NCBI GenBank assembly: GCA_017525915.1
Contig: JAFXSC010000022.1
Coordinates: 248,001 to 312,000, forward strand
Reading direction: 5' to 3'
DNA from: Ruminococcus sp.
Lineage (GTDB): Bacteria; Bacillota; Clostridia; Oscillospirales; Ruminococcaceae
Length of the DNA stretch: 64,000 nucleotides
Shown: one piece after another, positions 1-64,000 of the stretch
Layout: the number at the start of each line of letters is the position of its first letter
How positions within the stretch are numbered: the stretch's first letter is position 1
Program-made: the position numbers and the translations under genes
Notes under the pieces: model-generated
What the model saw: only the letters and a program-made list of their open reading frames with translations
The model's database searches: none
Told to the model about the DNA's origin: nothing

Positions 1-1
1 A

Positions 2-421
2 GAGCTTTTCTGGGACCGGGTATTCGGAAGCGGCTTCAGATACGTCACAATACGGGATATGATGTTCTCACAGGCCGAGGATATCCCGGTAAGGCAGGAG
101 CAGCTCAGAGCCGTCCGGAACAGCGTTTACGCAGAATGGCTGCAAAGCTTTGAAAAGGTCTGGGGAAAAATTGAAACTCAGCGCCAGCTCGTGCATTTCC
201 TGTTGAAATACAAGTACACCCAGAACTGGGACAGAGAGGTCCACGAGAACTATTTCCCGGTCTTCACCGAGACGCTGATAAAAAGGCTTCCCGCTTCGTA
301 CAGACCTGTATACCGGGAAGAGTTCACTCTCCCCTACACTTCGTGGCAGATACGCAGGGACCTCGGCTTCGAACTCACGGACCACACCCACATCAAGCTC
401 ATACTCGAACGGATAGACTGA
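2..421 (+). CDS. C-terminal part of a possible SAM-dependent methyltransferase (5' end outside window)
   Basis: The frame is open from the first bases of the window to a TGA at 419-421, so this is the last ~139 codons of a longer gene. An internal ATG at 59 is unlikely to be the true start because coding continues upstream (reads ELFWDRVFGSGFRYV before it). The tail is rich in aromatic and charged residues and ends with a segment reading LGFELTDHTHIKLILERID. Similar endings occur, from memory, in some class I methyltransferase-fold proteins, but no catalytic motif lies inside the window, so the family assignment is weak. It is followed by a bidirectional hairpin terminator and converges on the transporter gene on the other strand. 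Confidence 0.5.
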   Translation, partial: ELFWDRVFGSGFRYVTIRDMMFSQAEDIPVRQEQLRAVRNSVYAEWLQSFEKVWGKIETQRQLVHFLLKYKYTQNWDREVHENYFPVFTETLIKRLPASYRPVYREEFTLPYTSWQIRRDLGFELTDHTHIKLILERID

Positions 422-456
422 AAAAAGGCAGATATCGCTGTGGATATCTGCCTTTA
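422..456. terminator. Bidirectional hairpin terminator
   Basis: An inverted repeat (AGGCAGATATC / GATATCTGCCT) is flanked by an A-run on the left and T-rich sequence on the right, between two convergent genes. It can end transcription from both sides. Confidence 0.7.
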
Positions 457-460
457 ATTC

Positions 461-1672
461 TTATAGAAGCATTATTATAAATTGTTCTGTGAGTACGACC
501 GAGATCAGAGCAACGGGATAAGTTGCAGCGTAAGCGGAAGCAACGTCCTCTGTGCCGGCTGTTGAGATAAGCGTGCCGAGCGCAGGTGTCGAAGTCATAC
601 CGCCTGTGATAGAGCCGAGGTTGTTGAGCAGGCTAAGCTTCAGAACGTACTTTGCAAACAGGAAGCCTATGACCATGGGGACTATCGTCATTATCATGCC
701 GTAGAGGAAGTATACCCACTCGAAGTATTCAACAAACTTCGCGCCGCCCTTTACTCCGGAACCGATAAGGAACAGCATAAGTCCGAGCTCTCGGAGAACC
801 TTGAGCGTGCTGTCCTTCGGCATGAGACTTATTTTGCCGCAGTGTCCGAAATGTCCGAAGATAAGGCATACAAGCAGGCAGCCGCCTGTTGTTGAGAGTG
901 AGAAGTTGCTGAACTTGAACGAACCGATCACGATACCGATGACTGCTGCAAGTGCAAATGGCATAAGTCCGAAGCTATCCATTTCAATGAGCTTTTCCTG
1001 CTGTCCGGACTTCCTGCCTGACTTGCCAGACACTTTCAGAAGCTCACGCTCCTTTGCCATGTCAGCCTTCATCATCTTGGGTATGAGCTGTACGAAAAGC
1101 ACAACACCGATAACGCCGAAGATATAGGCTATACCCGAGCCGACCGATACGGCGTTCTCATAGTCCGAACCGGCAGCCTCCTTCGCTGCTGAAAGTCCTG
1201 GAGTGCTCGTAAGCGCACCCGAGAGTATGCCAGACATAAGAGCGGTAAACTCGTCGTTTCCGAGGTCTGTGAAGCTTCTGCCGATGAGAATGCAGCCTGC
1301 ACAGGCAATTCCGCCGCTGAATATTACTATGATCGCAAGTGCAACGAACGACTTGAAATTCTTCTTGAAGTTGCTGAAAAAGTTCGGTCCTGCAATAAAT
1401 CCAACCGCAGATACGAACAGCACAAGTCCGAGCGTATCTACCAGCGAGAGCGAATTCTTAACGAAACTCTCAGTGAATTTATCAGAGATATCTTCATAGA
1501 AAATGCCGCCGTAAACGAGTGAAATGAGGAATACGCCTGCCGTTCCGAGAGAAACGCCCTTGATAGTGATCCTTCCGAATATATAGCCGACCGCAGCTAT
1601 CATCATGACAGAAAGTATCATGAACGTTACGTTCTTGAAACTCAGGATATCATCAATTAAAACTAATTCCAT
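461..1672 (-). CDS. AAE-family (AspT/YidE-like) anion transporter, candidate succinate exporter
   Basis: This 403-residue polytopic membrane protein has two homologous halves, each with the AAE signature: GALTSTPGLSAAKEAAGS near residue 155 and GGMTSTPALGTLISTAGTED near residue 355. About ten hydrophobic segments flank a central charged loop (residues ~200-230). The TrkA_C domains found in the loop of AspT and YidE are absent, which makes it a minimal member. AAE proteins exchange or export dicarboxylates and amino acids (AspT aspartate:alanine; SucE1 of Corynebacterium succinate export). It lies 64 bp after frdA on the same strand, at the end of a fumarase/fumarate reductase operon, so succinate export is the favoured inference. 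No clear ribosome-binding site precedes the chosen ATG, so the start is uncertain. Confidence 0.8.
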   Translation of the reverse strand: MELVLIDDILSFKNVTFMILSVMMIAAVGYIFGRITIKGVSLGTAGVFLISLVYGGIFYEDISDKFTESFVKNSLSLVDTLGLVLFVSAVGFIAGPNFFSNFKKNFKSFVALAIIVIFSGGIACAGCILIGRSFTDLGNDEFTALMSGILSGALTSTPGLSAAKEAAGSDYENAVSVGSGIAYIFGVIGVVLFVQLIPKMMKADMAKERELLKVSGKSGRKSGQQEKLIEMDSFGLMPFALAAVIGIVIGSFKFSNFSLSTTGGCLLVCLIFGHFGHCGKISLMPKDSTLKVLRELGLMLFLIGSGVKGGAKFVEYFEWVYFLYGMIMTIVPMVIGFLFAKYVLKLSLLNNLGSITGGMTSTPALGTLISTAGTEDVASAYAATYPVALISVVLTEQFIIMLL

Positions 1673-1705
1673 TATTTATCACACAATCTTTCTTATTTAA
1701 CGTGA

Positions 1706-1731
1706 CAATAGGACGCAAGGGCGTCCTATTG
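1706..1731 (-). terminator. Hairpin between frdA and the AAE transporter
   Basis: An 11-bp stem (CAATAGGACGC / GCGTCCTATTG) with a 4-nt loop lies just after the frdA stop. On the minus strand it is followed by TCACGTTAAA rather than a T-run, so it may be only a partial terminator or an mRNA-end stabiliser that lowers transporter expression relative to frdA. Confidence 0.45.
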
Positions 1732-1735
1732 CGGT

Positions 1736-3340
1736 TTATTTTGACTTTCTTGCATAGTGCGGAAGAAGCATCGGCGAGGGTGTGTCCCCTGCTGCTCCGG
1801 CAGCCTCAAGCTCCTTGTTGAAGCTCTCGATGTGGCTGAGGGTCAGCTTTCCGGGAGCTGCGGTCTCCTTTGCCTTTGCAGCTGCACAGATACCGGCGTT
1901 TCTGCCGAATACGATAACGTCAAGGAGAGAGTTGCCCATGAGACGGTTTCTGCCGTGGATACCTCCGGCTACCTCACCGGCAGCGTAAAGGTTCTCAACG
2001 CCTGTTGAGCAGTCGTCCGAAATGTCAAGTCCGCCGTTCTGATAATGGAGAGTAGGATAAACGAGGATAGGCTCCTTGCGGATATCGATGCCGTACTTGC
2101 CGAACATACGCATCATGGCAGGTATGCGCTTCTCGATAGTACCTTCACCGTGGAGGTACTCTATCATAGGAGTATCCAGCCAGATAGAAGTGCCGAGGTC
2201 AGTCTCTATGCCCTTGCCGCGTGCGGTACACTCGCGAATAATTGAAGCAGCGGTAACGTCACGGGTCTCGAGGGGGTGCATGAATACATCACCGTCGATA
2301 TTGACGAGTTTTGCTCCGAGCGAGCGTACTTTCTCGGTAACGAGAGCGCCGAAGATCTGCTCCGGATAACCGGTTCCTGTCGGGTGATACTGGAGCGTAT
2401 CAGCGTAGAGGAGCTTTGCACCAACTCTGTAACCGAGAATAAGTCCGTCAGCAGTTGCGCCGTAGTGGTTGGAAGTCGGGAAGCCCTGATAGTGAAGCCT
2501 GCCTGCACCGCCTGTTGCGATGATGACAGTCTTTGCTCTTGCAACGAGCAGTTCCTTTGTCTCCATATTCATGAGGACTGCACCGGCAGCCTTACCGTTT
2601 TCATCGAGGATTATCTCGACCGCCGCTGTGAAGTCAATTACGGGGATTCCCCTGTTTAGCACTTCATCGCGGAGAGTTCTCATTATCTCAGCGCCTGAAT
2701 AGTCCTTTGCAGCGTGCATACGCTTGCGTGAGGTGCCGCCACCGTGAGTAGTTACCATAGTGCCGTCCGGCTCCTTGTCGAACTCAACGCCGAGCTTGTT
2801 GAGCCACTGGATAGCCTCGGGAGCCTTTGTGACGAGCTTCTTGACAAGCTCAGGCTTTGCGGCAAAATGTCCGCCGCCGAAGGCATCGAGGAAGTGTATC
2901 GCCGGAGAATCATTGGGCTTGTCGGCAGCCTGTATACCGCCCTCAGCCATCATTGTATTCGCATCACCGATACGGAGCTTTGTGACGATCATTGCCTTTA
3001 CGCCTGCCTCGTCAGCCTCTATCGCTGCGGAAGCACCTGCTCCGCCGCCGCCGATGATAAGCACATCGGTATCGTAATCAGGGGTGCTAAGATCAACGTC
3101 AGATGCGCTGATACGGCTTTTTCCCTGAAGGAGAGCGGCAAGCTGTGTAGGAACCTTGTCGCCCTTGTTCACGCCTGCCGAAAGCACTGTGAACTCGTCC
3201 TGCTTATAGTCAGGGTGGAAGGAAGCGAGAAGCGTATCCTTCTCCTCAGCTGTCATTCTTCTGGGTTCGAGGGCAGCATTTGCAGCTCTCTTTTCAGCAA
3301 CTACTTTTGCAAGCTCATTGAGCCTTTCGATCTTGTACAT
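1736..3340 (-). CDS. frdA: Soluble fumarate reductase flavoprotein subunit (FrdA/TfrA-like)
   Basis: The 534-residue protein belongs to the FrdA/SdhA/NadB family and should reduce fumarate to succinate in the cytoplasm. An FAD dinucleotide fold (LIIGGGGAGASAAIEADEAG, ~residue 94) is followed by the family residues. Substrate and catalytic positions are conserved: His in LQYHPTG, Arg in LVTEKVRS (equivalent of the E. coli TEGCRGEGG arginine), His in LHYQNGG, and Arg in NRLMGNSLLD. The position of the histidine that binds FAD covalently in membrane-bound enzymes is Asn128 (ANTMMAEGG instead of SHTVAAEGG), predicting non-covalent FAD. The ATG is preceded by a purine-rich GGGGGAGAGAG. It follows frdB by 12 nt. 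No membrane anchor gene (frdC/D) is nearby. Aspartate oxidase is an alternative, but its partner nad genes are absent. Confidence 0.87.
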   Translation of the reverse strand: MYKIERLNELAKVVAEKRAANAALEPRRMTAEEKDTLLASFHPDYKQDEFTVLSAGVNKGDKVPTQLAALLQGKSRISASDVDLSTPDYDTDVLIIGGGGAGASAAIEADEAGVKAMIVTKLRIGDANTMMAEGGIQAADKPNDSPAIHFLDAFGGGHFAAKPELVKKLVTKAPEAIQWLNKLGVEFDKEPDGTMVTTHGGGTSRKRMHAAKDYSGAEIMRTLRDEVLNRGIPVIDFTAAVEIILDENGKAAGAVLMNMETKELLVARAKTVIIATGGAGRLHYQGFPTSNHYGATADGLILGYRVGAKLLYADTLQYHPTGTGYPEQIFGALVTEKVRSLGAKLVNIDGDVFMHPLETRDVTAASIIRECTARGKGIETDLGTSIWLDTPMIEYLHGEGTIEKRIPAMMRMFGKYGIDIRKEPILVYPTLHYQNGGLDISDDCSTGVENLYAAGEVAGGIHGRNRLMGNSLLDVIVFGRNAGICAAAKAKETAAPGKLTLSHIESFNKELEAAGAAGDTPSPMLLPHYARKSK

Positions 3341-3352
3341 ACTCTCTCCCCC

Positions 3353-4036
3353 TTACTTCTCGATCTCGCGGTTGTTGTACATAGCCTTGATCTCGTCGAT
3401 ATTATCGACAGCCTTGACCATGAGCTCCTCGATCTTCTCATCGAAGATGCCCTCGTTGACCTCGTTTACACGGTCACTGAGGTGTCCGCACTCAGGTGCG
3501 ATGTACTTGCCGTTGAGACGTCTTGCGAGCATTGCCACCTGCGGATGTGAGATACCGGCAGGGCAGCGTGACGAACATACTCCGCACATTACGCAGTCGA
3601 AGCTCTCCTCAGCGCACTTGTCGTACTCGCCGCGCTGTGCATAGGCGATGTACTGCATAACGTTGAGCTCCTGAGTACAAGCCTTAGTGCAGGCATTGCA
3701 GCCTACGCAGGCGTATATCTCGGGGTAGAGCTGCATCATTATCTGCTGGGTGGGCTTTATCTCCTCGATATTGTATGTTCTCTTTTCAAGCGGAAAGAAC
3801 GGGAGAGTTGCAACGTACATATTCTCCTGTACTTCGGTCTGACAGGCAAGACAGCCGTGGAGCTGTGACTCGCCCTTTATCCTGTATATAGTCGCGCAGG
3901 CACCGCAGAAGCCGTTTCGGCAGCCGCAGCCTCTTACAAGCTCATAGCCGGCGTATTCCATAGCCGTCATTATAGTAAGTCCTGCCGGCACCTGATACTT
4001 CTTGCCGAACAGGTAAACATTTATCATGTTATCCAT
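3353..4036 (-). CDS. frdB: Fumarate reductase iron-sulfur subunit (FrdB-like)
   Basis: The 227-residue protein carries an N-terminal plant-type [2Fe-2S] domain (Cys cluster in RGCGCRNGFCGACATIY with a later HGCLAC) and then two four-Cys motifs (CVGCNACTKACTQ and CVMCGVCSSRCPAG). This is the layout of FrdB/SdhB, which wires electrons to FrdA. It lacks the C-terminal CCG domains fused to TfrB of methanogen thiol:fumarate reductase; those motifs are on the separate HdrB of this operon. The reading frame is open further upstream, but the start at 4036 was chosen because AGGAGG lies 8 nt before this ATG and just after the flxA stop. Confidence 0.87.
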   Translation of the reverse strand: MDNMINVYLFGKKYQVPAGLTIMTAMEYAGYELVRGCGCRNGFCGACATIYRIKGESQLHGCLACQTEVQENMYVATLPFFPLEKRTYNIEEIKPTQQIMMQLYPEIYACVGCNACTKACTQELNVMQYIAYAQRGEYDKCAEESFDCVMCGVCSSRCPAGISHPQVAMLARRLNGKYIAPECGHLSDRVNEVNEGIFDEKIEELMVKAVDNIDEIKAMYNNREIEK

Positions 4037-4049
4037 TTTGCTTTCCTCC

Positions 4050-4877
4050 TTAATACTCATCGGGCAGCTCGCCGAGCTGGTCGAAGCGGAATACGGGACC
4101 GTCCTTGCAGACATACTTGTTGCCGATATTGCAGCGTCCGCACTTGCCGACACCGCACTTCATGCGGAGCTCCATAGTGGTGTATACCTGAGTTTCTGTG
4201 AAACCGAGATCCTTGAGTCCTGCAAGTGTGAACTTTATCATGATAGGAGGTCCGCAGACAAGAACAGTCTTGTTTGTCGAAGGATTAAGCTCCTTGACAT
4301 AGTTCGGAACGAAGCCTACATGGCCGTCCCAGCCCTCCTGTGCATTGTCGATAGTAAGATCTACCTCAACGCCGTCGTCAGCCATCCAATCGTCGATTAT
4401 CTCCTTGTAGTCAACAAGGTCGTCCTTTGAACGCGAGCCGTAGATGACCTGAATCTTGCCGTAATTCTCTCGCTTGTCGCGGACGTAGTTGATGACCGAG
4501 CGCAGCGGTGCAAGACCGATACCGCCGGCGATAAAGAGAAGGTCCTTGCCCTTGAGTTCAGTCTCGACCGGAAAAGCATTGCCATATGGTCCTCTGAGGG
4601 TTATCATCTGTCCGACCTCCATAGCGTGAAGCCACTCGGTCAGGCAGCCGCATTTCTTAATGCTGAATTCCATGAAATCCTTATTCGTAGGCGAGGAGGT
4701 TATCGAGAACATAGCCTCTCCGACTCCCGGTATGGAGAGCATCGCACACTGTCCGGGCATATGCTCGAATACCTTTCCGCCTTCGGGAGCTTCAACGCGG
4801 AATGTCTTGACATCGGGCGTATCTATGCGGATATCCGTAACAACGCCGACGTATGGTATCAATGTATCGTTATTCAT
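4050..4877 (-). CDS. flxA: FAD/NAD(H)-binding oxidoreductase subunit FlxA (PyrK/AsrB-like)
   Basis: The 275-residue protein has the ferredoxin-NADP reductase fold. A flavin-binding segment includes MFSITSSP, the nucleotide-binding loop is FIAGGIGLAPLRS, a second NAD-site motif is LVCGPPIMIK, and a C-terminal four-Cys [2Fe-2S] motif reads CGVGKCGRCNIGNKYVC. This is the NADH-oxidising input of Flx-Hdr complexes. The frame stays open upstream to 4943, but GGAGG lies 7 nt before the second of two tandem ATGs, and 4877 overlaps the flxB stop, which fits the tight operon. It passes electrons to FlxB/FlxC/FlxD and HdrA. Confidence 0.85.
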   Translation of the reverse strand: MNNDTLIPYVGVVTDIRIDTPDVKTFRVEAPEGGKVFEHMPGQCAMLSIPGVGEAMFSITSSPTNKDFMEFSIKKCGCLTEWLHAMEVGQMITLRGPYGNAFPVETELKGKDLLFIAGGIGLAPLRSVINYVRDKRENYGKIQVIYGSRSKDDLVDYKEIIDDWMADDGVEVDLTIDNAQEGWDGHVGFVPNYVKELNPSTNKTVLVCGPPIMIKFTLAGLKDLGFTETQVYTTMELRMKCGVGKCGRCNIGNKYVCKDGPVFRFDQLGELPDEY

Positions 4878-5896
4878 CATTTGTCCTCCAACGCTTTCAT
4901 GACCTTGACTATATTCATTGAGATCGGGCACTTTGACAGGCATCTTCCGCAGCCAACGCAGCCGAATTCGCCGTTGTTGTTTGCCGGGAAGTATACCAGC
5001 TTGTGCATGAATCTCTGGCGGAAGCGTTCAAGCTGGGTAAGTCTCGGGTTGCCGTGAGCCATTTTTGTGAAGTCGGAGTACATACACGAATCCCAGCAGC
5101 GGTAGCGCTTTATGCCGTTTCCGGTGTCGAAATCGCGTATATCATAGCACTGGCAGGTGGGACATACAAAGGTACAGGTACCGCAGCCGAGACAGCTCTC
5201 CGAGAGCTCTCCCCACTTGTCGGAATTGAAGTATTCATTGAGCTTGTCTCCGCCGAAGTTCTTTGTGGAAACATTAGCAAGCGGAAGCTTTTCAAGCACA
5301 GCCTTTGTCTTTGCAACAGCGCTGTCAAGCTCGGCTGCATTGCCTTCCTCAAGAAGTGAAGCGGCGGAATCTATGAAAACCTGCCCCTTTGCGGTAATTG
5401 CCTTGAAGTAGTAATACTCCTCTGCTCTCCACACAGAGCAGTCGCCTTCGGGAGCAGTCGGGTCGATGCCGAATGTCTGACAAAAACAGGTCTCGGCAGG
5501 ACGGTCACAGGCAAGAGTAACTACCGTGCCGTGGTCGCGGCGGTTCTTGTAGAAGGTATCCACCGGGTCACTGAGGTAGACCTTATCGAGTATAGTGAAG
5601 CTCCTTGCATCGCAGGCGCGTACACCGAAAATTACGAAATCATCGCATTCCTCGCGGATATCGTTTATCTCTATCTTCTTTCCTTCGAGCTTGAATTCAA
5701 CAAGGTTCTCGGTCTGCGGGAAGAAGAAATCCTTCGCACTGCGGACTGTATTCAGACGGCTCGTCAGCTTCATTCCGGGAGCATATTCCGTGAATGCAGC
5801 CTCTCCGTCAGCGCGGTCGGCAGGGATATAGAGCTTCTGCTTTGCGGAAACTGCTCCGAACAGAGCGTCAAGCTTATCAGCAGATATTCTCAGCAT
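4877..5896 (-). CDS. flxB: Iron-sulfur subunit FlxB (AsrA-like 4Fe-4S dicluster protein)
   Basis: The 339-residue protein resembles anaerobic sulfite reductase subunit A / hydrogenase beta-type proteins. An N-terminal alpha/beta region carries FGVRACDARSFTILDKV, a Cys pair sits in CFCQTFG, and the C-terminal dicluster ferredoxin reads CLGCGTCTFVCPTCQC and CVGCGRCLSKCPISMN. These clusters would relay electrons between FlxA and FlxD/HdrA. Its ATG overlaps the flxC stop (TAATG), indicating translational coupling. The FlxB/FlxC lettering follows the Flx operons of sulfate reducers; the two paralogous iron-sulfur subunits could be named the other way round. Confidence 0.78.
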   Translation of the reverse strand: MLRISADKLDALFGAVSAKQKLYIPADRADGEAAFTEYAPGMKLTSRLNTVRSAKDFFFPQTENLVEFKLEGKKIEINDIREECDDFVIFGVRACDARSFTILDKVYLSDPVDTFYKNRRDHGTVVTLACDRPAETCFCQTFGIDPTAPEGDCSVWRAEEYYYFKAITAKGQVFIDSAASLLEEGNAAELDSAVAKTKAVLEKLPLANVSTKNFGGDKLNEYFNSDKWGELSESCLGCGTCTFVCPTCQCYDIRDFDTGNGIKRYRCWDSCMYSDFTKMAHGNPRLTQLERFRQRFMHKLVYFPANNNGEFGCVGCGRCLSKCPISMNIVKVMKALEDK

Positions 5897-6867
5897 TACT
5901 CAACACCCCTTTCGTGTACTATGCTCGCTTCGCAGTCGTCAGCGGTATAATTATTGAGCGGTGCGCGTGATTCAGTGTCGGCACCTGCCTGATATTCGCC
6001 GTAGAGGGCATTGATGTCCTTGATGAACTTGCGGTTGAGGAGATGAAGCGGGATATGCTGGGGGCATACTCTCGAACACTCGCCGCAGTCGGTGCATCTT
6101 CCTGCAACGTGGAACGCGCGGATTATATGGAACATATTCTCCTCAAAGCTGTCAGCAGCAGCCTTGTTCGACACGCCGGACTTCGGGTTGTCGAATACGC
6201 AGTTCTCGCAGGTGCAGGCAGGACAGACGTTCCTGCACGCATTACATCTTATGCACTTGGAAAGCTCGCTCCTCCAGAAGTCGTAGCGCTCCTGTGAGGT
6301 CATATTTTCCAGTTTCTCAACCATGTCAAAGCGGTTGGATTCGAGGATATCGCCGTCATCGCCCATCAGCTCGTCATAGGTAACGTGCTTCTTGCTCTTG
6401 CATGAAGCGCACTTGTCAAGCACAGCCTCATAGAAGGGCATAGTCTCCTCGCCGTAGAGGGTATCTATTTTCAGGGTATAGTTCTCGTTTTTCACTCCGA
6501 GGATACCGGTGATGCCCTTGCCCTTTATCTTCTCGATATCGAGCTTCGGACCGCCGGGTACACCGATGACGTAGATATTGCCGCGGTCAACACGGTGCTC
6601 CTTAGTGAGCTGATTGAGGCTGTATGTGTCACAGGGCTTCAGGAACGCAAGTACCCTGCCCTCTTTGCGGCTCTCCTTGACGAGATACTTGGAAACGTTT
6701 GCAGCGGTGAAATCATCAAATACGAAGTCCCTGTCAAGCTCCTCCGCAGTCTCAAAAACAGCCGGAGTTATGTCGTAGGCAAACTCTCCCCTTTTCCAGC
6801 CGATGACACGCTTGACTGTGCCGTCTGCAAGGAGCTGCTTAGCCCTTTCGATCATTGCTTTCTGCAT
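5896..6867 (-). CDS. flxC: Iron-sulfur subunit FlxC (FrhB/AsrA-like)
   Basis: The 323-residue protein is a distant paralogue of the next gene. An N-terminal domain carries FLKPCDTYSLNQLTKEH, the F420-hydrogenase-beta-like region has CASCKSKKHVTYDEL, and a 4Fe-4S dicluster reads CIRCNACRNVCPACTCENC and CTDCGECSRVCPQHIP. It starts inside the 3' end of flxD (16-nt overlap) with GGAGG 7 nt upstream. The likely role is internal electron transfer in the NADH-oxidising half of the bifurcating complex. Confidence 0.78.
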   Translation of the reverse strand: MQKAMIERAKQLLADGTVKRVIGWKRGEFAYDITPAVFETAEELDRDFVFDDFTAANVSKYLVKESRKEGRVLAFLKPCDTYSLNQLTKEHRVDRGNIYVIGVPGGPKLDIEKIKGKGITGILGVKNENYTLKIDTLYGEETMPFYEAVLDKCASCKSKKHVTYDELMGDDGDILESNRFDMVEKLENMTSQERYDFWRSELSKCIRCNACRNVCPACTCENCVFDNPKSGVSNKAAADSFEENMFHIIRAFHVAGRCTDCGECSRVCPQHIPLHLLNRKFIKDINALYGEYQAGADTESRAPLNNYTADDCEASIVHERGVE

Positions 6868-7298
6868 CTCAGGTCCTCCAATCTCCGGTTAGGTCCGAGC
6901 TTTCTTACAGCCTCGGTGAATTCGTTCATGGTAGCGGCAAACTTTGCGCCCTCAGCGGCAGATACCCACTCAACTCTCGTCCTGTCGCGTTCGATGCCGA
7001 GGAAGTCGAGCATACTGAACAGGAGGGTCATTCTCCTTCTTGTGAAGTAGTTTCCGGAGGTGTAGTGGCAGTCACCGGGGTGGCAGCCGCAGAGTATAAC
7101 TCCGTCAGCGCCTCTCTGGAATGCGCGGAGTATGAACATCGGGTTTACTCTGCACGAGCAGGGCACCCTGATTATCTTGACATTTGTCGGGTAATTCAGT
7201 CTGTTTGTGCCGGAGAGATCGGCACCTGCATACGAACACCAGTTGCAGCAGAATGCGACGATCAGCGGCTGGAAATCCTTGTTATCATTTACTTGCAT
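6852..7298 (-). CDS. flxD: HdrA-associated [2Fe-2S] subunit FlxD (MvhD-like)
   Basis: The 148-residue protein has the MvhD/FlpD signature: FCCNWCSYAGADLSG at the N-terminus, VPCSCRVNPMFILRAF in the middle and VILCGCHPGDCHY. Members bind a [2Fe-2S] cluster and connect the electron-input module (hydrogenase, formate dehydrogenase or Flx) to HdrA. Its start overlaps the hdrA stop by 10 nt, and a GGAGG lies upstream. No hydrogenase large subunit is nearby, so NADH via FlxA is the likely donor. Confidence 0.88.
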   Translation of the reverse strand: MQVNDNKDFQPLIVAFCCNWCSYAGADLSGTNRLNYPTNVKIIRVPCSCRVNPMFILRAFQRGADGVILCGCHPGDCHYTSGNYFTRRRMTLLFSMLDFLGIERDRTRVEWVSAAEGAKFAATMNEFTEAVRKLGPNRRLEDLRCRKQ

Positions 7299-9280
7299 AT
7301 CGCGTCAACCTCCGCCATAATCTGGCTGTTAGAGAAGCCGTTGAGATCCATTGCACCGGACGGGCAGGCTACCGTACAAGCGCCGCAGCCCTGACAAACA
7401 GCAGGATTGACGCTTGCCACGCGGCGTACCTTAGTGGTGCGGTCGGGCATTCTGAATTCCTTGTCGATGTATGTGATAGCTCCGTAGGGGCAGACCTTCT
7501 CGCAGGACGAGCAGCCGTTGCACATGAGCTCGTCTGAATGAGCAACGCACGGATTGCAAGTGATGCTGTTCTTGCAGAGAAGTCCGATAGCCTTTGCAGC
7601 GGCAGCACTTGCCTGAGCAACGGTCTCCGGGATATCCTTCGGTCCCTGACACGCTCCGGAGAGGAAGATTCCGGCGGTAGCGCTCTCAACAGGACGGAGC
7701 TTCGGATGAGCTTCGGTGAAAAAGTCGTTGGTGTCCATCTGTGTGGTAAGCATTGTCGCAAGAGGACGGGCAGTCTTGTCCGGCTCGATAGCGGCAGCAA
7801 GCACGACCATATCGGCGTTGATGTGGAGCTGCTCGTTTGCAAGGAGATCGGAAGCCTGTACGTCTATCTTTCCGTCCGACTTGGGAGTTACCTTGCCGAC
7901 CATTCCCTTGATGTAGTGAACATTGTACTGCTCAACTGCACGGCGGTAGAATTCGTCGAAGTTCTTTCCGGGAGTACGGACGTCGATATAGAACACATAT
8001 ACCTCGGTATCCGGATATTTCTCGCGTATGAGCATTGCGTGCTTTGCTGTGTACATACAGCATATCTTGGAGCAGTAGGGCTTGCCCTTACTGTCGTCGC
8101 ATCTTGAACCCACGCACTGAACGAATACGATAGTGTGGGGATGTGTCTTGTCGGAAGGACGGAGGAGAGTTCCGCCGTTCGGTCCGGCAGCGTTCATAAG
8201 TCTCTCAAGTTCAAGAGAGGTAACAACGTCCGGGCACTGATTGTATGCGAACTCATCGTACTTGTCAAGCTTGATAGGATTGAAGCCTGTCGCAACAACG
8301 ATAGCGCCGTACTTCTCCTCAATAAATCTGTCCTGCTGCTTGTAGTCGATAGCGCCGACCGAGCAGACTTTCGAGCACACACCGCACTTGCCGTTTTTGA
8401 GCATCATGCAGTAATTCGGGTCGATAGTTGCGACCTTCGGTACAGCCTGCGCGAACGGGATATAAATTGCAGTCCTGTTGTCGAGGCCCATGTTGAACTC
8501 GTTCGGTACCTTTTTCATCGGACATTTCTCTGTACAGAGTCCGCAGCCGGTACACTTTGTCTCGTCAACGAAACGTGCCTTCTTCTTTATCTTAACTTGG
8601 AAGTTTCCGACAAAGCCCTTGACTTCTGCAACTTCACTGAATGAATGTATCGTGATATGCTCGTTCTGCGAAGCCTCGACCATTTTAGGAGTGAGGATAC
8701 AGGCGGCACAGTCGAGAGTCGGGAAGGTCTTGTCTATCTGTGCCATTTTACCGCCGATAGTCGGATTCTTCTCAACGATGTCAACGTCAAAGCCTGCCTC
8801 TGCGATATCGAGGGCCGTCTGGATACCGGCGATACCTCCGCCGATAACGAGCGCACGCTTTACAACAGGGCTCTCACCGGCTGTGAGCGGCGCGTTGAGA
8901 TGTACCTTTGCAACAGCAGCCCTGCCGAGGATTATCGCCTTTTCGGTAGCAGTTGCGATGTCCTTGTGAATCCATGAGCACTGCTCACGGATATTCGCTA
9001 TCTCAACGAGGTAGGGGTTCAGTCCGGCAGCAGCGGCAGCCTTTCTGAAAGTATTCTCGTGCATACGCGGCGAGCATGAACAGATAACAACGCCTGTGAG
9101 ATTATGCTCCTTTATAGCGTTCTTCACGAGGTTCTGACCGGATTCGGAGCACATATACTGATAGTCCTGAGAAATAACTACGCCCGGCTCGTGTCCGAGA
9201 GTCTCAGCGACTGTTTTAACGTCGACAGTTGCGGCGATATTTGTACCGCAGTGACAGACGAATACACCTATTCTCTGCAT
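7289..9280 (-). CDS. hdrA: Heterodisulfide reductase subunit A-like bifurcating flavoprotein
   Basis: The 663-residue HdrA has an N-terminal Cys motif (GVFVCHCGTNI), an FAD-binding fold at ~residue 145 (VIGGGIAGIQTALDIAEAG) with the HdrA hallmark TLDCAACILTPKMVEA, an inserted ferredoxin region (CTGCGLCTEKCP and CGVCSKVCSVGAI), and a C-terminal two-cluster ferredoxin (CNGCSSCEKVCP, CQGCGACTVACP). In known Hdr complexes its FAD bifurcates electrons between a low-potential ferredoxin and the HdrB site. Length is normal for the family. AAGGAGG lies upstream of the ATG. It is encoded between hdrC and flxD, the order of Flx-Hdr operons in other anaerobes. Confidence 0.9.
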   Translation of the reverse strand: MQRIGVFVCHCGTNIAATVDVKTVAETLGHEPGVVISQDYQYMCSESGQNLVKNAIKEHNLTGVVICSCSPRMHENTFRKAAAAAGLNPYLVEIANIREQCSWIHKDIATATEKAIILGRAAVAKVHLNAPLTAGESPVVKRALVIGGGIAGIQTALDIAEAGFDVDIVEKNPTIGGKMAQIDKTFPTLDCAACILTPKMVEASQNEHITIHSFSEVAEVKGFVGNFQVKIKKKARFVDETKCTGCGLCTEKCPMKKVPNEFNMGLDNRTAIYIPFAQAVPKVATIDPNYCMMLKNGKCGVCSKVCSVGAIDYKQQDRFIEEKYGAIVVATGFNPIKLDKYDEFAYNQCPDVVTSLELERLMNAAGPNGGTLLRPSDKTHPHTIVFVQCVGSRCDDSKGKPYCSKICCMYTAKHAMLIREKYPDTEVYVFYIDVRTPGKNFDEFYRRAVEQYNVHYIKGMVGKVTPKSDGKIDVQASDLLANEQLHINADMVVLAAAIEPDKTARPLATMLTTQMDTNDFFTEAHPKLRPVESATAGIFLSGACQGPKDIPETVAQASAAAAKAIGLLCKNSITCNPCVAHSDELMCNGCSSCEKVCPYGAITYIDKEFRMPDRTTKVRRVASVNPAVCQGCGACTVACPSGAMDLNGFSNSQIMAEVDAICK

Positions 9281-9292
9281 TGATGCTCCTCC

Positions 9293-9676
9293 TTATTTAG
9301 CGTACTTCCTGAGTGCCGTGACGATAGCCTGCTGCGGCAGGTCTTCATCGAGCATATCAGGTATCATATCAGGACTGAGACGGTTACCGCCCTGCTGACG
9401 TACAGCGGCAAGGCGTACAGCCTCGACTACCTTTGCCGGTTCAACGCCCCTCGGGCATCTGTCCACGCAGGCAAAGCAGGTCAGGCATCTATACAGCGAT
9501 TCGGACTTCATAAGTGTCTCTATATCGCCTTTCTCGACCATGTAAACGAACTGATGAGGGTGGTATTCCATTTCATCGTAGGAGGGGCAGGTCGCAGAAC
9601 ATTTTCCGCAGCGCATACATTTGAGAACATTTGCGCCGCTTGAACGAAGGACCTGTTCTTTCAGATTCTTATTCAT
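9293..9676 (-). CDS. hdrC: Heterodisulfide reductase subunit C-like ferredoxin
   Basis: The 127-residue protein has two 4Fe-4S motifs (CMRCGKCSATCPSYDE and CLTCFACVDRCPRGVEP), typical of HdrC, which carries electrons from HdrA to HdrB. The start lies within the last codons of hdrB (8-nt overlap) with AAAGGAGG just upstream, so translation is probably coupled. Twelve nucleotides separate it from hdrA. Confidence 0.88.
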   Translation of the reverse strand: MNKNLKEQVLRSSGANVLKCMRCGKCSATCPSYDEMEYHPHQFVYMVEKGDIETLMKSESLYRCLTCFACVDRCPRGVEPAKVVEAVRLAAVRQQGGNRLSPDMIPDMLDEDLPQQAIVTALRKYAK

Positions 9677-10466
9677 TGCTTGCCTCCTTTAAGCCAAGAG
9701 CTTCAGCGAGGAGCTCAGTGAAGTAGTACACGGGAAGCTCCGAGCCGGAATTCTTTCTGAGATTATACAGGCACAGAGGACAGGCTGTAACTATCATTTC
9801 AGCGCCCATATCGGCAGCAGAATTCATGACAGCTGCGCTGCGCTTCTGAGCCTGAGCCTTGTCCTCAAGTGTTATATATCCGCCGCAGCACTCATTGCGC
9901 TGTGCATAGATTACGGGAGTTGCACCTATCGCCTTGATGAAATCCTCCATAATGGCAGGATTTTCCGGGTCATCCATAGCGAGAGCCTTTGCCGGACGGA
10001 GCAGAAGACATCCATAGTAAGCAGCAATTTTCCTTCCGGTAAGAGGATTTGTAACCTTCTCTTTAAGGTTGTCAAAACCAACAACATCGCGGAGCATTTC
10101 CAGATAGTGATAAACGGTAGTCTCACCGGTATAAGCCTCGGGAAGCTGAAGGTAGTTGTTCACCTTCGCCGCCATATTTTCATCGTGGGAAATATCATAA
10201 TTTGTCTGCTTTATAACGTTGTGGCAGGCGGAACAGACAGTTATGAGCGGTCTGCCGAGCTCCTTCGCAGCGTTGAGAGCTCTCACGGCAGAGAGCTTTG
10301 TAGCTATCTCGTCCTTTGCAGTCGTATAAGCTCCGCCGCAGCACTGCCAGTCGTCGGGCTCGGCAAGGACGATACCGAGAGCCTCTGCAGAGATTCTCGC
10401 ATAGGTGTCAAGGTCCTTAGCCTTTGTCCTGAGCGTACAGCCGGGATAATATGTAAAAGTTTCCAT
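9669..10466 (-). CDS. hdrB: Heterodisulfide reductase subunit B-like, two complete CCG domains
   Basis: The 265-residue protein has two CCG domains. The first is YYPGC...WQCCGGAY...TVCSACHN and the second YYGCLLLR...NECCGGY...TACPLCLYN. In archaeal HdrB these cysteines hold two non-cubane [4Fe-4S] clusters that reduce a disulfide. All CX(n)CCX(n)CXXC positions look intact, so the site should be functional. The organism has no reason to make CoM-S-S-CoB; the true acceptor may be another disulfide or the FrdB clusters encoded downstream. A GGATAAG lies before the ATG. Confidence 0.88.
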   Translation of the reverse strand: METFTYYPGCTLRTKAKDLDTYARISAEALGIVLAEPDDWQCCGGAYTTAKDEIATKLSAVRALNAAKELGRPLITVCSACHNVIKQTNYDISHDENMAAKVNNYLQLPEAYTGETTVYHYLEMLRDVVGFDNLKEKVTNPLTGRKIAAYYGCLLLRPAKALAMDDPENPAIMEDFIKAIGATPVIYAQRNECCGGYITLEDKAQAQKRSAAVMNSAADMGAEMIVTACPLCLYNLRKNSGSELPVYYFTELLAEALGLKEASNE

Positions 10467-10493
10467 AGCACTTATCCTTTCGTATGGATTTGT

Positions 10494-11870
10494 TCAGCAC
10501 ATCTGCTCGGGGTGGAAGACTTCATCGAACTTCTCGGCTGTGAGGAAGCCGAGCTCAACGCAGGCTTCTTTCAGGGAGATGTTGTCCTTGAACGCCTTCT
10601 TTGCGGTCTTGGCTGCATTCTCATAGCCGATGTAGGGATTGAGCGCAGTCACAAGCATGAGGGAGTTGTGGAGGTTGTGGTGCATCTTCTCTGCATTAGC
10701 TTTTATTCCGACAGCGCAGTTCTTGTTGAAGCTGAGAATAGACTCAGCGAGAAGTCTTGCGGACTGGAGGAAATTATAGGCGCAGACCGGCATGAATACG
10801 TTCAGCTCAAAGTTGCCCTGTGAAGCCGCCATGCCGACAGCAACATCGTTGCCCATTACCTGAACAGCGACCATAGTCACCTGTTCGCACTGGGTCGGAT
10901 TTACCTTGCCGGGCATGATAGACGAGCCAGGCTCGTTCTCGGGAATGAATATCTCGCCGAGACCGTCTCTCGGACCGGAAGCGAGCCATCTTACGTCGTT
11001 TGCTATCTTCATCATGTCGGCGGCAAGTGCTTTGAGTGCGCCGTGTGCGAAAACGATCTCGTCCTTGGAAGTGAGAGAGTGAAACTTGTTGGGGGCAGTC
11101 ACGAACTTCTTTCCTGTAAGTTCACTGATAGCCTCCGCAGACTTCTCAGCAAAGCCGGCAGGAGCATTAAGACCTGTTCCGACAGCTGTACCGCCAAGTG
11201 CAAGCTCTTTGAGTTCCTCACACGAAGAAAGGAGCATCTTTCTGTCCTTTTCGAGAGAAGCTCTCCAGCCGCTTATCTCCTGTGAGAACTTGATGGGAGT
11301 TGCGTCCTGTAAGTGAGTCCTTCCGCTCTTTACGATGCCTTCGTTTTCAGCTTCAAGACGCTTGAAGGTCTCAACGAGCGTATCTATTGCAGGAATGACC
11401 TTGTCCTCTACCGCAAGAACAGCAGCGATGTGCATAGCTGTCGGGAAGGTGTCATTAGAGGACTGGCTCATATTGATATCGTCGTTCGGGTGGAGAAGCT
11501 TCTCGCCTGCGATCTCGTTGCCGCGGTTGGCGATGACCTCGTTGGCGTTCATATTGGACTGAGTACCGCTGCCGGTCTGCCATACAACGAGCGGGAAATG
11601 CTCATTGAGAGAGCCGCTGATGACTTCGTCGCAAGCCTGAGAAATCGCGGCAAGCTTTCTGTCGGTCATTTTCTCGGGTTTAAGGGAATTATTTGCAATT
11701 GCAGCAGCCTTTTTGAGTATACCGAAGGCGTGGGTGATCTCTCTCGGCATGGTCTCGATACCAACGCCGATGAGGAAATTCTCGTGGCTGCGCTCTGTCT
11801 GGGCAGCCCAGTACTTGTCGGCAGGCACTCTGACCTCGCCCATAGAATCATGTTCAATACGGTAATCCAT
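10494..11870 (-). CDS. fumC: Class II fumarate hydratase
   Basis: The ~458-residue iron-independent fumarase interconverts malate and fumarate. Visible signatures are GSGTQSNMNANEVIANRG, SQSSNDTFPTAMH, GRTHLQDATPI and the superfamily signature GSSIMPGKVNPTQCE. The lyase catalytic loop is intact. A GTG lies nine bases further upstream, but GGAG sits 8 nt before the ATG at 11870, so this start was chosen. It is the first gene of the hdr-flx-frd operon and would supply its fumarate. A promoter and a Rex-operator candidate lie upstream. Confidence 0.95.
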   Translation of the reverse strand: MDYRIEHDSMGEVRVPADKYWAAQTERSHENFLIGVGIETMPREITHAFGILKKAAAIANNSLKPEKMTDRKLAAISQACDEVISGSLNEHFPLVVWQTGSGTQSNMNANEVIANRGNEIAGEKLLHPNDDINMSQSSNDTFPTAMHIAAVLAVEDKVIPAIDTLVETFKRLEAENEGIVKSGRTHLQDATPIKFSQEISGWRASLEKDRKMLLSSCEELKELALGGTAVGTGLNAPAGFAEKSAEAISELTGKKFVTAPNKFHSLTSKDEIVFAHGALKALAADMMKIANDVRWLASGPRDGLGEIFIPENEPGSSIMPGKVNPTQCEQVTMVAVQVMGNDVAVGMAASQGNFELNVFMPVCAYNFLQSARLLAESILSFNKNCAVGIKANAEKMHHNLHNSLMLVTALNPYIGYENAAKTAKKAFKDNISLKEACVELGFLTAEKFDEVFHPEQMC

Positions 11871-11922
11871 AGTATCCACTCCAGTAATTATTCGGGCATT
11901 CAGCCCACTTTCTTATAATATA

Positions 11923-11951
11923 AGTATATCAGCAAGTGCCCGGAAATTCAA
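11923..11951 (-). promoter_or_regulatory. Sigma-A type promoter of the fumC-hdr-flx-frd operon
   Basis: On the minus strand TTGAAT is separated by 17 bp from TATACT, giving a start site near 11916. A second, weaker pair (TTGTTA ... TGTATA) lies further upstream at about 11999-11972 and is overlapped by the Rex-like site. Confidence 0.5.
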
Positions 11952-11981
11952 ATGCACATTGAGAATAGCGCTATACAATTC

Positions 11982-11999
11982 TTGATATATTCTTAACAA
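11982..11999 (-). promoter_or_regulatory. Candidate Rex operator before the fumC operon
   Basis: The minus-strand 18-mer TTGTTAAGAATATATCAA matches the clostridial Rex consensus TTGTTAAN4TTAACAA at 7/7 positions in one half and 5/7 in the other. It lies ~110 bp upstream of fumC and overlaps a possible upstream -35 element. The rex gene itself is the next gene upstream. Confidence 0.6.
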
Positions 12000-12344
12000 T
12001 ACCTGTTCACAGCCGGTCCATATACAAGGCATGAAGTGAACATATCCGAAATTATATTCAAGAACTTGCAGCAAAATATCTTTTGGCACAGCAGAGATTT
12101 TTGTTGTATTTGCTTAACACAGGACAGCAAACCAGCTGATTGCGGCATCGTGCGTACCGCCGGAAGTACAGCAGGTCAAACGCCGTCACGCTTTCCCCGG
12201 CGCACTGAAACATACAGTTTCAGAATACAATTATATATTGTCAGGAATATCATTGTAAAATCTTCGTTATTTTTTTCACATATGATATTCTGAATATCGC
12301 TGCGGATACGGGTCCCGCAGCGACTTTGCCAGTAGAGTCCGGCA
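12000..12344. other. Intergenic region between rex and fumC with stem-loops and a palindrome
   Basis: No convincing gene was seen. The region holds a 7-bp hairpin (CTGAAAC / GTTTCAG, 12205-12223), a perfect odd palindrome GATATTCTGAATATC (12284-12298) with another GAATATC at 12244, and a GC-rich 9-bp stem (TCGCTGCGG / CCGCAGCGA, 12297-12323) just after the rex stop. The last may close the icd-rex transcript although no T-run follows it on the minus strand. Confidence 0.4.
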
Positions 12345-12983
12345 TTATTTGTCATAGAGTGCATTCAGCCCGTAGGACAGCGTTGTAAGGCTGTCCCCGA
12401 GATGCACGTTCTCAACTATTATGTCCTTATGCTCCATGCGGAGATCATAATGTGTGAAGTTCCAGAAAGCCTTTATGCCATATCCGATAAGCCTCTCGGC
12501 TGATTCGGCTGCCGCACTCATAGGTACGCACAGTATCGCCGCAACAGGCTTGTTTTCGGCGCAGAATTCAGCAAGGCCGTTCACGTCCATGACCGTAAGT
12601 CCGGCAATGTTCTTGCCTATTATTTCGGGATTTACGTCAAACGCACCGATGAGTGTGAAACCCTTGCTTACAAAGTCAAGATGAGTAGCTATCGCCTTTC
12701 CGAGATTTCCGGCACCAATGAGTATCATGGGTGTTTTCCTGTCAAGTCCGAGGATCTTTCCGATCTCGTCTCTGAGATCGCTGACATTGTAGCCGTACCC
12801 CTGCTGTCCGAACTCGCCGAAGCAGTTGAAATCCTGCCTTATCTGCGAGGCTGTAAGCCCCATTTTTTCGGAAAGCTCACGCGATGATATCCTGACATAG
12901 CCGTTAGTTTCAAGCTCGCCGAGAAATCTGTAATAACGCGGCAGACGCCTGATAACTGAATTTGAGATGGAGTTTTTCGCCAT
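12345..12983 (-). CDS. rex: Redox-sensing transcriptional repressor Rex
   Basis: The 212-residue protein has an N-terminal winged helix (RLPRYYRFLGEL, ISSRELSEKMGLTASQIRQD, FGQQGYGYNV) and a Rossmann NAD(H)-binding domain (ILIGAGNLGKAIA, then GAFDVNPEIIG), ending with a swapped helix. Rex represses fermentation and respiration genes until NADH/NAD rises. It follows icd by 24 nt and is probably co-transcribed with it. Its ATG is preceded by GAGGGAC. Candidate Rex sites lie upstream of both fumC and aconitase, suggesting local control of the split TCA genes. Confidence 0.96.
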   Translation of the reverse strand: MAKNSISNSVIRRLPRYYRFLGELETNGYVRISSRELSEKMGLTASQIRQDFNCFGEFGQQGYGYNVSDLRDEIGKILGLDRKTPMILIGAGNLGKAIATHLDFVSKGFTLIGAFDVNPEIIGKNIAGLTVMDVNGLAEFCAENKPVAAILCVPMSAAAESAERLIGYGIKAFWNFTHYDLRMEHKDIIVENVHLGDSLTTLSYGLNALYDK

Positions 12984-13007
12984 TTCGGTCCCTCTTTCCC
13001 TGAGAGA

Positions 13008-14219
13008 TCACATCAGCCTGTCAAGTCTGAGCTTTATCTCGTCAAGGAAGGTCTTGGAATCGACCTTCTTTTTGTTTTCAAGCTTTGAGATAAGATAAAG
13101 ATCGCCGGTCATTACACCGTCCTCGATAGTCTGTATTGTAGCTTTTTCGAGCTTGTCAGCGAAATCGCAGAGCTCGGGAGTGCCGTCAAGCTCTCCCCTC
13201 TTTCTGAGGGCGCCGCTCCATGCAAAGATAGTAGCAACGGAGTTTGTAGATGTCTCCTCGCCCTTGAGATACTTGTAGTAATGGCGCTGAACAGTACCGT
13301 GTGCAGCCTCGTACTCGTATATTCCATCGGGTGAAACGAGAACAGAAGTCATCATGGCAAGGCTGCCGTAAGCAGTCGATACCATATCGGACATAACGTC
13401 ACCGTCATAGTTCTTGCAAGCCCAGATATAGCCGCCGTTTGAACGGATAACACGCGCAACAGCGTCATCAATGAGAGTGTAGAAATACTCAATGCCTGCT
13501 TCTTCGTACTTCTCCTTGTACTCCTTCTCAAAAATCTCTGCAAAGATATCCTTGAAGCGATGATCGTACTTCTTGGAGATAGTGTCCTTGGAAGCGAACC
13601 ATACGTCCTGCTTGAGGTCAAGACCGTAGTTGAGGCAGGCTCTTGCGAAACCTGCAATAGAATCGTCAAGGTTGTGAAGTCCCTGAATGATACCGTCACA
13701 CTTCTTGAAGTCATGGATAAGCTCGCGTGTCTCATTGCCGTTCTCATCGGTAACGACGAGCTCAGCCTTGCAGCCCTTGTTCACGCGCATCTCGGTGTTC
13801 TTGTAAATGTCACCGTAAGCGTGACGCGCGATAGTTATAGGCTTTGTCCATGTGGGGATATAAGGTTCGATGCCCTTAACGATGATAGGTGTGCGGAAAA
13901 CTGTACCGTCAAGAGCAGCACGGATAGTACCGTTCGGAGACTTCCACATCTGTGTGAGGTTATACTCGGGCATTCTTGCGGCATTCGGTGTAATTGTAGC
14001 GCACTTTACGGCAACGCCGTACTTCTTTGTAGCCTCAGCGGAATCAAGCGTCACCTGATCCTTTGTCTCCTCGCGGTGAGCAAGTCCGAGGTCATAGTAT
14101 TCTGTATTGAGCTCCACATAGGGCTCGAGGAGAGTTTCCTTAATCCACTTCCAGAGGATTCGGGTCATCTCGTCTCCGTCCATTTCAACGAGAGGAGTTT
14201 TCATAGTTATCTTTGCCAT
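13008..14219 (-). CDS. icd: NADP-dependent isocitrate dehydrogenase
   Basis: The 403-residue enzyme is of the eukaryote-like homodimeric IDH type. It converts isocitrate to 2-oxoglutarate with CO2 release. Recognisable blocks are [12 protein letters not shown] at the N-terminus, [18 protein letters not shown] (phosphate/substrate loop), and [15 protein letters not shown] near the coenzyme site. AAAGGAGG precedes the ATG. With aconitase nearby it forms the oxidative half-cycle that supplies glutamate; the following gene is rex. Confidence 0.95.
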
Positions 14220-14248
14220 TGGGGTTTCCTCCTTTTATTATTTACAGC

Positions 14249-14431
14249 TTATCTGAAAAGCGGAACGATGAGAAGTATCAGCAGTCCGAGCAGAAGCAGA
14301 ACTCCTGCGATGTCAGCGATTTTCCTCGCCGCAGACACACTGCCGTACTGTCTTCTTTTAACGATGTTCATGACCCATGCACACAGCATGAGGAAGACCA
14401 TCATTATGAGAAAATACACAGCGCCCCTCAT
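14249..14431 (-). CDS. Small two-helix membrane protein, unknown
   Basis: The 60-residue product has two hydrophobic helices (residues ~4-22 and 42-59) separated by a basic loop (IVKRRQYGSVSAARK). It lies 18 nt after the PARG gene and upstream of icd on the same strand, so it is probably co-transcribed. The ribosome-binding site is weak (GTGGTGGTAG). No family was recognised; a spurious frame is possible. Confidence 0.5.
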   Translation of the reverse strand: MRGAVYFLIMMVFLMLCAWVMNIVKRRQYGSVSAARKIADIAGVLLLLGLLILLIVPLFR

Positions 14432-14449
14432 TCTACCACCACTTTCCAG

Positions 14450-15148
14450 TCAGGGTATCGCAAATATTACTTTTATTTTATCCGGGATATAAAGGTTTAT
14501 CATTTCCTCAAAAACAGGCAGCACCTTTTCGCGCTTGTTGCCGAACATACCGCATCCGAACGCACCGAGCACGATAACGTCCGGCTCCTTCATGACAGCG
14601 AGATTGATTATCCGCTTTATCCTTGTACGCATAATACGGTCTATCTTTTTGCCTCTCATCATGAATTTTGCAAACGTCCTGTTGACTGCCGGGCAGGTGA
14701 TAAAGGCACAGGTCAGCGGATCTTCAAGCTTTGCACCGCTGTCATCGCGTATCACCGGAACGTTCTCCGAATATATCATGATATCGGTATAATTCGGCAG
14801 GACATGAAGTCTGTTTTTGCGATAATAGCGTTTCTGGGTCTTTATCGTGTAATAAAGCAGTGAAGCCCTGCACAGGCTTTCCTCCTGTGCATTGCCTCCG
14901 AGGACATAACCTCCGCCAGGGTACATTGCATTCGCGAAGTTCAGGGCAATGACCTTGCCGCTGTCCGCATTATCAAGGATTGCCTGCACGGTAGTCTGTC
15001 TTACCGTATTGTCTTCGACACGGTAAGGCACTTCCCTGCTTATCTCAGGAAGCTCTGCAAGTTCGGCAACAGTCTCCGACCTCATATCCGGGAAGCTGCC
15101 GTTTCTGAAAATGCGGTCATTTTCACGCTTTATACCGATATTTCCCAT
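14450..15148 (-). CDS. Microbial-type poly(ADP-ribose) glycohydrolase (PARG, TIGR02452-like)
   Basis: The 232-residue macrodomain-related protein carries the PARG signature: NFANAMYPGGGYVLGGNAQ followed by EESLCRASLLY, that is, GGG then QEE with the two catalytic glutamates. A downstream VIVLGAFGCGMFGN matches the ADP-ribose-binding loop. Such enzymes remove ADP-ribose polymers or hydrolyse related adducts. AGGAGCGG lies before the ATG. It sits between aconitase and icd without obvious metabolic linkage. Confidence 0.85.
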   Translation of the reverse strand: MGNIGIKRENDRIFRNGSFPDMRSETVAELAELPEISREVPYRVEDNTVRQTTVQAILDNADSGKVIALNFANAMYPGGGYVLGGNAQEESLCRASLLYYTIKTQKRYYRKNRLHVLPNYTDIMIYSENVPVIRDDSGAKLEDPLTCAFITCPAVNRTFAKFMMRGKKIDRIMRTRIKRIINLAVMKEPDVIVLGAFGCGMFGNKREKVLPVFEEMINLYIPDKIKVIFAIP

Positions 15149-15181
15149 AGCACCGCTCCTTGATACCGTTCCGTAAGGATT

Positions 15182-17119
15182 TTACTTCATTGATTCTCTT
15201 GTGTAGTCGAGAAGACCGCCGGCAAGCATGATATCCTTGGTACGTCCGGAAAGCTCACAGAGCACTGGGATAGATTTGCCATTTGTCTTGTTGAGGACTG
15301 TCAGCTCGGACTTGCCCTCTGCAACAGCCTTTCTTACGTCAGCAAGAACGAGCTCGTCACCCTGATTAATGGAATCATAGTCAGCCTCGTTCACGAATGT
15401 GAGCGGAAGGATACCTGCATTGATGAGGTTAGCTCTGTGGATGCGGGCAAACGACTTCACAAGTACAGCCTTTACGCCGAGATAGAGCGGTGCAAGTGCA
15501 GCGTGCTCTCTCGATGAGCCCTGTCCGTAGTTTGAACCGCCGACGATTACGCTCTTTCCGAGAGACTTTGCTCTCTCCGGGAAGCTCTCATCGCATACAG
15601 CAAAGCAGTGCTGTGAGATCTTCGGGATATTTGAACGGAGAGGAAGTATCTTCGCACCGGCAGGCATGATGTGGTCAGTAGTGATGTTGTCCCCTACCTT
15701 CAGCGAAACAGGAGCGTCGATAGTTTCAAGCAGAGGGCTTGTCTCCGGATAAGGCTTGATGTTGGGTCCGCGGAGTATCTCAACGCTGTCCATTTCAGCC
15801 TCGGAAGCCGGAGGAACGACCATATTGTCGTTTACTGTGAATATCTCGGGGAGCTTGAACTCAGGCATATCGCCGAGCTCGCGGGGGTCAGTGAGGTAGC
15901 CTGTGAGAGCTGATACAGCAGCCATTTCAGGCGATACGAGGTATATCTGACCGTCCTTTGTTCCGGAGCGTCCCTCGAAGTTTCTGTTGAAGGTACGGAG
16001 AGAGATACCCTTTGAGTTAGGCGACTGTCCCATACCGATACAAGGTCCGCAGGCGCTTTCGAGTATTCTTGCACCAGCCTCGATAAGGTCGGAAAGCGCT
16101 CCGTTCTGGGCAAGCATATTGAGAACCTGCTTTGAACCGGGAGCAATGGCAAGTGAAACGCTCGGGTCAACGGTCTTGCCCTTGAGGATATATGCAACCT
16201 TGAGCATATCAAGAAGTGAGGAATTCGTACATGAACCGATGCAAACCTGATCTACCTTGAGTCTGCCGATCTCCTCAACGCTCTTTACGTTGTCGGGAGA
16301 ATGAGGACAGGCAGCAAGCGGAACGAGCTCGCTGAGGTTTATGGTAAGCTCCTCGTCGTATACTGCATCAGGGTCAGCTGAGAGAGGTGTCCATACTTCT
16401 TCGCGCTGCTGAGCCTTGAGGAACTGCTTTGTGATCTCGTCAGAGGGGAATATCGAAGTTGTAGCGCCGAGCTCTGCGCCCATATTGGTGATAGTTGCAC
16501 GTTCGGGAACTGAAAGGGTCTTCACGCCTTCGCCGACATACTCGATGACCTTGCCGACGCCGCCCTTAACGGAAAGTCTTCTGAGGACTTCAAGTATAAC
16601 GTCCTTTGCAGCTACCCACGGACGGAGCTTTCCTGTGAGCTCTACCTTAACTACCTTCGGGCAGGTTATGTAGTAAGCGCCGCCGCCCATAGCAACAGCA
16701 ACATCAAGTCCGCCTGCTCCGATAGCTATCATACCAATACCGCCGCCTGTGGGAGTATGGCTGTCGGAACCGATGAGGGTCTTTCCGGGGATGCCGAATC
16801 TCTCAAGATGTACCTGATGACAGATACCGTTGCCGGGACGTGAGAACCAGATGCCATGCTTCTTTGCGACAGAACCGATGAAACGGTGATCGTCAGCATT
16901 CTCAAAGCCGTTCTGGAGGGTATTATGGTCGATGTAAGCAACAGAGCGCTCAGTCTTTACGCGCGGAACGCCGATAGCTTCAAATTCGAGATAAGCCATA
17001 GTACCAGTTGCGTCCTGAGTCAGTGTCTGATCGATACGGATACCGATCTCCTGTCCCTTGACATACTCTCCGTCAACGAGATGAGCCCTGAGTATTTTTT
17101 CAGTAAGAGTTGAACCCAT
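15182..17119 (-). CDS. acnA: Aconitate hydratase (single-chain, ~645 aa form)
   Basis: The enzyme isomerises citrate to isocitrate. Conserved features are SDSHTPTGGG, the three 4Fe-4S cysteines (IGSCTNSS and SACGPCIG), and the C-terminal swivel domain with GGSNYGQGSSREHAALAP and SFARIHRANLINAG. At ~645 residues it matches the shorter aconitase subfamily. An in-frame ATG at 17152 was rejected because it overlaps the promoter's transcription start region; the ATG at 17119 has AAAGGA upstream. It is the first gene of an acnA-PARG-small ORF-icd-rex cluster, and its -35 box is covered by a Rex-like site. Confidence 0.94.
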   Translation of the reverse strand: MGSTLTEKILRAHLVDGEYVKGQEIGIRIDQTLTQDATGTMAYLEFEAIGVPRVKTERSVAYIDHNTLQNGFENADDHRFIGSVAKKHGIWFSRPGNGICHQVHLERFGIPGKTLIGSDSHTPTGGGIGMIAIGAGGLDVAVAMGGGAYYITCPKVVKVELTGKLRPWVAAKDVILEVLRRLSVKGGVGKVIEYVGEGVKTLSVPERATITNMGAELGATTSIFPSDEITKQFLKAQQREEVWTPLSADPDAVYDEELTINLSELVPLAACPHSPDNVKSVEEIGRLKVDQVCIGSCTNSSLLDMLKVAYILKGKTVDPSVSLAIAPGSKQVLNMLAQNGALSDLIEAGARILESACGPCIGMGQSPNSKGISLRTFNRNFEGRSGTKDGQIYLVSPEMAAVSALTGYLTDPRELGDMPEFKLPEIFTVNDNMVVPPASEAEMDSVEILRGPNIKPYPETSPLLETIDAPVSLKVGDNITTDHIMPAGAKILPLRSNIPKISQHCFAVCDESFPERAKSLGKSVIVGGSNYGQGSSREHAALAPLYLGVKAVLVKSFARIHRANLINAGILPLTFVNEADYDSINQGDELVLADVRKAVAEGKSELTVLNKTNGKSIPVLCELSGRTKDIMLAGGLLDYTRESMK

Positions 17120-17156
17120 AAAGAGATCATTCCTTTCAACAATAGAATACATTTAT

Positions 17157-17185
17157 ATTTTACTACATTTCAACAAGTTTGTCAA
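17157..17185 (-). promoter_or_regulatory. Strong promoter of acnA
   Basis: On the minus strand TTGACA, a 17-bp spacer and TAAAAT predict transcription starting near 17150, about 30 bp before the chosen ATG. Confidence 0.75.
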
Positions 17186-17196
17186 GAATTAAACAA
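17179..17196 (-). promoter_or_regulatory. Candidate Rex operator overlapping the acnA -35 box
   Basis: The minus-strand 18-mer TTGTTTAATTCTTGACAA matches TTGTTAAN4TTAACAA at 6/7 positions in each half with correct spacing. It overlaps the -35 hexamer, the expected place for a repressor. Confidence 0.65.
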
Positions 17197-17276
17197 TTAA
17201 TATTAAAGAAAGATGTGTTATTTACCGTTAACTCTCATAAAATGGCTATATGTGCGCCGTAAAACACTGCTTCGTA

Positions 17277-17305
17277 TTGACTTTGAACGGAAAATATGGT
17301 ATAAT
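17277..17305 (+). promoter_or_regulatory. Promoter of the dockerin protease gene
   Basis: TTGACT, a 17-bp spacer and TATAAT, with start expected near 17312. AAAGGAGG follows at ~17320. Confidence 0.75.
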
Positions 17306-17337
17306 CAGTTTACTACTTAAAGGAGGTCGATGTTTAT

Positions 17338-20300
17338 ATGAAATTCATCAGAAAAGCCACAGCTGTGCTCTTGTCCGCTCTGCTGTGCGCTATGGCAGTC
17401 ATTATCCCTCCGGACAAGGCTCCCACTTTAATGAGGGAACTCAGCAGCGCTCTTCAAGGAAATTCCCTTGTTGCTTCCGCTGACGGCATCACCTACAATA
17501 TTCATTACTGGCTCACGGACAGCGTGACCGACAAAATGGGTGAAGTTACCAACTACGCCTACAAGGGCGTGCGCTACTACGTCTGCTACGAAATGACAAA
17601 TGCGGACACTGGCGAGCTTATGACTGACACTGCCTACACGGTATCACTTACACTGACTGACCGTACCGGTACCGAGCTTGCAAGCGCGGAATATGATTCG
17701 CAGAAAAGCTATACATGGACGGTAGGGGAAAACAAGTATACCTACACCGGCGCTGCGCTTTTCCTGCCTGTTACGCCGCAGAATACAGGTGATCTCAACC
17801 TTCACCTCGTAACAACAGGTGATGTCCTCTTCGATATCAACTATTCCTTCTACATAAGCTATCCCTATGTGAATCTCCATGTGTGGATATCCGATGAGGC
17901 CTACGGCGAGGTCGCTGACGAGATAATATCAGGCAGAGAGTACCATATCTGCTCGGAGATAACAGACCTGAATCTCAACCAGCGCCTTAACAGCCGCGTT
18001 ACCGGTTACACCTCCACAATGCGTATCTTCAAGCCGAACGGCGATGAGCTCGGCAATGAGCTTGTACTTGATGAGACGGATGCAAGGCGAGTTTACCGGA
18101 GCGTCAGCTTCACACCGGTCACTACCGGACGCTGGCGCGCGACTGTCACGCTTTCCGGTGACATCGAACTCGAATGTGAGATAAGCTGGACTGTCACAGA
18201 GTCCGGAAGCACTGTCTCCTCGACCCAGACCTCAACGACTGTTACCGGAAGCTCCCCCACGACCACAAGCAAGGTAACTTCCTCCCCTGTGCTTACCGCT
18301 CTGCCGTTTGAATGGGGCAAGGATAACTGGAGCTTCGGCAATGACAACAGCTCCTTCCCTGATGGCTACGCAGTTGATGAAAGCATCATCAACGACCTCT
18401 GCAAGGAGTTCTCTCTGACAAATATCGAAAAGGAAATAATGAAGTATGAGTGCTCACGCTCGCAGTATGAATCATGGGGCGGATCATGCTTCGGACTGAC
18501 AGCCTCCGAGATACTCGCAAAGCTCGGTGTTCTCGACCTGTCAAAATTCAGCGGAAGCACAACAGTTAACGAAAACTCCAACACAAAGGCAATGCTCTCG
18601 CTCATCAACTTCATACAGAATTTCCAGAGCATTCCCTTCTACGCAAGGCAGATGCGTCTCAATGCCCTGCTCAACGTCCCGGCAACGCTATCTCAGCCTG
18701 ACTATATAAAAAAGCTCGTTGACGTCATAGTGAATGACGGCTCGCTCGTTTCGCTCGGATATGCTATCCGTACCGATGACCTGACGGCAAATAGCACCAA
18801 AATAGAAGGTCACGCTGTTCTCGCCTACGGCGTTGAGAAATGTAATTACACTGATGAATATACCGGTCTTACATACGACCGCCGCATACTTATTGCCGAC
18901 CCGAACTACCTCGGTGAAAACAAGCTTACCGACAAAGCGTGCCTGTATTTTCGTTCATCAGATTACAGCTGGGTCATACCTTACTGGACTCGCAATTTCA
19001 CAAGTAACGGTCACGAAATATCACGTCGATGCTGCTGGAATGCAAACGATCCCTACTATTACAACGGATTTATCCGCCGTATAGTAAAATTCACCTCAAA
19101 GACAAAGGTCGATGATCTTGCGATAAACTGTCCTACTTCACAGTATCTACCGGGCATCAAGGTCTATCATGACGAGTCCATCAGTGCTCCTGAGTTCGCT
19201 CAGGTAGCCGATACCGGTATAAAGGAGCATGACTCTATCATGGGTATCAGCGGTATTTTCTCCTACTTTGATGAGGCTTCTCCTTCAGCAGATCAGACCT
19301 ACGACAATAAGAACTTCATAAACGATACTGCCAATTATGAGATGATCTACGATACTCCACAGAACTTTGACTTCATCATGGACTATGAGAAGTTCGCGTA
19401 CATATCCGAGGTCGAGAACGGCACTTATGCGCTGTTCGAGCCGAACGGCTTTGTTGGCATCAAGGGCAAGAATATGAACTATAAGATGTCAATGGTAGCA
19501 AACAACTCCGTAAAGAACCTCACCGACTGGTATACCGTCCGCGTTGAAGGCTCGGGAGCATCATCGGCGTCCCTCAGCGCACTCAACGGACGCTACTATA
19601 CCCTCGAATCCGACAATCTTAAAAATATCAGCGTCACCGCCTATAATGACGAGGCGACCGCAGCAGTTACCTTCTCCACCACTTATAAGAAGGTCGCTCT
19701 TGAGGAGAAGAATCCTACAACTATTGTGGTGAAGGTCGATACAGATGATGACGGCGTATTTGACAAGATCATTGCCACATCTAATGAACAGCCTCCCGTA
19801 ACAACAACTACTACGACTACAATCACCACTACCACGACCACTACTACAAAGCCTGTTTCCACTACTTCAACTACCACTAAGAAGACTTCCTCTACCTCCA
19901 CAACTTCAACAACAACTTCCTCGACTACAACAGTTACAACGACCGGCACTCAGCCTGTTGTCTCCGGTAAATGCGGTGTGAACGCTTCATGGAACTACGA
20001 CCAGAAGAACGCCACTCTGACTATCAGCGGAACAGGCGCTATGGAGAACTATTCAGCTCTTACCGGTCAGCCCTGGAGAACATACGCTTTCAAGATACAG
20101 AAAGTCATTGTCAAGGAGGGCATTACTGCTCTCGGTGATTATTCCTTGGATTATCTGCCGAACTGTACTTCTATCCAGCTTCCCGACAGCCTTACAACAG
20201 TCGGCAAATTCTCACTATCGACCTGCGAAAAGGTAAGCACAATAACATTCTCTGAAAATGTTACCGAGATAGCTAACAATGCGCTTGCAAGCAATCCTAC

Positions 20301-20706
20301 TACTAATTACATCTTCAAGAATCCTAAGTGCAATTTTTATAAGTATGCTTTCGGCTCAAGCACCGACAAATACACAGGAACTGTCTACGGCTACACTGAC
20401 TCAACAGCCCAGAAATACGCAGAAGAACACGGTATTAATTTCATAGCGCTCGACGGTCAGGTAACGCTCGGTGATGTTGATGGCAACGGTCTGATAAACG
20501 CTATCGACGCTTCAAAGATACTTGTCCTCTGCGCTGTCCTTTCAGACAACGGTACTGCAACCGAAAGAGACTTTGCGCTCTGCGATGTCAACAATGACGG
20601 ACGTATAACGGCTGTTGACGCTTCGTATCTGCTTTCCTACTGTGCTAACCTTGCAAATGACCCCGACCTCAAACTCGCAGATTACGTTGCATCACGCAAT
20701 AAATAA
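17338..20706 (+). CDS. Secreted papain-like peptidase with Thr-linker, LRR and dockerin
   Basis: The 1122-residue protein starts with a signal peptide (MKFIRKATAVLLSALLCAMA). Two beta-rich domains (residues ~50-290) are followed by a short Ser/Thr linker and a papain-like/C39-like region. In that region Cys384 (GGSCFGLTASE), His492 (EGHAVLAYGVE) and Asp521 (LIADPNYLG) could form a catalytic triad. A Thr-rich linker (~821-873), a BspA-type leucine-rich module (~880-1035) and a C-terminal type I-like dockerin with two calcium loops (GDVDGNGLINAIDASKIL, CDVNNDGRITAVDASYLL) follow. It would be secreted and docked to a scaffoldin. Promoter and AAAGGAGGTC ribosome site are clear. The protease assignment rests on spaced motifs only. 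Confidence 0.85.
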   Translation: MKFIRKATAVLLSALLCAMAVIIPPDKAPTLMRELSSALQGNSLVASADGITYNIHYWLTDSVTDKMGEVTNYAYKGVRYYVCYEMTNADTGELMTDTAYTVSLTLTDRTGTELASAEYDSQKSYTWTVGENKYTYTGAALFLPVTPQNTGDLNLHLVTTGDVLFDINYSFYISYPYVNLHVWISDEAYGEVADEIISGREYHICSEITDLNLNQRLNSRVTGYTSTMRIFKPNGDELGNELVLDETDARRVYRSVSFTPVTTGRWRATVTLSGDIELECEISWTVTESGSTVSSTQTSTTVTGSSPTTTSKVTSSPVLTALPFEWGKDNWSFGNDNSSFPDGYAVDESIINDLCKEFSLTNIEKEIMKYECSRSQYESWGGSCFGLTASEILAKLGVLDLSKFSGSTTVNENSNTKAMLSLINFIQNFQSIPFYARQMRLNALLNVPATLSQPDYIKKLVDVIVNDGSLVSLGYAIRTDDLTANSTKIEGHAVLAYGVEKCNYTDEYTGLTYDRRILIADPNYLGENKLTDKACLYFRSSDYSWVIPYWTRNFTSNGHEISRRCCWNANDPYYYNGFIRRIVKFTSKTKVDDLAINCPTSQYLPGIKVYHDESISAPEFAQVADTGIKEHDSIMGISGIFSYFDEASPSADQTYDNKNFINDTANYEMIYDTPQNFDFIMDYEKFAYISEVENGTYALFEPNGFVGIKGKNMNYKMSMVANNSVKNLTDWYTVRVEGSGASSASLSALNGRYYTLESDNLKNISVTAYNDEATAAVTFSTTYKKVALEEKNPTTIVVKVDTDDDGVFDKIIATSNEQPPVTTTTTTTITTTTTTTTKPVSTTSTTTKKTSSTSTTSTTTSSTTTVTTTGTQPVVSGKCGVNASWNYDQKNATLTISGTGAMENYSALTGQPWRTYAFKIQKVIVKEGITALGDYSLDYLPNCTSIQLPDSLTTVGKFSLSTCEKVSTITFSENVTEIANNALASNPTTNYIFKNPKCNFYKYAFGSSTDKYTGTVYGYTDSTAQKYAEEHGINFIALDGQVTLGDVDGNGLINAIDASKILVLCAVLSDNGTATERDFALCDVNNDGRITAVDASYLLSYCANLANDPDLKLADYVASRNK

Positions 20707-20712
20707 CACAAA

Positions 20713-20737
20713 GAGGACTGCTCCGGCAGTCCTTTTT
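20713..20737 (+). terminator. Rho-independent terminator of the dockerin protease
   Basis: AGGACTGC / GCAGTCCT hairpin followed by six T residues, directly after the stop codon. Confidence 0.85.
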
Positions 20738-20877
20738 TGTTCGCATTATGATAAGCAACGCCAGATTTGTGACAGTTTACGGATATTCTTTTCATTTGTT
20801 CAACATACTATTTTAAGCCTTTTTTAAGGAAGCAGCAGTATACTTTATAATCATAACGATAGTACGGAGGAACAACA

Positions 20878-22761
20878 ATGAAAATTAAAGGATACAAAAG
20901 ATATGCTGCCTTTGCCGCTGCACTCACACTGATAATCAGTTCACTTTCTTCATGCAGCGGAACTTCAGCGAGCAGCAATAATACCGGCAGCACCGAAGCA
21001 TCAACTTCCGCAGAAGTCGTTGCAAAGAACCTGAGCAGCAATACTTCCGGTTACACTGATAAGCTCTTCGACAGCTCCTATGTCCACACTATCGACATAT
21101 CGATTTCCGAAGCCGACTGGTCCGACCTAAAATCCAATCCAACTGAAAAAACAAAGTACGAAACGAATATCACTATTGACGGTGAAACGATAAGCAGCGT
21201 GTCCTTTGCAACCAAGGGTAACACGAGCCTTTCTTCAATTGCAAGCGACAAGGATTCAGACCGATACAGTTTCAAGATCAACTTCGGCAAATTCATTGAC
21301 GGTCAGACTTATTACGGTCTGAACAAGCTGAATCTCAATAATATCTATGCTGACGCGACATACATGAAGGACTTCATCAGCTATGAGATATTCCGCAGAG
21401 CAGGTGTTGACGCTCCCCTCACAAGCTATGTATGGCTCACCGTGAACGGCGAAGTACAAGGTCTATATCTCGCCATTGAGGATATCAGTTCATCTTATCT
21501 TGAACGTACACAGAACGGTGATGGCGAGCTTTACAAGCCCGAGAGTGAAATGCTCGGTAATATGGGTGAAATGAAAATGCCCGAGGGTGGATTTGAATTT
21601 CCGGAGGGTATGACCATGCCCGAAGGTATGACTTTCCCAGAAGATATGACAATGCCCGAGGGTATGACTTTCCCGAAGGATAAGACCTTGCCGGAAGGTG
21701 CTGAACTCCCGGACAGCGAAAAGCAGTCCGGGGATAAAAAGGATCCGGGCAGACGCGGCGGCAGGTCCTCAAAGCCGGACGGCACTGATTTTTCCGGTAT
21801 GCCGGAGGGTATGACTATGCCGGAAGGTATGGAAATGCCCGGAAACGGAGGATTTCCGGGCGGTATGGGTTTCGGCGGCTCTGACGGTGCTGACCTTGCT
21901 TACAAGGACGACAGTATCGAAAGCTATTCCGATATTTTCAATAACTGCATCACCGATGCCGATGACGCTGACAAACAGCGTGTTATCGCCGCACTCAGAA
22001 GCCTGTCAGAAGGCAGCATTGAAAGCTGCATTGATACCGATGAGGTTATCAGTTACTTTGCCGCTCACAATTTTGTCCTCAACTACGACAGCTACACCGG
22101 AAGTATGCTCCACAATTACTACCTCATGGAAAAGGACGGCAAGCTCTCCATGCTTCCCTGGGACTATAACCTTTCGTTCGGCGGATTTGGCGGCGGTGCT
22201 CCCGGAAACGGCGGCGATGATGAGCACGATAACAGTGCTACTTCCCTCGTCAATACAGGCATAGATACTCCCGTTTCCGGCGGCATAGATTCATCCAGAC
22301 CTATGTGGGACTGGATAGCGGATAATGAAGAATATCTGCAAAAGTACCATGAAATCCTTGACGGGCTCATCTCTGATTATTTTGAGTCCGGAGATTTTGA
22401 AAAGCAGATCGATGAAGTGTATGAAATGATACTCCCCTATGTTGAAAAGGATACAACAGCGTTCTACAAATCCGAGGAATTCAAGACCGGATACAGTACA
22501 CTAAAGGAGTTCTGTATGCTGCGCGCAAAGAGTATCCGTGCTCAGCTTGACGGTACGCTGTCCGCCGACACCGACAAGCAGGAGGCTGATAAGAAGATTG
22601 ACGCTTCTTCTGTGAAGACGGAAGATATGGGCAAACAGGGCGGAGGAAAAGACGGCGGCATGGGCTTTGGCAAACAACGCGGTTTTGACCGAAAATCGTC
22701 TTCTCTCCCTGAGGCCGAAACTGAAATCCAGAGTAGTAATACAACTACCGAGGCTCAGTAA
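20878..22761 (+). CDS. CotH-kinase-family lipoprotein with MPEGM repeats
   Basis: The 627-residue protein has a lipoprotein signal (lipobox LSSC, Cys26). The CotH fold begins near residue 62 (ISEADWSDLKSN) and includes FATKGNTSLSS, NLNNIYADATYMKDFISYE and VNGEVQGLYLAIEDI, then resumes after an insertion with SYTGSMLHNYYLMEKDGK and MLPWDYNLSFGG. The insertion (~235-330) holds repeated Met-Pro-Glu-Gly-Met units in Gly-rich sequence, unlike the compact spore-coat CotH. CotH proteins of spore formers are protein kinases; this family is common on Ruminococcus surfaces, and its substrate here is unknown. TATAAT lies at 20846-20851 and GGAGG before the ATG. The C-terminus is Lys/Gly-rich and probably disordered. 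Confidence 0.87.
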   Translation: MKIKGYKRYAAFAAALTLIISSLSSCSGTSASSNNTGSTEASTSAEVVAKNLSSNTSGYTDKLFDSSYVHTIDISISEADWSDLKSNPTEKTKYETNITIDGETISSVSFATKGNTSLSSIASDKDSDRYSFKINFGKFIDGQTYYGLNKLNLNNIYADATYMKDFISYEIFRRAGVDAPLTSYVWLTVNGEVQGLYLAIEDISSSYLERTQNGDGELYKPESEMLGNMGEMKMPEGGFEFPEGMTMPEGMTFPEDMTMPEGMTFPKDKTLPEGAELPDSEKQSGDKKDPGRRGGRSSKPDGTDFSGMPEGMTMPEGMEMPGNGGFPGGMGFGGSDGADLAYKDDSIESYSDIFNNCITDADDADKQRVIAALRSLSEGSIESCIDTDEVISYFAAHNFVLNYDSYTGSMLHNYYLMEKDGKLSMLPWDYNLSFGGFGGGAPGNGGDDEHDNSATSLVNTGIDTPVSGGIDSSRPMWDWIADNEEYLQKYHEILDGLISDYFESGDFEKQIDEVYEMILPYVEKDTTAFYKSEEFKTGYSTLKEFCMLRAKSIRAQLDGTLSADTDKQEADKKIDASSVKTEDMGKQGGGKDGGMGFGKQRGFDRKSSSLPEAETEIQSSNTTTEAQ

Positions 22762-22809
22762 ACAGTAAAGTTGACACACACAAATCTTTTATACTAGCAG
22801 TGAATCAAA

Positions 22810-22830
22810 ACCACCCGTAAAACGGGTGGT
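22810..22830 (-). terminator. Hairpin between convergent CotH and cohesin genes
   Basis: A perfect 9-bp stem (ACCACCCGT / ACGGGTGGT) with a 3-nt loop is followed on the minus strand by TTTTGATT. It probably ends the cohesin gene transcript. A second, imperfect hairpin lies at ~22847-22870. Confidence 0.6.
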
Positions 22831-22875
22831 CAGAGATACAATCAAAGAGAAACGCAAATGCGGTACTCTCAGCTT

Positions 22876-25800
22876 TTATTTCTTTCTTGATGCAATGAAG
22901 TCTTTGATCTTCAGATCAGGATCATCCGCAAGGTCGGCGCAATATGCAAGGACGAACGAAGCATCGACAGCTGTAATCAGCCCGTCGCCGTTTATGTCGA
23001 ATTTTGCTATTACATCATCTCCGGGAAGCTCTGCATCGGGAGCTGAAAGCTCTGCACACTTCACAAGTATCTTTGAAGCGTCCACGGCGTTGATAACTCC
23101 GTTACCGTCGATATCTCCGAATTTTGAAGCAGGCTCACCCCTCTTTTCAAGGTAGTAAACATACTTGGGATTTGTGTCGGTAAAGGTCATTGTATTGAGG
23201 TCAATGACCGTCGGTATCGTATCACCGTCACCATAGACCGCCACCTTATCCTTTCCGCCGGCAGTTTTTTCGTCCGCGGTCCAGAACATTACTTCTTCTC
23301 TTTTGGCACCGCTTTTCTCTACAATTACCATAGTGCCTGTGAAATCATCGTTGAATGACAGTATATAGTCTGCTGCGCTCAGGTCAAGAAGGCTCTCACC
23401 GGTATCAGTGTTTATTGACTTGGAAACTATCCATGAGCCGAGTATCCTCTCGTCCATTACGCTGTTATATTTCAGAGTTGTCGTTGAAGTAGTCGATGTT
23501 GATGTAGTTGTTGTGGTGGTAGTTGTACTTGTAGTAGTAGTCGATGTCGTAGTGCTTGTGGTAGTTGTCGTTGTAGTACTTGTAGTTGAGGATGTTGTTA
23601 TTTTGCCGAGTGATTCAAATGTACATCCGTATTTCTCAGCATAAGCCTGAGCTGTTGAGCCCTCATAGCCTCTTATAACGCCGGAGTAATTATGCTCATT
23701 GTTGTCAGTGAATGTCATTCTACTGTCAAATATAGCACAATTCGGATTCATTATTGTTATCATTTCAGCACCAGTATAGAAAAACGCATAATCATCAATA
23801 GCTTCAACGCTCGCCGGAATTACAATACTGCTAAGGCTTCTTGTATTGGAGAAAGCACTGCCGCCTAAATATTTAAGCCCGGAAGGCAGTTCAACTTCAT
23901 CTATACAAACACAGAATTCAAATACACCAGACTCTATTCTTTTAAGTGTGTCAGGAAAGATAACTTTATCAAGATTATATGCTCCGTAGAACGCCTCTTT
24001 ATCTATTCTTACAACTCCATCCGGAATAGCATACTCATTGTCGCTTTTAGCAGAAGGATATGCTATCAGCACAGTTTTGTCCTTGTTGTAAAGAACACCA
24101 TCCACACTTGTATAGTGCTTGTTTGCCGTAGAAACGGTGATGCTGTTCACTCCCAGAGCATCAGGTCTGCCAAAATAGGCACCGCTCCTGATGTACGGAA
24201 CAAATGCACTGCTGCCTATTTCAGCAACATTTTCAGGAATGTTTATGGACTCGAGCGAAGTACACGCGCCGAAAGCTCTGTCACCGATCACGACAACCGA
24301 ATCAGGAATCTTGACAGAGGTGATCTCTTTACAAGAATAAAAGGCAGCATATCTTATTTTAGTTACCGGAACCGAGTTTACTTTATCTGGGATAATAACA
24401 CTGCCCTGTGCTTCACTGTCACACTCCTCAAGTTCAGCATGATCGCTGTAAATTCTGAAGGTTAGACCGTTTTCAATTATAGTCTCATAATTACCTGCTG
24501 ATATTGTTCCGGGAATTCCTGCAAGATCTGCTGAATACCATGCAAGTTTGTTTTCTTCACCATAAGCTACCGCCCATGTGAGCTTGTAGCCATCAACAAA
24601 AGGCTGGGTCGAGTTATCTGATAAGCGTGCACCCTGAATGATACTCTCAGGTCTCAGCTCAGATCCGTATTCATCAAGAATAACGTAGTGAACATTTTCA
24701 AATACTCCGTTAACGAACTTTTCCCAGAGTACACAATACGCCCCATCACCAAGAGTTACGACCTTTACGGCTCCTGCCTGCTCCTCTTTATTGCATTCTG
24801 TCAGCCAGACAACATTATTGTCAATAGCTTTTGATGATTCGCCATCGATACGTTTTTCTCCGCCCAGACCGTTGCCGTTGCCGTTATGATTCAGCAAACG
24901 TACAAATACATCATATTTGTCTGTCGCGTAAGGTGAATTATCATGTTCTATATTAGAATACACTCTTTCCGCTTTTCCGGCAATGGCAAATGTGTGCTTA
25001 CTCGTCGCAATACCGCCCATATGCGTATATGTGGTATTGCCGTCAAGCTGTTCTGAAATTGAACCGTATACGCCGTTAGAATGAAAGACATTGCGGTAAC
25101 CGTTCTCGCTGTCAAAAGCAGGTTCATCAAATATCCTTCCGTGGAATATTCCATAATGGTTCATAACGATACCACGTGAAACGGCATCTCCCATCTGGAT
25201 AAGTGTAAATCCATAGGAAGTGGGGATCATGGATACACCAAAGGAATGTGACCCCTGCCATGTATTGACAGTGATCAGCTTCATAGTTTCTGCCCTTACT
25301 GCCAGATAGCATAATCCCTGATGATTAAGGCCGTCTTCCGATCTAGTCCAGAGAGTGTCATATGCCGCAAAGACAATGCCTGCTTTGTATCCAAGAGCAG
25401 CATTTCCGAAAGTGAAAGGAGACAGTGACTGGGTCTCACTTACCGGCAGCTGAAGTTCACTGATTTCTTTGAAGCTGCTGTCATATTTCACAAGTGAAAG
25501 ACTGCATAACTGGTCGTCATTCTTTACATCTGCATTTGTCAGTTTTCTTCCCCAGAGAGCGTACAGACAGCCATCATCGTCAAATACAACGGAGCCTATC
25601 TTCCAGCCTTCCTTGCTAATGGTAACGATATCCCTGGTGCTGTCCTCCGGTATGAATATAAATGAACTGTCACATTTTATCATTGCATAGATACTGCCAT
25701 CCGGAGAAACTATCTCATGAAGGCAGTCATTGTCACCGTTGTATCCGAAGCCGTTGTTGAATGTTGTATCGTCAGTATAGCTTGTGCAGCGTATCCCGTC

Positions 25801-26835
25801 ACAGCTGACATATCCTGCTTCCGCATCAATATTCACCGGCTCATAAATGCTGTCAAATTTGTATTCAAGAGGCTCACCGTCTTCATTGGTCATGAGAGCT
25901 TCAAGCGACGGGAATTCTATGATTCCATCGAATACAAAAAACGGTATTTCCTCAAAATCCTTATTGAACGTCGAGTTCTGTCTGAGAGTAAGATCAATAA
26001 TAGGATAATTCCAGTTAAAATCAAATGTATCCGGAATAGGATCTTTTATTACTTTGAACACAAGAGTTGCAAGAACGCCGTTGCTGGTATTGTTTTCATC
26101 GGAAAGATCGTCCCAGTTCAGAATATATGGAACAACATCCGTTGACTTGCTTGTCATAAATACAGAATCGCCGAGTACTCCCCCATCGCGCACCTCGAGA
26201 AGTTCAAAGAACTCCGTCGGATAAGTGAACTCAAGACTCATGGCAGCGAGTCCGGGATTATTGTACATATTTATGTCAAGCTCAACTATATCCCCCTTTA
26301 CTGCATAAGCTGAATCGCATTCAAGCGTAGGATCATCTGGATTATAGCGAATCTTAACATCACCATTCTGGACGCCAAACGGTACCGTTTCAAGCTTTGA
26401 ATTGAGCGTAGCCGATTTGTCTATATGTGCTATTATGGAAGCTTCACCCTCAACAGCAGTATGTGCGCGGAAGTTGAGGTTTACAAGCACACCAGTTTCA
26501 GTATGATCTTCATCTTTGAAATCATCCCAGACAAGACGGCATGAACCTTCTTTCTGCTCAGAAGAAAGGAACTCAGCTCCATCAAAGAGCTTCCCGTCCT
26601 CAACGGAGACAAGATCCAGCAGATTGCTGTCATAGCTAAGGTCAATAGCCATAGATATTACTCCGGGATTTTTATATATTTTTATAGGTACTGAAAAAGT
26701 CTTTCCGGAATAAACAGATCCACAGACAATCCTTATGTCACCCTCGGTCACATCTTCGTAAATTGCTCCGGCACTTAGTGAAATGCCTTGAAAAGCAAGG
26801 CAGACTGACAGGATAATAGATAATAGTCTTTTCAT
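22876..26835 (-). CDS. Two-cohesin, LRR, dockerin protein (adaptor scaffoldin-like)
   Basis: The 1319-residue protein has a signal peptide (residues 1-23) and two cohesin-like beta-sandwiches in tandem. The first (~33-162) has VYSGKTFSVPIKIYKNPGV, LSYDSNLLDLVSV and GVLVNLNFRA; the second (~170-307) has VKGDIVELDINMYNNPGL, TYPTEFFELLEV and GVLATLVFKV. A beta-propeller-like middle (~330-780), BspA-type LRRs (~790-1070), a Thr linker (~1079-1121), a lipocalin-like domain (~1128-1235) and a two-loop dockerin (~1238-1319: FGDIDGNGVINAVDASKIL, FDINGDGLITAVDASFVL) follow. Cohesins plus a dockerin in one chain is the layout of an adaptor scaffoldin. It lies 19 bp from the next dockerin gene, which is upstream on the same strand. 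Confidence 0.85.
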   Translation of the reverse strand: MKRLLSIILSVCLAFQGISLSAGAIYEDVTEGDIRIVCGSVYSGKTFSVPIKIYKNPGVISMAIDLSYDSNLLDLVSVEDGKLFDGAEFLSSEQKEGSCRLVWDDFKDEDHTETGVLVNLNFRAHTAVEGEASIIAHIDKSATLNSKLETVPFGVQNGDVKIRYNPDDPTLECDSAYAVKGDIVELDINMYNNPGLAAMSLEFTYPTEFFELLEVRDGGVLGDSVFMTSKSTDVVPYILNWDDLSDENNTSNGVLATLVFKVIKDPIPDTFDFNWNYPIIDLTLRQNSTFNKDFEEIPFFVFDGIIEFPSLEALMTNEDGEPLEYKFDSIYEPVNIDAEAGYVSCDGIRCTSYTDDTTFNNGFGYNGDNDCLHEIVSPDGSIYAMIKCDSSFIFIPEDSTRDIVTISKEGWKIGSVVFDDDGCLYALWGRKLTNADVKNDDQLCSLSLVKYDSSFKEISELQLPVSETQSLSPFTFGNAALGYKAGIVFAAYDTLWTRSEDGLNHQGLCYLAVRAETMKLITVNTWQGSHSFGVSMIPTSYGFTLIQMGDAVSRGIVMNHYGIFHGRIFDEPAFDSENGYRNVFHSNGVYGSISEQLDGNTTYTHMGGIATSKHTFAIAGKAERVYSNIEHDNSPYATDKYDVFVRLLNHNGNGNGLGGEKRIDGESSKAIDNNVVWLTECNKEEQAGAVKVVTLGDGAYCVLWEKFVNGVFENVHYVILDEYGSELRPESIIQGARLSDNSTQPFVDGYKLTWAVAYGEENKLAWYSADLAGIPGTISAGNYETIIENGLTFRIYSDHAELEECDSEAQGSVIIPDKVNSVPVTKIRYAAFYSCKEITSVKIPDSVVVIGDRAFGACTSLESINIPENVAEIGSSAFVPYIRSGAYFGRPDALGVNSITVSTANKHYTSVDGVLYNKDKTVLIAYPSAKSDNEYAIPDGVVRIDKEAFYGAYNLDKVIFPDTLKRIESGVFEFCVCIDEVELPSGLKYLGGSAFSNTRSLSSIVIPASVEAIDDYAFFYTGAEMITIMNPNCAIFDSRMTFTDNNEHNYSGVIRGYEGSTAQAYAEKYGCTFESLGKITTSSTTSTTTTTTTSTTTSTTTTSTTTTTTTTSTSTTSTTTLKYNSVMDERILGSWIVSKSINTDTGESLLDLSAADYILSFNDDFTGTMVIVEKSGAKREEVMFWTADEKTAGGKDKVAVYGDGDTIPTVIDLNTMTFTDTNPKYVYYLEKRGEPASKFGDIDGNGVINAVDASKILVKCAELSAPDAELPGDDVIAKFDINGDGLITAVDASFVLAYCADLADDPDLKIKDFIASRKK

Positions 26836-26853
26836 TTGCAGCCTCCGTTCAAA

Positions 26854-29800
26854 TTACTTGAGTGTGATATCCCATCCGCCTGCAAGGAATCTGCGGAGGA
26901 TTATCAGATCCTTCATATCGAATGAGCTGTCGCCGTTGACGTCTGCGTTTTTAAGAACTATTTTATTATCCCAGCCGGCAATGGCTTCTCTCATCATTAC
27001 TACGTCCTTGAGGTCGACGCTTCCGTCCTCATTGACATCGCCGGGGAATTTCCAGCACTGTCCGTTTTTGAAATCGTACTGTTCGGGATTCTGAGTCATA
27101 ACTATGTAATTCAGGAATGATTCACCATAGCTCTCAAAGCTTATTGTCTGCTTCTTTTCGCCGGAAAGAATAGTAGTATGGGTACCGCTCGGAGCAAATG
27201 CAGCTGCTGAACCGTCAGCCTTCTGAGTCAAGTCACCCTTTATCTCGAGCACACCTGCGGTCATCGGACTTGTTTTTTTAGCAATAGTCAGGAAATTGCC
27301 TTCAACGAGCATATAATCATTTTCATTTTCCATCTTGATGAAGCCGTCAGAAGGGCGTTTTACCGCTGAATCATAATTGCTCAGTGCCATGTAATCGCCT
27401 GTGATGCTGAGTTTGCCGTTATCAATGTTCAGAGTTCCTCCGCTGTGTATGATATCACCATCAATACTCAGGCTATGACCATTGAGAGATAACGACTCAG
27501 CTTTATAGTCATCTGAATCTGCAATAACTACATCACCTTTAATTGCAGCATCGCTGTCAAGTAACGTCTGTACAATTATCAGCTTGTCACCTATCATATT
27601 GAGCTTTCCGCTGCCTGCCTTCAAGCTGTCGCACAGCAGCTCGCCGCTTACAGTAAGTACATTTTTTGACGGATCTTTCACCGTTACCGATGATGCGTGA
27701 ACTTTACTGTTAGTATCAAATCTACTATCGGAATTACCGCTGAATACAATCGAAGTATTCTTGAGGCAGGTATTTTTGCCGAAACTAAGATCGCCGCCGC
27801 AAATCAGCATGCCTTCACCTTGCACAACACCTGTATCGATAACCATATCCCCTGTGGTTTCAACTGAAGAATTCTTGTCTCTGAAATTAAAAGCGTCATT
27901 ACCATTCTGAGCATTTACAGTTATTTTGCTGGTTTTTACTGTACTCTGAGAAATGTCAATCCCACTGCGGATTGACATTTCTTTCGCAGACACAGCTGCG
28001 CCGATAAGAGTCAGACAGTTGGCCGAATAATCGCGTTCCGATGTAATGAGATCTCCTGTGACCGTCATTACAGTACCGTCAAGAGAAAGCTCTCCGTTAA
28101 TAGTTGCAGAACCTGAAATATCGATTGTCTGAGCTTTGGTCGAAGTTCTGCTAAAGAAAGAACAGTCCCCTTCAATACTGAGTGCGGGAGTTTTTAGTGT
28201 GCCAAACGAAAGATCTGCTCCATAAGAAAGAATACTGAGCTTATCACTGCCGCAATCCACTTGTGAAGCTCTGAAGGCTCCTTCAGCTGTCAGCTTGCGC
28301 CTGCCGGCATTCTCAACAGTAAGTGATGAAAGATCAGAACGAGTATCCATTTGAACAGAGACGTCTTCAGCTCCGGCAAGCGTACTAATTATACCGCTTC
28401 CGAATTCTGTATTCTTTAGTGATACATCGCCTTTGAATACAATTTCTCCCTCATCTATATCATAAGCGTTATCAAATGCTGCTTTTCCGCCAACTATAAG
28501 CTTTCCATTTGAATCATTCATTCTTATGATACCTGCCCCATTAAAATCTTCCCGGACATCAAGAACTCCTGAATTCAATTCAAAATTACCGTCAATAACA
28601 CAACTGCCCTTGACTGTAATAACAGACTTGTCTGCGTCAGTGCTTTCATTATTATTGAAATTACCGTCAATATTAATATTGATACCTGACGCTTCTCCGA
28701 GACGGCCAGTAATGCTTCCTGTTATGTTGACAGTCTTGGCGCTGAACTTGTTGATTTCAAAAACTGTGCTGTCATCATCACAGGCAGCTGTGATATTCAG
28801 GGAATCGCCGTCACCGCTCAGCGTGCCGCCGATTCTGAGCATATTTACAACAAGTTCACGCTTGTCAGAATACCTGACTTCAACATTGGCAAGTTCTGCT
28901 TCCCTCAGATCAGCCTGCTGATCAGTGCTTCCGGAGAATAATATCTTATGGCTGTCACGCGTATTCAGCCCAATAGCTTTCAGATCACCTTTGAATTCCA
29001 TAGTTCCGGCAAAGTGATCTCCGTATACTTCACTCAGATCTGCTTTTCCGTTAACGCAAAGATAGTCTGATTTATTCGTCATTTCTATCCTGGAATATTC
29101 AGCATTAAGATCGCCATCTATCAAAACAGAACCTTTGTTGAAGCTGAGAGAACCTTCGTCCCTGATAGTCAGTCCATTTTTAAGGATCAGCTTATGACCG
29201 TTAAGGTCAAGATTTCTTAATATAAGCATATCCTTTTCAACAGTGAGATCAGAAGTCAGTTTCTGATCGCCGCGGATCAGTATTGGTGCAGTTTTAAGAA
29301 TACTGAGAATATTCTTATATTCAGCCTCAGTGACATAGAGTCTCTCATGGAATTCATCGTTATCCTTTTTGAACCAGCCCAGATCAATTGCATTCTTCCA
29401 CTTGTCATCGGAATCAATGCCCAGTGCCCAATCCAATGTATAGGTAACAAAATCTCGATCCGCCGGCTTATCCGGATAGAATTCGGAATCATATGTGTTT
29501 ATGGCACCAAGAGCCGAAAGCGAAGTTATCTCATCAGCATAGCTGCAGCCTTCAAGATCATCATAATAACTCTTTTCTTTAACAGTTGAAGGGTCAAATC
29601 CTATCGCAGAAGCGACCTCATGGACAAACTCTGCCCTTGTAACAAACTTGGCATCCTTGTTGTAATACTTTCCAACAGGGAAATATGAATCATTCCAGAG
29701 AACACTTCTGATGATATCTGCATCGTCAGAGTTGATAACTCCGTCGGCATTTACATCAGCCTGCGGCGGCATTTTTGCAACCGCATCTTCATCGTCAAAT

Positions 29801-30021
29801 GCGTTGATATCGTCATCATCCAATTCGCCGTCACTGTTTACGTCTCCGGTCAGCACCTTTGAAGCTGAGCTGGATACTCTTGGATTAGTTACTTTTTCTG
29901 CTTCCAGAACCGTGAAGTTTCTGACGCTATCAGCAGCTATTCCGCAATCAAACGGAGCTGTCTGAAAGCTCAGGATAGCCGCCAACGCAGCAGAAAAAGC
30001 CTTGATCGTACATTTTTTCAT
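26854..30021 (-). CDS. Secreted beta-helix protein with SLH-like segment and dockerin pairs at both ends
   Basis: The 1055-residue protein has a signal peptide (residues ~1-29). Calcium-loop pairs resembling a dockerin follow at ~58-110 (GDVNSDGELDDDDINAF, ADVNADGVINSDDADIIRSV), then an SLH-like segment (~115-205: FVTRAEFVHEVASAIGF, YADEITSLSALGAIN). A long region (~230-985) holds recurring short units such as IDGDLN, ITGSITG and VTGDLI, typical of right-handed beta-helix adhesins. A second dockerin-like pair closes the chain (GDVNEDGSVDLKDVVMMREA, ADVNGDSSFDMKDLIILRRF). It is probably a surface structural or adhesion protein. No enzymatic motif was recognised. Confidence 0.82.
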   Translation of the reverse strand: MKKCTIKAFSAALAAILSFQTAPFDCGIAADSVRNFTVLEAEKVTNPRVSSSASKVLTGDVNSDGELDDDDINAFDDEDAVAKMPPQADVNADGVINSDDADIIRSVLWNDSYFPVGKYYNKDAKFVTRAEFVHEVASAIGFDPSTVKEKSYYDDLEGCSYADEITSLSALGAINTYDSEFYPDKPADRDFVTYTLDWALGIDSDDKWKNAIDLGWFKKDNDEFHERLYVTEAEYKNILSILKTAPILIRGDQKLTSDLTVEKDMLILRNLDLNGHKLILKNGLTIRDEGSLSFNKGSVLIDGDLNAEYSRIEMTNKSDYLCVNGKADLSEVYGDHFAGTMEFKGDLKAIGLNTRDSHKILFSGSTDQQADLREAELANVEVRYSDKRELVVNMLRIGGTLSGDGDSLNITAACDDDSTVFEINKFSAKTVNITGSITGRLGEASGININIDGNFNNNESTDADKSVITVKGSCVIDGNFELNSGVLDVREDFNGAGIIRMNDSNGKLIVGGKAAFDNAYDIDEGEIVFKGDVSLKNTEFGSGIISTLAGAEDVSVQMDTRSDLSSLTVENAGRRKLTAEGAFRASQVDCGSDKLSILSYGADLSFGTLKTPALSIEGDCSFFSRTSTKAQTIDISGSATINGELSLDGTVMTVTGDLITSERDYSANCLTLIGAAVSAKEMSIRSGIDISQSTVKTSKITVNAQNGNDAFNFRDKNSSVETTGDMVIDTGVVQGEGMLICGGDLSFGKNTCLKNTSIVFSGNSDSRFDTNSKVHASSVTVKDPSKNVLTVSGELLCDSLKAGSGKLNMIGDKLIIVQTLLDSDAAIKGDVVIADSDDYKAESLSLNGHSLSIDGDIIHSGGTLNIDNGKLSITGDYMALSNYDSAVKRPSDGFIKMENENDYMLVEGNFLTIAKKTSPMTAGVLEIKGDLTQKADGSAAAFAPSGTHTTILSGEKKQTISFESYGESFLNYIVMTQNPEQYDFKNGQCWKFPGDVNEDGSVDLKDVVMMREAIAGWDNKIVLKNADVNGDSSFDMKDLIILRRFLAGGWDITLK

Positions 30022-30133
30022 AATTCCACCTTTCTCCGTACAAAAGCACAGATAGATATTATAGATAATTATACATCAAATCATCTCAAGCGTCAACAGT
30101 TTCAGAACAACAACTCAAAGCGATACAAATCAA

Positions 30134-30157
30134 AGAGGGCCGCAAATGCGGTCCTCT
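30134..30157 (-). terminator. Hairpin after the broken dockerin gene
   Basis: AGAGGGCCGC / GCGGTCCTCT stem with one G-U pair and an AAAT loop. A degenerate copy occurs downstream of the intact cohesin/dockerin gene at ~22850, showing that the duplicated block included the terminator. Confidence 0.6.
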
Positions 30158-30164
30158 CAGCTTT

Positions 30165-30554
30165 TATTTCTTTCTTGATGCGATAAAGTCCTAGATCTTC
30201 AGGTCGGGATTATCCGCAAGGTCGGCGCAATATGAAAGCACGAACGAAGCATCGACGGCTGTAATCAGCCCGTCGCCGTTTATGTCGAATGCTGAGATCC
30301 TCCGCTGAAACATCGGGAATGGCATTGATACTGTCGTCCGTCAGTATTGCTGTACCATTAAACCAATTCACTGCATATGTGCAATAGGTATTGGTCGCTT
30401 TGACCTGTGCAATTTGTGCTTCGGTCAAAAGACTTGACTGCATTGCGCTGTCAAGATAATTCTGCACGCTGTAAGTTTTCGTATCGTTTTCATATTCCGT
30501 TTGTTTAAAAATGTAAATATACGGTATCAAAGGAAGATAGTTGCCAATAATCAT
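30165..30554 (-). pseudogene. Frameshifted 3' remnant of a dockerin protein
   Basis: At 30165-30290 the minus strand encodes the second dockerin loop (FDINGDGLITAVDASFVL) and tail, nearly identical to the end of the cohesin gene at 22876. A TAG stop (30191-30193) replaces the Lys codon in DLKIKDFIASRKK. Immediately upstream, a different frame (30210-30554) encodes a Tyr-rich module (TYSVQNYLDSAMQS, VKATNTYCTYAVNWFN) of the kind that precedes dockerins in Ruminococcus surface proteins. The two frames join out of register near 30290, and the first dockerin loop is missing. The gene is therefore broken by a frameshift or deletion plus a nonsense change. Confidence 0.72.
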
Positions 30555-30696
30555 TAATTATTCCATCACAGGTCTGCCCTAAAAGTCCTACCTGTTTTGC
30601 TACTAGTGTTTTTATTCTATTGCCATCAGTGAGTGGGGCGTAATTCTCACGAGTGAGTTTTATTGGATTGCGTACTATACAACCGAAATGCTTCAT
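30505..30696 (-). CDS. Short ORF with strong ribosome site, unknown or truncated
   Basis: The 63-codon frame starts MKHFGCIVRNPIKLTRENY and ends DTVYLHF. A very good AAGGAGGT lies 5 nt before the ATG. It overlaps the start of the broken dockerin module in another frame, so it may be the frameshifted N-terminal piece of that gene or an independent small protein. No family was recognised. A 13-bp hairpin lies 20 bp upstream of its ATG, close to the ribosome site. Confidence 0.4.
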   Translation of the reverse strand: MKHFGCIVRNPIKLTRENYAPLTDGNRIKTLVAKQVGLLGQTCDGIINDYWQLSSFDTVYLHF

Positions 30697-30716
30697 AGAG
30701 TACCTCCTTGAATACA

Positions 30717-30749
30717 AAAAGAGACACCCTTAAATTGGGTGTCTCTTTT
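30717..30749. terminator. Bidirectional hairpin terminator
   Basis: A perfect 13-bp stem (AAAAGAGACACCC / GGGTGTCTCTTTT) with a 7-nt loop lies downstream of the Thr-rich lipoprotein gene and ends in a T-run in either direction. Confidence 0.8.
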
Positions 30750-30792
30750 ACCTAATTATTGATTAATACTCACTTATTTAATGATTTGTTTA

Positions 30793-31344
30793 TTATTTCC
30801 AATGTAACTCTGGAATATCTTCCATATCGCTAGGATCATAAACCTCATCGTCTGGGTCATATGGTGGTGTATATGTACTATCACCGCCACCACCTGATGG
30901 AGGTGTCACTACAGGAGGCTGTGTTGGTGTTTCTACTGGTGGTGTGTAAACCGGCTGTGTTGTCTGCTGCTGTGGAGGCTCTACATACTGAGGTGTTCCG
31001 CCACCGCCGTTATTGTTGTTTCCACCATTACCTGTGTTTCCGTTGTCCTGAGGCTGCTGTGCTGCCTGTGTGGTGGTTGTCTGCGTCTCTGTGGTTGTAG
31101 GAACTGTGGTCTCAACGTGGTTTGTTGTCGTTGATGTGGTTACGGGCTTGGTCGTGGTTTGGGTTGTAGTAATAGCTGATGTCGTTGTTGTAATACTTGT
31201 TGTTGTAACGGCAGTCGTTGTCGGTGTTCTTGTTTCTGAATTATCTGAATTGCTGTCTTTATTGCAAGAAAAAGCGATAAACACGACTAATCCTAAAGTG
31301 CAGAGCAAAACCGCTGCTGCTATTATTATTCTTTTTTCTTTCAT
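30793..31344 (-). CDS. Thr/Pro/Gly-rich putative lipoprotein
   Basis: The ~183-residue protein starts MKEKRIIIAAAVLLC. The ATG at 31344 was chosen because GGGGG lies 8 nt upstream; a further in-frame ATG upstream would contain that site. A hydrophobic segment ends at FIAFSC, a plausible lipobox. The rest is low complexity: Thr runs (~25-80), a Gln/Asn/Gly-rich stretch with NGGNNNNGGGG, and Pro/Thr-rich sequence ending in acidic DDEVYDPSDMEDIPELHWK. No enzymatic domain is visible. The Thr linker resembles those of the neighbouring dockerin proteins, so a wall-spanning spacer or anchor is plausible. Confidence 0.65.
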   Translation of the reverse strand: MKEKRIIIAAAVLLCTLGLVVFIAFSCNKDSNSDNSETRTPTTTAVTTTSITTTTSAITTTQTTTKPVTTSTTTNHVETTVPTTTETQTTTTQAAQQPQDNGNTGNGGNNNNGGGGTPQYVEPPQQQTTQPVYTPPVETPTQPPVVTPPSGGGGDSTYTPPYDPDDEVYDPSDMEDIPELHWK

Positions 31345-31382
31345 TATAATTCCCCCTTGCAAATTCAGTATATCAAAATAGT

Positions 31383-31700
31383 ATCATAAAGTCAATATGT
31401 GATGAATAAATCCTGACACTTTGATACAAGCTATTATATCACATAAAATGATGTGTGTCAATCGCATTTTGATGTTTTTTACAAGGTTTACTATTATTCA
31501 AAATCGCATTATGCTTATATTATAAAGCATTGCGAGGTTATGATTTGAAGGCAAACAACTCATTTTCTAATTTCCAGTATCCGTTTTTCCCTAAGAATCG
31601 AAGGAAATCGCACTTTGCTCGTGTCACACTTGGTGTCACACTACATTGAAAAACACCTCAAATGCACGAAATTCAATTCCTAATACGGAAATCATTATCA
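31383..31700. other. AT-rich intergenic region with a short conserved-looking frame
   Basis: No full gene was seen. On the minus strand 31538-31639 reads VTPSVTRAKCDFLRFLGKN and continues with an aromatic/charged tail to a TAA. A direct repeat AGTGTGACAC occurs twice at its 5' end. The piece may be the tail of a degraded gene beside the tRNA. Confidence 0.3.
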
Positions 31701-31702
31701 CA

Positions 31703-31748
31703 AGAGAAAGCCTATATTTCCACGTTTGCAGAAATATAGGCTTTCTAA
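31703..31748 (-). terminator. Terminator after tRNA-Pro
   Basis: A 14-bp stem (GAAAGCCTATATTT / AAATATAGGCTTTC) lies directly after the tRNA 3' end on the minus strand. Confidence 0.7.
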
Positions 31749-31749
31749 A

Positions 31750-31826
31750 TGGTCGAGGTGACAGGATTTGAACCTGCGGCCCCTACGTCCCGAACGTAGT
31801 ACTCTACCAAACTGAGCCACACCTCG
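31750..31826 (-). tRNA. tRNA-Pro (anticodon CGG)
   Basis: A cloverleaf forms on the minus strand. The acceptor pairs CGAGGTG/CACCTCG, the anticodon stem is CTACG/CGTAG with loop TTCGGGA giving anticodon CGG, the T-arm contains GGTTCAAATCC, and CCA is encoded. It reads CCG codons. Confidence 0.95.
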
Positions 31827-31901
31827 ACAACATAATAATTATACTACATTTATCGGATAAAGTCAATAGGTAAAGCCTTATATGATATATATTTTTATAT
31901 T

Positions 31902-32978
31902 TTAACCATACACTCCAACATCTTCGTTCTTCATCGCCGTCTTTCTTGCATACATTATCGCATCTGCCTTTTTGAGCACTTCGTTTATATCCATACCCTT
32001 GTGGTACTCCTCATAGCCTATCGCCACGCTGTATTCCTTGACGGTTACAGCATCGTCGATCCTGTCAGCAATATCCTTGACTTCACCAGCATTCATATCC
32101 GGACAGAGTATCACGAATTCATCGCCGCCCATTCTGTAAAAACGGCACCTGAGCGGTATAACAGACATCGCACTCTGGCTGACTGTGAGAATTGCACGGT
32201 CCCCGGCATCGTGTCCGAGGTTATCATTAATCTGTTTCAGTCCGTTGAGGTCCATAGATATGATGAACATATGCTGCTTCTGGAATATCTGGATATCCTT
32301 ATAGAAAGAGTGACGGTTCAGAGCGCCGGTCATTGCGTCATGTGTGAGAGTCTGCAAGCTGTAGAACATATAATAGAATGTGCAGCCCATAACAGCCATT
32401 CCGCTGATAAGGAACTTGTAGCCATAAAAAGTATTAAGTATCACCGCTGTGATGATCGCCGCACACAGTATTGTAATGAAGAAGCTTTCGCTGCGGAAAC
32501 CGAGGCGGTACTTAACGATCGAAGCATAGAACAGCACCACTATGTAGAGTGCGCTGAAATAGAACGGTATTGGCGAAAGAATCCCGAGTGACACCTCTCC
32601 GTCACTGTCAACTTCAAAGACACAGCTGTTGAATATACTGATAATACTGAGAATAATGTTAAAGGTCGCAAGTACTTGCAGAAGATATCGCATATGTTTG
32701 CCGATAACGCCGGTTATGAATATAAATGGCAGTATGACCGTACCGCTTATGGAATAGCTAATAGCGGTACATATCTTCAATGCGGTGACGTGCTCCCCTG
32801 TTCCCTGAAAACAGTAGGCAAAGACATTGGTAACGACCATGACGGTAGCAATAGAGTTGCCGAGAATAAATCTGAATTTTGTGACGCTGTTGAATGTCGA
32901 GTTGAAGACCATGAATATCATAAGGGTAATTGCCGTAATGAAAATGAGATAGCTCATCTGAAGCATTTCTTTGAACAT
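31902..32978 (-). CDS. Membrane-bound diguanylate cyclase (GGDEF)
   Basis: The ~358-residue protein has six to seven membrane helices (residues ~8-210) and a C-terminal GGDEF domain. SMDLNGLKQINDNLGHDAGD and RMGGDEFVILC are intact, so c-di-GMP synthesis is expected. No RxxD product-inhibition site is visible before GGDEF. The ATG at 32978 was chosen because AGGGGGG lies 6 nt upstream. It is monocistronic between tRNA-Pro and pta. The N-terminal sensor resembles no domain I can name. Confidence 0.92.
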   Translation of the reverse strand: MFKEMLQMSYLIFITAITLMIFMVFNSTFNSVTKFRFILGNSIATVMVVTNVFAYCFQGTGEHVTALKICTAISYSISGTVILPFIFITGVIGKHMRYLLQVLATFNIILSIISIFNSCVFEVDSDGEVSLGILSPIPFYFSALYIVVLFYASIVKYRLGFRSESFFITILCAAIITAVILNTFYGYKFLISGMAVMGCTFYYMFYSLQTLTHDAMTGALNRHSFYKDIQIFQKQHMFIISMDLNGLKQINDNLGHDAGDRAILTVSQSAMSVIPLRCRFYRMGGDEFVILCPDMNAGEVKDIADRIDDAVTVKEYSVAIGYEEYHKGMDINEVLKKADAIMYARKTAMKNEDVGVYG

Positions 32979-33073
32979 AGCTGCCCCCCTATTTGTCATT
33001 TTTTATAGTATAGCATACTTTCAGCAGAATTACAAGTAGAACTGTTATTTTTTCAACGATCTGTGAAAATAAA

Positions 33074-33103
33074 ACTGCCCCGGAGAATTCTCCGGGGCAG
33101 TTA
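33074..33103 (-). terminator. Terminator of pta
   Basis: A near-perfect GC-rich palindrome (AACTGCCCCGGAGA...CCGGGGCAGTT) is followed on the minus strand by TTTATTTT. Confidence 0.85.
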
Positions 33104-33120
33104 AACTGTTGAGTATCAGA

Positions 33121-34137
33121 TCAAGCCATTCCGGCTGTGATGATAGCCATTTTGTAGACCTCATCAGCTGTGCAGCCTCTTGAAAGGTCGTTGATAGGAG
33201 CATTAAGTCCCTGGAGGATAGGCCCGTAAGCCTCAAATCCACCAAGTCTCTGAGCAATCTTGTAGCCGATATTACCTGCCTCGATGAGTGGGAAGATAAA
33301 GGTATTAGCCTGTCCGGCAACCTTTGAATCAGGGCACTTTGTCTTTGCAACTTCAGCAGAAACAGCAGCATCGAACTGGAACTCACCGTCGATAACGAGC
33401 TCGGGATCGAGAGCGCGTGCTTCGATAACAGCATCGTGGCTGAGCTGAACTGTGCCGCCCTTGCCTGAGCCGTATGTTGAGAAGCTGAGAACTGCAACCT
33501 TAGGATCAATACCGAAGAATGAAGCAGTCTTTGCAGTTTCAACAGCGACCTCAGCAAGCTGTCTTGCAGCGCTGAGAACGACATTGCCGTCCTTGTCAAG
33601 TCTGTCGGTATATCCGAGGTTGATAGCACAGTCGCCCATTGCTATCTTCTCCTCTGCACCGTCCTTCTCTCTGAAGAGAATGAACGATGAGCTTACGAGA
33701 TTTGAGCCCTTCTTGGTCTTGATTATCTGGAGGGCTGGTCTTACTGTATCAGCGGTAGAATATGTAGCGCCGCCGAGCAGAGCGTCAGCCTTTCCAGCCT
33801 TAACGAGCATGGTTCCGAAGTAGTTGGACTTTGCGAGAGCTGCACGGCACTCCTCCTCAGTCATCTTTCCCTTGCGGAGCTCGAACATCTGAGCTACGAG
33901 AGCTTCCATCTCCGGATAAGTTGCAGGGTCAACGATCTCTGCGCCGTCGATGCTGAATCCTCCCTTTGCTGCGGCTGCCTTAACCTCGTCAACGTTTCCG
34001 CAGAGCACAACGCCCATAAGTCCTTCTTTAAGAAGCCTGTCAGTTGCAGAGAGGATACGGCTGTCGCTGCCCTCAGTGAAAACGATAGTCTTCTTGCTTG
34101 CCTTTAAATTAGCAATAAGCTTGTCAAACATTCCCAT
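33121..34137 (-). CDS. pta: Phosphate acetyltransferase
   Basis: The 338-residue short-form Pta converts acetyl-CoA to acetyl phosphate for ATP formation by acetate kinase. Signatures include FTEGSDSRIL near the N-terminus, ADALLGGATYSTADTVRPAL, SFSTYGSGKG and the C-terminal TFIFPLIEAGNIGYKIAQRL. No ackA is adjacent. TTTGGAGG precedes the ATG, and a strong terminator follows. Confidence 0.95.
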   Translation of the reverse strand: MGMFDKLIANLKASKKTIVFTEGSDSRILSATDRLLKEGLMGVVLCGNVDEVKAAAAKGGFSIDGAEIVDPATYPEMEALVAQMFELRKGKMTEEECRAALAKSNYFGTMLVKAGKADALLGGATYSTADTVRPALQIIKTKKGSNLVSSSFILFREKDGAEEKIAMGDCAINLGYTDRLDKDGNVVLSAARQLAEVAVETAKTASFFGIDPKVAVLSFSTYGSGKGGTVQLSHDAVIEARALDPELVIDGEFQFDAAVSAEVAKTKCPDSKVAGQANTFIFPLIEAGNIGYKIAQRLGGFEAYGPILQGLNAPINDLSRGCTADEVYKMAIITAGMA

Positions 34138-34209
34138 TTTGGTTTTACCTCCAAAGTAAAATTTCTTTTATTATTATAACACACCGGCTATAATTTTTCA
34201 ATACCTATT

Positions 34210-34683
34210 TTATATTTTATGCGTCAAGGAATACCCGTTTTCAAATTCCATGCCCCTGTCAAAGTCATCAATATCTGCTTTTGTAATATCTCCCTTTCCG
34301 TCATATCGGTAATATCTGCCGCTTTCGGCATCAAATTCGATTACGCAGTAGTCCTCATCGTCTATGCCGTTAGGGTAATATTTCTCATCGCCCGGATTCC
34401 ACAGTAGCTCCTTGAACGTCCTTTCAGTGTGAATTATTATCCGTCCGTAAAGGCAGATACCTTCAAAGGCTTCATCATCAGAAAAATACATGCAGGCATT
34501 CCCGTTCTTTAAAAGGCTCTGAACATGGGAGGAACTTGTATTTGTTGAGATAAGGTGCTTCCCTATCCCCTTATGCCACACGCAGAAGACCTTCCTCACG
34601 TTCTGTCTGCCGGTTTCATCTGAATATCCTATCACTGCGAAAAGGGAGCGGTCAATAAGTGACTTTATCTCGCCAATTGTCAT
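34210..34683 (-). CDS. Pyridoxamine 5'-phosphate oxidase-fold (split-barrel flavin) protein
   Basis: The ~157-residue protein has the split barrel seen in FMN-binding PNPOx-like proteins: an N-terminal helix (IGEIKSLIDRSLFAVIGYSD), VRKVFCVWHKGIGKHLISTN, NACMYFSDDEAFEGICLYG and a C-terminal YYRYDGKGDITKADIDDF. Such proteins are usually flavin- or heme-binding reductases of unknown substrate. The ATG at 34683 was chosen: GGAGG lies 10 nt upstream, whereas an earlier ATG is directly attached to that site. Confidence 0.75.
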   Translation of the reverse strand: MTIGEIKSLIDRSLFAVIGYSDETGRQNVRKVFCVWHKGIGKHLISTNTSSSHVQSLLKNGNACMYFSDDEAFEGICLYGRIIIHTERTFKELLWNPGDEKYYPNGIDDEDYCVIEFDAESGRYYRYDGKGDITKADIDDFDRGMEFENGYSLTHKI

Positions 34684-34764
34684 AGTCTGCATACCTCCGT
34701 GAAACAGAACAAGCCGCGGCTCTTCGTAATACTTCAAAAGCTGCGGCTTGATCACATAATAATA

Positions 34765-35235
34765 TTATTCGATAGTTACCTTCTTCATTATCTGCGGCTT
34801 GAGGGGCTTGTCGTTGGCATTAGTAGCAGTCTCAGCGATCTCATCGACCACCTCGATGCCCTCTACTACCTTGCCGAAAGCAGCGTAGTTGCCGTCGAGA
34901 TAAGGCGCATCCTCGTGCATGATGAAGAACTGTGAACCGGCAGAATCAGGCATCATGGAACGTGCCATAGAGATAACGCCTCTTGTGTGCTTGAGGTCGT
35001 TCTTCACGCCGTTGGACGAGAATTCGCCCTTGATGTTCCAGCCGGGACCGCCTGTACCGGTACCCTTCGGGCAGCCGCCCTGTATCATAAATCCGGAAAT
35101 AACTCTGTGGAAAGTAAGTCCGTCATAAAAACCGTTCTTTACCAGCTTTTCAAAATTAGCACAAGTGATCGGCGCGATATCAGGATAAAGCTCAACTTTA
35201 ATCTTCTTGCCGTTCTCCATTTCAATGATTACCAT
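34765..35235 (-). CDS. Cyclophilin-type peptidyl-prolyl isomerase
   Basis: The ~156-residue cytoplasmic cyclophilin catalyses proline isomerisation. Active-site blocks are FHRVISGFMIQGGCP, RGVISMARSMMPDSAGSQFFIM and YAAFGKVVEG. The start at 35235 has CGGAGG upstream with 7-nt spacing. It follows the repeat-containing membrane protein by 13 nt on the same strand, so the two may be co-transcribed. Confidence 0.94.
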   Translation of the reverse strand: MVIIEMENGKKIKVELYPDIAPITCANFEKLVKNGFYDGLTFHRVISGFMIQGGCPKGTGTGGPGWNIKGEFSSNGVKNDLKHTRGVISMARSMMPDSAGSQFFIMHEDAPYLDGNYAAFGKVVEGIEVVDEIAETATNANDKPLKPQIMKKVTIE

Positions 35236-35248
35236 AATTTTACCTCCG

Positions 35249-35758
35249 TTAGCCAATAGTTATTTGCAGTGTCGAGGGAGCTGTGTAGTGCTCTGATTCG
35301 ATATCAGCATCGCGTGTAACAGGTGCTGTTGAATGCTCCTCCTGATACTTCTGGAGCGGATTCCTGTTGTCAGTCGGTTTCTCCGTAGTCTGAACAGGCA
35401 CAGTTGTCGGTTCGATCACTTTTACTACCCTGCCGAGGATATCCGTAACGTACTCAGGCTGAGCTTCAGTGACCGGCTCGGTCACCTCGGTAGTATTCTC
35501 GACAGTGCCGATAACTCTGCCGAGTATGTCAGTAACGTATTCAACTCCCGGATGAACTGCTCCGGGTACAGTTGCAGGAGCGGTTACGTTTCTTGTTTCC
35601 GCATCGGTCTGCACTGCGTGATTGGATATAGTGGTATTAGCAGGGGTATTGTTCTTTTGGCCGCGTTTTATGCTCTCGGCACAGCCTCTGCCTGCAAGCA
35701 TAACGAGTACAGCTGCAAGAGCAGCAATAACTATCGCAGCAGATTTGCGTTCACCCAT
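35249..35758 (-). CDS. Membrane-anchored Thr-rich protein with two EYVTDILGRV repeats, unknown
   Basis: The 169-residue protein has an N-terminal signal-anchor (AAIVIAALAAVLVMLAGRG) with a Cys right after it, then Asn/Thr-rich sequence. A ~33-residue motif occurs twice (EYVTDILGRVIGTVENTTEV and EYVTDILGRVVKVIEPTTVP), joined by Pro/Thr/Glu-rich linkers. No family was recognised. The repeat could be a binding or self-association motif outside the membrane. GGAGGGG precedes the ATG. Confidence 0.7.
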   Translation of the reverse strand: MGERKSAAIVIAALAAVLVMLAGRGCAESIKRGQKNNTPANTTISNHAVQTDAETRNVTAPATVPGAVHPGVEYVTDILGRVIGTVENTTEVTEPVTEAQPEYVTDILGRVVKVIEPTTVPVQTTEKPTDNRNPLQKYQEEHSTAPVTRDADIESEHYTAPSTLQITIG

Positions 35759-35873
35759 ACTATCCCCTCCGTTCCGGACACAAGCCTCAACTCTACAAGT
35801 AAATTATACCTTTTCGCATCAAAAAAGTCAAGCATTATTTATGACAGAAAGATGAAAGCTGCTGAGCGGATAC

Positions 35874-35902
35874 TTGACAGAATCTGTTTTTAATGCTATT
35901 AT
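35874..35902 (+). promoter_or_regulatory. Promoter of the DUF1858 gene
   Basis: TTGACA, 17-bp spacer, TATTAT. Confidence 0.7.
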
Positions 35903-35956
35903 AGTTATAGTCCCGTGAATACGGCGAACAAGCATTATATCAGGAGGTCAAAGCTA

Positions 35957-36157
35957 ATGGCACAGGTTACAAAGGATACAAGGATCGGCGAACTCTTACA
36001 GCTCGACAAGGACGTTTCTCCAATACTTCTCAGCATCGGAATGCACTGCCTCGGCTGTCCCGCATCTCAGATGGAGACAATCGAAGAAGCAGCAGCAGTT
36101 CACGGCGTTGATGCTGACGAGCTCGTCAAGGCTCTCAACGATAAGATAGCTGAATGA
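35957..36157 (+). CDS. DUF1858-family redox-associated small protein
   Basis: The 66-residue protein matches the DUF1858 / hybrid-cluster-protein-associated disulfide domain, with DTRIGELLQLDKDVSPILLS and the CLGC motif in GMHCLGCPASQ. The family often occurs with redox enzymes, and the two cysteines may bind metal or form a disulfide. AGGAGG precedes the ATG at 35957. A strong promoter and terminator make it monocistronic. Confidence 0.9.
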   Translation: MAQVTKDTRIGELLQLDKDVSPILLSIGMHCLGCPASQMETIEEAAAVHGVDADELVKALNDKIAE

Positions 36158-36162
36158 AACAG

Positions 36163-36195
36163 AACAGCAGGTCGTAAATGACCTGCTGTTTTTTT
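36163..36195 (+). terminator. Terminator of the DUF1858 gene
   Basis: AACAGCAGGTC / GACCTGCTGTT stem followed by a T-run. Confidence 0.85.
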
Positions 36196-36202
36196 GTTTT
36201 AA

Positions 36203-37708
36203 TCAGTCGCGGTAGATAGAGCCGTCCTCGATACCTCTGAGGATACTGCCGGCAACTTCCTTCCACTGTGCTACCTCTGCCTCGTCATATGAAACGACCT
36301 TCTCAGCCCATCTTGTGCAGTGTGTGCACATATTCTCAGCGGTCTGACCGGGCTCGACCATATTGTTTGCACAAAGGGTCTTGTCACAGTTGTTTGCCTT
36401 TATGAAGTGCTCAATGAAGCCGTCGAGCTTTGTGTTGTCAACGTAAAGCTTCGGGAAGTTCATAGTTCTGCCGTAAGCCATCATGGACTCAGGCTTGAGC
36501 CTTTCCATAAATCTCATCTTAGGCACTCCGGGAGGGGGTCCCATAGGAGGGCCACCGGCAGGCATTCCGGCGGGAGGACCGCCTGCGCCCATAAATCCGG
36601 GAGGGGGACCACCGGCAGGCATTCCAGCGGGAGGACCGCCTGCACCCATATATCCGGGAGGGGGACCACCAGCAGGCATTCCGGCGGGAGGACCGCCTGC
36701 GCCCATATATCCGGGAGTGGGACCACCAGCAGGCATTCCGGCAGGAGGACCGCCTGCGCCGATAAGTCCGGCAGGAGGAGCTCCGGCTTCACCGGAAATA
36801 GCACTGATATTCTTGGTCTCGGGCCAGTTTACGATATCAAGGAGGTTGCCCTTGTATTCCTCTGTCATGTAAGCCTTGATAACTCTGCCAATGAAGGTCG
36901 TGGGTCTTGTACGGTCAACAAGCTTTATCGCAAGGTGCTTGTTGCCTGTTTCCTCTGCGAGTTCGCGGTAATAATGGATATCCTCAGGTCTGATCCATTC
37001 AGATGAGATAATAGCTGAGGGAGTTGTAACCTTGCGGTAGATGCAGTTTACGAGAGTGTAGTCCATTGATACGCACTCAGGCTCGGTGTGTCCTGTAAAG
37101 CAGGCGTGAGCGAGCTTATAGGGACATTCTCTGATGCAGAGGTTATTTGCGATAAGTCTGAGGTGAAGATCTGTATCCTTGTACTGTGTGAGTACCTTGC
37201 GAAGAAGATCAAACTTACGGTTGAAGGAGTGATCGAGGGTTATCTCGTCAACGCCCCAAGAACGCCAGTATTCAAGATGCTGGATATTTGTAGGATAAGC
37301 GTAGAGTCCGAGAGTTACGAATACATCGGGGAAGGTACGCTTTACATACTTGATAAGAATCGGGGAATTGAGAGTGAAAGCTCTTACTCCGATATCATAG
37401 CACTTATGTATGAAATCTCTGAGTTTCTTGCCCTCAACCGGGTCGAGCTCGTTCTGGTCGAGACCGATGGGGTTGATAAGGTAATTGAACTGGATACCGC
37501 GCTTGGTGCATTCTGCAACGTAAGCTGCGAATTCATCAAATGTAAGATTAGGAACGATAGCAGCAGCTCTTCCTCCGGGAAGTCCGTCGTATCTGAGCTT
37601 GCCGTAAATGCTGGTGATGCTGTGCTTGGGGTCATACTGTTCAATGATATCGAACAGCTTATAGTCAAAGTTGGTGCCGACGTCAAAAGAAATGGAATCT
37701 GTATTCAA
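36203..37708 (-). CDS. U32-peptidase-like protein with Gly/Pro/Ala/Met tandem repeat
   Basis: The ~501-residue protein has a TIM-barrel-like N-terminal region resembling U32 peptidases: FDEFAAYVAECTKRGIQFNY, GVRAFTLNSPILIKYVKRTF and GVDEITLDHSFNRKFDLLRK. A cysteine set (NNLCIRECPYKLAHACF, then VNCIYR) is of the sort that binds a 4Fe-4S cluster in U32 proteins. At ~310-390 about four copies of a 19-residue unit (GAGGPPAGMPAGGPPPGYM) intervene. The C-terminus has a second Cys set (CDKTLCANN, ENMCTHCTRW). The TTG at 37708 was chosen because AGGAGAGG lies 8 nt upstream; a GTG at 37717 abuts that site. Substrate unknown. Confidence 0.75.
   Translation of the reverse strand: MNTDSISFDVGTNFDYKLFDIIEQYDPKHSITSIYGKLRYDGLPGGRAAAIVPNLTFDEFAAYVAECTKRGIQFNYLINPIGLDQNELDPVEGKKLRDFIHKCYDIGVRAFTLNSPILIKYVKRTFPDVFVTLGLYAYPTNIQHLEYWRSWGVDEITLDHSFNRKFDLLRKVLTQYKDTDLHLRLIANNLCIRECPYKLAHACFTGHTEPECVSMDYTLVNCIYRKVTTPSAIISSEWIRPEDIHYYRELAEETGNKHLAIKLVDRTRPTTFIGRVIKAYMTEEYKGNLLDIVNWPETKNISAISGEAGAPPAGLIGAGGPPAGMPAGGPTPGYMGAGGPPAGMPAGGPPPGYMGAGGPPAGMPAGGPPPGFMGAGGPPAGMPAGGPPMGPPPGVPKMRFMERLKPESMMAYGRTMNFPKLYVDNTKLDGFIEHFIKANNCDKTLCANNMVEPGQTAENMCTHCTRWAEKVVSYDEAEVAQWKEVAGSILRGIEDGSIYRD
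36535..36780 (-). repeat. 57-bp in-frame tandem repeat (about four copies)
   Basis: Each unit encodes about 19 residues beginning GAGGPPAGMPAGGP. Copies differ by a few bases (Tyr/Phe and Pro/Thr changes). The unit is GC-rich compared with the flanking gene. Confidence 0.9.
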
Positions 37709-37741
37709 AATATACACCTCTCCTTTTATAATTGTACTTTA

Positions 37742-37770
37742 ATTATATCATCCGGAGAGAAAACAGTCAA
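37742..37770 (-). promoter_or_regulatory. Promoter of the U32-like gene
   Basis: Minus strand TTGACT, 17-bp spacer, TATAAT. Confidence 0.75.
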
Positions 37771-37848
37771 TTCGACGAATAAACGTAATAAAGAGGAAAA
37801 TGCTTATTTTTTTGTTCAAATTATACAAGATGTTATTTTTATAACAGA

Positions 37849-38493
37849 TTATACGCTGATTTTACCCGCATTCCTCATTTCTCCGATCGCAGATATGCCG
37901 CTGTTCTGAGTATCAGAGAAGGCTGTATGAATAATGCTCTCCCCTGTCATGACATAGTCACGGATAACATTGTTCTCATATTCTTCCCTGTCACCGCTTA
38001 CTGAGAGCAGCCTGTCGATATGACGATGCGAGAACGCCATAGTGCCTGTGCGTTCACCTGTGCTGAACGCAGCGCCATACCAGAGGCGTGAAACCACCGC
38101 TCTGACTATGCTGCGGAGACTTCTCCTGTTCTTCTCCCTCCTGACGCCGAGAACGAGATTTCCAGGCATTGCGGCTGCTTCATCCGAAGCCGCAAGAGCT
38201 TCACTGACGTCCTCCGTCTCCTGACTGAGAACAGTAACTGTATAGGGCGGAAGGTAGTATTTACGGATATATTCAAGTCCTGTCCTGACAGATGCGCCCC
38301 TGCCGTGATTGTGTATGTGCATAAGTATTTCCGCGTGTCCGGTAGCTGCGGAAAAAACGGATGCACTGCCGGTGCCGCTTCCGTCATTCACTATTATTAC
38401 GCTAAAACCGTTGTCATCAAGCTCACGGGCAAGCGTAACGATGCGCCCGTCGGGCTCATAAGCAGGTATGAGAGCTATTTTCCTGTAATTCAT
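37849..38493 (-). CDS. GT2-like (DPM-synthase-type) glycosyltransferase with altered DxD region
   Basis: The ~214-residue protein has GT-A/GT2 features: IALIPAYEPDGRIVTLAREL, VIIVNDGSGTGS and HNHGRGASVRTGLEYI. The segment that normally reads DADGQHDP is here LSQETEDVSEA, so the sugar-nucleotide/metal motif is not conventional. No C-terminal membrane helices are present. It lies downstream of the GtrA-containing operon, beyond a terminator, and probably forms part of the same surface-glycan function. The ATG at 38493 was preferred over one 30 bases upstream, which lacks a ribosome site. Confidence 0.72.
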   Translation of the reverse strand: MNYRKIALIPAYEPDGRIVTLARELDDNGFSVIIVNDGSGTGSASVFSAATGHAEILMHIHNHGRGASVRTGLEYIRKYYLPPYTVTVLSQETEDVSEALAASDEAAAMPGNLVLGVRREKNRRSLRSIVRAVVSRLWYGAAFSTGERTGTMAFSHRHIDRLLSVSGDREEYENNVIRDYVMTGESIIHTAFSDTQNSGISAIGEMRNAGKISV

Positions 38494-38621
38494 AATAACG
38501 CCGCCTTCCCATGCGCGGAACACTCCGCGCTTTTGCTATGACTTGATTATAGAACGGTTTCCTTAAAATAATCTTAGGTTTTCAGCCGGTGGAAAAGTTT
38601 TCATCATATCATCACAAAAAA

Positions 38622-38643
38622 ACAGGCGCCGTAAAGCGCCTGT
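38622..38643 (-). terminator. Terminator of the GT-C/FAD/GtrA operon
   Basis: ACAGGCGCC / GCGCCTGT stem followed by seven T on the minus strand. Confidence 0.85.
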
Positions 38644-38650
38644 CATGGTA

Positions 38651-39148
38651 TTATTCAGCTGCATCTTCTTTTTTGTTGAACAGCAGGTATTTCCTTGCGA
38701 AAAAATTCCAGAAGAATGCGGCGCCGGTAGACACTATCTTTGCAAGTATCTGATAAGCGCTCGTCCTGCTGCTGAGCCATATCTCGAAAAGCTTCGTGAT
38801 TCCGACAGTCATTGCAAGTCCAACAAGTCCTATAGCCGCAAACGCTATAAACTCAACCAGTCTCGACTCGACCTTCGAGTTTTTGAATATCCAGAATGTG
38901 CTGATAACATAGTTCACGACAAGTCCTGCCACAAACGATATGGAATTTGCAGCAACAGCGTAATTCTCATGGAAAGCATATCTGAAAAGAATGTACGAAA
39001 GTCCCCAGTCAACGACAGTTGCAAGTCCTCCGACAAAAAGATAGCGGAAAAACTGGATAAGCGTATTCTCGGTATCTCCGGAGAAAAGCTTACCAAACTT
39101 CCGGGTGCGGAGTATCTCCCTGACCTCCTGCATATCACTGCTTGCCAT
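38651..39148 (-). CDS. GtrA-family membrane protein
   Basis: The 165-residue protein has four membrane helices and the GtrA pattern: FFRYLFVGGLATVVDWGLSY, FVAGLVVNYVISTFWIFKNS, and the C-terminal FFWNFFARKYLLF. GtrA proteins are thought to flip or handle polyprenyl-linked sugars for surface glycosylation. Its start shares a base with the stop of the FAD oxidoreductase gene. Confidence 0.9.
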   Translation of the reverse strand: MASSDMQEVREILRTRKFGKLFSGDTENTLIQFFRYLFVGGLATVVDWGLSYILFRYAFHENYAVAANSISFVAGLVVNYVISTFWIFKNSKVESRLVEFIAFAAIGLVGLAMTVGITKLFEIWLSSRTSAYQILAKIVSTGAAFFWNFFARKYLLFNKKEDAAE

Positions 39149-40704
39149 TACTTCTTCTCCTCGTGATATTCCTGTTCGGTATTGACGCTCCAGATATTCT
39201 TCTTGTCTGTGATGCCCTGCTTGATGTTCTTGACAGCCTCGAAGGAAGTTACCATGGAGTGATCGATGTTGTTGTAACGGTGCTGACCGTTTCTGCCGAC
39301 GCAGTAGAGATTGGGTATGCTGCTGAGGTAGTCAACAAGCTTGTCCATTTCATCATAAGTGTCAAAGTAAGCAGGATAAGCCTTCTTTACCTTCTCCATA
39401 TGAGTGTCGATGACCTCGGAAGCATTGCTGATAAGTCCGAGCTTGACCATTTCCTTAACGCAGAAATCGGAGAACTCCTTCTCGGTCATCGTCCAGTATT
39501 TGTCGCCCTCGGATACGAAGTATTCAAGACCTATCCATACTGTATTCTTGAGGTCCTTTACCATGTAAGGAGACCAGTTGTTGTATATCTGGAAGCGTCC
39601 CATCTTTACGCGCCTGTCCTGAACATATACCCAGCAGTCAGGCACGATATTTCCGACGGTACGCATTTTTGTCTTGTTCTCAAGGTTGAGCTTCGGAACG
39701 AGCACGCCAAGTGTCATATAGTCACGGTAAGGAAGTCCGGCGGCTATTCTTGCTGCGTCCTCCGGAACGTCGTTCATTCCGTTCACAAGATCCTTTACAG
39801 GCATCGAGGAAATGATGTAGTCGCCGTCAAGTGACACTTCCCTGCCGTCCTTGACATAAGTAACACCGGTAAGCTTATTATCGTCGTTCTTGGCTATCTT
39901 CTTAACTGAAGCTTCCATTATGATATTGCCGCCGAGCTTCTTGACTTCATCGGCAGTTACCTCCCAGAGCTGTCCGGGACCGAGCTTGGGGTACTTGAAC
40001 TCCTCGATGAGAGAGGTATTGACCTTACGGTTCTTGACCTTGAAGGTCTTGCCGGCAAAGTCCTTGATGATGCCGACAATAGACAGACCCTTTGTACGCT
40101 GTGCGCCCCATGAAGCGTCTATCTCGCTGGGGTGTCTTCCCCAGAGGTTCTCGGTGTAGTTCTCGAAGAACATCTCGTAGAGCTTTCTGCCGAAGCAGTT
40201 GATGTAGAAGTTCTCAAGGTTGTCCTCGGGGAGCTTGTGAACTGCTGCACTGAGATAGCTCGCGCCGACCTTCATCGTGGTGAAGAAGCCGAAGTTCTTG
40301 ATAGTCTCGGGCTTGAGGGATACAGGGTAATCATAGAACTTGTCATTAAAAAGTATACGCGATACCCTGCGGCGTCTGAGCATTACACGGTCAGTCTTCT
40401 GTGGATCGGGACCGCCCTTTACGACCTTGACCTTACGTCTGAGAAGTCTGTCATCATAGGACGGAAGTCCCTGTGAAGGGAGCATATTGTCCCACCACTC
40501 GTTTACCTCGGGTATCTTCGAGAAGAAGCGGTGTCCGCCCATATCCATGCGGTTGCCCTTGTAGTTGACAGTTCTCGATATACCGCCGATAGTGTTTGTT
40601 TCCTCGATAACGGTCACATCGTACTTGTCAGCACCGTCTCTGAGGAGCTCATAAGCGGCTGTAAGTCCCGCAGGACCTGCGCCGATTATTATTACCTTTT
40701 CCAT
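39148..40704 (-). CDS. FAD-dependent NAD(P)-binding oxidoreductase (UDP-galactopyranose mutase-like)
   Basis: The 518-residue flavoprotein begins with a Rossmann motif ([17 protein letters not shown]) and continues with [20 protein letters not shown] and FFSKIPEV, as in UDP-galactopyranose mutase/protoporphyrinogen-oxidase-like proteins. [21 protein letters not shown] is typical of this subfamily, and [18 protein letters not shown] near the C-terminus is the second flavin site. It is the middle gene of a surface-glycan operon, suggesting action on a sugar or lipid-linked precursor. The exact substrate cannot be read from sequence. Confidence 0.85.
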
Positions 40705-40720
40705 TTCTGATCCTCCTTTA

Positions 40721-43159
40721 TTATCTCCAGAATATTATCATATCTTCAAGCTTTTCCTGTAATCCGGGATTGTGAAGATGAAGGTTTCCGAGTCTGTGTG
40801 AAAGTGCAAGCATCCAGTTGAGAACGAACGTTGCACATATACATATGATGCTCATGCTGTAAAGGTATCTGCGCTTTTCAGATCTGACATTGATTCTGAG
40901 TATCGCAGGTACGGCAATGAGTACCATGAGCGGCATGATGTCGATGATGTAGCGCTGGATAAGTCCGCCGAGACAGAAGTCCTCCCAGGCTATGAACAGA
41001 GCCATACATATCGCAAGTATATAATAGGCATTGCGCTGGAGAACGGTAGTTTCCCGGCAGCAGCAGGTGTTCTTCTTCCGGAAGCACATAGGCAGGAGCA
41101 GGAAGCCCAGTGCAATGATCGGAAGTGTGAATACCGGTATCGCAAAGTCGATATAGACGTACTGGCCGTAGTTGTTCAGACCAGTCGCCTGCTGTTCAAA
41201 GAACGGGAATACTGCACGGGGTCTGAGCGACATGAAGAAGTAGTGGTAGATCGCAGCAGGAAGTCCTGCAAGATTTACTTTGTTTGCATGGATATCGCTG
41301 ACTGTGAGCTGGTATGAAGCACCGAAATCGAACGGTGAGCCGAAACGGGCATTGTTGTACCACATTATAGCAACTGCGCCGATCATGACGGGTGTCAGGA
41401 AGCAGGCTGCCTCGCTGAGACGGAACATGAGCTTGTCCTTCTTGCGGAGAAGCAGTGCAAGGAAGAACGGAACGAGTATAATACAACAGAGAGCCATTCC
41501 GGGACGCGCTCCGACTGCAAATGCAAGTGAGATGCCACTGCACGCAAGCAGGATAAGGCGCTTTGTCTTATTCTTTGTCATGTATGCTGTAAGTCCGAGC
41601 CACAGACACAGTGACAGGAACATCATTCCGCTTGCGAGCGGTACGCAGTACATATCCGCATAGTTGAGGATATAGTAGAAGCCTGCACAGCCGACTGCTG
41701 CCGGCATTGAAAGCAGCAGAAGCAGCAGATTGCACCTCGGACTGAGGAGCTTTACAGCCGCGATGATGGTCTGACAGAAGAAAAACATCGCAAGTATGCT
41801 GAAAATGAACACTGCTTTAGGTATCGGCATGATCTTGTGCTTGATGTGCTGGTAGGGATAAAAAAGCGTTATTGTAGGCGTAACGCCGAAATAGCAGTAG
41901 TATTTGCCGTCCTTGTAGGCATAGTCCCAGAGATAGCTTACTCCTGAACTTGTTCTCTGGTCCGGAGAGTAGATATTCTCAACCTGTTCCATGTTCGGAT
42001 CCGGAGTATACGGGAGAGCGAGCTGCCCCTCCTCAAAAGCCTGAGCCTGCATAGCGTACGGGTTGCCGAGCGGCGGGAAGATCTCAGAATACTCCTCAGA
42101 CTTCATGTCCGGCTTGTAGAAGAATACAGCAGTGAGGGCACACATTACAGCCATTGCATTTGCTGCAATGAGATGAGCGCGGTTCCTTGTGCTGAAGGTC
42201 ACCTTATGGAGTCCGGATATTCTTATCGCAGAAATTGCCGAAAGTACAGCAAGAAGCACGAAAAATCTCGTGATAGAGAAGGAATAAGGTATTGCACTTA
42301 CCACTCTGACTTCTTCAATGGTTACCGGCTCAGACAGCCAGTAAAGATGCAGTCTTATCGAGCGGAGCTTGCCGTAGGGATTGAGCGAGAAGTCGCATTC
42401 TCCGTCGAATGAAGTGACATACTTCGACTGTGTGATCATGTAGTTCTGAGTGAAGTTGTCGTCCTGCATATAGAGCTCACAGCCAAACGGGCGGCTTTCA
42501 TGGTAGAGCTCGTAGTTTTCCTCCTGACGCATCTTGACGATAACTGCCTTTGCTCCGTCCGGAAGGTTATCTACATATATATTTCCGTCGCCAGTGAATG
42601 TGATGTCGTTATCAGTCTCGGTGTACACGCCGTCCGAGCGGAATGATTCTTTTTTGAAGACCGTATCAACAGTCTCGCGCGTGATGCTCTTTGCGTTGAA
42701 GACAATGACCTCAAGCACCATGAGCACTGCTGCAAAAACAGAGGCGCGTTTGAGGAATCTGTATATGCGCGACTTTCTGCCTTTCTTCACGCTGTAAGCA
42801 GTACAGTAGGCTGCAAACGGAATGGCTGAGGAAACGAACACAGCTGAAAGCGGAATAGTTCCGCCGCCGAACATGAACGCCTTAATTACCGAACCAAGCA
42901 GAAGGAGTATACTTGCTTCGACCGCAAATATTACACAGAGCTCCTTATATGCAGCAGAGCGCGTTTTGTTATCGGCAGCCTCGATCTCTGCTGACTTGTT
43001 GGCTCTGACCAGGTTCTTTTTCTTCGTACCGGTCTTCGGCTGAGTTTTTTTCTTCGTTTTACCTTCGGACTTCCGCGGTGCGCGGACGCTTCCTACATAG
43101 ATGATCGAAGCGGCAAGGAATACTGCCGGGAATAACAGTAACAGAACAAATGAAAGCAT
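40721..43159 (-). CDS. Large GT-C-like membrane protein (putative glycosyltransferase)
   Basis: The ~812-residue polytopic protein has an N-terminal helix, a Lys-rich cytoplasmic loop ([18 protein letters not shown]), further helices, a beta-rich external domain (~160-290), then about ten helices. The extracytoplasmic segment with [20 protein letters not shown] and [19 protein letters not shown] is common to Firmicutes GT39-type membrane proteins that use polyprenyl-phosphate sugars. The start at 43159 has CGGAGG close upstream. It heads the operon with the FAD oxidoreductase and GtrA. Confidence 0.75.
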
Positions 43160-43275
43160 ATGACCTCCGAAATATATATAACGATCTCCGCGTGACAGCA
43201 TCAGCGGAAATAACCTGCATATTATTAGTCGCTGCTTTCGGTAAAAACTCTCACACTGATCATGAAATTTTTATT

Positions 43276-43351
43276 TGGTTGGGGCAGCGGGATTTGAACC
43301 CACGGGATGACAGAGTCAAAGTCTGTTGCCTTACCGCTTGGCTATGCCCCA
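43276..43351 (-). tRNA. tRNA-Gln (anticodon TTG)
   Basis: On the minus strand the acceptor TGGGGCA/TGCCCCA, anticodon stem ACAGA/TCTGT with loop CTTTGAC (anticodon TTG), T-arm GGTTCAAATCC, and an encoded CCA are all present. Confidence 0.95.
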
Positions 43352-43420
43352 ATCAATCATAACATAAATAATATTATAACAAACTGGGGCATAAAAATCA
43401 AGAGCTGGAGATTTATTTTT

Positions 43421-44851
43421 TTATTTAACCAGTGTCCCGGAAGCCGATGTTTTCTCAGTTTCCTGCTGTTCAAGTCTGTTCATAGCCCTGAACTCTGCGG
43501 CTGCCATTGCTATCGCTACTCCGGCTGAAAGGCAGTCTGCAATAGGGCCTGTATAGAGTATTCCGTTTATCTTGAAGAAAAGCGGAAGCACCAGAAGTAT
43601 CGGTATGAAGAAAATTATCTGTCTTGTGAGCGAAAGGAACACGCCCTTGAACGACTTTCCGATAGATGTGAAGAATGTCGAGCATATCGGCTGGAGGCAG
43701 TTTATCCATGTGAAGAACAGGAAGGTTCGGAAGAACTTCGCACCGAACTCATAGTATCCGTCGCTTGCTGAGGAATTCGCAAAGACCGCGAGTATTTGGC
43801 GCGGGAACAGCTGGAAAAGTATGAAGGCGGCAATGGATATGGCTGCGCCTGTCTTTACAGCAAGTCTGAATGCCTGCTTTACACGGCTGTAATTCCTTGC
43901 GCCGTAGTTGAAGCTCTCGATAGGCTGTGTACCCTGAGCAAGTCCGATAACGATAGCAAATACTATCATATTGACCTTCATTACTATACCGGCACAGGCT
44001 ATCGGGTCTTCCGCTCCGTATTCCGAGAGCTTGCCGTAATGCTTGAGCGAATTGTTGAGGACTATCTGCACTATCGCTATTGCCACCTGATTGAAAAAGG
44101 AAGCCATGCCTATCATAGCTACCCTTTTCGTATGGACGAATGCCGGCACGAAATGCTTCTTCTCAAGCTTTGTCGTCCGGAATTTTCTTACATAGAGTAT
44201 AATTATCATCGCAGATACTATCTGACCGATAACAGTCGCCCACGCAGCACCTTTCATTCCCCACTCAAGTCCGAGCACGAACACAGCGTCAAGCACGGTA
44301 TTTATGACGGCGCCGGTAACATTGCATATCATCGTCATTTTCGGACTGCCGTCCGCTCTGATGAGGTGTCCGCCGCCCGTCGAAAGTATAAGGAACGGGA
44401 AACCTATCGCAGTAACACTTACATAGTCCTCCGCGTAGGGCATTACATCGTCCGTTGCCGCAAATATCTTCAACAGCGGTTTCAGGAAAACAAGAGTGAC
44501 CGCCATGAGTACAACACCGCAGGTGGTTAGCATGGTAAGGGCGTTCCCGACATAGTAGCCGGCACGCTTCTTATCCCCCATTCCCATCGCGAGATTGTAG
44601 CACGAAGCGCCGCCGATACCGAAAAGCAGGGCAAGTGCCATGCAGGCAGTAGTAAACGGAAAAGCGACCGACGTTGCTGTGTTGCCGAGCGTTCCGACCT
44701 TCTGACCGATAAAGAGCTGGTCCACTATATTATAAAGAGCTCCGACGAGCATACCGATTATACTCGGGACAGCGAACCGTCTCATGAGACTGCCGACCGG
44801 CTCGGTTCCGAGCTGGTCTGTCTTAGCATTACTTTTTTCCAATCCAATCAT
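43421..44851 (-). CDS. MATE family efflux transporter
   Basis: The 476-residue protein has twelve helices in two halves. The N-terminal half has LMRRFAVPSIIGMLVGALYN and IVDQLFIGQKVG, and the second half begins near MIGMASFFNQVAIAIVQIVL with GLAQGTQPIESFNYGAR. These match the NorM/DinF-like multidrug and toxin extrusion family, driven by sodium or protons. The ribosome site AAAGG abuts the ATG; a TTG nine bases inside has better spacing and may be the true start. Confidence 0.92.
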   Translation of the reverse strand: MIGLEKSNAKTDQLGTEPVGSLMRRFAVPSIIGMLVGALYNIVDQLFIGQKVGTLGNTATSVAFPFTTACMALALLFGIGGASCYNLAMGMGDKKRAGYYVGNALTMLTTCGVVLMAVTLVFLKPLLKIFAATDDVMPYAEDYVSVTAIGFPFLILSTGGGHLIRADGSPKMTMICNVTGAVINTVLDAVFVLGLEWGMKGAAWATVIGQIVSAMIIILYVRKFRTTKLEKKHFVPAFVHTKRVAMIGMASFFNQVAIAIVQIVLNNSLKHYGKLSEYGAEDPIACAGIVMKVNMIVFAIVIGLAQGTQPIESFNYGARNYSRVKQAFRLAVKTGAAISIAAFILFQLFPRQILAVFANSSASDGYYEFGAKFFRTFLFFTWINCLQPICSTFFTSIGKSFKGVFLSLTRQIIFFIPILLVLPLFFKINGILYTGPIADCLSAGVAIAMAAAEFRAMNRLEQQETEKTSASGTLVK

Positions 44852-44995
44852 CCTTTACGAACATTTTCAATTAAATTCACAACTATTCTATTATATACCC
44901 CAAACTGAAAAATTTCAATATCCCGAATTTATAAACAATTTATGATTTTAGTATATTTCTTAATTGAAAATGACGAAAAAACATCGTTTCGCCTC

Positions 44996-45024
44996 TTGAC
45001 AAATCGTCAAAAACGTGTTATAGT
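44996..45024 (+). promoter_or_regulatory. Promoter of the ACT regulator-hom operon
   Basis: TTGACA, 17-bp spacer, TATAGT. The -35 box lies in a palindrome TTGACAAATCGTCAA (44996-45010), a possible operator. A small hairpin TTCGCC/GGCGGA lies in the leader near 45045-45060. Confidence 0.7.
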
Positions 45025-45078
45025 AAGTAAGCAGTGTACAACTGTTCGCCTGCGGCGGACAAAGCAAGGTGGTTCAGT

Positions 45079-45519
45079 ATGGATAAGAATTCGCAGCTCA
45101 TCGTTGCTGACGCTAAAATATTGCCGGAGGTCTTCACCAAGGTCCTTGAAGTAAAGAAGCTCATTGCCCAGAAGGGCGAGAAAAGCTCCGCCTCCGCCTG
45201 CAAGCGCGTCGGCATATCAAGAAGCGCTTATTACAAGTATAAAGACAGCGTTTTTTCCTATGAGGAGCTGTTCACCCGCAGGATCGTAAACCTGTATCTG
45301 CTTCTCAGTGACAGTCCGGGCGTTCTTTCAAGCGCTCTCGCCTATCTTCACAGCCTCAATGCCAATATTCTCACAGTCAACCAGAGCATCCCGGTTGACG
45401 GTGCCGCTGCTGTGAATATATCGCTGAGACTCACAAGCGATTCCGAGGAGCTTGCTCCTCTGAGTTCTATTACTGAACTCGACGGCGTGTTAGAGGTCAA
45501 GATCCTCTCCGCCGAATAG
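45079..45519 (+). CDS. ACT-domain regulator (PheB/UPF0735-like)
   Basis: The 146-residue protein has an N-terminal helix-turn-helix-like segment (SACKRVGISRSAYYKYKDSV) and a C-terminal ACT domain (SDSPGVLSSALAYLHSLNAN, then INISLRL-type strands). Such proteins commonly precede homoserine dehydrogenase genes in Clostridia and may sense an amino acid. The start at 45079 has AAGGTGG upstream. It is 18 nt before hom and shares its promoter. Confidence 0.85.
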   Translation: MDKNSQLIVADAKILPEVFTKVLEVKKLIAQKGEKSSASACKRVGISRSAYYKYKDSVFSYEELFTRRIVNLYLLLSDSPGVLSSALAYLHSLNANILTVNQSIPVDGAAAVNISLRLTSDSEELAPLSSITELDGVLEVKILSAE

Positions 45520-45537
45520 ATTTCCGGAGGTTTCTTT

Positions 45538-46728
45538 ATGTCAGTAAAATTTGCAGTTTTAGGTCACGGTGTCGTAGGCTCAGGCGTTGTCGAGCTTTTC
45601 TACAAGAACAGGAAAAGCATCGAAAAGCGTGCCGGAACAGAAATGGATATCAAGTATATCCTCGATCTCAGGGATTTCCCGGATTCTCCGTATCAGGACA
45701 AGTTCACTAAGGATTTCAATGATATAGTCAATGACGATGAGGTAACTTCCGTTGCAGAGTGCATGGGCGGCGTTGAGCCTGCTTTCACTTTCGTAAAAGC
45801 CTGCCTTGAAAAGGGAAAGAGCGTTTCTACCTCAAACAAGGAGCTTGTTGCCGAGAAAGGCGACATCCTTCTCAGAACGGCCAAGGAGCACAACTGCAAC
45901 TTCTTCTTTGAGGCAAGCGTAGGCGGCGCTATCCCGATTATCCGTCCCCTTCACAAATGCCTTGCAGCCAATGACATCTCAAAGGTCGCAGGCATCCTCA
46001 ACGGTACGACGAATTTCATTCTCACTAAAATGTACAATGACGGTATGTCCTTCCCGGAGGCTCTCGCACTTGCACAGGATCTCGGCTACGCTGAAAAGGA
46101 TCCTACCGCAGATATCGAAGGTCACGATGCCTGCCGCAAGATATGTATCATCTCTTCCCTCGTTTTCGGAAGGCACGTCTATCCCAAGGACGTCTATACC
46201 AAGGGCATTTCCCACATCGAGCTCTGTGACGTTGCAGCAGCTGACGTTCTCGGTCACGCCATCAAACTCATTGCTTCGGTAAGAAAGACTGATGGCGGCA
46301 AGATCCTTCCCGCTGTTATGCCGATGCTCGTTCCGTATGAGAGTATCATGTCCGGTGTCAGCGATGTCTTCAATGCTGTGCTCGTATTCGGCGACGGCAT
46401 AGATCAGGCTATGTTCTACGGCAGAGGCGCCGGCAAGCTTCCGACTGCAAGTGCTGTTATGGGCGACGTTATCGAAGCTGTCAAGCACAAGGTTACGGTA
46501 TTCTCTCAGTCATGGGAATCTGCCGATGACAACAGCTTCGTGGACAGCATTGACAATCTCACTGCACGCTGGTATTTCCGTCTTCCGCTCGGCTCTGAAG
46601 CTCCGGAGGGTTCCTACGAGCATGAGAACGGCATCTCCTTCATCACTGAGGACGAGCTGTCGTTCAGGGCTGCTTCCGAGAAGGCTGAAAAGCTCGGTGC
46701 AAAGGCATTCATGCCTGTATTTGAATAA
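45538..46728 (+). CDS. hom: Homoserine dehydrogenase (without C-terminal ACT domain)
   Basis: The 396-residue enzyme reduces aspartate semialdehyde to homoserine in threonine/methionine synthesis. It shows the NAD(P) loop VLGHGVVGSGVVELF, SNKELVAEKGD, the catalytic-domain FFFEASVGGAIPII and ILNGTTNFILTKM, and the conserved GYAEKDPTADIEGHDACRK. It ends at ~396 residues, shorter than ACT-bearing forms of ~430; the separate ACT protein upstream may supply regulation. GGAGG lies before the ATG. Confidence 0.95.
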   Translation: MSVKFAVLGHGVVGSGVVELFYKNRKSIEKRAGTEMDIKYILDLRDFPDSPYQDKFTKDFNDIVNDDEVTSVAECMGGVEPAFTFVKACLEKGKSVSTSNKELVAEKGDILLRTAKEHNCNFFFEASVGGAIPIIRPLHKCLAANDISKVAGILNGTTNFILTKMYNDGMSFPEALALAQDLGYAEKDPTADIEGHDACRKICIISSLVFGRHVYPKDVYTKGISHIELCDVAAADVLGHAIKLIASVRKTDGGKILPAVMPMLVPYESIMSGVSDVFNAVLVFGDGIDQAMFYGRGAGKLPTASAVMGDVIEAVKHKVTVFSQSWESADDNSFVDSIDNLTARWYFRLPLGSEAPEGSYEHENGISFITEDELSFRAASEKAEKLGAKAFMPVFE

Positions 46729-46742
46729 CAGTAAAAATTAAG

Positions 46743-46769
46743 CCGGAGGCATGAGCCTCCGGTTTTTTT
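46743..46769 (+). terminator. Terminator of hom
   Basis: CCGGAGGC / GCCTCCGG stem with seven T residues. Confidence 0.9.
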
Positions 46770-46798
46770 CATTTATTCTGGCAGCTGAACTATGACGC

Positions 46799-47032
46799 TC
46801 ATTCAAACGAATCGAGGTCGATATCCTTGAGAAGCTCCTTGAGCTCTGCAAGCTCATCAGCAGTAAGAGTTACGCCCTTTCCCATTCTTGAATGATCCGG
46901 AGACCACTCGCGTATATCGTATTTCGGATCATGATCGTTCCAGCTCACAAGATTGAGCTCCTTTGTCCAGCCTTTCGCATTCTCCGAAAGAACGCCCAGC
47001 TTTTCTGTTATCTCGTATTTTAATTCTGCCAT
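46799..47032 (-). CDS. YdbC-family PC4-like single-strand DNA-binding protein
   Basis: The ~77-residue protein resembles Lactococcus YdbC/PC4: LKYEITEKLGVLSENAKGW, TKELNLVSWNDHDPKYDIRE and GKGVTLTADELAELKELL. The fold binds single-stranded nucleic acid as a dimer. The ATG at 47032 has AAAGGAG upstream; in-frame codons further 5' are not supported. Confidence 0.88.
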   Translation of the reverse strand: MAELKYEITEKLGVLSENAKGWTKELNLVSWNDHDPKYDIREWSPDHSRMGKGVTLTADELAELKELLKDIDLDSFE

Positions 47033-47185
47033 TTCCGGCACTCCTTTCTTTTCCGTCCAGCCGGGACGGTATCTCATCCTGCTTTGCAGGTATATACTAT
47101 TCTATCACAAATAATTCCGTTTGTCCATACCCCGGACAAAAAAACGGCAAGGTCAAATTGTACAATAATTCTCAGCAAAAACAAT

Positions 47186-47211
47186 GAGCCTGCCGTAAAA
47201 CTGACAGGCTC
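47186..47211 (-). terminator. Terminator of the RNase P RNA
   Basis: GAGCCTG / CAGGCTC stem followed on the minus strand by ATTGTTTTT. Confidence 0.8.
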
Positions 47212-47212
47212 A

Positions 47213-47560
47213 GATATGACCAGACCGATAAGCCGGGTTCTGTCGTGTGCGGTAATTTATCTACTCCTGCCGTCGCCGACAGGCTCAAGCCGCCATTACT
47301 GCACGTCCGCCGAGCAGACGTTGAGACGCACAGTACCAATAGACGTTGCATCGGATAGGGTTTACATAGCAGCACAGTCTCCTGTACTCTGGTGGGCTCT
47401 TACCCCGCCTTTCCACCATCACCGTCCCGGAGGACGGCAGTATATCTCTGTTGCACTTGCCCTAAGGTCGCCCTCGGCTGCCGTTAGCAGCTATCCTGCT
47501 CTGTGATGCCCGGACTTTCCTCGTAAACTTAACGTTTCCGCTACCGCATGGTCTGCTCAA
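47213..47560 (-). ncRNA. rnpB: RNase P RNA
   Basis: The minus strand contains the conserved core blocks GAGGAAAGTCCGGGC (47508-47522) and AGAACCCGGCTTA (47229-47241) about 280 nt apart. CAGACC near the 5' end pairs with GGTCTG near the 3' end to form P1. Internal stems such as CTGCCGTCCTCCGGGACGG fit an ancestral type-A RNase P RNA. Ends are approximate. This is the catalytic RNA for tRNA 5' maturation. Confidence 0.93.
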
Positions 47561-47600
47561 TGAGTATTGTATCATATTTTCGGACAGTTGTCAATAACCT

Positions 47601-49067
47601 TTATAGACGTTCGCCTATATCCGTTCCAAGGACGGCAAGTATCTTCTCAGCGGAATCTGACGGCAGCGCCCTGACCTTATGACAGCGCTTGAGCTCACCC
47701 TCGAACCAGAAACAAAGGCTGCATCTTCCACCGATCCTCTGGAATACCGACTGCTCTATCTCAACCTTGACTATCTTCCTCCGGTCGGCAACTATGGTAT
47801 GGAAAAGGGTAAACCGGCTGTACGAAAGTCTTATGCGATCATCATAGACTGATACTCCGCTCGAAAAGAATGCTGCTGTCTTTATCAGTATCATCCAAAC
47901 TGCCGGTATCTCAGCCATTATCGCTACGAAAACCGTGAGGCGCTGTACCTCCGGTATGAAATGCGATGCTGTCATATATGCCGGAACAAAGGATACCGCG
48001 ACAATAACAGGCAGCCAGACGTACTGCCAGAAGCCCTTCAAGCACGGGACGTACTGCGGCTTTTCGACCTTCCGAATGCCTATCCTCTCGAAATTTCTTC
48101 CCATTCTTCTGATGCGCTTGACGGTCATGAGCAGCGGCAGTCTCTTACGGCTGTTTCCGTAACCTGCACAGCTTATTGTGACTGAAGTCGCCCTGATGAG
48201 CTTCATGACAAGATTCTGGCGCATATCTATGTAGTTGACATGGTTCCTGTTTATGGAATATTCCTTTTTTGTAAGCGCACCATAGGATATCCGTGCGAAA
48301 TGACCGTCGTAGTAAAGTCTGAATCTGGAATATTTCAGCAGATTTATCACGAACGATACTATCCATGCGGCTACAAAAAACGCACCGATACCTATTGCGG
48401 CATCCGGTATCCTGACGAGAAATCGCTTGGTGACCGTTGCTGTACGGGCTGTCATCTCGTTGACGTATGAGCCTATTATATCCCCTGCAATGTCTCCACC
48501 CTTGAAGAAGAAGGTCGCAAGGTAAACGCTGCCGGTGAATCCGCTCGAAAAGAAAATCGAAAACAGTACGACCGACATCAGCGATGGCTCCGGAAATCTG
48601 TGCGCCGTTCCGGTTTCCTTTATCCCCGGAAGAAGCTCATGAAGTTCACCGGCGACCCTTGTATTGACCATTATCTTCAGGTCAGAAGCCCGGAATATCC
48701 CGGCACTCGTGTCGCACCTTATGCTTACCGCGTGAAACGGTCTGAGGTAGAACGGATATTCAAAAGATGTACTGCTCAGATTGGAATACGGCAGAGTCTT
48801 CCTCAGCCGGAATAGTACGCCGTTAGTATGGGTTATGCCGTAAGGCGATATCTCGACCACTGATGAGAGCCATCTGATAAGTCCGAACAGAACGATCAGC
48901 ATGAGTATCATAATATCGAACCATGCACCGCGCAGCCATTCATACATACGGTCGGCATCGAGCCTGATAGCGTTGATTCCTCGGAGTACAGGGAATATCA
49001 GCAGCCAGATGTTCTTCGCGGAATATTTCAGTATCCTGAGAGGGTGCTCATGATATACCGTCTTCAT
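47601..49067 (-). CDS. Bacterial PH-domain (YdbT-like) membrane protein
   Basis: The 488-residue protein alternates membrane helices with beta-rich bacterial PH (bPH2) repeats: VEISPYGITHTNGVLFRLRK near residue 95, LYYDGHFARISYGALTKKEY (~265) and VYDDRIRLSYSRFTLFH (~420). It overlaps the start of the following small PH protein's stop by 4 nt, giving the YdbS/YdbT pair known from Bacillus, where it is implicated in bacteriocin resistance. No catalytic motif is visible. Confidence 0.85.
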   Translation of the reverse strand: MKTVYHEHPLRILKYSAKNIWLLIFPVLRGINAIRLDADRMYEWLRGAWFDIMILMLIVLFGLIRWLSSVVEISPYGITHTNGVLFRLRKTLPYSNLSSTSFEYPFYLRPFHAVSIRCDTSAGIFRASDLKIMVNTRVAGELHELLPGIKETGTAHRFPEPSLMSVVLFSIFFSSGFTGSVYLATFFFKGGDIAGDIIGSYVNEMTARTATVTKRFLVRIPDAAIGIGAFFVAAWIVSFVINLLKYSRFRLYYDGHFARISYGALTKKEYSINRNHVNYIDMRQNLVMKLIRATSVTISCAGYGNSRKRLPLLMTVKRIRRMGRNFERIGIRKVEKPQYVPCLKGFWQYVWLPVIVAVSFVPAYMTASHFIPEVQRLTVFVAIMAEIPAVWMILIKTAAFFSSGVSVYDDRIRLSYSRFTLFHTIVADRRKIVKVEIEQSVFQRIGGRCSLCFWFEGELKRCHKVRALPSDSAEKILAVLGTDIGERL

Positions 49068-49492
49068 TGAGTACCTCCGGCAAGAGCAGATATTTCAAGC
49101 ATATCATCATATTTAAGGAACATGAGGTTCATCTGTCCACCATATACGAAAAGGAGAACGAAGTTCAAACCGGTCAGCCTTGAAAAAGGTGAGCTGATAA
49201 CAGCGGTATACTGCACAGACGTTATCTTAACTGCCTGATGAAAACGCAGTATCACGCCGCTGTCAGAAATTATCTCTGTATCGGTCACAGTATATCGCAG
49301 CGACGAAAAATATAGTGGAAGGTATATGAGCACTGCTATAAGCGAAACGGAAGCTATGAAAATATCTATAACTAAGGAAACAGTCCTTGAAGGAACAAAA
49401 TAATTGACAGTGAGTATCAGCACGGCTGAAAGTACAAGAAGCAATACGCGCAGAGTAGTCAGCCCGTGTCTGTCGGGGCGGTAATGTCTCAT
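49064..49492 (-). CDS. Small bacterial PH-domain (YdbS-like) membrane protein
   Basis: The ~142-residue protein has two membrane helices (residues ~15-60) and one bPH2 domain (LRYTVTDTEIISDSGVILRF, VQYTAVISSPFSRLTGLNFV). The start at 49492 was chosen because GGAGG lies 6 nt upstream. It is first in a two-gene operon with the YdbT-like gene. A TATAAT lies upstream on the minus strand at 49568-49563. Confidence 0.83.
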   Translation of the reverse strand: MRHYRPDRHGLTTLRVLLLVLSAVLILTVNYFVPSRTVSLVIDIFIASVSLIAVLIYLPLYFSSLRYTVTDTEIISDSGVILRFHQAVKITSVQYTAVISSPFSRLTGLNFVLLFVYGGQMNLMFLKYDDMLEISALAGGTQ

Positions 49493-49649
49493 CTTCAACC
49501 TCCATGTCACAGTATTCAACGTGCAAAGTACGGCCTCTGCCGCCGATTGCCCGTATATTTTCATTATACCATAAATATCCTTTAATGTACAGTTGTTTTT
49601 GAGTATTTTTTTGCTGAAAAATACACGTCTTGCAGCGGAGGGATATGCT

Positions 49650-50900
49650 ATGATAGAAAAAATGAGCGGATTGGTATGGGGCGGCGGACTTGTATTCCTG
49701 CTGTTGTTTACAGGAACGGTCTACACCGTAAAGCTGAGGGCTGTGCAGTTCAGACTGCCGGGATTTCTGATATCAAGAGTGAAACACAAATCGGGAACTG
49801 CCGGAATTTCGCAGAGGAAGACGGTCTGCATGGCTCTCGGTGCTGCAATGGGTACAGGCAATATTGCCGGAGTTGCTGCCGCACTTGCAGCCGGCGGTCC
49901 GGGTGCTGTGTTCTGGATGTGGGTCTCGGCATTTCTCGGAATGTCCCTTGTCTATGCAGAAAATGCGCTCTCTGCCGTATACAGCGGAGATGACGTGCGC
50001 GGTCCCATGGCTTATATCTCGCAGGGACTCGGCAGCAAAGCACTTGCCGGAGCATTTGCACTTATGTGCGTATTTGCCGCACTCGGAATGGGCGGAATGG
50101 TACAGGTGAACGCAGTATCGGAGTGCGTCAGGCAGACAGCAGATGTTCCGCCCGTGCTTATAGCAGTTGCTGCATTTGCCGCAATGCTTCCGGTAACTCT
50201 CGGCGGAGCACAGAGGATAGGCTCAGCCGCACAGGCTCTTCTTCCGGCAGCTGCCCTGTTGTACGCCGGAGTCTGCATAGCCGCTGCTGCTCACTCTGCC
50301 GACAGGATACCCGGTGCATTCTCGGCGATATTCACATCAGCCTTCGGCATAAAGCAGGCTGCCGGCGGTGCAGCAGGATTCGGCATATCAAAGGCGGTTG
50401 CAGTTGGTCTGAGGCGCGGTATTTTCTCGAACGAAGCAGGTCTCGGCAGTTCTCCCCTTCTGCACTCCGCCGCCGTTGACACTTCACCTTATGAACAGAG
50501 TATGTGGAGCATGGCGGAGGTATTCACCGACACCGTACTCTGCTGTACGCTGACAGCGATTGCTTTGCTGACTGCCGCTCCCGACCTTTCACCGGCAACT
50601 GCTGCCGCAACAGTTCTCGGTGGAGCATCGGTTTACTTCACAGCATCGGTGATGACAGTATTTGCGTTCTGTACAGTAATAGGCTGGTACTACTGCGGAG
50701 CGGAGGCTTTCCGGTATCTGTCCGGCGGCAGATATATGTGCCTTTTCTGCGTTAGCTACTCGATCATCGCTTCACTCGGCGCAGTTGTGAGTTCCGGAAC
50801 GGTATGGGCGGTTTCGGACATTTTCAACGGTCTTATGGCTTTTCCGAATCTTCTCGCACTCCTTCTCCTGATAAATAAGGTCAGAAGGTATAAACCATGA
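49650..50900 (+). CDS. Alanine/glycine:sodium symporter (AGCS family)
   Basis: The ~416-residue protein has about ten helices and the AGCS signatures ALGAAMGTGNIAGVAAALA, GPGAVFWMWVSAFLGMSLVY and GLRRGIFSNEAGLGSSP, which bind Na+ and alanine. The internal ATG at 49650 has GGAGGG 7 nt upstream, so the longer frame from 49593 was not used. The next gene begins 48 bp later. Confidence 0.92.
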   Translation: MIEKMSGLVWGGGLVFLLLFTGTVYTVKLRAVQFRLPGFLISRVKHKSGTAGISQRKTVCMALGAAMGTGNIAGVAAALAAGGPGAVFWMWVSAFLGMSLVYAENALSAVYSGDDVRGPMAYISQGLGSKALAGAFALMCVFAALGMGGMVQVNAVSECVRQTADVPPVLIAVAAFAAMLPVTLGGAQRIGSAAQALLPAAALLYAGVCIAAAAHSADRIPGAFSAIFTSAFGIKQAAGGAAGFGISKAVAVGLRRGIFSNEAGLGSSPLLHSAAVDTSPYEQSMWSMAEVFTDTVLCCTLTAIALLTAAPDLSPATAAATVLGGASVYFTASVMTVFAFCTVIGWYYCGAEAFRYLSGGRYMCLFCVSYSIIASLGAVVSSGTVWAVSDIFNGLMAFPNLLALLLLINKVRRYKP

Positions 50901-50948
50901 TTATCCGTCAATCATTATCCATAGGACTAACCTTTACAAGGAGGAACT

Positions 50949-52040
50949 ATGGATTATTACGGAGAAAACAGCTATTTCAGATTTTCAGCCGGCTGTCTTG
51001 AAAGCACCTGTCCGGAAAGACCTTCGGTATCTGCTGCGGCTGATGCAGCAGCGTGTCTCGCTTCTCATTTCAGACGGTTCAGCGTTGGCTGCGACGGTTT
51101 CAGCCATGTCCACCACCTCTACGCACTTTGCAGCGGTATTTCCGCGGCAGGAAGAGACGTTTACGTCTACGAGAACACAGACCTGCCCTCGTTCAGATTC
51201 GGCTTTCCGCTGCTGTCATCCGACTGCGGACTTTTCATCAGTGAGAACAGTACACTCAGAATATCGGTATTCGGTGCGGACAGACTGCCGGTGAGTGCGG
51301 AACTTCTCGCGGAGCTCATGCAGAACAGAAACAATGATGCTTGCGCCGAAAAGTGTGGGAGGATAACCCCTGCGGCTTCCTTCCGTAGCCTTTATACAGC
51401 CAATATCAGGGAAAAGCTCGCTCTGCCGGACGAAGGTCTCGACGCGGCTGTGAGCTGCGGTACACGCTCCGTGCGTACACTATGGGAGTACATTTTCACA
51501 AACGAGAACAGCAATCTTGTTTTTCAGGTCTCAACAGACGGTCAGACCGTGAACGCCTTTTCCCAGAAGCACGGATTCATACCGGCAGAAAAGCTCCTGC
51601 TTGCCTACGCTGCAATGTTTCCGGACGCAGAAGGTACTCCTGTGCCGGTGTATATCCACTTTGCGGCAGATGTACCGGGAATATCGATATCACGCCTTTC
51701 GCCCGACGAACTCTCAGCGCTTCCGCAGGAAAGGATAAGGCACATCACTGACCCTCTCTACCTCTGCGCGGCGCTTGCTTCCGACCGCGGACGGTTTTCC
51801 GAAATACTCAGCCAGCTTCCGGAGATGTCTTCGGTCAGACGCGATATAACGGTCACATTCCGCGACATGAAGCCATTCCGGAGAACCGTTCCATGTTCCG
51901 GCGGTGTCGTAAGGCTCACACGCAGCGGCAGGAACAGACTGTCCCTCATAGCGCAGGCACGTTCCGCAGAAACTGCTTCGGAGCTATGCACGGAATGGAC
52001 CTCAAAGCTCATAAATACTGACATTGAGGAACTGAGATAA
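50949..52040 (+). CDS. Degenerate phosphohexomutase-like protein
   Basis: The 363-residue protein appears to be a shortened phosphoglucomutase/phosphomannomutase relative. Residues ~25-105 follow domain 1 (AAACLASHFRRFSVGCDGFS, then ISAAGRDVYVYENTDLPSFR), and the C-terminal block GGVVRLTRSGRNRLSLIAQA with SAETASELC follows domain 4, where active enzymes have RPSGTEP. The catalytic serine loop (TASHNP) is replaced by ISENSTLRISV. Active-site residues are therefore missing and it is probably not a mutase. GGAGG precedes the ATG. It stands alone between the symporter and rnj. Confidence 0.6.
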   Translation: MDYYGENSYFRFSAGCLESTCPERPSVSAAADAAACLASHFRRFSVGCDGFSHVHHLYALCSGISAAGRDVYVYENTDLPSFRFGFPLLSSDCGLFISENSTLRISVFGADRLPVSAELLAELMQNRNNDACAEKCGRITPAASFRSLYTANIREKLALPDEGLDAAVSCGTRSVRTLWEYIFTNENSNLVFQVSTDGQTVNAFSQKHGFIPAEKLLLAYAAMFPDAEGTPVPVYIHFAADVPGISISRLSPDELSALPQERIRHITDPLYLCAALASDRGRFSEILSQLPEMSSVRRDITVTFRDMKPFRRTVPCSGGVVRLTRSGRNRLSLIAQARSAETASELCTEWTSKLINTDIEELR

Positions 52041-52121
52041 AATCTGAGACGATTTATTATTCTCCCCACTGTATAAATTTATTGATTATGCCTAATGTTG
52101 GGAAGGTTTAGCGATTTGCTA
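52041..52121. other. Intergenic region before the rnj promoter
   Basis: Nothing recognisable was seen here; no terminator hairpin of note follows the preceding gene. Confidence 0.3.
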
Positions 52122-52150
52122 TTGACAGGATTTTACTTTTTGAGTATAAT
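52122..52150 (+). promoter_or_regulatory. Consensus promoter of rnj
   Basis: TTGACA and TATAAT are both perfect and separated by 17 bp. Transcription should begin near 52157, leaving a ~200-nt leader. Confidence 0.85.
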
Positions 52151-52156
52151 TATAGT

Positions 52157-52357
52157 TGAATATCTATGCTATCATAGCATCTGGTCACGGTTTTATTGGC
52201 TCCAGGCCATATAATATATTCGGACAAGGCTGCTGCGGCTGCCCCGTTTAAATGCACGTTGATGCACGGAGCACGTTATTTCAAGACGTTCTGCTCTGCC
52301 GTCACAGTCTCGTCCTCAGTTCATTTACGAAAATTACAATGAAAGTGAGGAAATATA
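52157..52357 (+). promoter_or_regulatory. Long 5' leader of rnj
   Basis: The leader carries a small hairpin ATGCTA-TCA-TAGCAT near its 5' end and a GC-rich middle. No known riboswitch was recognised. Long leaders are known on RNase genes that control their own mRNA. Confidence 0.35.
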
Positions 52358-54184
52358 GTGAACGAAAAAGAAAAAAACACTAAGTCCCGCGGAAAAGGTG
52401 CCGCTGCTCCAGCTCAGAAAAGATACTACCGGAAAAAGGCTCAGCCGGCTCCCGAAAAAGCTCCCTCTGCTGAAAAGGCTGCCGAAGCCCCTGCACAGCG
52501 CACACGCCACACCAAGGAAGTCAAGCGCACTCCGGTCAAGATAATCCCTCTCGGAGGACTTCATGAGATAGGCAAGAATATGACCGTATTTGAATGCTCG
52601 AACGATATGTTCATTCTCGACTGCGGTCTTGCTTTTCCGGACGCTGATATGCCCGGTGTTGATATAGTTATTCCCGATTTTACCTATGTTGAGCGCAACA
52701 GGGAGAAGCTCCGCGGCGTAGTCATCACCCACGGTCACGAGGACCATATCGGCGGACTTGCTTACCTTCTTAAAAAGGTGAACGTTCCCGTATACGCAAC
52801 GCGCCTGACTATCGGTCTCATTGAGGGCAAGCTCCGCGAACAGGGCCTCTACGGAAAAGTCACACTCAACGTTGTCGAGCCAAAAAAGACCGTTAAAATG
52901 GGCTGCATGGCTGTTGAATTCATCAAGGTCAACCATTCGATACCCGATTCGGTCGGCATGGCTATCCACACTCCGGCAGGCGTTATCGTACACACCGGCG
53001 ACTTCAAGGTGGACTACTCCCCTATTGATGAGAAGATAATTGACCTTGCACGCTTCGGCGAGCTCGGCAGCAAGGGCGTCCTCGCACTCATGGCTGATTC
53101 CACGAATGCCGAGCGTCCCGGCTATACACACTCTGAAAGAGCTGTCGGCGCTTCTTTTGACAATCTCTTCAAAAAGGGCGAGGGCAAGCGCATAATCATT
53201 GCGACCTTCTCCTCGAATATCCACAGAGTACAGCAGATCATCAACTGCGCTGTCCGCTACGGAAGAAAAGTAGCGATTTTCGGCAGGAGCATGGTCAATG
53301 TCATTAATACCGCGATAGAGCTCGGATACCTTGATGTCCCGGACGGCGTTATCATCGACATAGAAATGATGAACCGCTACGAGAGCGAAAGGATCGTACT
53401 TATCACAACAGGCAGCCAGGGCGAGCCCATGTCCGCTCTCACAAGAATGGCGATGAACGACCACAAGAAGGTTAATATCACTCCTATGGACTTCATCATC
53501 ATTTCTGCTACGCCTATCCCCGGAAATGAAAAATTCGTCACCCGTGTTGTTAACGAGCTGATGAAATCCGGCGCAGAGGTGGTCTACGAGGCAATGTACG
53601 AGGTACACGTTTCGGGTCACGCCTGTCAGGAGGAGCTCAAGCTCATGCTCGCGCTCACAAAGCCGAAGTTCTTCATTCCCGTCCACGGCGAATACAAGCA
53701 TCTAAAGAAGCACGCCGGTCTCGCCTATGAAATGGGCATACCGAAGGAAAATGTCATAATAGCAGAGATAGGAAACGTTATCGAAACTGACGGCACCAGA
53801 ATGGCTGTCGTTTCTCAGGTTCCTTCCGGTCGTGTACTCGTTGACGGTCTCGGTGTCGGCGACGTCGGCTCGATAGTTCTCAGAGACAGAAAGCACCTCG
53901 CACAGGACGGTCTTATAATCGTTGTTATAGGCATTGAACGCGCAACTAACGAGATTGTTGCAGGTCCGGATATAATCTCCCGCGGATTTGTTTACGTCAG
54001 GGAGTCCGAGGAGCTTATGGACGAAGCAAGGCTTCTCCTTTCAAGCACTCTCTCCAACTGCTCAGCCGCCGAAATGCGTGAGTGGAATACCCTTAAAGGC
54101 AAGATGCGCGATGCACTTTCCGATTTCATATACCAGAAAACAAAGCGCAGTCCTATGATACTTCCTATCATTATGGAGACCTGA
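52358..54184 (+). CDS. rnj: Ribonuclease J
   Basis: The 608-residue metallo-beta-lactamase/beta-CASP nuclease has an N-terminal Lys/Ala/Pro-rich extension of ~60 residues, the zinc motif THGHEDHIGGLAYLL (~residue 127), HTGDFKVDYSP, beta-CASP blocks GSQGEPMSALTRMA and SATPIPGNE, and the late HVSGHACQEEL and IPVHGEYKHL. It degrades and matures RNA 5' to 3' and internally. Translation starts at GTG with GAGG 7 nt upstream; an overlapping ATG frame is not continuous. Confidence 0.95.
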   Translation: MNEKEKNTKSRGKGAAAPAQKRYYRKKAQPAPEKAPSAEKAAEAPAQRTRHTKEVKRTPVKIIPLGGLHEIGKNMTVFECSNDMFILDCGLAFPDADMPGVDIVIPDFTYVERNREKLRGVVITHGHEDHIGGLAYLLKKVNVPVYATRLTIGLIEGKLREQGLYGKVTLNVVEPKKTVKMGCMAVEFIKVNHSIPDSVGMAIHTPAGVIVHTGDFKVDYSPIDEKIIDLARFGELGSKGVLALMADSTNAERPGYTHSERAVGASFDNLFKKGEGKRIIIATFSSNIHRVQQIINCAVRYGRKVAIFGRSMVNVINTAIELGYLDVPDGVIIDIEMMNRYESERIVLITTGSQGEPMSALTRMAMNDHKKVNITPMDFIIISATPIPGNEKFVTRVVNELMKSGAEVVYEAMYEVHVSGHACQEELKLMLALTKPKFFIPVHGEYKHLKKHAGLAYEMGIPKENVIIAEIGNVIETDGTRMAVVSQVPSGRVLVDGLGVGDVGSIVLRDRKHLAQDGLIIVVIGIERATNEIVAGPDIISRGFVYVRESEELMDEARLLLSSTLSNCSAAEMREWNTLKGKMRDALSDFIYQKTKRSPMILPIIMET

Positions 54185-54245
54185 CCAGCTTTTTATCCCG
54201 CAGACCTGCGTGTCTGCGTACTGGTCTCCGAAAGGAGCTGTTAAA

Positions 54246-56234
54246 GTGAAAAACAGATTTCCGGCAGTCCTGCTCGTGCTGCATCTTCTGCTGCTCGCTG
54301 ACGCTGCCGTGACAGCACTGCTCATTGAGAACGACAAGAACGGTCCCGCTATGATAACCATAGCCGCAGCTCTCCTTCTCACAGCTGTTAGCATAGTCAT
54401 ATTCTTATTATTCACAAGAAACACTATCCGGCACGTTTCCAAGATGAACTCTCATCTCGAAAGCTCTGCCGCTGAATTCATGAATTCGCTGCCCGCACCG
54501 GTTGCCGTCATTGACGAGCAGCGCAGGTTCGTCTGGTACAATCAGCTCTTTTCCGAAAGGATAGGGCTCGGTCAGGACGTTTTCGGACTTGATTTCGAGG
54601 GCTTCGTCAAGATAGATATGGACTCGCTTTTCAGGCTGAGCTATTCATTCTGCTCGATAAACGGCTGTATCTACAAGGTAACTGCTGAGCGCTTCGACAA
54701 GACAGATGTCGCTTTCTTAGTGCTCTATTTCCACGACGAGAGCGAATACTTCGCACTTAAAAAGCAGTCGGACGACTCCCGCCCGAACGTTATCATCATG
54801 ACTATCGACAACTACGACGATGTTATGCAGAACGCAAAGGAGTCAGAAAAGGCTCAGACCTCAGTTGAGACCGAAAAGCTCATCGAGAGCTTCATGAGCG
54901 GTACAAACGGCTTCATTAAAAAGACCTCGTCCAATACTTTCTACGCGATCATCGAGAACCGTCACCTCGAAGCTATCATCAACTCGAAGTTCAAGATACT
55001 CGATGCTGCGAGAAATATCAAGATCTCCGGCAAGTACCCCCTCACCTTCTCCATCGGTGTCGGTCAGGGTGCAAAATCTCTTGCCGAAAGCGAGAAGATC
55101 GCGCGTCAGTGCCTTGATATGGCTCTCGGACGCGGCGGAGACCAGGCTGTAATCAAGACCGATAACGGCTACCGCTTCTTCGGAGGCGTTGCTCAGGGCG
55201 TTGAAAAGCGCTCGCGTGCAAAGACAAGAGTAATTGCAAACGCTTTGCAGGACCTTATACTCTCGTCAGACAGAGTATTCATCATGGGTCATAAGTTCGG
55301 CGACCTCGATTCTGTCGGCGCTTCCTGCGGACTTGCCGGTGCTGTAAAACTCCTCGGCAAGGAAACGCATATAGTTGTTGACAGGAACAAGAACCTTGCC
55401 GTTCACCTTATTGAATCCATTGAGGAACAGACCGACAATGAGCTGTTCATTACCCCCACAGTCGCCGAGGCGCTCATTAACGAACGCGATCTTCTCGTAA
55501 TCGTTGACACTCACAACAAAGAGTTCATTGAGAGCCAGTTCCTCTATGAAAAAGCCAAATCGGTCGTTGTTATCGACCACCACCGCAAGACTGTAAACTT
55601 CATCGATGATGCAGTTATCTTCCACCATGAGCCGTATGCCTCTTCCGCTGCGGAAATGGTGACAGAGATCATACAGTATTTCAACTACAATACTGATGAA
55701 CGCTATCAGACCTGCTTTGCGGACGCTCTCCTCGCCGGCATAATGCTCGATACGAAAAATTTCGTAATGCGTACCGGCTCGCGCACCTTTGAAGCTGCCG
55801 CTTACCTGAAAAAGCTCGGTGCTGATACGGTTGCGGTCAAACTCCTGTTCTCAAATTCTATCGACGCATACAAGCGCCGCGCTCAGATAGTTTCATCTGC
55901 AAAGATACATAACCGCTGCGCTGTTGCGGCAGTTGACATCAAATCAGACGACATCAGGATAGTCGCTCCTCAGGCTGCCGATGAGCTTCTCTGCATCAGC
56001 GGCGTTGACGCTTCATTCGTTGTATACAAGACCGGCAGTACGGTCAATATATCAGCGCGTTCACTCGGCGCTGTTAATGTCCAGGTCATAATGGAACAGC
56101 TCGGCGGAGGCGGACATCAGACTATGGCTGCTGCTCAGCTCGAAGGCTGCAATTTCGAAGACGCTGTACGTTCCCTCAATACTGTAATTAAGGAACAGAC
56201 AAGCAGCATTGAAGACCAATACCCGAAAGGATGA
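54246..56234 (+). CDS. gdpP: GdpP-type c-di-AMP phosphodiesterase (PAS-like, GGDEF-like, DHH)
   Basis: The ~662-residue protein has two N-terminal membrane helices (~5-55), a PAS-like region, a degenerate GGDEF-like domain (~165-300) lacking the GGDEF signature, and a C-terminal DHH/DHHA1 domain: FIMGHKFGDLDSVGASCGLA, VVIDHHRKT, and GGGGHQTMAAAQL. These are the metal sites that hydrolyse c-di-AMP. The start is GTG at 54246 with AAAGGAG upstream. It sits directly before rplI and dnaB, the classical Firmicutes order. Confidence 0.93.
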   Translation: MKNRFPAVLLVLHLLLLADAAVTALLIENDKNGPAMITIAAALLLTAVSIVIFLLFTRNTIRHVSKMNSHLESSAAEFMNSLPAPVAVIDEQRRFVWYNQLFSERIGLGQDVFGLDFEGFVKIDMDSLFRLSYSFCSINGCIYKVTAERFDKTDVAFLVLYFHDESEYFALKKQSDDSRPNVIIMTIDNYDDVMQNAKESEKAQTSVETEKLIESFMSGTNGFIKKTSSNTFYAIIENRHLEAIINSKFKILDAARNIKISGKYPLTFSIGVGQGAKSLAESEKIARQCLDMALGRGGDQAVIKTDNGYRFFGGVAQGVEKRSRAKTRVIANALQDLILSSDRVFIMGHKFGDLDSVGASCGLAGAVKLLGKETHIVVDRNKNLAVHLIESIEEQTDNELFITPTVAEALINERDLLVIVDTHNKEFIESQFLYEKAKSVVVIDHHRKTVNFIDDAVIFHHEPYASSAAEMVTEIIQYFNYNTDERYQTCFADALLAGIMLDTKNFVMRTGSRTFEAAAYLKKLGADTVAVKLLFSNSIDAYKRRAQIVSSAKIHNRCAVAAVDIKSDDIRIVAPQAADELLCISGVDASFVVYKTGSTVNISARSLGAVNVQVIMEQLGGGGHQTMAAAQLEGCNFEDAVRSLNTVIKEQTSSIEDQYPKG

Positions 56235-56240
56235 TATGAT

Positions 56241-56687
56241 ATGAAGGTTATTTTTCTCAAAGACGTAAAGGGTTCCGGAAACAAGGGAGAAATAAAAAAC
56301 GTGGCTGACGGCTACGCAAGGAATATGCTCCTCCCCAAGAACCTCGCTGTCGAGGCTACTCCCGAAAACCTCAACAAGCTCCAGGGACAGCAGTCCTCCG
56401 CTCAGCACAAGATCGATGTTGAGATACAGAACGCAAAGGATGCTGCCGCTGTCCTCAAGGACAAGAAGGTCACTATCACCGCAAAAGCAGGCTCGAACAG
56501 CAGACTTTTCGGCTCTGTTACTGCTGCCAATGTTGCCGACGCTATATCTCAGCAGCTCGGCGTAAAGCTCGACAAGAAGAAGATAGTTCTCAGCACCGAC
56601 ATCAAGAATTTCGGCTCATATACTGCCACTGTAAAGCTCTATAACGGCATTTCCGAAAAGATAGACGTAGAGGTCGTTGAGGGCTGA
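56241..56687 (+). CDS. rplI: Ribosomal protein bL9
   Basis: The 148-residue protein has the family's N-terminal signature ([35 protein letters not shown]), a long connecting helix and a C-terminal domain ([14 protein letters not shown]). It follows gdpP by 6 nt and precedes dnaB by 7 nt. Confidence 0.97.
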
Positions 56688-56694
56688 CACTTAA

Positions 56695-58050
56695 ATGGAA
56701 GACAATACCTTTCAGTTCTCTGCAAGAGAACTGCCGCACAGCATCGAAGCCGAACAGTCCGTCATCGGAGCGGTTCTTGCCGACCCTTCCGCGCTTTCTG
56801 CCGTTATCGAAAAGGTAAGGCCCGAATACTTTTACAGCGATCAGCACAAGTCGATATTTTCGATCATCGTAAGAATGTTCACAAGCGGTCAGCCCATAGA
56901 TATCGTCACTGTTCTCAACGAAGCTGAAAAGCTCCACATATTTGAAACTGCCGCGGAGGGAAGAAAATATCTCGCGGAGATAGCAAATACCCTCCCCTCG
57001 ACCTCGAATATCGAGAGCTACTGCAAGATAGTTGCGGATAAATACTATATCCGCAGTCTCGGCATGGCCGCGAGAATGATACTCGATGATATCCAGTCCG
57101 GTGAGCAGGACTCTCAGCTCCTTCTTGATGCGGCTGAACAGAAGATCTACGATATCCGTCAGGGCCGTGACGTTCACGGACTTGTACCGATAAAGACTGC
57201 TATTACCGAGGCTTACGAAAGGCTAGGTGCACTCAACGGTCCCGACAGGGATAAGTTCGTGGGCGCAAGAACCGGTTTCACGCTGCTTGACAGCATAACC
57301 TCCGGTCTGAACAAGTCAGACCTTATTATAATCGCTGCCCGTCCGGGTATGGGAAAAACTTCGTTCGCTATGAACATCGCAACGAACGTCGCAAGACATT
57401 CCGATAACAAGGAGGTCGTTACCTTCAACCTCGAAATGTCAAAGGAACAGCTTGCTACCCGTATCCTTTCAACCGAGGCTCTCGTTGATTCACGCAGTCT
57501 CAGGAACGGAAGGATAACCGGTGAGGACTGGGTAAAACTCGCAACGAGCGCAGGTTACCTCAGCACCCTTCCGCTGTTTATCGACGATACCGCAAGCATG
57601 ACAGTGCAGCAGATGAAGGCGAAGCTCCGCAGAACTAAAAATCTCGGGCTCGTTGTCATCGACTACCTTCAGCTTATGGAATCAACTTCAAAGTCCGACA
57701 ACCGTGTCGTTGTCGTATCCGAGATAACCCGTCAGCTCAAGGTCATGGCGAAAGAGCTCAATGTTCCGGTAATCCTCCTCTCACAGCTCTCCCGAGCAGT
57801 CGAGAGCCGTACTGACAAGAGACCTATGCTCTCGGACCTCCGTGAATCCGGTTCTATTGAACAGGATGCTGATATAGTGCTTTTCCTCTACCGCGAGGGC
57901 TACTACAATAAGGAGAGTCCGCGCCAGAATATTTCTGAATGTATCGTTGCCAAAAACCGTCACGGTGAGACCGGCACGGTCGAGCTGATATGGGACGGTC
58001 AGTATACACGCTTTTCAAATCCCGAGCTCAGCCAGCCTCCGGAGAACTGA
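56695..58050 (+). CDS. dnaB: Replicative DNA helicase DnaB
   Basis: The 451-residue hexameric helicase has an N-terminal domain (LPHSIEAEQSVIGAVLADP), RecA-like Walker A (AARPGMGKTSFAMNIATNVA), Walker B (LVVIDYLQLM) and the arginine-rich motifs ILLSQLSRAVESR and SDLRESGSIEQDADIV. It unwinds DNA at the replication fork. The ribosome site GAGGG is 11 nt upstream, a little distant. Confidence 0.97.
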   Translation: MEDNTFQFSARELPHSIEAEQSVIGAVLADPSALSAVIEKVRPEYFYSDQHKSIFSIIVRMFTSGQPIDIVTVLNEAEKLHIFETAAEGRKYLAEIANTLPSTSNIESYCKIVADKYYIRSLGMAARMILDDIQSGEQDSQLLLDAAEQKIYDIRQGRDVHGLVPIKTAITEAYERLGALNGPDRDKFVGARTGFTLLDSITSGLNKSDLIIIAARPGMGKTSFAMNIATNVARHSDNKEVVTFNLEMSKEQLATRILSTEALVDSRSLRNGRITGEDWVKLATSAGYLSTLPLFIDDTASMTVQQMKAKLRRTKNLGLVVIDYLQLMESTSKSDNRVVVVSEITRQLKVMAKELNVPVILLSQLSRAVESRTDKRPMLSDLRESGSIEQDADIVLFLYREGYYNKESPRQNISECIVAKNRHGETGTVELIWDGQYTRFSNPELSQPPEN

Positions 58051-58051
58051 T

Positions 58052-59392
58052 ATGATTACAGACAAGATCTTTGACCTAATCTCCTCGGAGAATATGCTGA
58101 CCCCCGGAGACTGCGTTGTCTGCGGTCTTTCCGGCGGTGCTGACAGCGTTTGCCTGCTTCTCGCAATGAACTCCCTTGCCGGAAGGCTCGGGATAAGCGT
58201 GGAAGCGCTCCATGTCAACCACTGCCTGCGCGGAAGCGAAAGTGACCGCGACGAGGCTTTCTGCCGTGAGCTGTGCAGCCGACTCGGCATACCATATACA
58301 GCAGTATCCTGCGATGTAACGGGACTTTCGGAAAAGGAATCGCTCTCGACCGAGGAAGCTGCCCGGAAACTCCGGTACGGTATATTCGCAGAACATTCAC
58401 AGGGCAAAAAGCTCGCGACTGCTCACAATGCAGATGACAACCTCGAAACAATGATACTCAACCTCGCAAGGGGCACTGCTCTCAAAGGGCTCGCCGGTAT
58501 ACCGGCTGTCAGAGGGAATATCATACGTCCCCTGCTTGCAGTTTCGCGCAGTGAGATCGAAGCATATCTTGATATGCTGGGGCAGGAATACGTTACCGAC
58601 AGCACCAATCTTTCCGATGACTATACGCGCAACAAGATACGCCACAGGATAGTTCCCCTGCTTAATGAGATAAATCCGTCAGCGGTGCTTACTGCTGCAC
58701 GTTCTGCAGCTGCTCTCCGTGAGGAGAACTCTTTCATTGAAGTGGAAACGGAACACGCTGAAAAAGCCTGCCGGAGCGGCAATACCTTCACAGGACTTGC
58801 CGCCTACCCGTCCGTTATCAGAAAACGGTGTACCGCACGCCTTCTCTCCGACAATTCAGTCCCCTACTCCTACGACCGTCTGTGTACTGCGGACGGCATA
58901 ATTGTGAAAGGCGGAAAGCTGAACGTCAGCGGAGAGCTGTATCTCGTTTCTGACGGCAGGGTCTTCTCGCTCGAACTTCTCACCGCTGCGGCAGAAATGC
59001 CGGAGGTCTCGGCAGAGCTCGTTCCCGGTAAGAACATTATCTTTCCCGGGAAAGCTCTTGTGTGTGAGATACGGAAATGTGATAATTTGAAGAAATCTGA
59101 ACGTGTTAACAAAATCTTAACATATTACGAGCTCGATTATGATAAAATAATAGGAAGGGCGTTTGTAAGGAATCGCCGTAAGGGCGACAGGATAAGGCTC
59201 GCCGGCAGAGATTTTACCTCATCGGTCAAAAAGCTTATAAACGAAAAAATCCCCGTCAGCAGCAGACCCTTCCTGCATTTCATTGAAGACGAAGACGGAA
59301 CTGTTTTCGCCGAAGGGCTCGGCATCGCTGACCGCGTGAAGCCTGGCGCTGATACGCGCAGGATAATGACGATCAATATAATTAATATTTAG
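58052..59392 (+). CDS. tilS: tRNA(Ile)-lysidine synthetase
   Basis: The 446-residue N-type ATP pyrophosphatase has GLSGGADSVCLLLAM as the PP-loop, VNHCLRGSESDRDEAFCREL, and ATAHNADDNLETMILNLARG, followed by a substrate-recognition domain to the C-terminus. It modifies C34 of tRNA-Ile so it reads AUA. It begins 1 nt after the dnaB stop, so translation is probably coupled. Confidence 0.95.
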   Translation: MITDKIFDLISSENMLTPGDCVVCGLSGGADSVCLLLAMNSLAGRLGISVEALHVNHCLRGSESDRDEAFCRELCSRLGIPYTAVSCDVTGLSEKESLSTEEAARKLRYGIFAEHSQGKKLATAHNADDNLETMILNLARGTALKGLAGIPAVRGNIIRPLLAVSRSEIEAYLDMLGQEYVTDSTNLSDDYTRNKIRHRIVPLLNEINPSAVLTAARSAAALREENSFIEVETEHAEKACRSGNTFTGLAAYPSVIRKRCTARLLSDNSVPYSYDRLCTADGIIVKGGKLNVSGELYLVSDGRVFSLELLTAAAEMPEVSAELVPGKNIIFPGKALVCEIRKCDNLKKSERVNKILTYYELDYDKIIGRAFVRNRRKGDRIRLAGRDFTSSVKKLINEKIPVSSRPFLHFIEDEDGTVFAEGLGIADRVKPGADTRRIMTINIINI

Positions 59393-59401
59393 CGGATTGG
59401 A

Positions 59402-61348
59402 GTGGATAATTTGACGCCTAGAAAAAACAGGGGTGTTCTTACTTACCTTGTTATAATCCTTATAGCCATCGGTGCAATCTACCTTGTAAGCTCAAAGCTT
59501 GCCAAAAACGCCGATAAGACAAGTTATAACGAGGTAATGGAGCACTTCGACAACTACGAAGTATGCTACTATGAGCTTGACCTCGGCTCGGGCGACCTCA
59601 CCTACAAAATACGCGGCGAAAGCTCAAAGAAGAAATATGAGGTTCCTAACGTTTCCCTGTTCCTTCAGGATACGGAGAACTACCGTCAGGAATACAACAA
59701 GAAGTGGGCTGACGAAGATGGCTTTGAGCCGCTCGAACAGAACTTCATAAAGATAACCGACAGAACGTGGCTGTATTCCCTCATACCTGTCGTCATAACC
59801 GTAATACTCGGAATCGCTATACTCTACTTTATGATGAAGCAGACCGGCGGCGGCGGAAAGTATACCTCTTTCGGAAAAGCCAATCTGAAAAATCAGGCAG
59901 GCTCACGAAAGGCGACATTCAAGGACGTTGCAGGTGCCGATGAGGAAAAACAGGAGCTTGAGGAGATCGTTGACTTCCTCAAACGTCCCGGAAAATACAA
60001 GGATATCGGTGCAAAGGTTCCTAAGGGCGTTCTTCTCCTCGGACCTCCCGGTACTGGTAAGACCCTCCTTGCAAGAGCAGTTGCCGGTGAGGCAGGCTGC
60101 CCGTTCTTCCCGATTTCAGGTTCGGACTTCGTTGAGATGTTCGTCGGTGTCGGTGCTTCCCGTGTAAGAGACCTCTTCGATCAGGCCAAGAAGCACGCTC
60201 CTGCTATCATATTCATTGATGAGATCGATGCAGTTGGACGTCACAGAGGCGCAGGTCTCGGCGGCGGCCATGACGAACGTGAGCAGACCCTTAACCAACT
60301 CCTCGTCGAAATGGACGGCTTTACAGGCAATGAAAGCGTTATCGTTATCGCTGCCACAAACCGCCGTGATATACTCGATCCTGCACTTCTTCGTCCGGGA
60401 CGCTTCGACAGACAGATAGTCGTTGGCTATCCCGATGTCAAGGGCAGAGAAGAAATACTCCGAGTACACGCAAAGAACAAGCCGCTCGGTCCGGATGTTG
60501 ACCTCAGGGTCATCGCTCAGACAACTCAGGGCTTTACCGGTGCCGACCTCGAAAACCTTCTGAATGAAGCTGCTCTCCTTGCTGCAAGGTCCGACAGAAT
60601 GGCAATTACCGAAAAGGATATCGAGGAAGCTACGATGAAGGTCATAGCAGGTCCGGAAAAGAAGTCAAGGATAGTTACAGAGCACGACAAAAAAGTCACC
60701 GCTTATCACGAATCCGGTCACGCCATCGCTGCCTACAACCTTCCCACTCAGGATAAGGTACATCAGGTAACGATAATCCAGCGCGGTATGGCTGCCGGAC
60801 TTACAGTTACCCGTCCCGATACCGACGACCAGCACGTTTCACGCAATCAGATGCGTGAGAACATTATCATGCTGCTCGGAGGCAGAGTTGCTGAGGAACT
60901 CATTCTCGATGATATCTGCACCGGCGCTTCAAATGATATCGAACGCGCTACGACTACTGCACGCAACATGGTCACAAGGTACGGCTTCTCAAAGAAGCTC
61001 GGCACTGTAGTCTACGGCTCTGACAATGACGAGGTATTCCTTGGCAAGGACTACGGTCACACAAGGAATTACAGCGAAGCAGTTGCAGCGCAGATCGACG
61101 AGGAAGTCAAGTCCATTATCGAAAAGGCTTACTCCGACTGTGCGGATATCCTTAACAAGAACATTGATAAGCTTCATCTGCTCGCTAAGTATCTGCTCAA
61201 GTTTGAAAAGATCGACGGTCCGGATTTTGAAAAGCTCATGCGCGGTGAGATCGGTGAGGAAGTCTTCATAGATGTTCCCTCCGCTCCCGCTGAAGATGCT
61301 GAAGCAGAAACGCCTGCCGATTCCGAAGGCACTGCAACAGAAAGCTGA
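59402..61348 (+). CDS. ftsH: ATP-dependent zinc metalloprotease FtsH
   Basis: The 648-residue membrane protease has two helices (~12-32 and ~125-145), an AAA module with Walker A GPPGTGKT (~residue 218), Walker [12 protein letters not shown], second-region-of-homology [11 protein letters not shown], and zinc site HESGH (~residue 440). It degrades membrane and short-lived regulators. The annotated start is GTG at 59402; a TTG at 59411 has better spacing from GGAG and could be used instead. Confidence 0.97.
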
Positions 61349-61357
61349 TCCCCAACG

Positions 61358-61386
61358 GGCTGCTGCTTAAATGCGGCAGCCTTTTT
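61358..61386 (+). terminator. Terminator after ftsH
   Basis: GGCTGCTGC / GCGGCAGCC stem followed by TTTTTA. Confidence 0.8.
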
Positions 61387-61408
61387 ATCTGAATTTCAGG
61401 AGGCATCA

Positions 61409-61825
61409 ATGAATTCCACTGATCTTATTCTCTGCGCCATTGCGGCTGCTGCACTCGATATATGTGCAATGGTGCTGATAATCTCGGCTTATACGGAAAG
61501 GCGTTCAAGCAAGCGCTACTGGAAGCGGACTACCGGTCTCATGGAACTTACAGAGCCGGGTGTTCAATTTCCGCTCGACTGCGATGAGCTTCTTATCGGC
61601 AGACACGCCTCTGCCGATATCAGGCTTGCTGATATATCCGTTTCGCGCTATCATGCCATGCTCACCGTTGACTCCGGAAGATGGACGATAACGGACATAG
61701 GCTCAAAATCGGGAATTTTCATAAACGGCAACCTTGTCAAGAAGGCTGTCCTCCGCGAGAACGATATGATATCAATAGGCTCGCACAGGCTCGTTTTCCG
61801 CAGAAGGAGGGAGAAAAGTGAATAA
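61409..61825 (+). CDS. FHA-domain membrane protein
   Basis: The 138-residue protein has one N-terminal helix (ILCAIAAAALDICAMVLIIS) and a forkhead-associated domain: LLIGRHASADIRLADISVSR, then HAMLTVDS, TITDIGSKSGIFINGN and ISIGSHRLVF. The conserved phosphothreonine-binding Arg, Ser and Asn positions are present. It overlaps the FtsW-like gene by 8 nt, so it probably coordinates with it in response to Ser/Thr kinase signalling. CAGGAGG precedes the ATG. Confidence 0.9.
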   Translation: MNSTDLILCAIAAAALDICAMVLIISAYTERRSSKRYWKRTTGLMELTEPGVQFPLDCDELLIGRHASADIRLADISVSRYHAMLTVDSGRWTITDIGSKSGIFINGNLVKKAVLRENDMISIGSHRLVFRRRREKSE

Positions 61826-63113
61826 CCCGGTATCCTACGTTTTCTCATGCCTTTTTGTCCTTGCTGCACACGGCGCTATGCTCGCAAATGTTTTCATCAA
61901 CGGCAGTTACGAGACAGTTACCCAGCCGATTATACTCACCGCTGCGGTCATGCTCCTCGATGTGGCTTACTTCATAGTCATGCTGTTCTTCCGACAGACA
62001 ACTTATACCGTTGATTTTCTCCTTGTGCTCGTTCTGAATATGAGCGTGATATTCCAGTCCTGCTTCGGCGGAGTGCATTTCTCGGTGAAGCACTATATCA
62101 CTGCTATCGTTGCCATTGCTGCCTGCCGCGGAGGTTATCTCCTCTGCCGCGACTACCGCTGGCTTCAGAGAAAGAAGAAATACTTCTACATAGGCATAGG
62201 AATATGTATGCTGCTCATTCTGACGCTCACCGGCAGCAGAAGTATGTGGATATCCATTGGCTCGTCAACTATACAGCCTTCGGAGTTCATGAAGCCTCTG
62301 TTCATTCTCGCCTGCGCGACCTCAGTTACCGAACAGCTCAACAAGAAAAAGGTGCTCATATTCAATGTAGTCTATGAGAATATCACGCTTCTCGGACTGA
62401 TGCTCGCAATATGCCTGCTTCAGTGGTGGTGCCGCGATCTCGGAAGTCTTCCGACGTTCATGGGCATATACATATGCGGCTTCCTTCTGAGGATATGTTA
62501 TCCCAAAGCCAAGTTCTCGAAGAAAACCTTCATTACTGCCGGCATTGGTTTGATGATCGTTGCACTGATTGCTATAAAGCTCGCTCCGGACTACGTTCAG
62601 GAGCGTCTGCACTCCGATATCTGGAATGATCAGGACGGCAGCGGCTATCAGCAGTCTCAGGCTCTCATCGGCATCGCAAACGGCGGCTGGATAGGCAAGG
62701 GTCCCGGTCAGGGCGCTCTCTGCAATGTTTTCGCTCATGACAACGATATTGTATTCGCTACTGTATGCGAGGAATGGGGACTTCTCTACGCGCTGATGAT
62801 GATATTCGTTCTGCTCATAATGATGGCTGTACCGCTTATCGTACCGCCGCGCTCATACTACCACGCAACTATGGCTGCCGGTGTATGCGCCGCATTCACG
62901 GTTCAGACTGCGCTGAACATCTTCGGTTCTTGCAACATGATACCGTTCACAGGTGTTACTATACCGTTCATATCCTCGGGTGGAAGCTCAATGCTCGTCA
63001 GCGGATTCATGGCAGGTATGCTTATCGCTGCAGTATCACCTTCCCTTAAAGAACCGAAGCTCAGACCTGCAAGGCCAGCCATTCCTGCTCCGGCATGGAG
63101 GTATCAGAGATGA
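61818..63113 (+). CDS. FtsW/RodA/SpoVE-family glycan polymerase
   Basis: The 431-residue protein has about ten helices and SEDS signatures: SIGSSTIQPSEFMKPLFILA, RDLGSLPTFMGIYI, IANGGWIGKGPGQGAL, TVCEEWGLLYALMMIF, and GVTIPFISSGGSSMLVSGFM. SEDS proteins polymerise peptidoglycan with a class B PBP. Start is GTG with GGAGGG 6 nt upstream. The partner PBP begins at its stop codon. Role in division or elongation cannot be told from sequence. Confidence 0.93.
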   Translation: MNNPVSYVFSCLFVLAAHGAMLANVFINGSYETVTQPIILTAAVMLLDVAYFIVMLFFRQTTYTVDFLLVLVLNMSVIFQSCFGGVHFSVKHYITAIVAIAACRGGYLLCRDYRWLQRKKKYFYIGIGICMLLILTLTGSRSMWISIGSSTIQPSEFMKPLFILACATSVTEQLNKKKVLIFNVVYENITLLGLMLAICLLQWWCRDLGSLPTFMGIYICGFLLRICYPKAKFSKKTFITAGIGLMIVALIAIKLAPDYVQERLHSDIWNDQDGSGYQQSQALIGIANGGWIGKGPGQGALCNVFAHDNDIVFATVCEEWGLLYALMMIFVLLIMMAVPLIVPPRSYYHATMAAGVCAAFTVQTALNIFGSCNMIPFTGVTIPFISSGGSSMLVSGFMAGMLIAAVSPSLKEPKLRPARPAIPAPAWRYQR

Positions 63114-64000
63114 AAAGTATCAGACGATGCCAGCACATAATGAGCGTGTTTCTTGTCCTCTTCATTGCGGGAATGGTAACGCTCGTCGTAAAAATACAGC
63201 GTGAATCCTCCTTCTACATGATGAATTCGCGTGAGCACAAGCTCGGTATGGTATACGACAGGAACGGTGATATCCTCTATGATGGTACGCTTGAAGAAGG
63301 CGATACGAGCAAATACCCTGCCGGTCATTTCGTTGACGTCGGCAATATAATAGGCGATGACAAGGGACAGATGTCCAACACTCTCGTTGCCAGAAATCTC
63401 GACAAGCTTAACAATTACAGCTTCTCGGAAGGACTTGTCAGCCAAGGCGGCAAGGCGGCTATCTATACCACCCTCGACCACAAGGCAAATCAGGCAGTAT
63501 ACAACGCATTCTACGGTAATGACGGCTGTGCGGTCGCATATAATTACATAACCGGAGAGATCCTCGTTTCAACAAGTCTCCCCTCTGTTGACATCACCAA
63601 GGGCTATGACGATATTGACAGCTTCCGCAGCGGCACACTGCTCTCAAAAACGCTACGCAGAACAGTTCCCGGCTCGACGCAGAAGGTATCGACTGTGCTC
63701 TCAGCCCTCGAAATAATGGGCGCTGACAAGCTCCTCGCCAAGAGCTTTACCTGCACCGGAAAATACATTAACAAGGACGGAAAGGAGATTGACTGCCACG
63801 AGATATACGGCGGTCATGGCACTCTGAACCTCCAGCAGGCTGTTGAGAAGAGCTGTAATCCCTATTTTGCACAGCTCATAGAGGACCCTGACCTTCCGCT
63901 CTCCAAGCTCATATCCCAGTACCGCAAGCTCGGCTATGCCGTTAATGATGACGCCCCCGGGTATTTCAGCATTGATGGTATCGAATGCGAAAAAGCTTCC
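63110..64000 (+). CDS. Class B penicillin-binding protein, N-terminal part (3' end outside window)
   Basis: The frame starts at an ATG overlapping the FtsW-like stop (ATGA) with GGAGG upstream and stays open to the window end (297 codons). A single N-terminal helix (IMSVFLVLFIAGMVTLVVKI) is followed by a short linker region instead of a large dimerisation domain. The transpeptidase domain has SxxK at VPGSTQKVSTVLS, and SxN at VEKSCNPYFAQL. It is the cognate transpeptidase of the SEDS protein. Confidence 0.85.
   Translation, partial: MKSIRRCQHIMSVFLVLFIAGMVTLVVKIQRESSFYMMNSREHKLGMVYDRNGDILYDGTLEEGDTSKYPAGHFVDVGNIIGDDKGQMSNTLVARNLDKLNNYSFSEGLVSQGGKAAIYTTLDHKANQAVYNAFYGNDGCAVAYNYITGEILVSTSLPSVDITKGYDDIDSFRSGTLLSKTLRRTVPGSTQKVSTVLSALEIMGADKLLAKSFTCTGKYINKDGKEIDCHEIYGGHGTLNLQQAVEKSCNPYFAQLIEDPDLPLSKLISQYRKLGYAVNDDAPGYFSIDGIECEKAS

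Follow-up and report, generated by a model that had tools for sequence, protein, structure and literature searches.

A fumarase, Flx-Hdr and fumarate reductase operon in Ruminococcus: a candidate bifurcating succinate operon

Why should all seven FlxABCD-HdrABC subunits be encoded contiguously between a fumarase gene and the genes of a soluble fumarate reductase? This arrangement was found on the minus strand of the window, by which we mean the whole stretch of 64,000 nucleotides of Ruminococcus sp. DNA that was analyzed. The ten open, tightly packed genes occupied positions 1736–11870 in the order fumC-hdrB-hdrC-hdrA-flxD (mvhD)-flxC-flxB-flxA-frdB-frdA, and the reading frames together with the domain and model matches confirmed the original prediction of ten genes in this order on one strand (Table 1). 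Starts were placed by comparison with relatives and by ribosome-site-like sequence; the mechanical reading frames of flxA, frdB, and fumC were longer. With the refined starts, the intergenic spacings from fumC to frdA were 27, -8, 12, -10, -16, -1, -4, 13, and 12 nt, the first of which (fumC-hdrB) was the largest, exactly as predicted.

Table 1. Features of the operon and its neighbors in the window
Feature	Position	Strand	Assignment and evidence
permease, AspT/YidE-type	461..1672	-	Candidate succinate or dicarboxylate exporter; Pfam Asp-Al_Ex, PF06826 206 bits
frdA	1736..3340	-	Short flavoprotein, fumarate reductase/SdhA/NadB superfamily; PF00890 242.9 bits
frdB	3353..4036	-	2Fe-2S plus RnfC-like 4Fe-4S dicluster; Pfam Fer2_4, Fer4_9; no CCG domain found; start refined
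flxA	4050..4880	-	FAD/NAD(P)-binding, DHODB-type Fe-S domain, proposed NADH entry; PF00175, PF00970, PF10418; start refined
flxB	4877..5896	-	4Fe-4S protein, sulfhydrogenase-beta/AsrA-like; PF17179; NF040829 170 bits, below cut-off
flxC	5896..6867	-	4Fe-4S protein; Pfam Fer4 domains; position conserved in relatives
flxD (mvhD)	6852..7298	-	PF02662 186.5 bits
hdrA	7289..9280	-	Flavoprotein, proposed bifurcation; HdrA2 model 802 bits (cut-off 1100; the model also spans a fused MvhD part)
hdrC	9293..9676	-	4Fe-4S dicluster protein; Pfam Fer4_8 and Fer4_17; scores with the NCBIfam HdrC models under the cut-offs
hdrB	9669..10466	-	Two CCG domains (non-cubane cluster type); PF02754 in two stretches
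fumC	10494..11870	-	Fumarate-producing class II fumarase; NCBIfam TIGR00979 at 703.7 bits (cut-off 664.75); ATG start, GGAG upstream
Rex-operator-like palindrome, weak	11982..11999	+	Upstream of fumC; 1 mismatch to the Rex consensus
rex	12345..12983	-	NADH-sensing repressor gene, upstream neighbor; NF003990 282 bits, above cut-off 233

Genes for rex, icd, and aconitase (the last two named by reading) lay upstream on the same strand, and the permease gene started 63 nt downstream of frdA. A permease was located within 600 nt 3' of frdA in 56 of the 71 named loci with room for one. The interval between frdA and the permease gene was checked for a terminator and held a strong hairpin (1706–1731) without a T-run on the operon strand, and Rfam gave no match at the gathering threshold over positions 1–18000 of the window. 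The Rex-operator-like site was rated weak because 19 of 100 window shuffles gave as many matches as the real window, and because, of 71 fumC upstream regions, the 24 that held a site with no more than 3 mismatches in 14 positions all came from Ruminococcus or near-identical loci. Rex control of the operon was thus kept only as a weak candidate.

Conservation of the operon among relatives

The closest named relatives were Ruminococcus flavefaciens. A survey of related genomes, proposed beforehand as a check on the prediction, found the gene order to be conserved: of the 80 named loci, 62 had the full ten-gene set in order, 16 were cut by a contig end and two lacked only fumC, while frdB (whole or contig-cut) preceded frdA in all 80. 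Among 391 Clostridia genomes, FrdB was found in 54 and HdrB in 54, with both in 52, FrdB alone in two and HdrB alone in two; the four genomes with a single partner were 62–88% complete. The conserved order and this co-occurrence led us to reject a chance gene neighborhood. When FrdB and HdrB shared a contig in Clostridia, they lay 6.3–6.7 kb apart in 42 of 43 pairs. In 20 further Clostridia regions hdr-flx always adjoined frdBA, with the order unchanged up to the contig limits in 19 and rearranged in one. No FrdB-HdrB fusion was seen, the longest open frame around the listed FrdB matches being 320 aa. The FrdA and HdrA trees (quick method, SH-aLRT support only) contained matching groups, with long-branch rows in the FrdA tree and some labels needing more than one change; this agreement may reflect species descent and was therefore not taken as proof.

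The gene at the head of the operon varied between lineages, being fumC in most named loci and others elsewhere. In Ilyobacter L269, L210, and L213 it was aspA (aspartase), which passed the subfamily cut-off and narrowly missed the equivalog one, and in L155 it was the beta subunit of a class I fumarase/tartrate dehydratase. Some loci without fumC carried a dehydrogenase at the head, which scored above the cut-off of the L-lactate dehydrogenase model TIGR01771 in all six tested. In four Clostridia loci (L036, L166, L167, and L170) this protein had an MDH-like loop carrying an Arg that we take to be the malate dehydrogenase residue; the loop search found no such Arg loop in L158 and L159. A malate rather than a lactate dehydrogenase is tentatively favored for these head genes. 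In seven loci lacking fumC (L093, L110, L156, L157, L162, L164, and L165), no fumarate-making gene was recognized upstream by reading, and L171 was cut at the position of the head gene.

Subunits and genomic background

The best NCBIfam model for HdrB was SdhE of 8-methylmenaquinol:fumarate reductase (152.2 bits), followed by the HdrB model at 138.1 bits, both below their cut-offs. Nine of its ten CCG cysteines were invariant in the 102 sequences compared and the last was present in 101, so HdrB could still reduce disulfides. No second full copy of hdrA was found in the genome. HdrA matched that of PDB 5odc with 702 bits, and in an alignment read by eye the cluster cysteines were aligned, including those of the C-terminal ferredoxin domain.

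In FrdA, Asn128 occupied the position of the E. coli FrdA histidine that presumably forms the covalent FAD link, and Asn was found there in 133 of 133 FrdA sequences (two mis-called frames shorter than 450 aa and two NadB-like rows were omitted). The active-site residues of the E. coli FrdA alignment were kept; they are also common to NadB-like proteins. The best-scoring NCBIfam model was TfrA (343.9 bits, cut-off 718), with an alignment ending at 410 of 546, and no Pfam Succ_DH_flav_C match was detected in FrdA. FrdB had 227 aa; for its comparison 113 sequences were kept, after 22 of 135 frames had been dropped for a length of at most 200 aa, these being mis-called or truncated. It was non-canonical, with 26.9 bits against the cut-off of 88 for TIGR00384, and its best PDB match was the dicluster region of RnfC (30 bits). 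Consecutive portions of the TfrB model NF004898 matched FrdB, HdrC, and HdrB, with weak scores far below its cut-off.

Among 36 genomes of the genus, rnfC was present in 27, including the genome studied here, and not found in nine; UbiA matched in seven, with no match in the present genome. No Sdh_cyt anchor was detected in any of the 36, including this one, by a search that covered Sdh_cyt only (E. coli-type FrdC/D lie outside it) and that was positive in 7 of 14 controls. Together with the domain and model results for FrdA and FrdB, this led us to reject an Sdh-type membrane complex II. A DsrC-linked Hdr was rejected likewise, as DsrC gave no match in the 36 genomes.

Proposed mechanism and rival explanations

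The operon probably encodes a soluble system that reduces fumarate without a quinone. In it, FlxA would accept a hydride from NADH, and FlxBCD would relay the electrons to HdrA, whose flavin would bifurcate them, one passing to ferredoxin and the other through HdrC, HdrB, and FrdB to FrdA, which would reduce the fumarate supplied by FumC. Per fumarate, two NADH would be oxidized, two one-electron ferredoxins reduced and one succinate formed, with a Delta G0' of about -48 kJ as computed from the potentials. Rnf would convert the reduced ferredoxin into NADH and an ion gradient, so that the whole would behave like NADH:fumarate respiration without a quinone. HdrB would here be mainly an electron conduit and not a disulfide reductase; E-type SdhAB relies on SdhE, and TfrB on its CCG domain, for such a conduit. 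Complex formation, transfer from HdrB to FrdB, bifurcation, the use of NADH rather than NADPH, and the direction of the reaction are what we infer from the sequences. The original prediction of a cytosolic, bifurcating fumarate reductase is partly supported, in that it agrees with the gene order, the HdrB/FrdB pairing, the cluster cysteines, the lack of matches to an Sdh anchor, DsrC or, in this genome, UbiA, the presence of rnfC, and the downhill energetics. We regard it as the best explanation, with a probability of about 0.7.

Points against it are that no FrdB-HdrB fusion was seen, that HdrB retains its CCG cysteines, that nine genus genomes gave no rnfC match, that FrdA has its active-site residues in common with NadB-like proteins, and that some FrdAB loci have other redox proteins beside them. 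A strict version is further opposed by Bacillota outside the class. Of 29 regions fetched there, 17 had no hdr genes near frdBA, some on short contig stretches, and HdrB was found in 12 of those 17 genomes and not found in five (E ≤ 1e-15). This suggests that FrdAB has no strict need for Hdr and that another donor can serve. The RnfC-like PDB match of FrdB and a NuoF-like gene that comes after distant frdBA relatives in Cupriavidus point the same way, to a stand-alone FrdAB whose FrdB would take electrons from reduced ferredoxin or a different soluble donor, with Flx-Hdr only balancing NADH and ferredoxin. We consider this rather unlikely, since FrdB and HdrB are practically inseparable in Clostridia and hdr-flx adjoins frdBA even in the rearranged loci L155, L210, L213, L215, L232, and L220. 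The conserved CCG cysteines, and the reduction of heterodisulfide by methanogen HdrB homologues, would also suit a Flx-Hdr that reduces a thiol/disulfide carrier, with fumarate reduction then driven by the thiol instead of directly by HdrB, as an indirect form of thiol:fumarate reductase. However, DsrC gave no match in the 36 genus genomes, FrdB lacks the CCG domain with which it could read a thiol, and the best HdrB model was the FrdAB-associated SdhE, which makes this explanation improbable.

It is also quite improbable that electrons pass from NADH via Flx-Hdr to FrdAB with no ferredoxin reduction. The fumarate potential alone would suffice as a drive, and ferredoxin coupling is something that a sequence cannot reveal, but HdrA is homologous to bifurcating HdrA over its full length and keeps the cluster ligands, including the C-terminal ferredoxin domain, and rnfC is present. 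A FrdA substrate other than fumarate, such as aspartate or another enoate, seems very improbable. FrdA stayed below the curated cut-offs of all 25 listed models, scoring almost equally with the NadB models (271.4 bits, cut-off 452.75) and the SdhA/FrdA models (278 bits); yet a separate NadB-like gene (L002) exists, whose best models were L-aspartate oxidase, narrowly below cut-off, and the operon head is a fumarase or aspartase in several lineages.

Beyond this locus, and with slightly less than even confidence, we tentatively suggest that FrdAB may belong to a family, uncurated so far and spread over at least three phyla, whose members reduce fumarate independently of quinone and probably in one direction only, with the FAD-histidine lost and an FrdB that resembles RnfC. 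Some FrdAB loci adjoined genes for cytochrome b, FMN-bind, or NuoF-like proteins. FrdAB could be a plug-in core with an exchanged electron-input module. In Clostridia and in Ilyobacter, of the Fusobacteriota, this module would be Flx-Hdr, with bifurcation; other Bacillota would use HdrBC by itself or a combination of Hdr and Qmo-like proteins, some would use membrane proteins of the cytochrome b or FMN-bind kind, and the distant Cupriavidus relatives have a NuoF-like NADH subunit beside them. In Clostridia, serving FrdAB would be practically the sole job of HdrABC, with HdrB a conduit rather than a disulfide reductase.

Significance and comparison with known systems

If the bifurcating reading is true, succinate formation in R. 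flavefaciens and many gut Clostridia would save energy as reduced ferredoxin, and fumarate respiration would have a quinone-free route. Bcd-Etf saves energy analogously in butyrate formation. Redox and ATP budgeting for the flow of succinate, propionate, and hydrogen in the rumen and gut would change accordingly. A literature search of PMC articles found no biochemical proof of a bifurcating fumarate reductase.

The FlxABCD-HdrABC of Desulfovibrio vulgaris is tied to thiol carriers, and we know of no frdAB partner for it. It was reportedly linked to ethanol metabolism by Ramos et al. in 2015. The present operon has the same seven-subunit set by name, but no DsrC match accompanies it. HdrABC-MvhAGD of methanogens (PDB 5odc, 8rvu) carries out flavin-based bifurcation with H2 or formate as donor and heterodisulfide as acceptor; HdrA and HdrB are homologous, whereas FrdAB and a module that binds NAD(P) are found here. 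Compared with the thiol:fumarate reductase TfrAB, whose TfrA gave the top model for FrdA and whose TfrB model weakly spans FrdB, HdrC, and HdrB, the CCG domain here lies in a separate HdrB and is not fused to FrdB, and the scores are far below cut-off; to our knowledge, CoM/CoB would not be expected in this bacterium. Complex II (SdhABCD/FrdABCD) and the E-type SdhABE share the flavoprotein fold and the active-site residues, and HdrB resembles SdhE; in contrast to them, the present system has no FAD-linking histidine, no match to the C-terminal flavoprotein domain, a non-canonical FrdB, and no Sdh_cyt anchor.

The nearest counterpart is the "succinate operon" of Pseudoclostridium thermosuccinogenes, which the available part of its description gives as blocks of fumarase, Flx-Hdr, a two-gene fumarate reductase, and a suggested succinate transporter, the locus-tag range of the Flx-Hdr block fitting seven genes (PMC7282089). 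That article, where reference is made to a preprint of Koendjbiharie and van Kranenburg from 2019, already contains the proposal that fumarate reduction is coupled to ferredoxin reduction, and it reports the operon to be up about 4-fold at low CO2, with significance not reached for every subunit (PMC7282089). The organism is different, but the blocks (fumarase, Flx-Hdr, FrdAB, permease) follow in the same order on one strand, a likeness at the level of gene blocks. The present operon is probably a further member of this proposed type, and the proposal itself is not new; what is new is the much wider spread of the operon type. Since cultured R. flavefaciens FD-1 carries the operon (L050), a proposal that has been in print since about 2019 is directly testable.

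Organization and conservation of the operon

The ten-gene operon of the original prediction was confirmed (table), with complete genes and intergenic spacing of -16 to +27 nt, which indicated tight packing. The accompanying mechanism, in which NADH electrons pass through Flx-Hdr and HdrA bifurcates them to ferredoxin and to a soluble, fumarate-reducing FrdAB, is probable but unproven. Start codons of fumC, flxA, and frdB were placed downstream of the mechanical ORF starts. Gene names agreed with domain content in Pfam/NCBIfam-type searches, and only FumC passed a curated cut-off among the NCBIfam rows listed. The source genome was 3.09 Mb in 67 contigs, and the closest named relatives of the window were Ruminococcus flavefaciens and Ruminococcus MAGs, including the cultured strain FD-1 (locus L050). 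The rex, icd, and aconitase genes upstream suggested a split TCA cycle with the operon as its reductive arm.

Genes of the operon in the window
Gene	Position	Strand	State
fumC	10494-11870	minus	complete
hdrB	9669-10466	minus	complete
hdrC	9293-9676	minus	complete
hdrA	7289-9280	minus	complete
flxD/mvhD	6852-7298	minus	complete
flxC	5896-6867	minus	complete
flxB	4877-5896	minus	complete
flxA	4050-4880	minus	complete
frdB	3353-4036	minus	complete
frdA	1736-3340	minus	complete

Elsewhere in the window, large, secreted-looking proteins (17338-30021), which we take to carry dockerin-like repeats, and a presumed CotH-like protein are as expected for a cellulosomal Ruminococcus. A 504-aa ORF (36203-37717, minus strand) contained a long Gly/Pro/Met-rich repeat (PPAGMPAGGPP units) within an otherwise ordinary-looking protein.

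Named genome contigs were scanned with FrdA, and the best 80 of 535 relatives were retained. Among these, frdB preceded frdA in all 80 (clipped by the contig end in a few), the complete ten-gene order was found in 62, 16 were cut by a contig end, and fumC alone was missing in two (L093 and L110). The permease gene lay ≤600 nt downstream of frdA in 56 of the 71 loci with room. Within the genus, FrdA, whole or partial, was read by eye in 34 of 36 genomes including the source genome, with ~35%-identity matches treated as NadB-like and left out; the two genomes without it were 82 and 86% complete. Outside the family but within the order, 5/24 genomes carried FrdA. The same operon (L115; FrdA 79% identical) occurred in a MAG labelled uncultured Treponema sp., which represents either inter-phylum transfer or a mis-binned contig.

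Distribution and partners of FrdAB

FrdB (E≤1e-30) and HdrB (E≤1e-40) were each detected in 54 of 391 Clostridia genomes and together in 52 (Fisher p 9e-60, genomes treated without kinship correction); the four discordant genomes were 62-88% complete. Both lay on one contig in 43 of the 52, at a distance of 6.3-6.7 kb in 42, and on separate contigs in nine. The HdrB model, derived from 11 HdrBs linked to Frd, also matched HdrBs away from frdBA in other Bacillota, where the top hit in each genome scored 1e-68 to 1e-109, so the threshold was not narrow. Thus, HdrB without an FrdAB-type reductase was hardly ever seen in this sample. Twenty of the 53 further FrdB-positive Clostridia genomes were sampled with one region each. 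In all 20, hdr-flx genes adjoined frdBA, and in 19 the gene order was unchanged up to the contig limits; the L155 region was rearranged.

The head gene of the operon varied. Aspartate ammonia-lyase (aspA) replaced fumarase in Ilyobacter polytropus (Fusobacteriota) and headed loci L210 and L213; all three products passed the subfamily cut-off and narrowly missed the equivalog cut-off. The upstream gene in L155 encoded the beta subunit of a class I fumarase/tartrate dehydratase, with tartrate dehydratase as the top-scoring model, and a lactate/malate-type dehydrogenase headed the operon in six Clostridia. Among the upstream genes of the remaining loci without fumC, no fumarate-making gene was recognised. 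In loci where one fumarate-making enzyme stands in for another, the exchange gives good support to fumarate as the substrate.

In the phylum sample, FrdB was found in 39 of 398 genomes, including the source genome, and regions were fetched from 29 of the 38 others. The order was frdBA-hdrBCA-mvhD-flxCBA in four and hdrCBA-mvhD-flxCBA-frdBA in one; hdrBC alone adjoined frdBA in four, and three contained Hdr genes together with hdrA genes that we take to be Qmo-like. No hdr genes were found within the fetched stretch, in some cases near a contig end, in the other 17. An HdrB search of these 17 genomes, with three further genomes as positive controls, detected HdrB elsewhere in 12 and not in G812, G514, G511, G732, and G573. 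Seven of eight fetched regions around the unlinked HdrB contained hdr-mvhD-flx clusters, one cut before flxA; the eighth (L266) lacked flx genes. This indicated that FrdAB frequently has an Flx-Hdr partner in the cell, yet can exist without HdrB.

Other neighbours of frdBA were FMN-bind/4Fe-4S, multihaem cytochrome, and cytochrome b561-type proteins. FrdAB relatives at L223:6653-9981, L225:6427-9742, L211:7281-11659, and L222:6676-11894 adjoined 4Fe-4S/cytochrome b561-type or FMN-bind membrane proteins (called by Pfam, and by reading in L223), and may represent forms of this core that are linked to the membrane. On the Cupriavidus metallidurans CH34 megaplasmid (L270:5001-10047), genes for a NuoF-like subunit and DctA came after distant frdB (30%) and frdA (48%); this set may encode a direct NADH:fumarate reductase in Proteobacteria. 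In most of seven further loci (L204-L206, L208, L209, L221, and L230), frdBA had class I fumarase-like subunits and a malic-enzyme-like protein close by. The malic-enzyme model was applied to L205, where it matched, and the remaining neighbours were judged by reading; HdrB was found elsewhere in six of these seven genomes.

Subunit features and cell context

FrdA had an N-terminal extension of ~88 residues and no match to Succ_DH_flav_C in profile searches (Pfam/NCBIfam). Its Asn128, present in 133/133 FrdAs, aligned with an E. coli FrdA histidine that presumably links FAD. His319, Glu336, Arg339, Arg360, His432, and Arg466 were likewise invariant, and Thr335 was kept in 132. Two NadB-like outgroup proteins shared Asn128 and all of these residues except Thr335 (Ser in both), so these residues prove the chemistry of the superfamily, not of fumarate alone. 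Non-covalent FAD occurs in soluble one-way fumarate reductases, and by analogy FrdAB is predicted to oxidise succinate little. FrdB combined a [2Fe-2S]-type domain with two 4Fe-4S motifs that resembled the RnfC dicluster most closely; twelve ligand-type cysteines were invariant in 113/113, and Cys37 varied in two.

HdrA was homologous to methanogen HdrA (PDB 5odc; 702 bits), and reading by eye showed that the cluster cysteines of the two line up. Ten CCG cysteines of HdrB were kept in 102/102, the last one in 101. The best NCBIfam model for HdrB was SdhE of 8-methylmenaquinol:fumarate reductase (152 bits; HdrB model 138), both below cut-off, and the TfrB model weakly matched FrdB, HdrC, and HdrB in successive parts, and FlxC as well. 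These matches hint that CCG proteins like HdrB are natural partners of FrdAB-type enzymes.

In the 36 genus genomes, UbiA was detected in seven (five above cut-off; controls 14/14) and not in the source genome, and neither Sdh_cyt (controls 7/14) nor DsrC (controls 1/14) was found in any. The only Rnf gene sought, rnfC, occurred in 27, including the source genome, in which a single full HdrA and a single [FeFe] hydrogenase scoring above cut-off were also found. From this gene content, a quinone route seems to be missing, and reduced ferredoxin does have sinks. Assuming potentials of -320, -420, and +30 mV, the reaction of 2 NADH, fumarate, and 2 Fd yielded ~-48 kJ for each fumarate; setting Fd to -500 mV and NADH to -280 mV left -17 kJ. 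The reverse reaction from succinate was uphill by this calculation, which accords with the lost FAD-histidine.

Comparison with known systems

Neither biochemical proof of the mechanism nor a report of the operon from Ruminococcus was found in the open-access literature searched. One study reports that R. flavefaciens formed less succinate with a methanogen (PMC7174568), which fits a role of succinate as an NADH sink. The analysis adds the breadth of spread, the finding that HdrB and FrdB are almost exclusively paired in Clostridia, the exchange of head genes and of donor modules, and the difference in character between FrdAB and complex II. A CRISPRi tool is available for Pseudoclostridium thermosuccinogenes (PMC9044749). 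The idea of a ferredoxin-linked fumarate reductase is already in print: PMC7282089 takes up this proposal, citing a 2019 preprint, and describes in P. thermosuccinogenes a 'succinate operon' made of the same gene blocks, arranged identically, with expression raised ~4-fold under low CO2, although the rise was not significant for every subunit.
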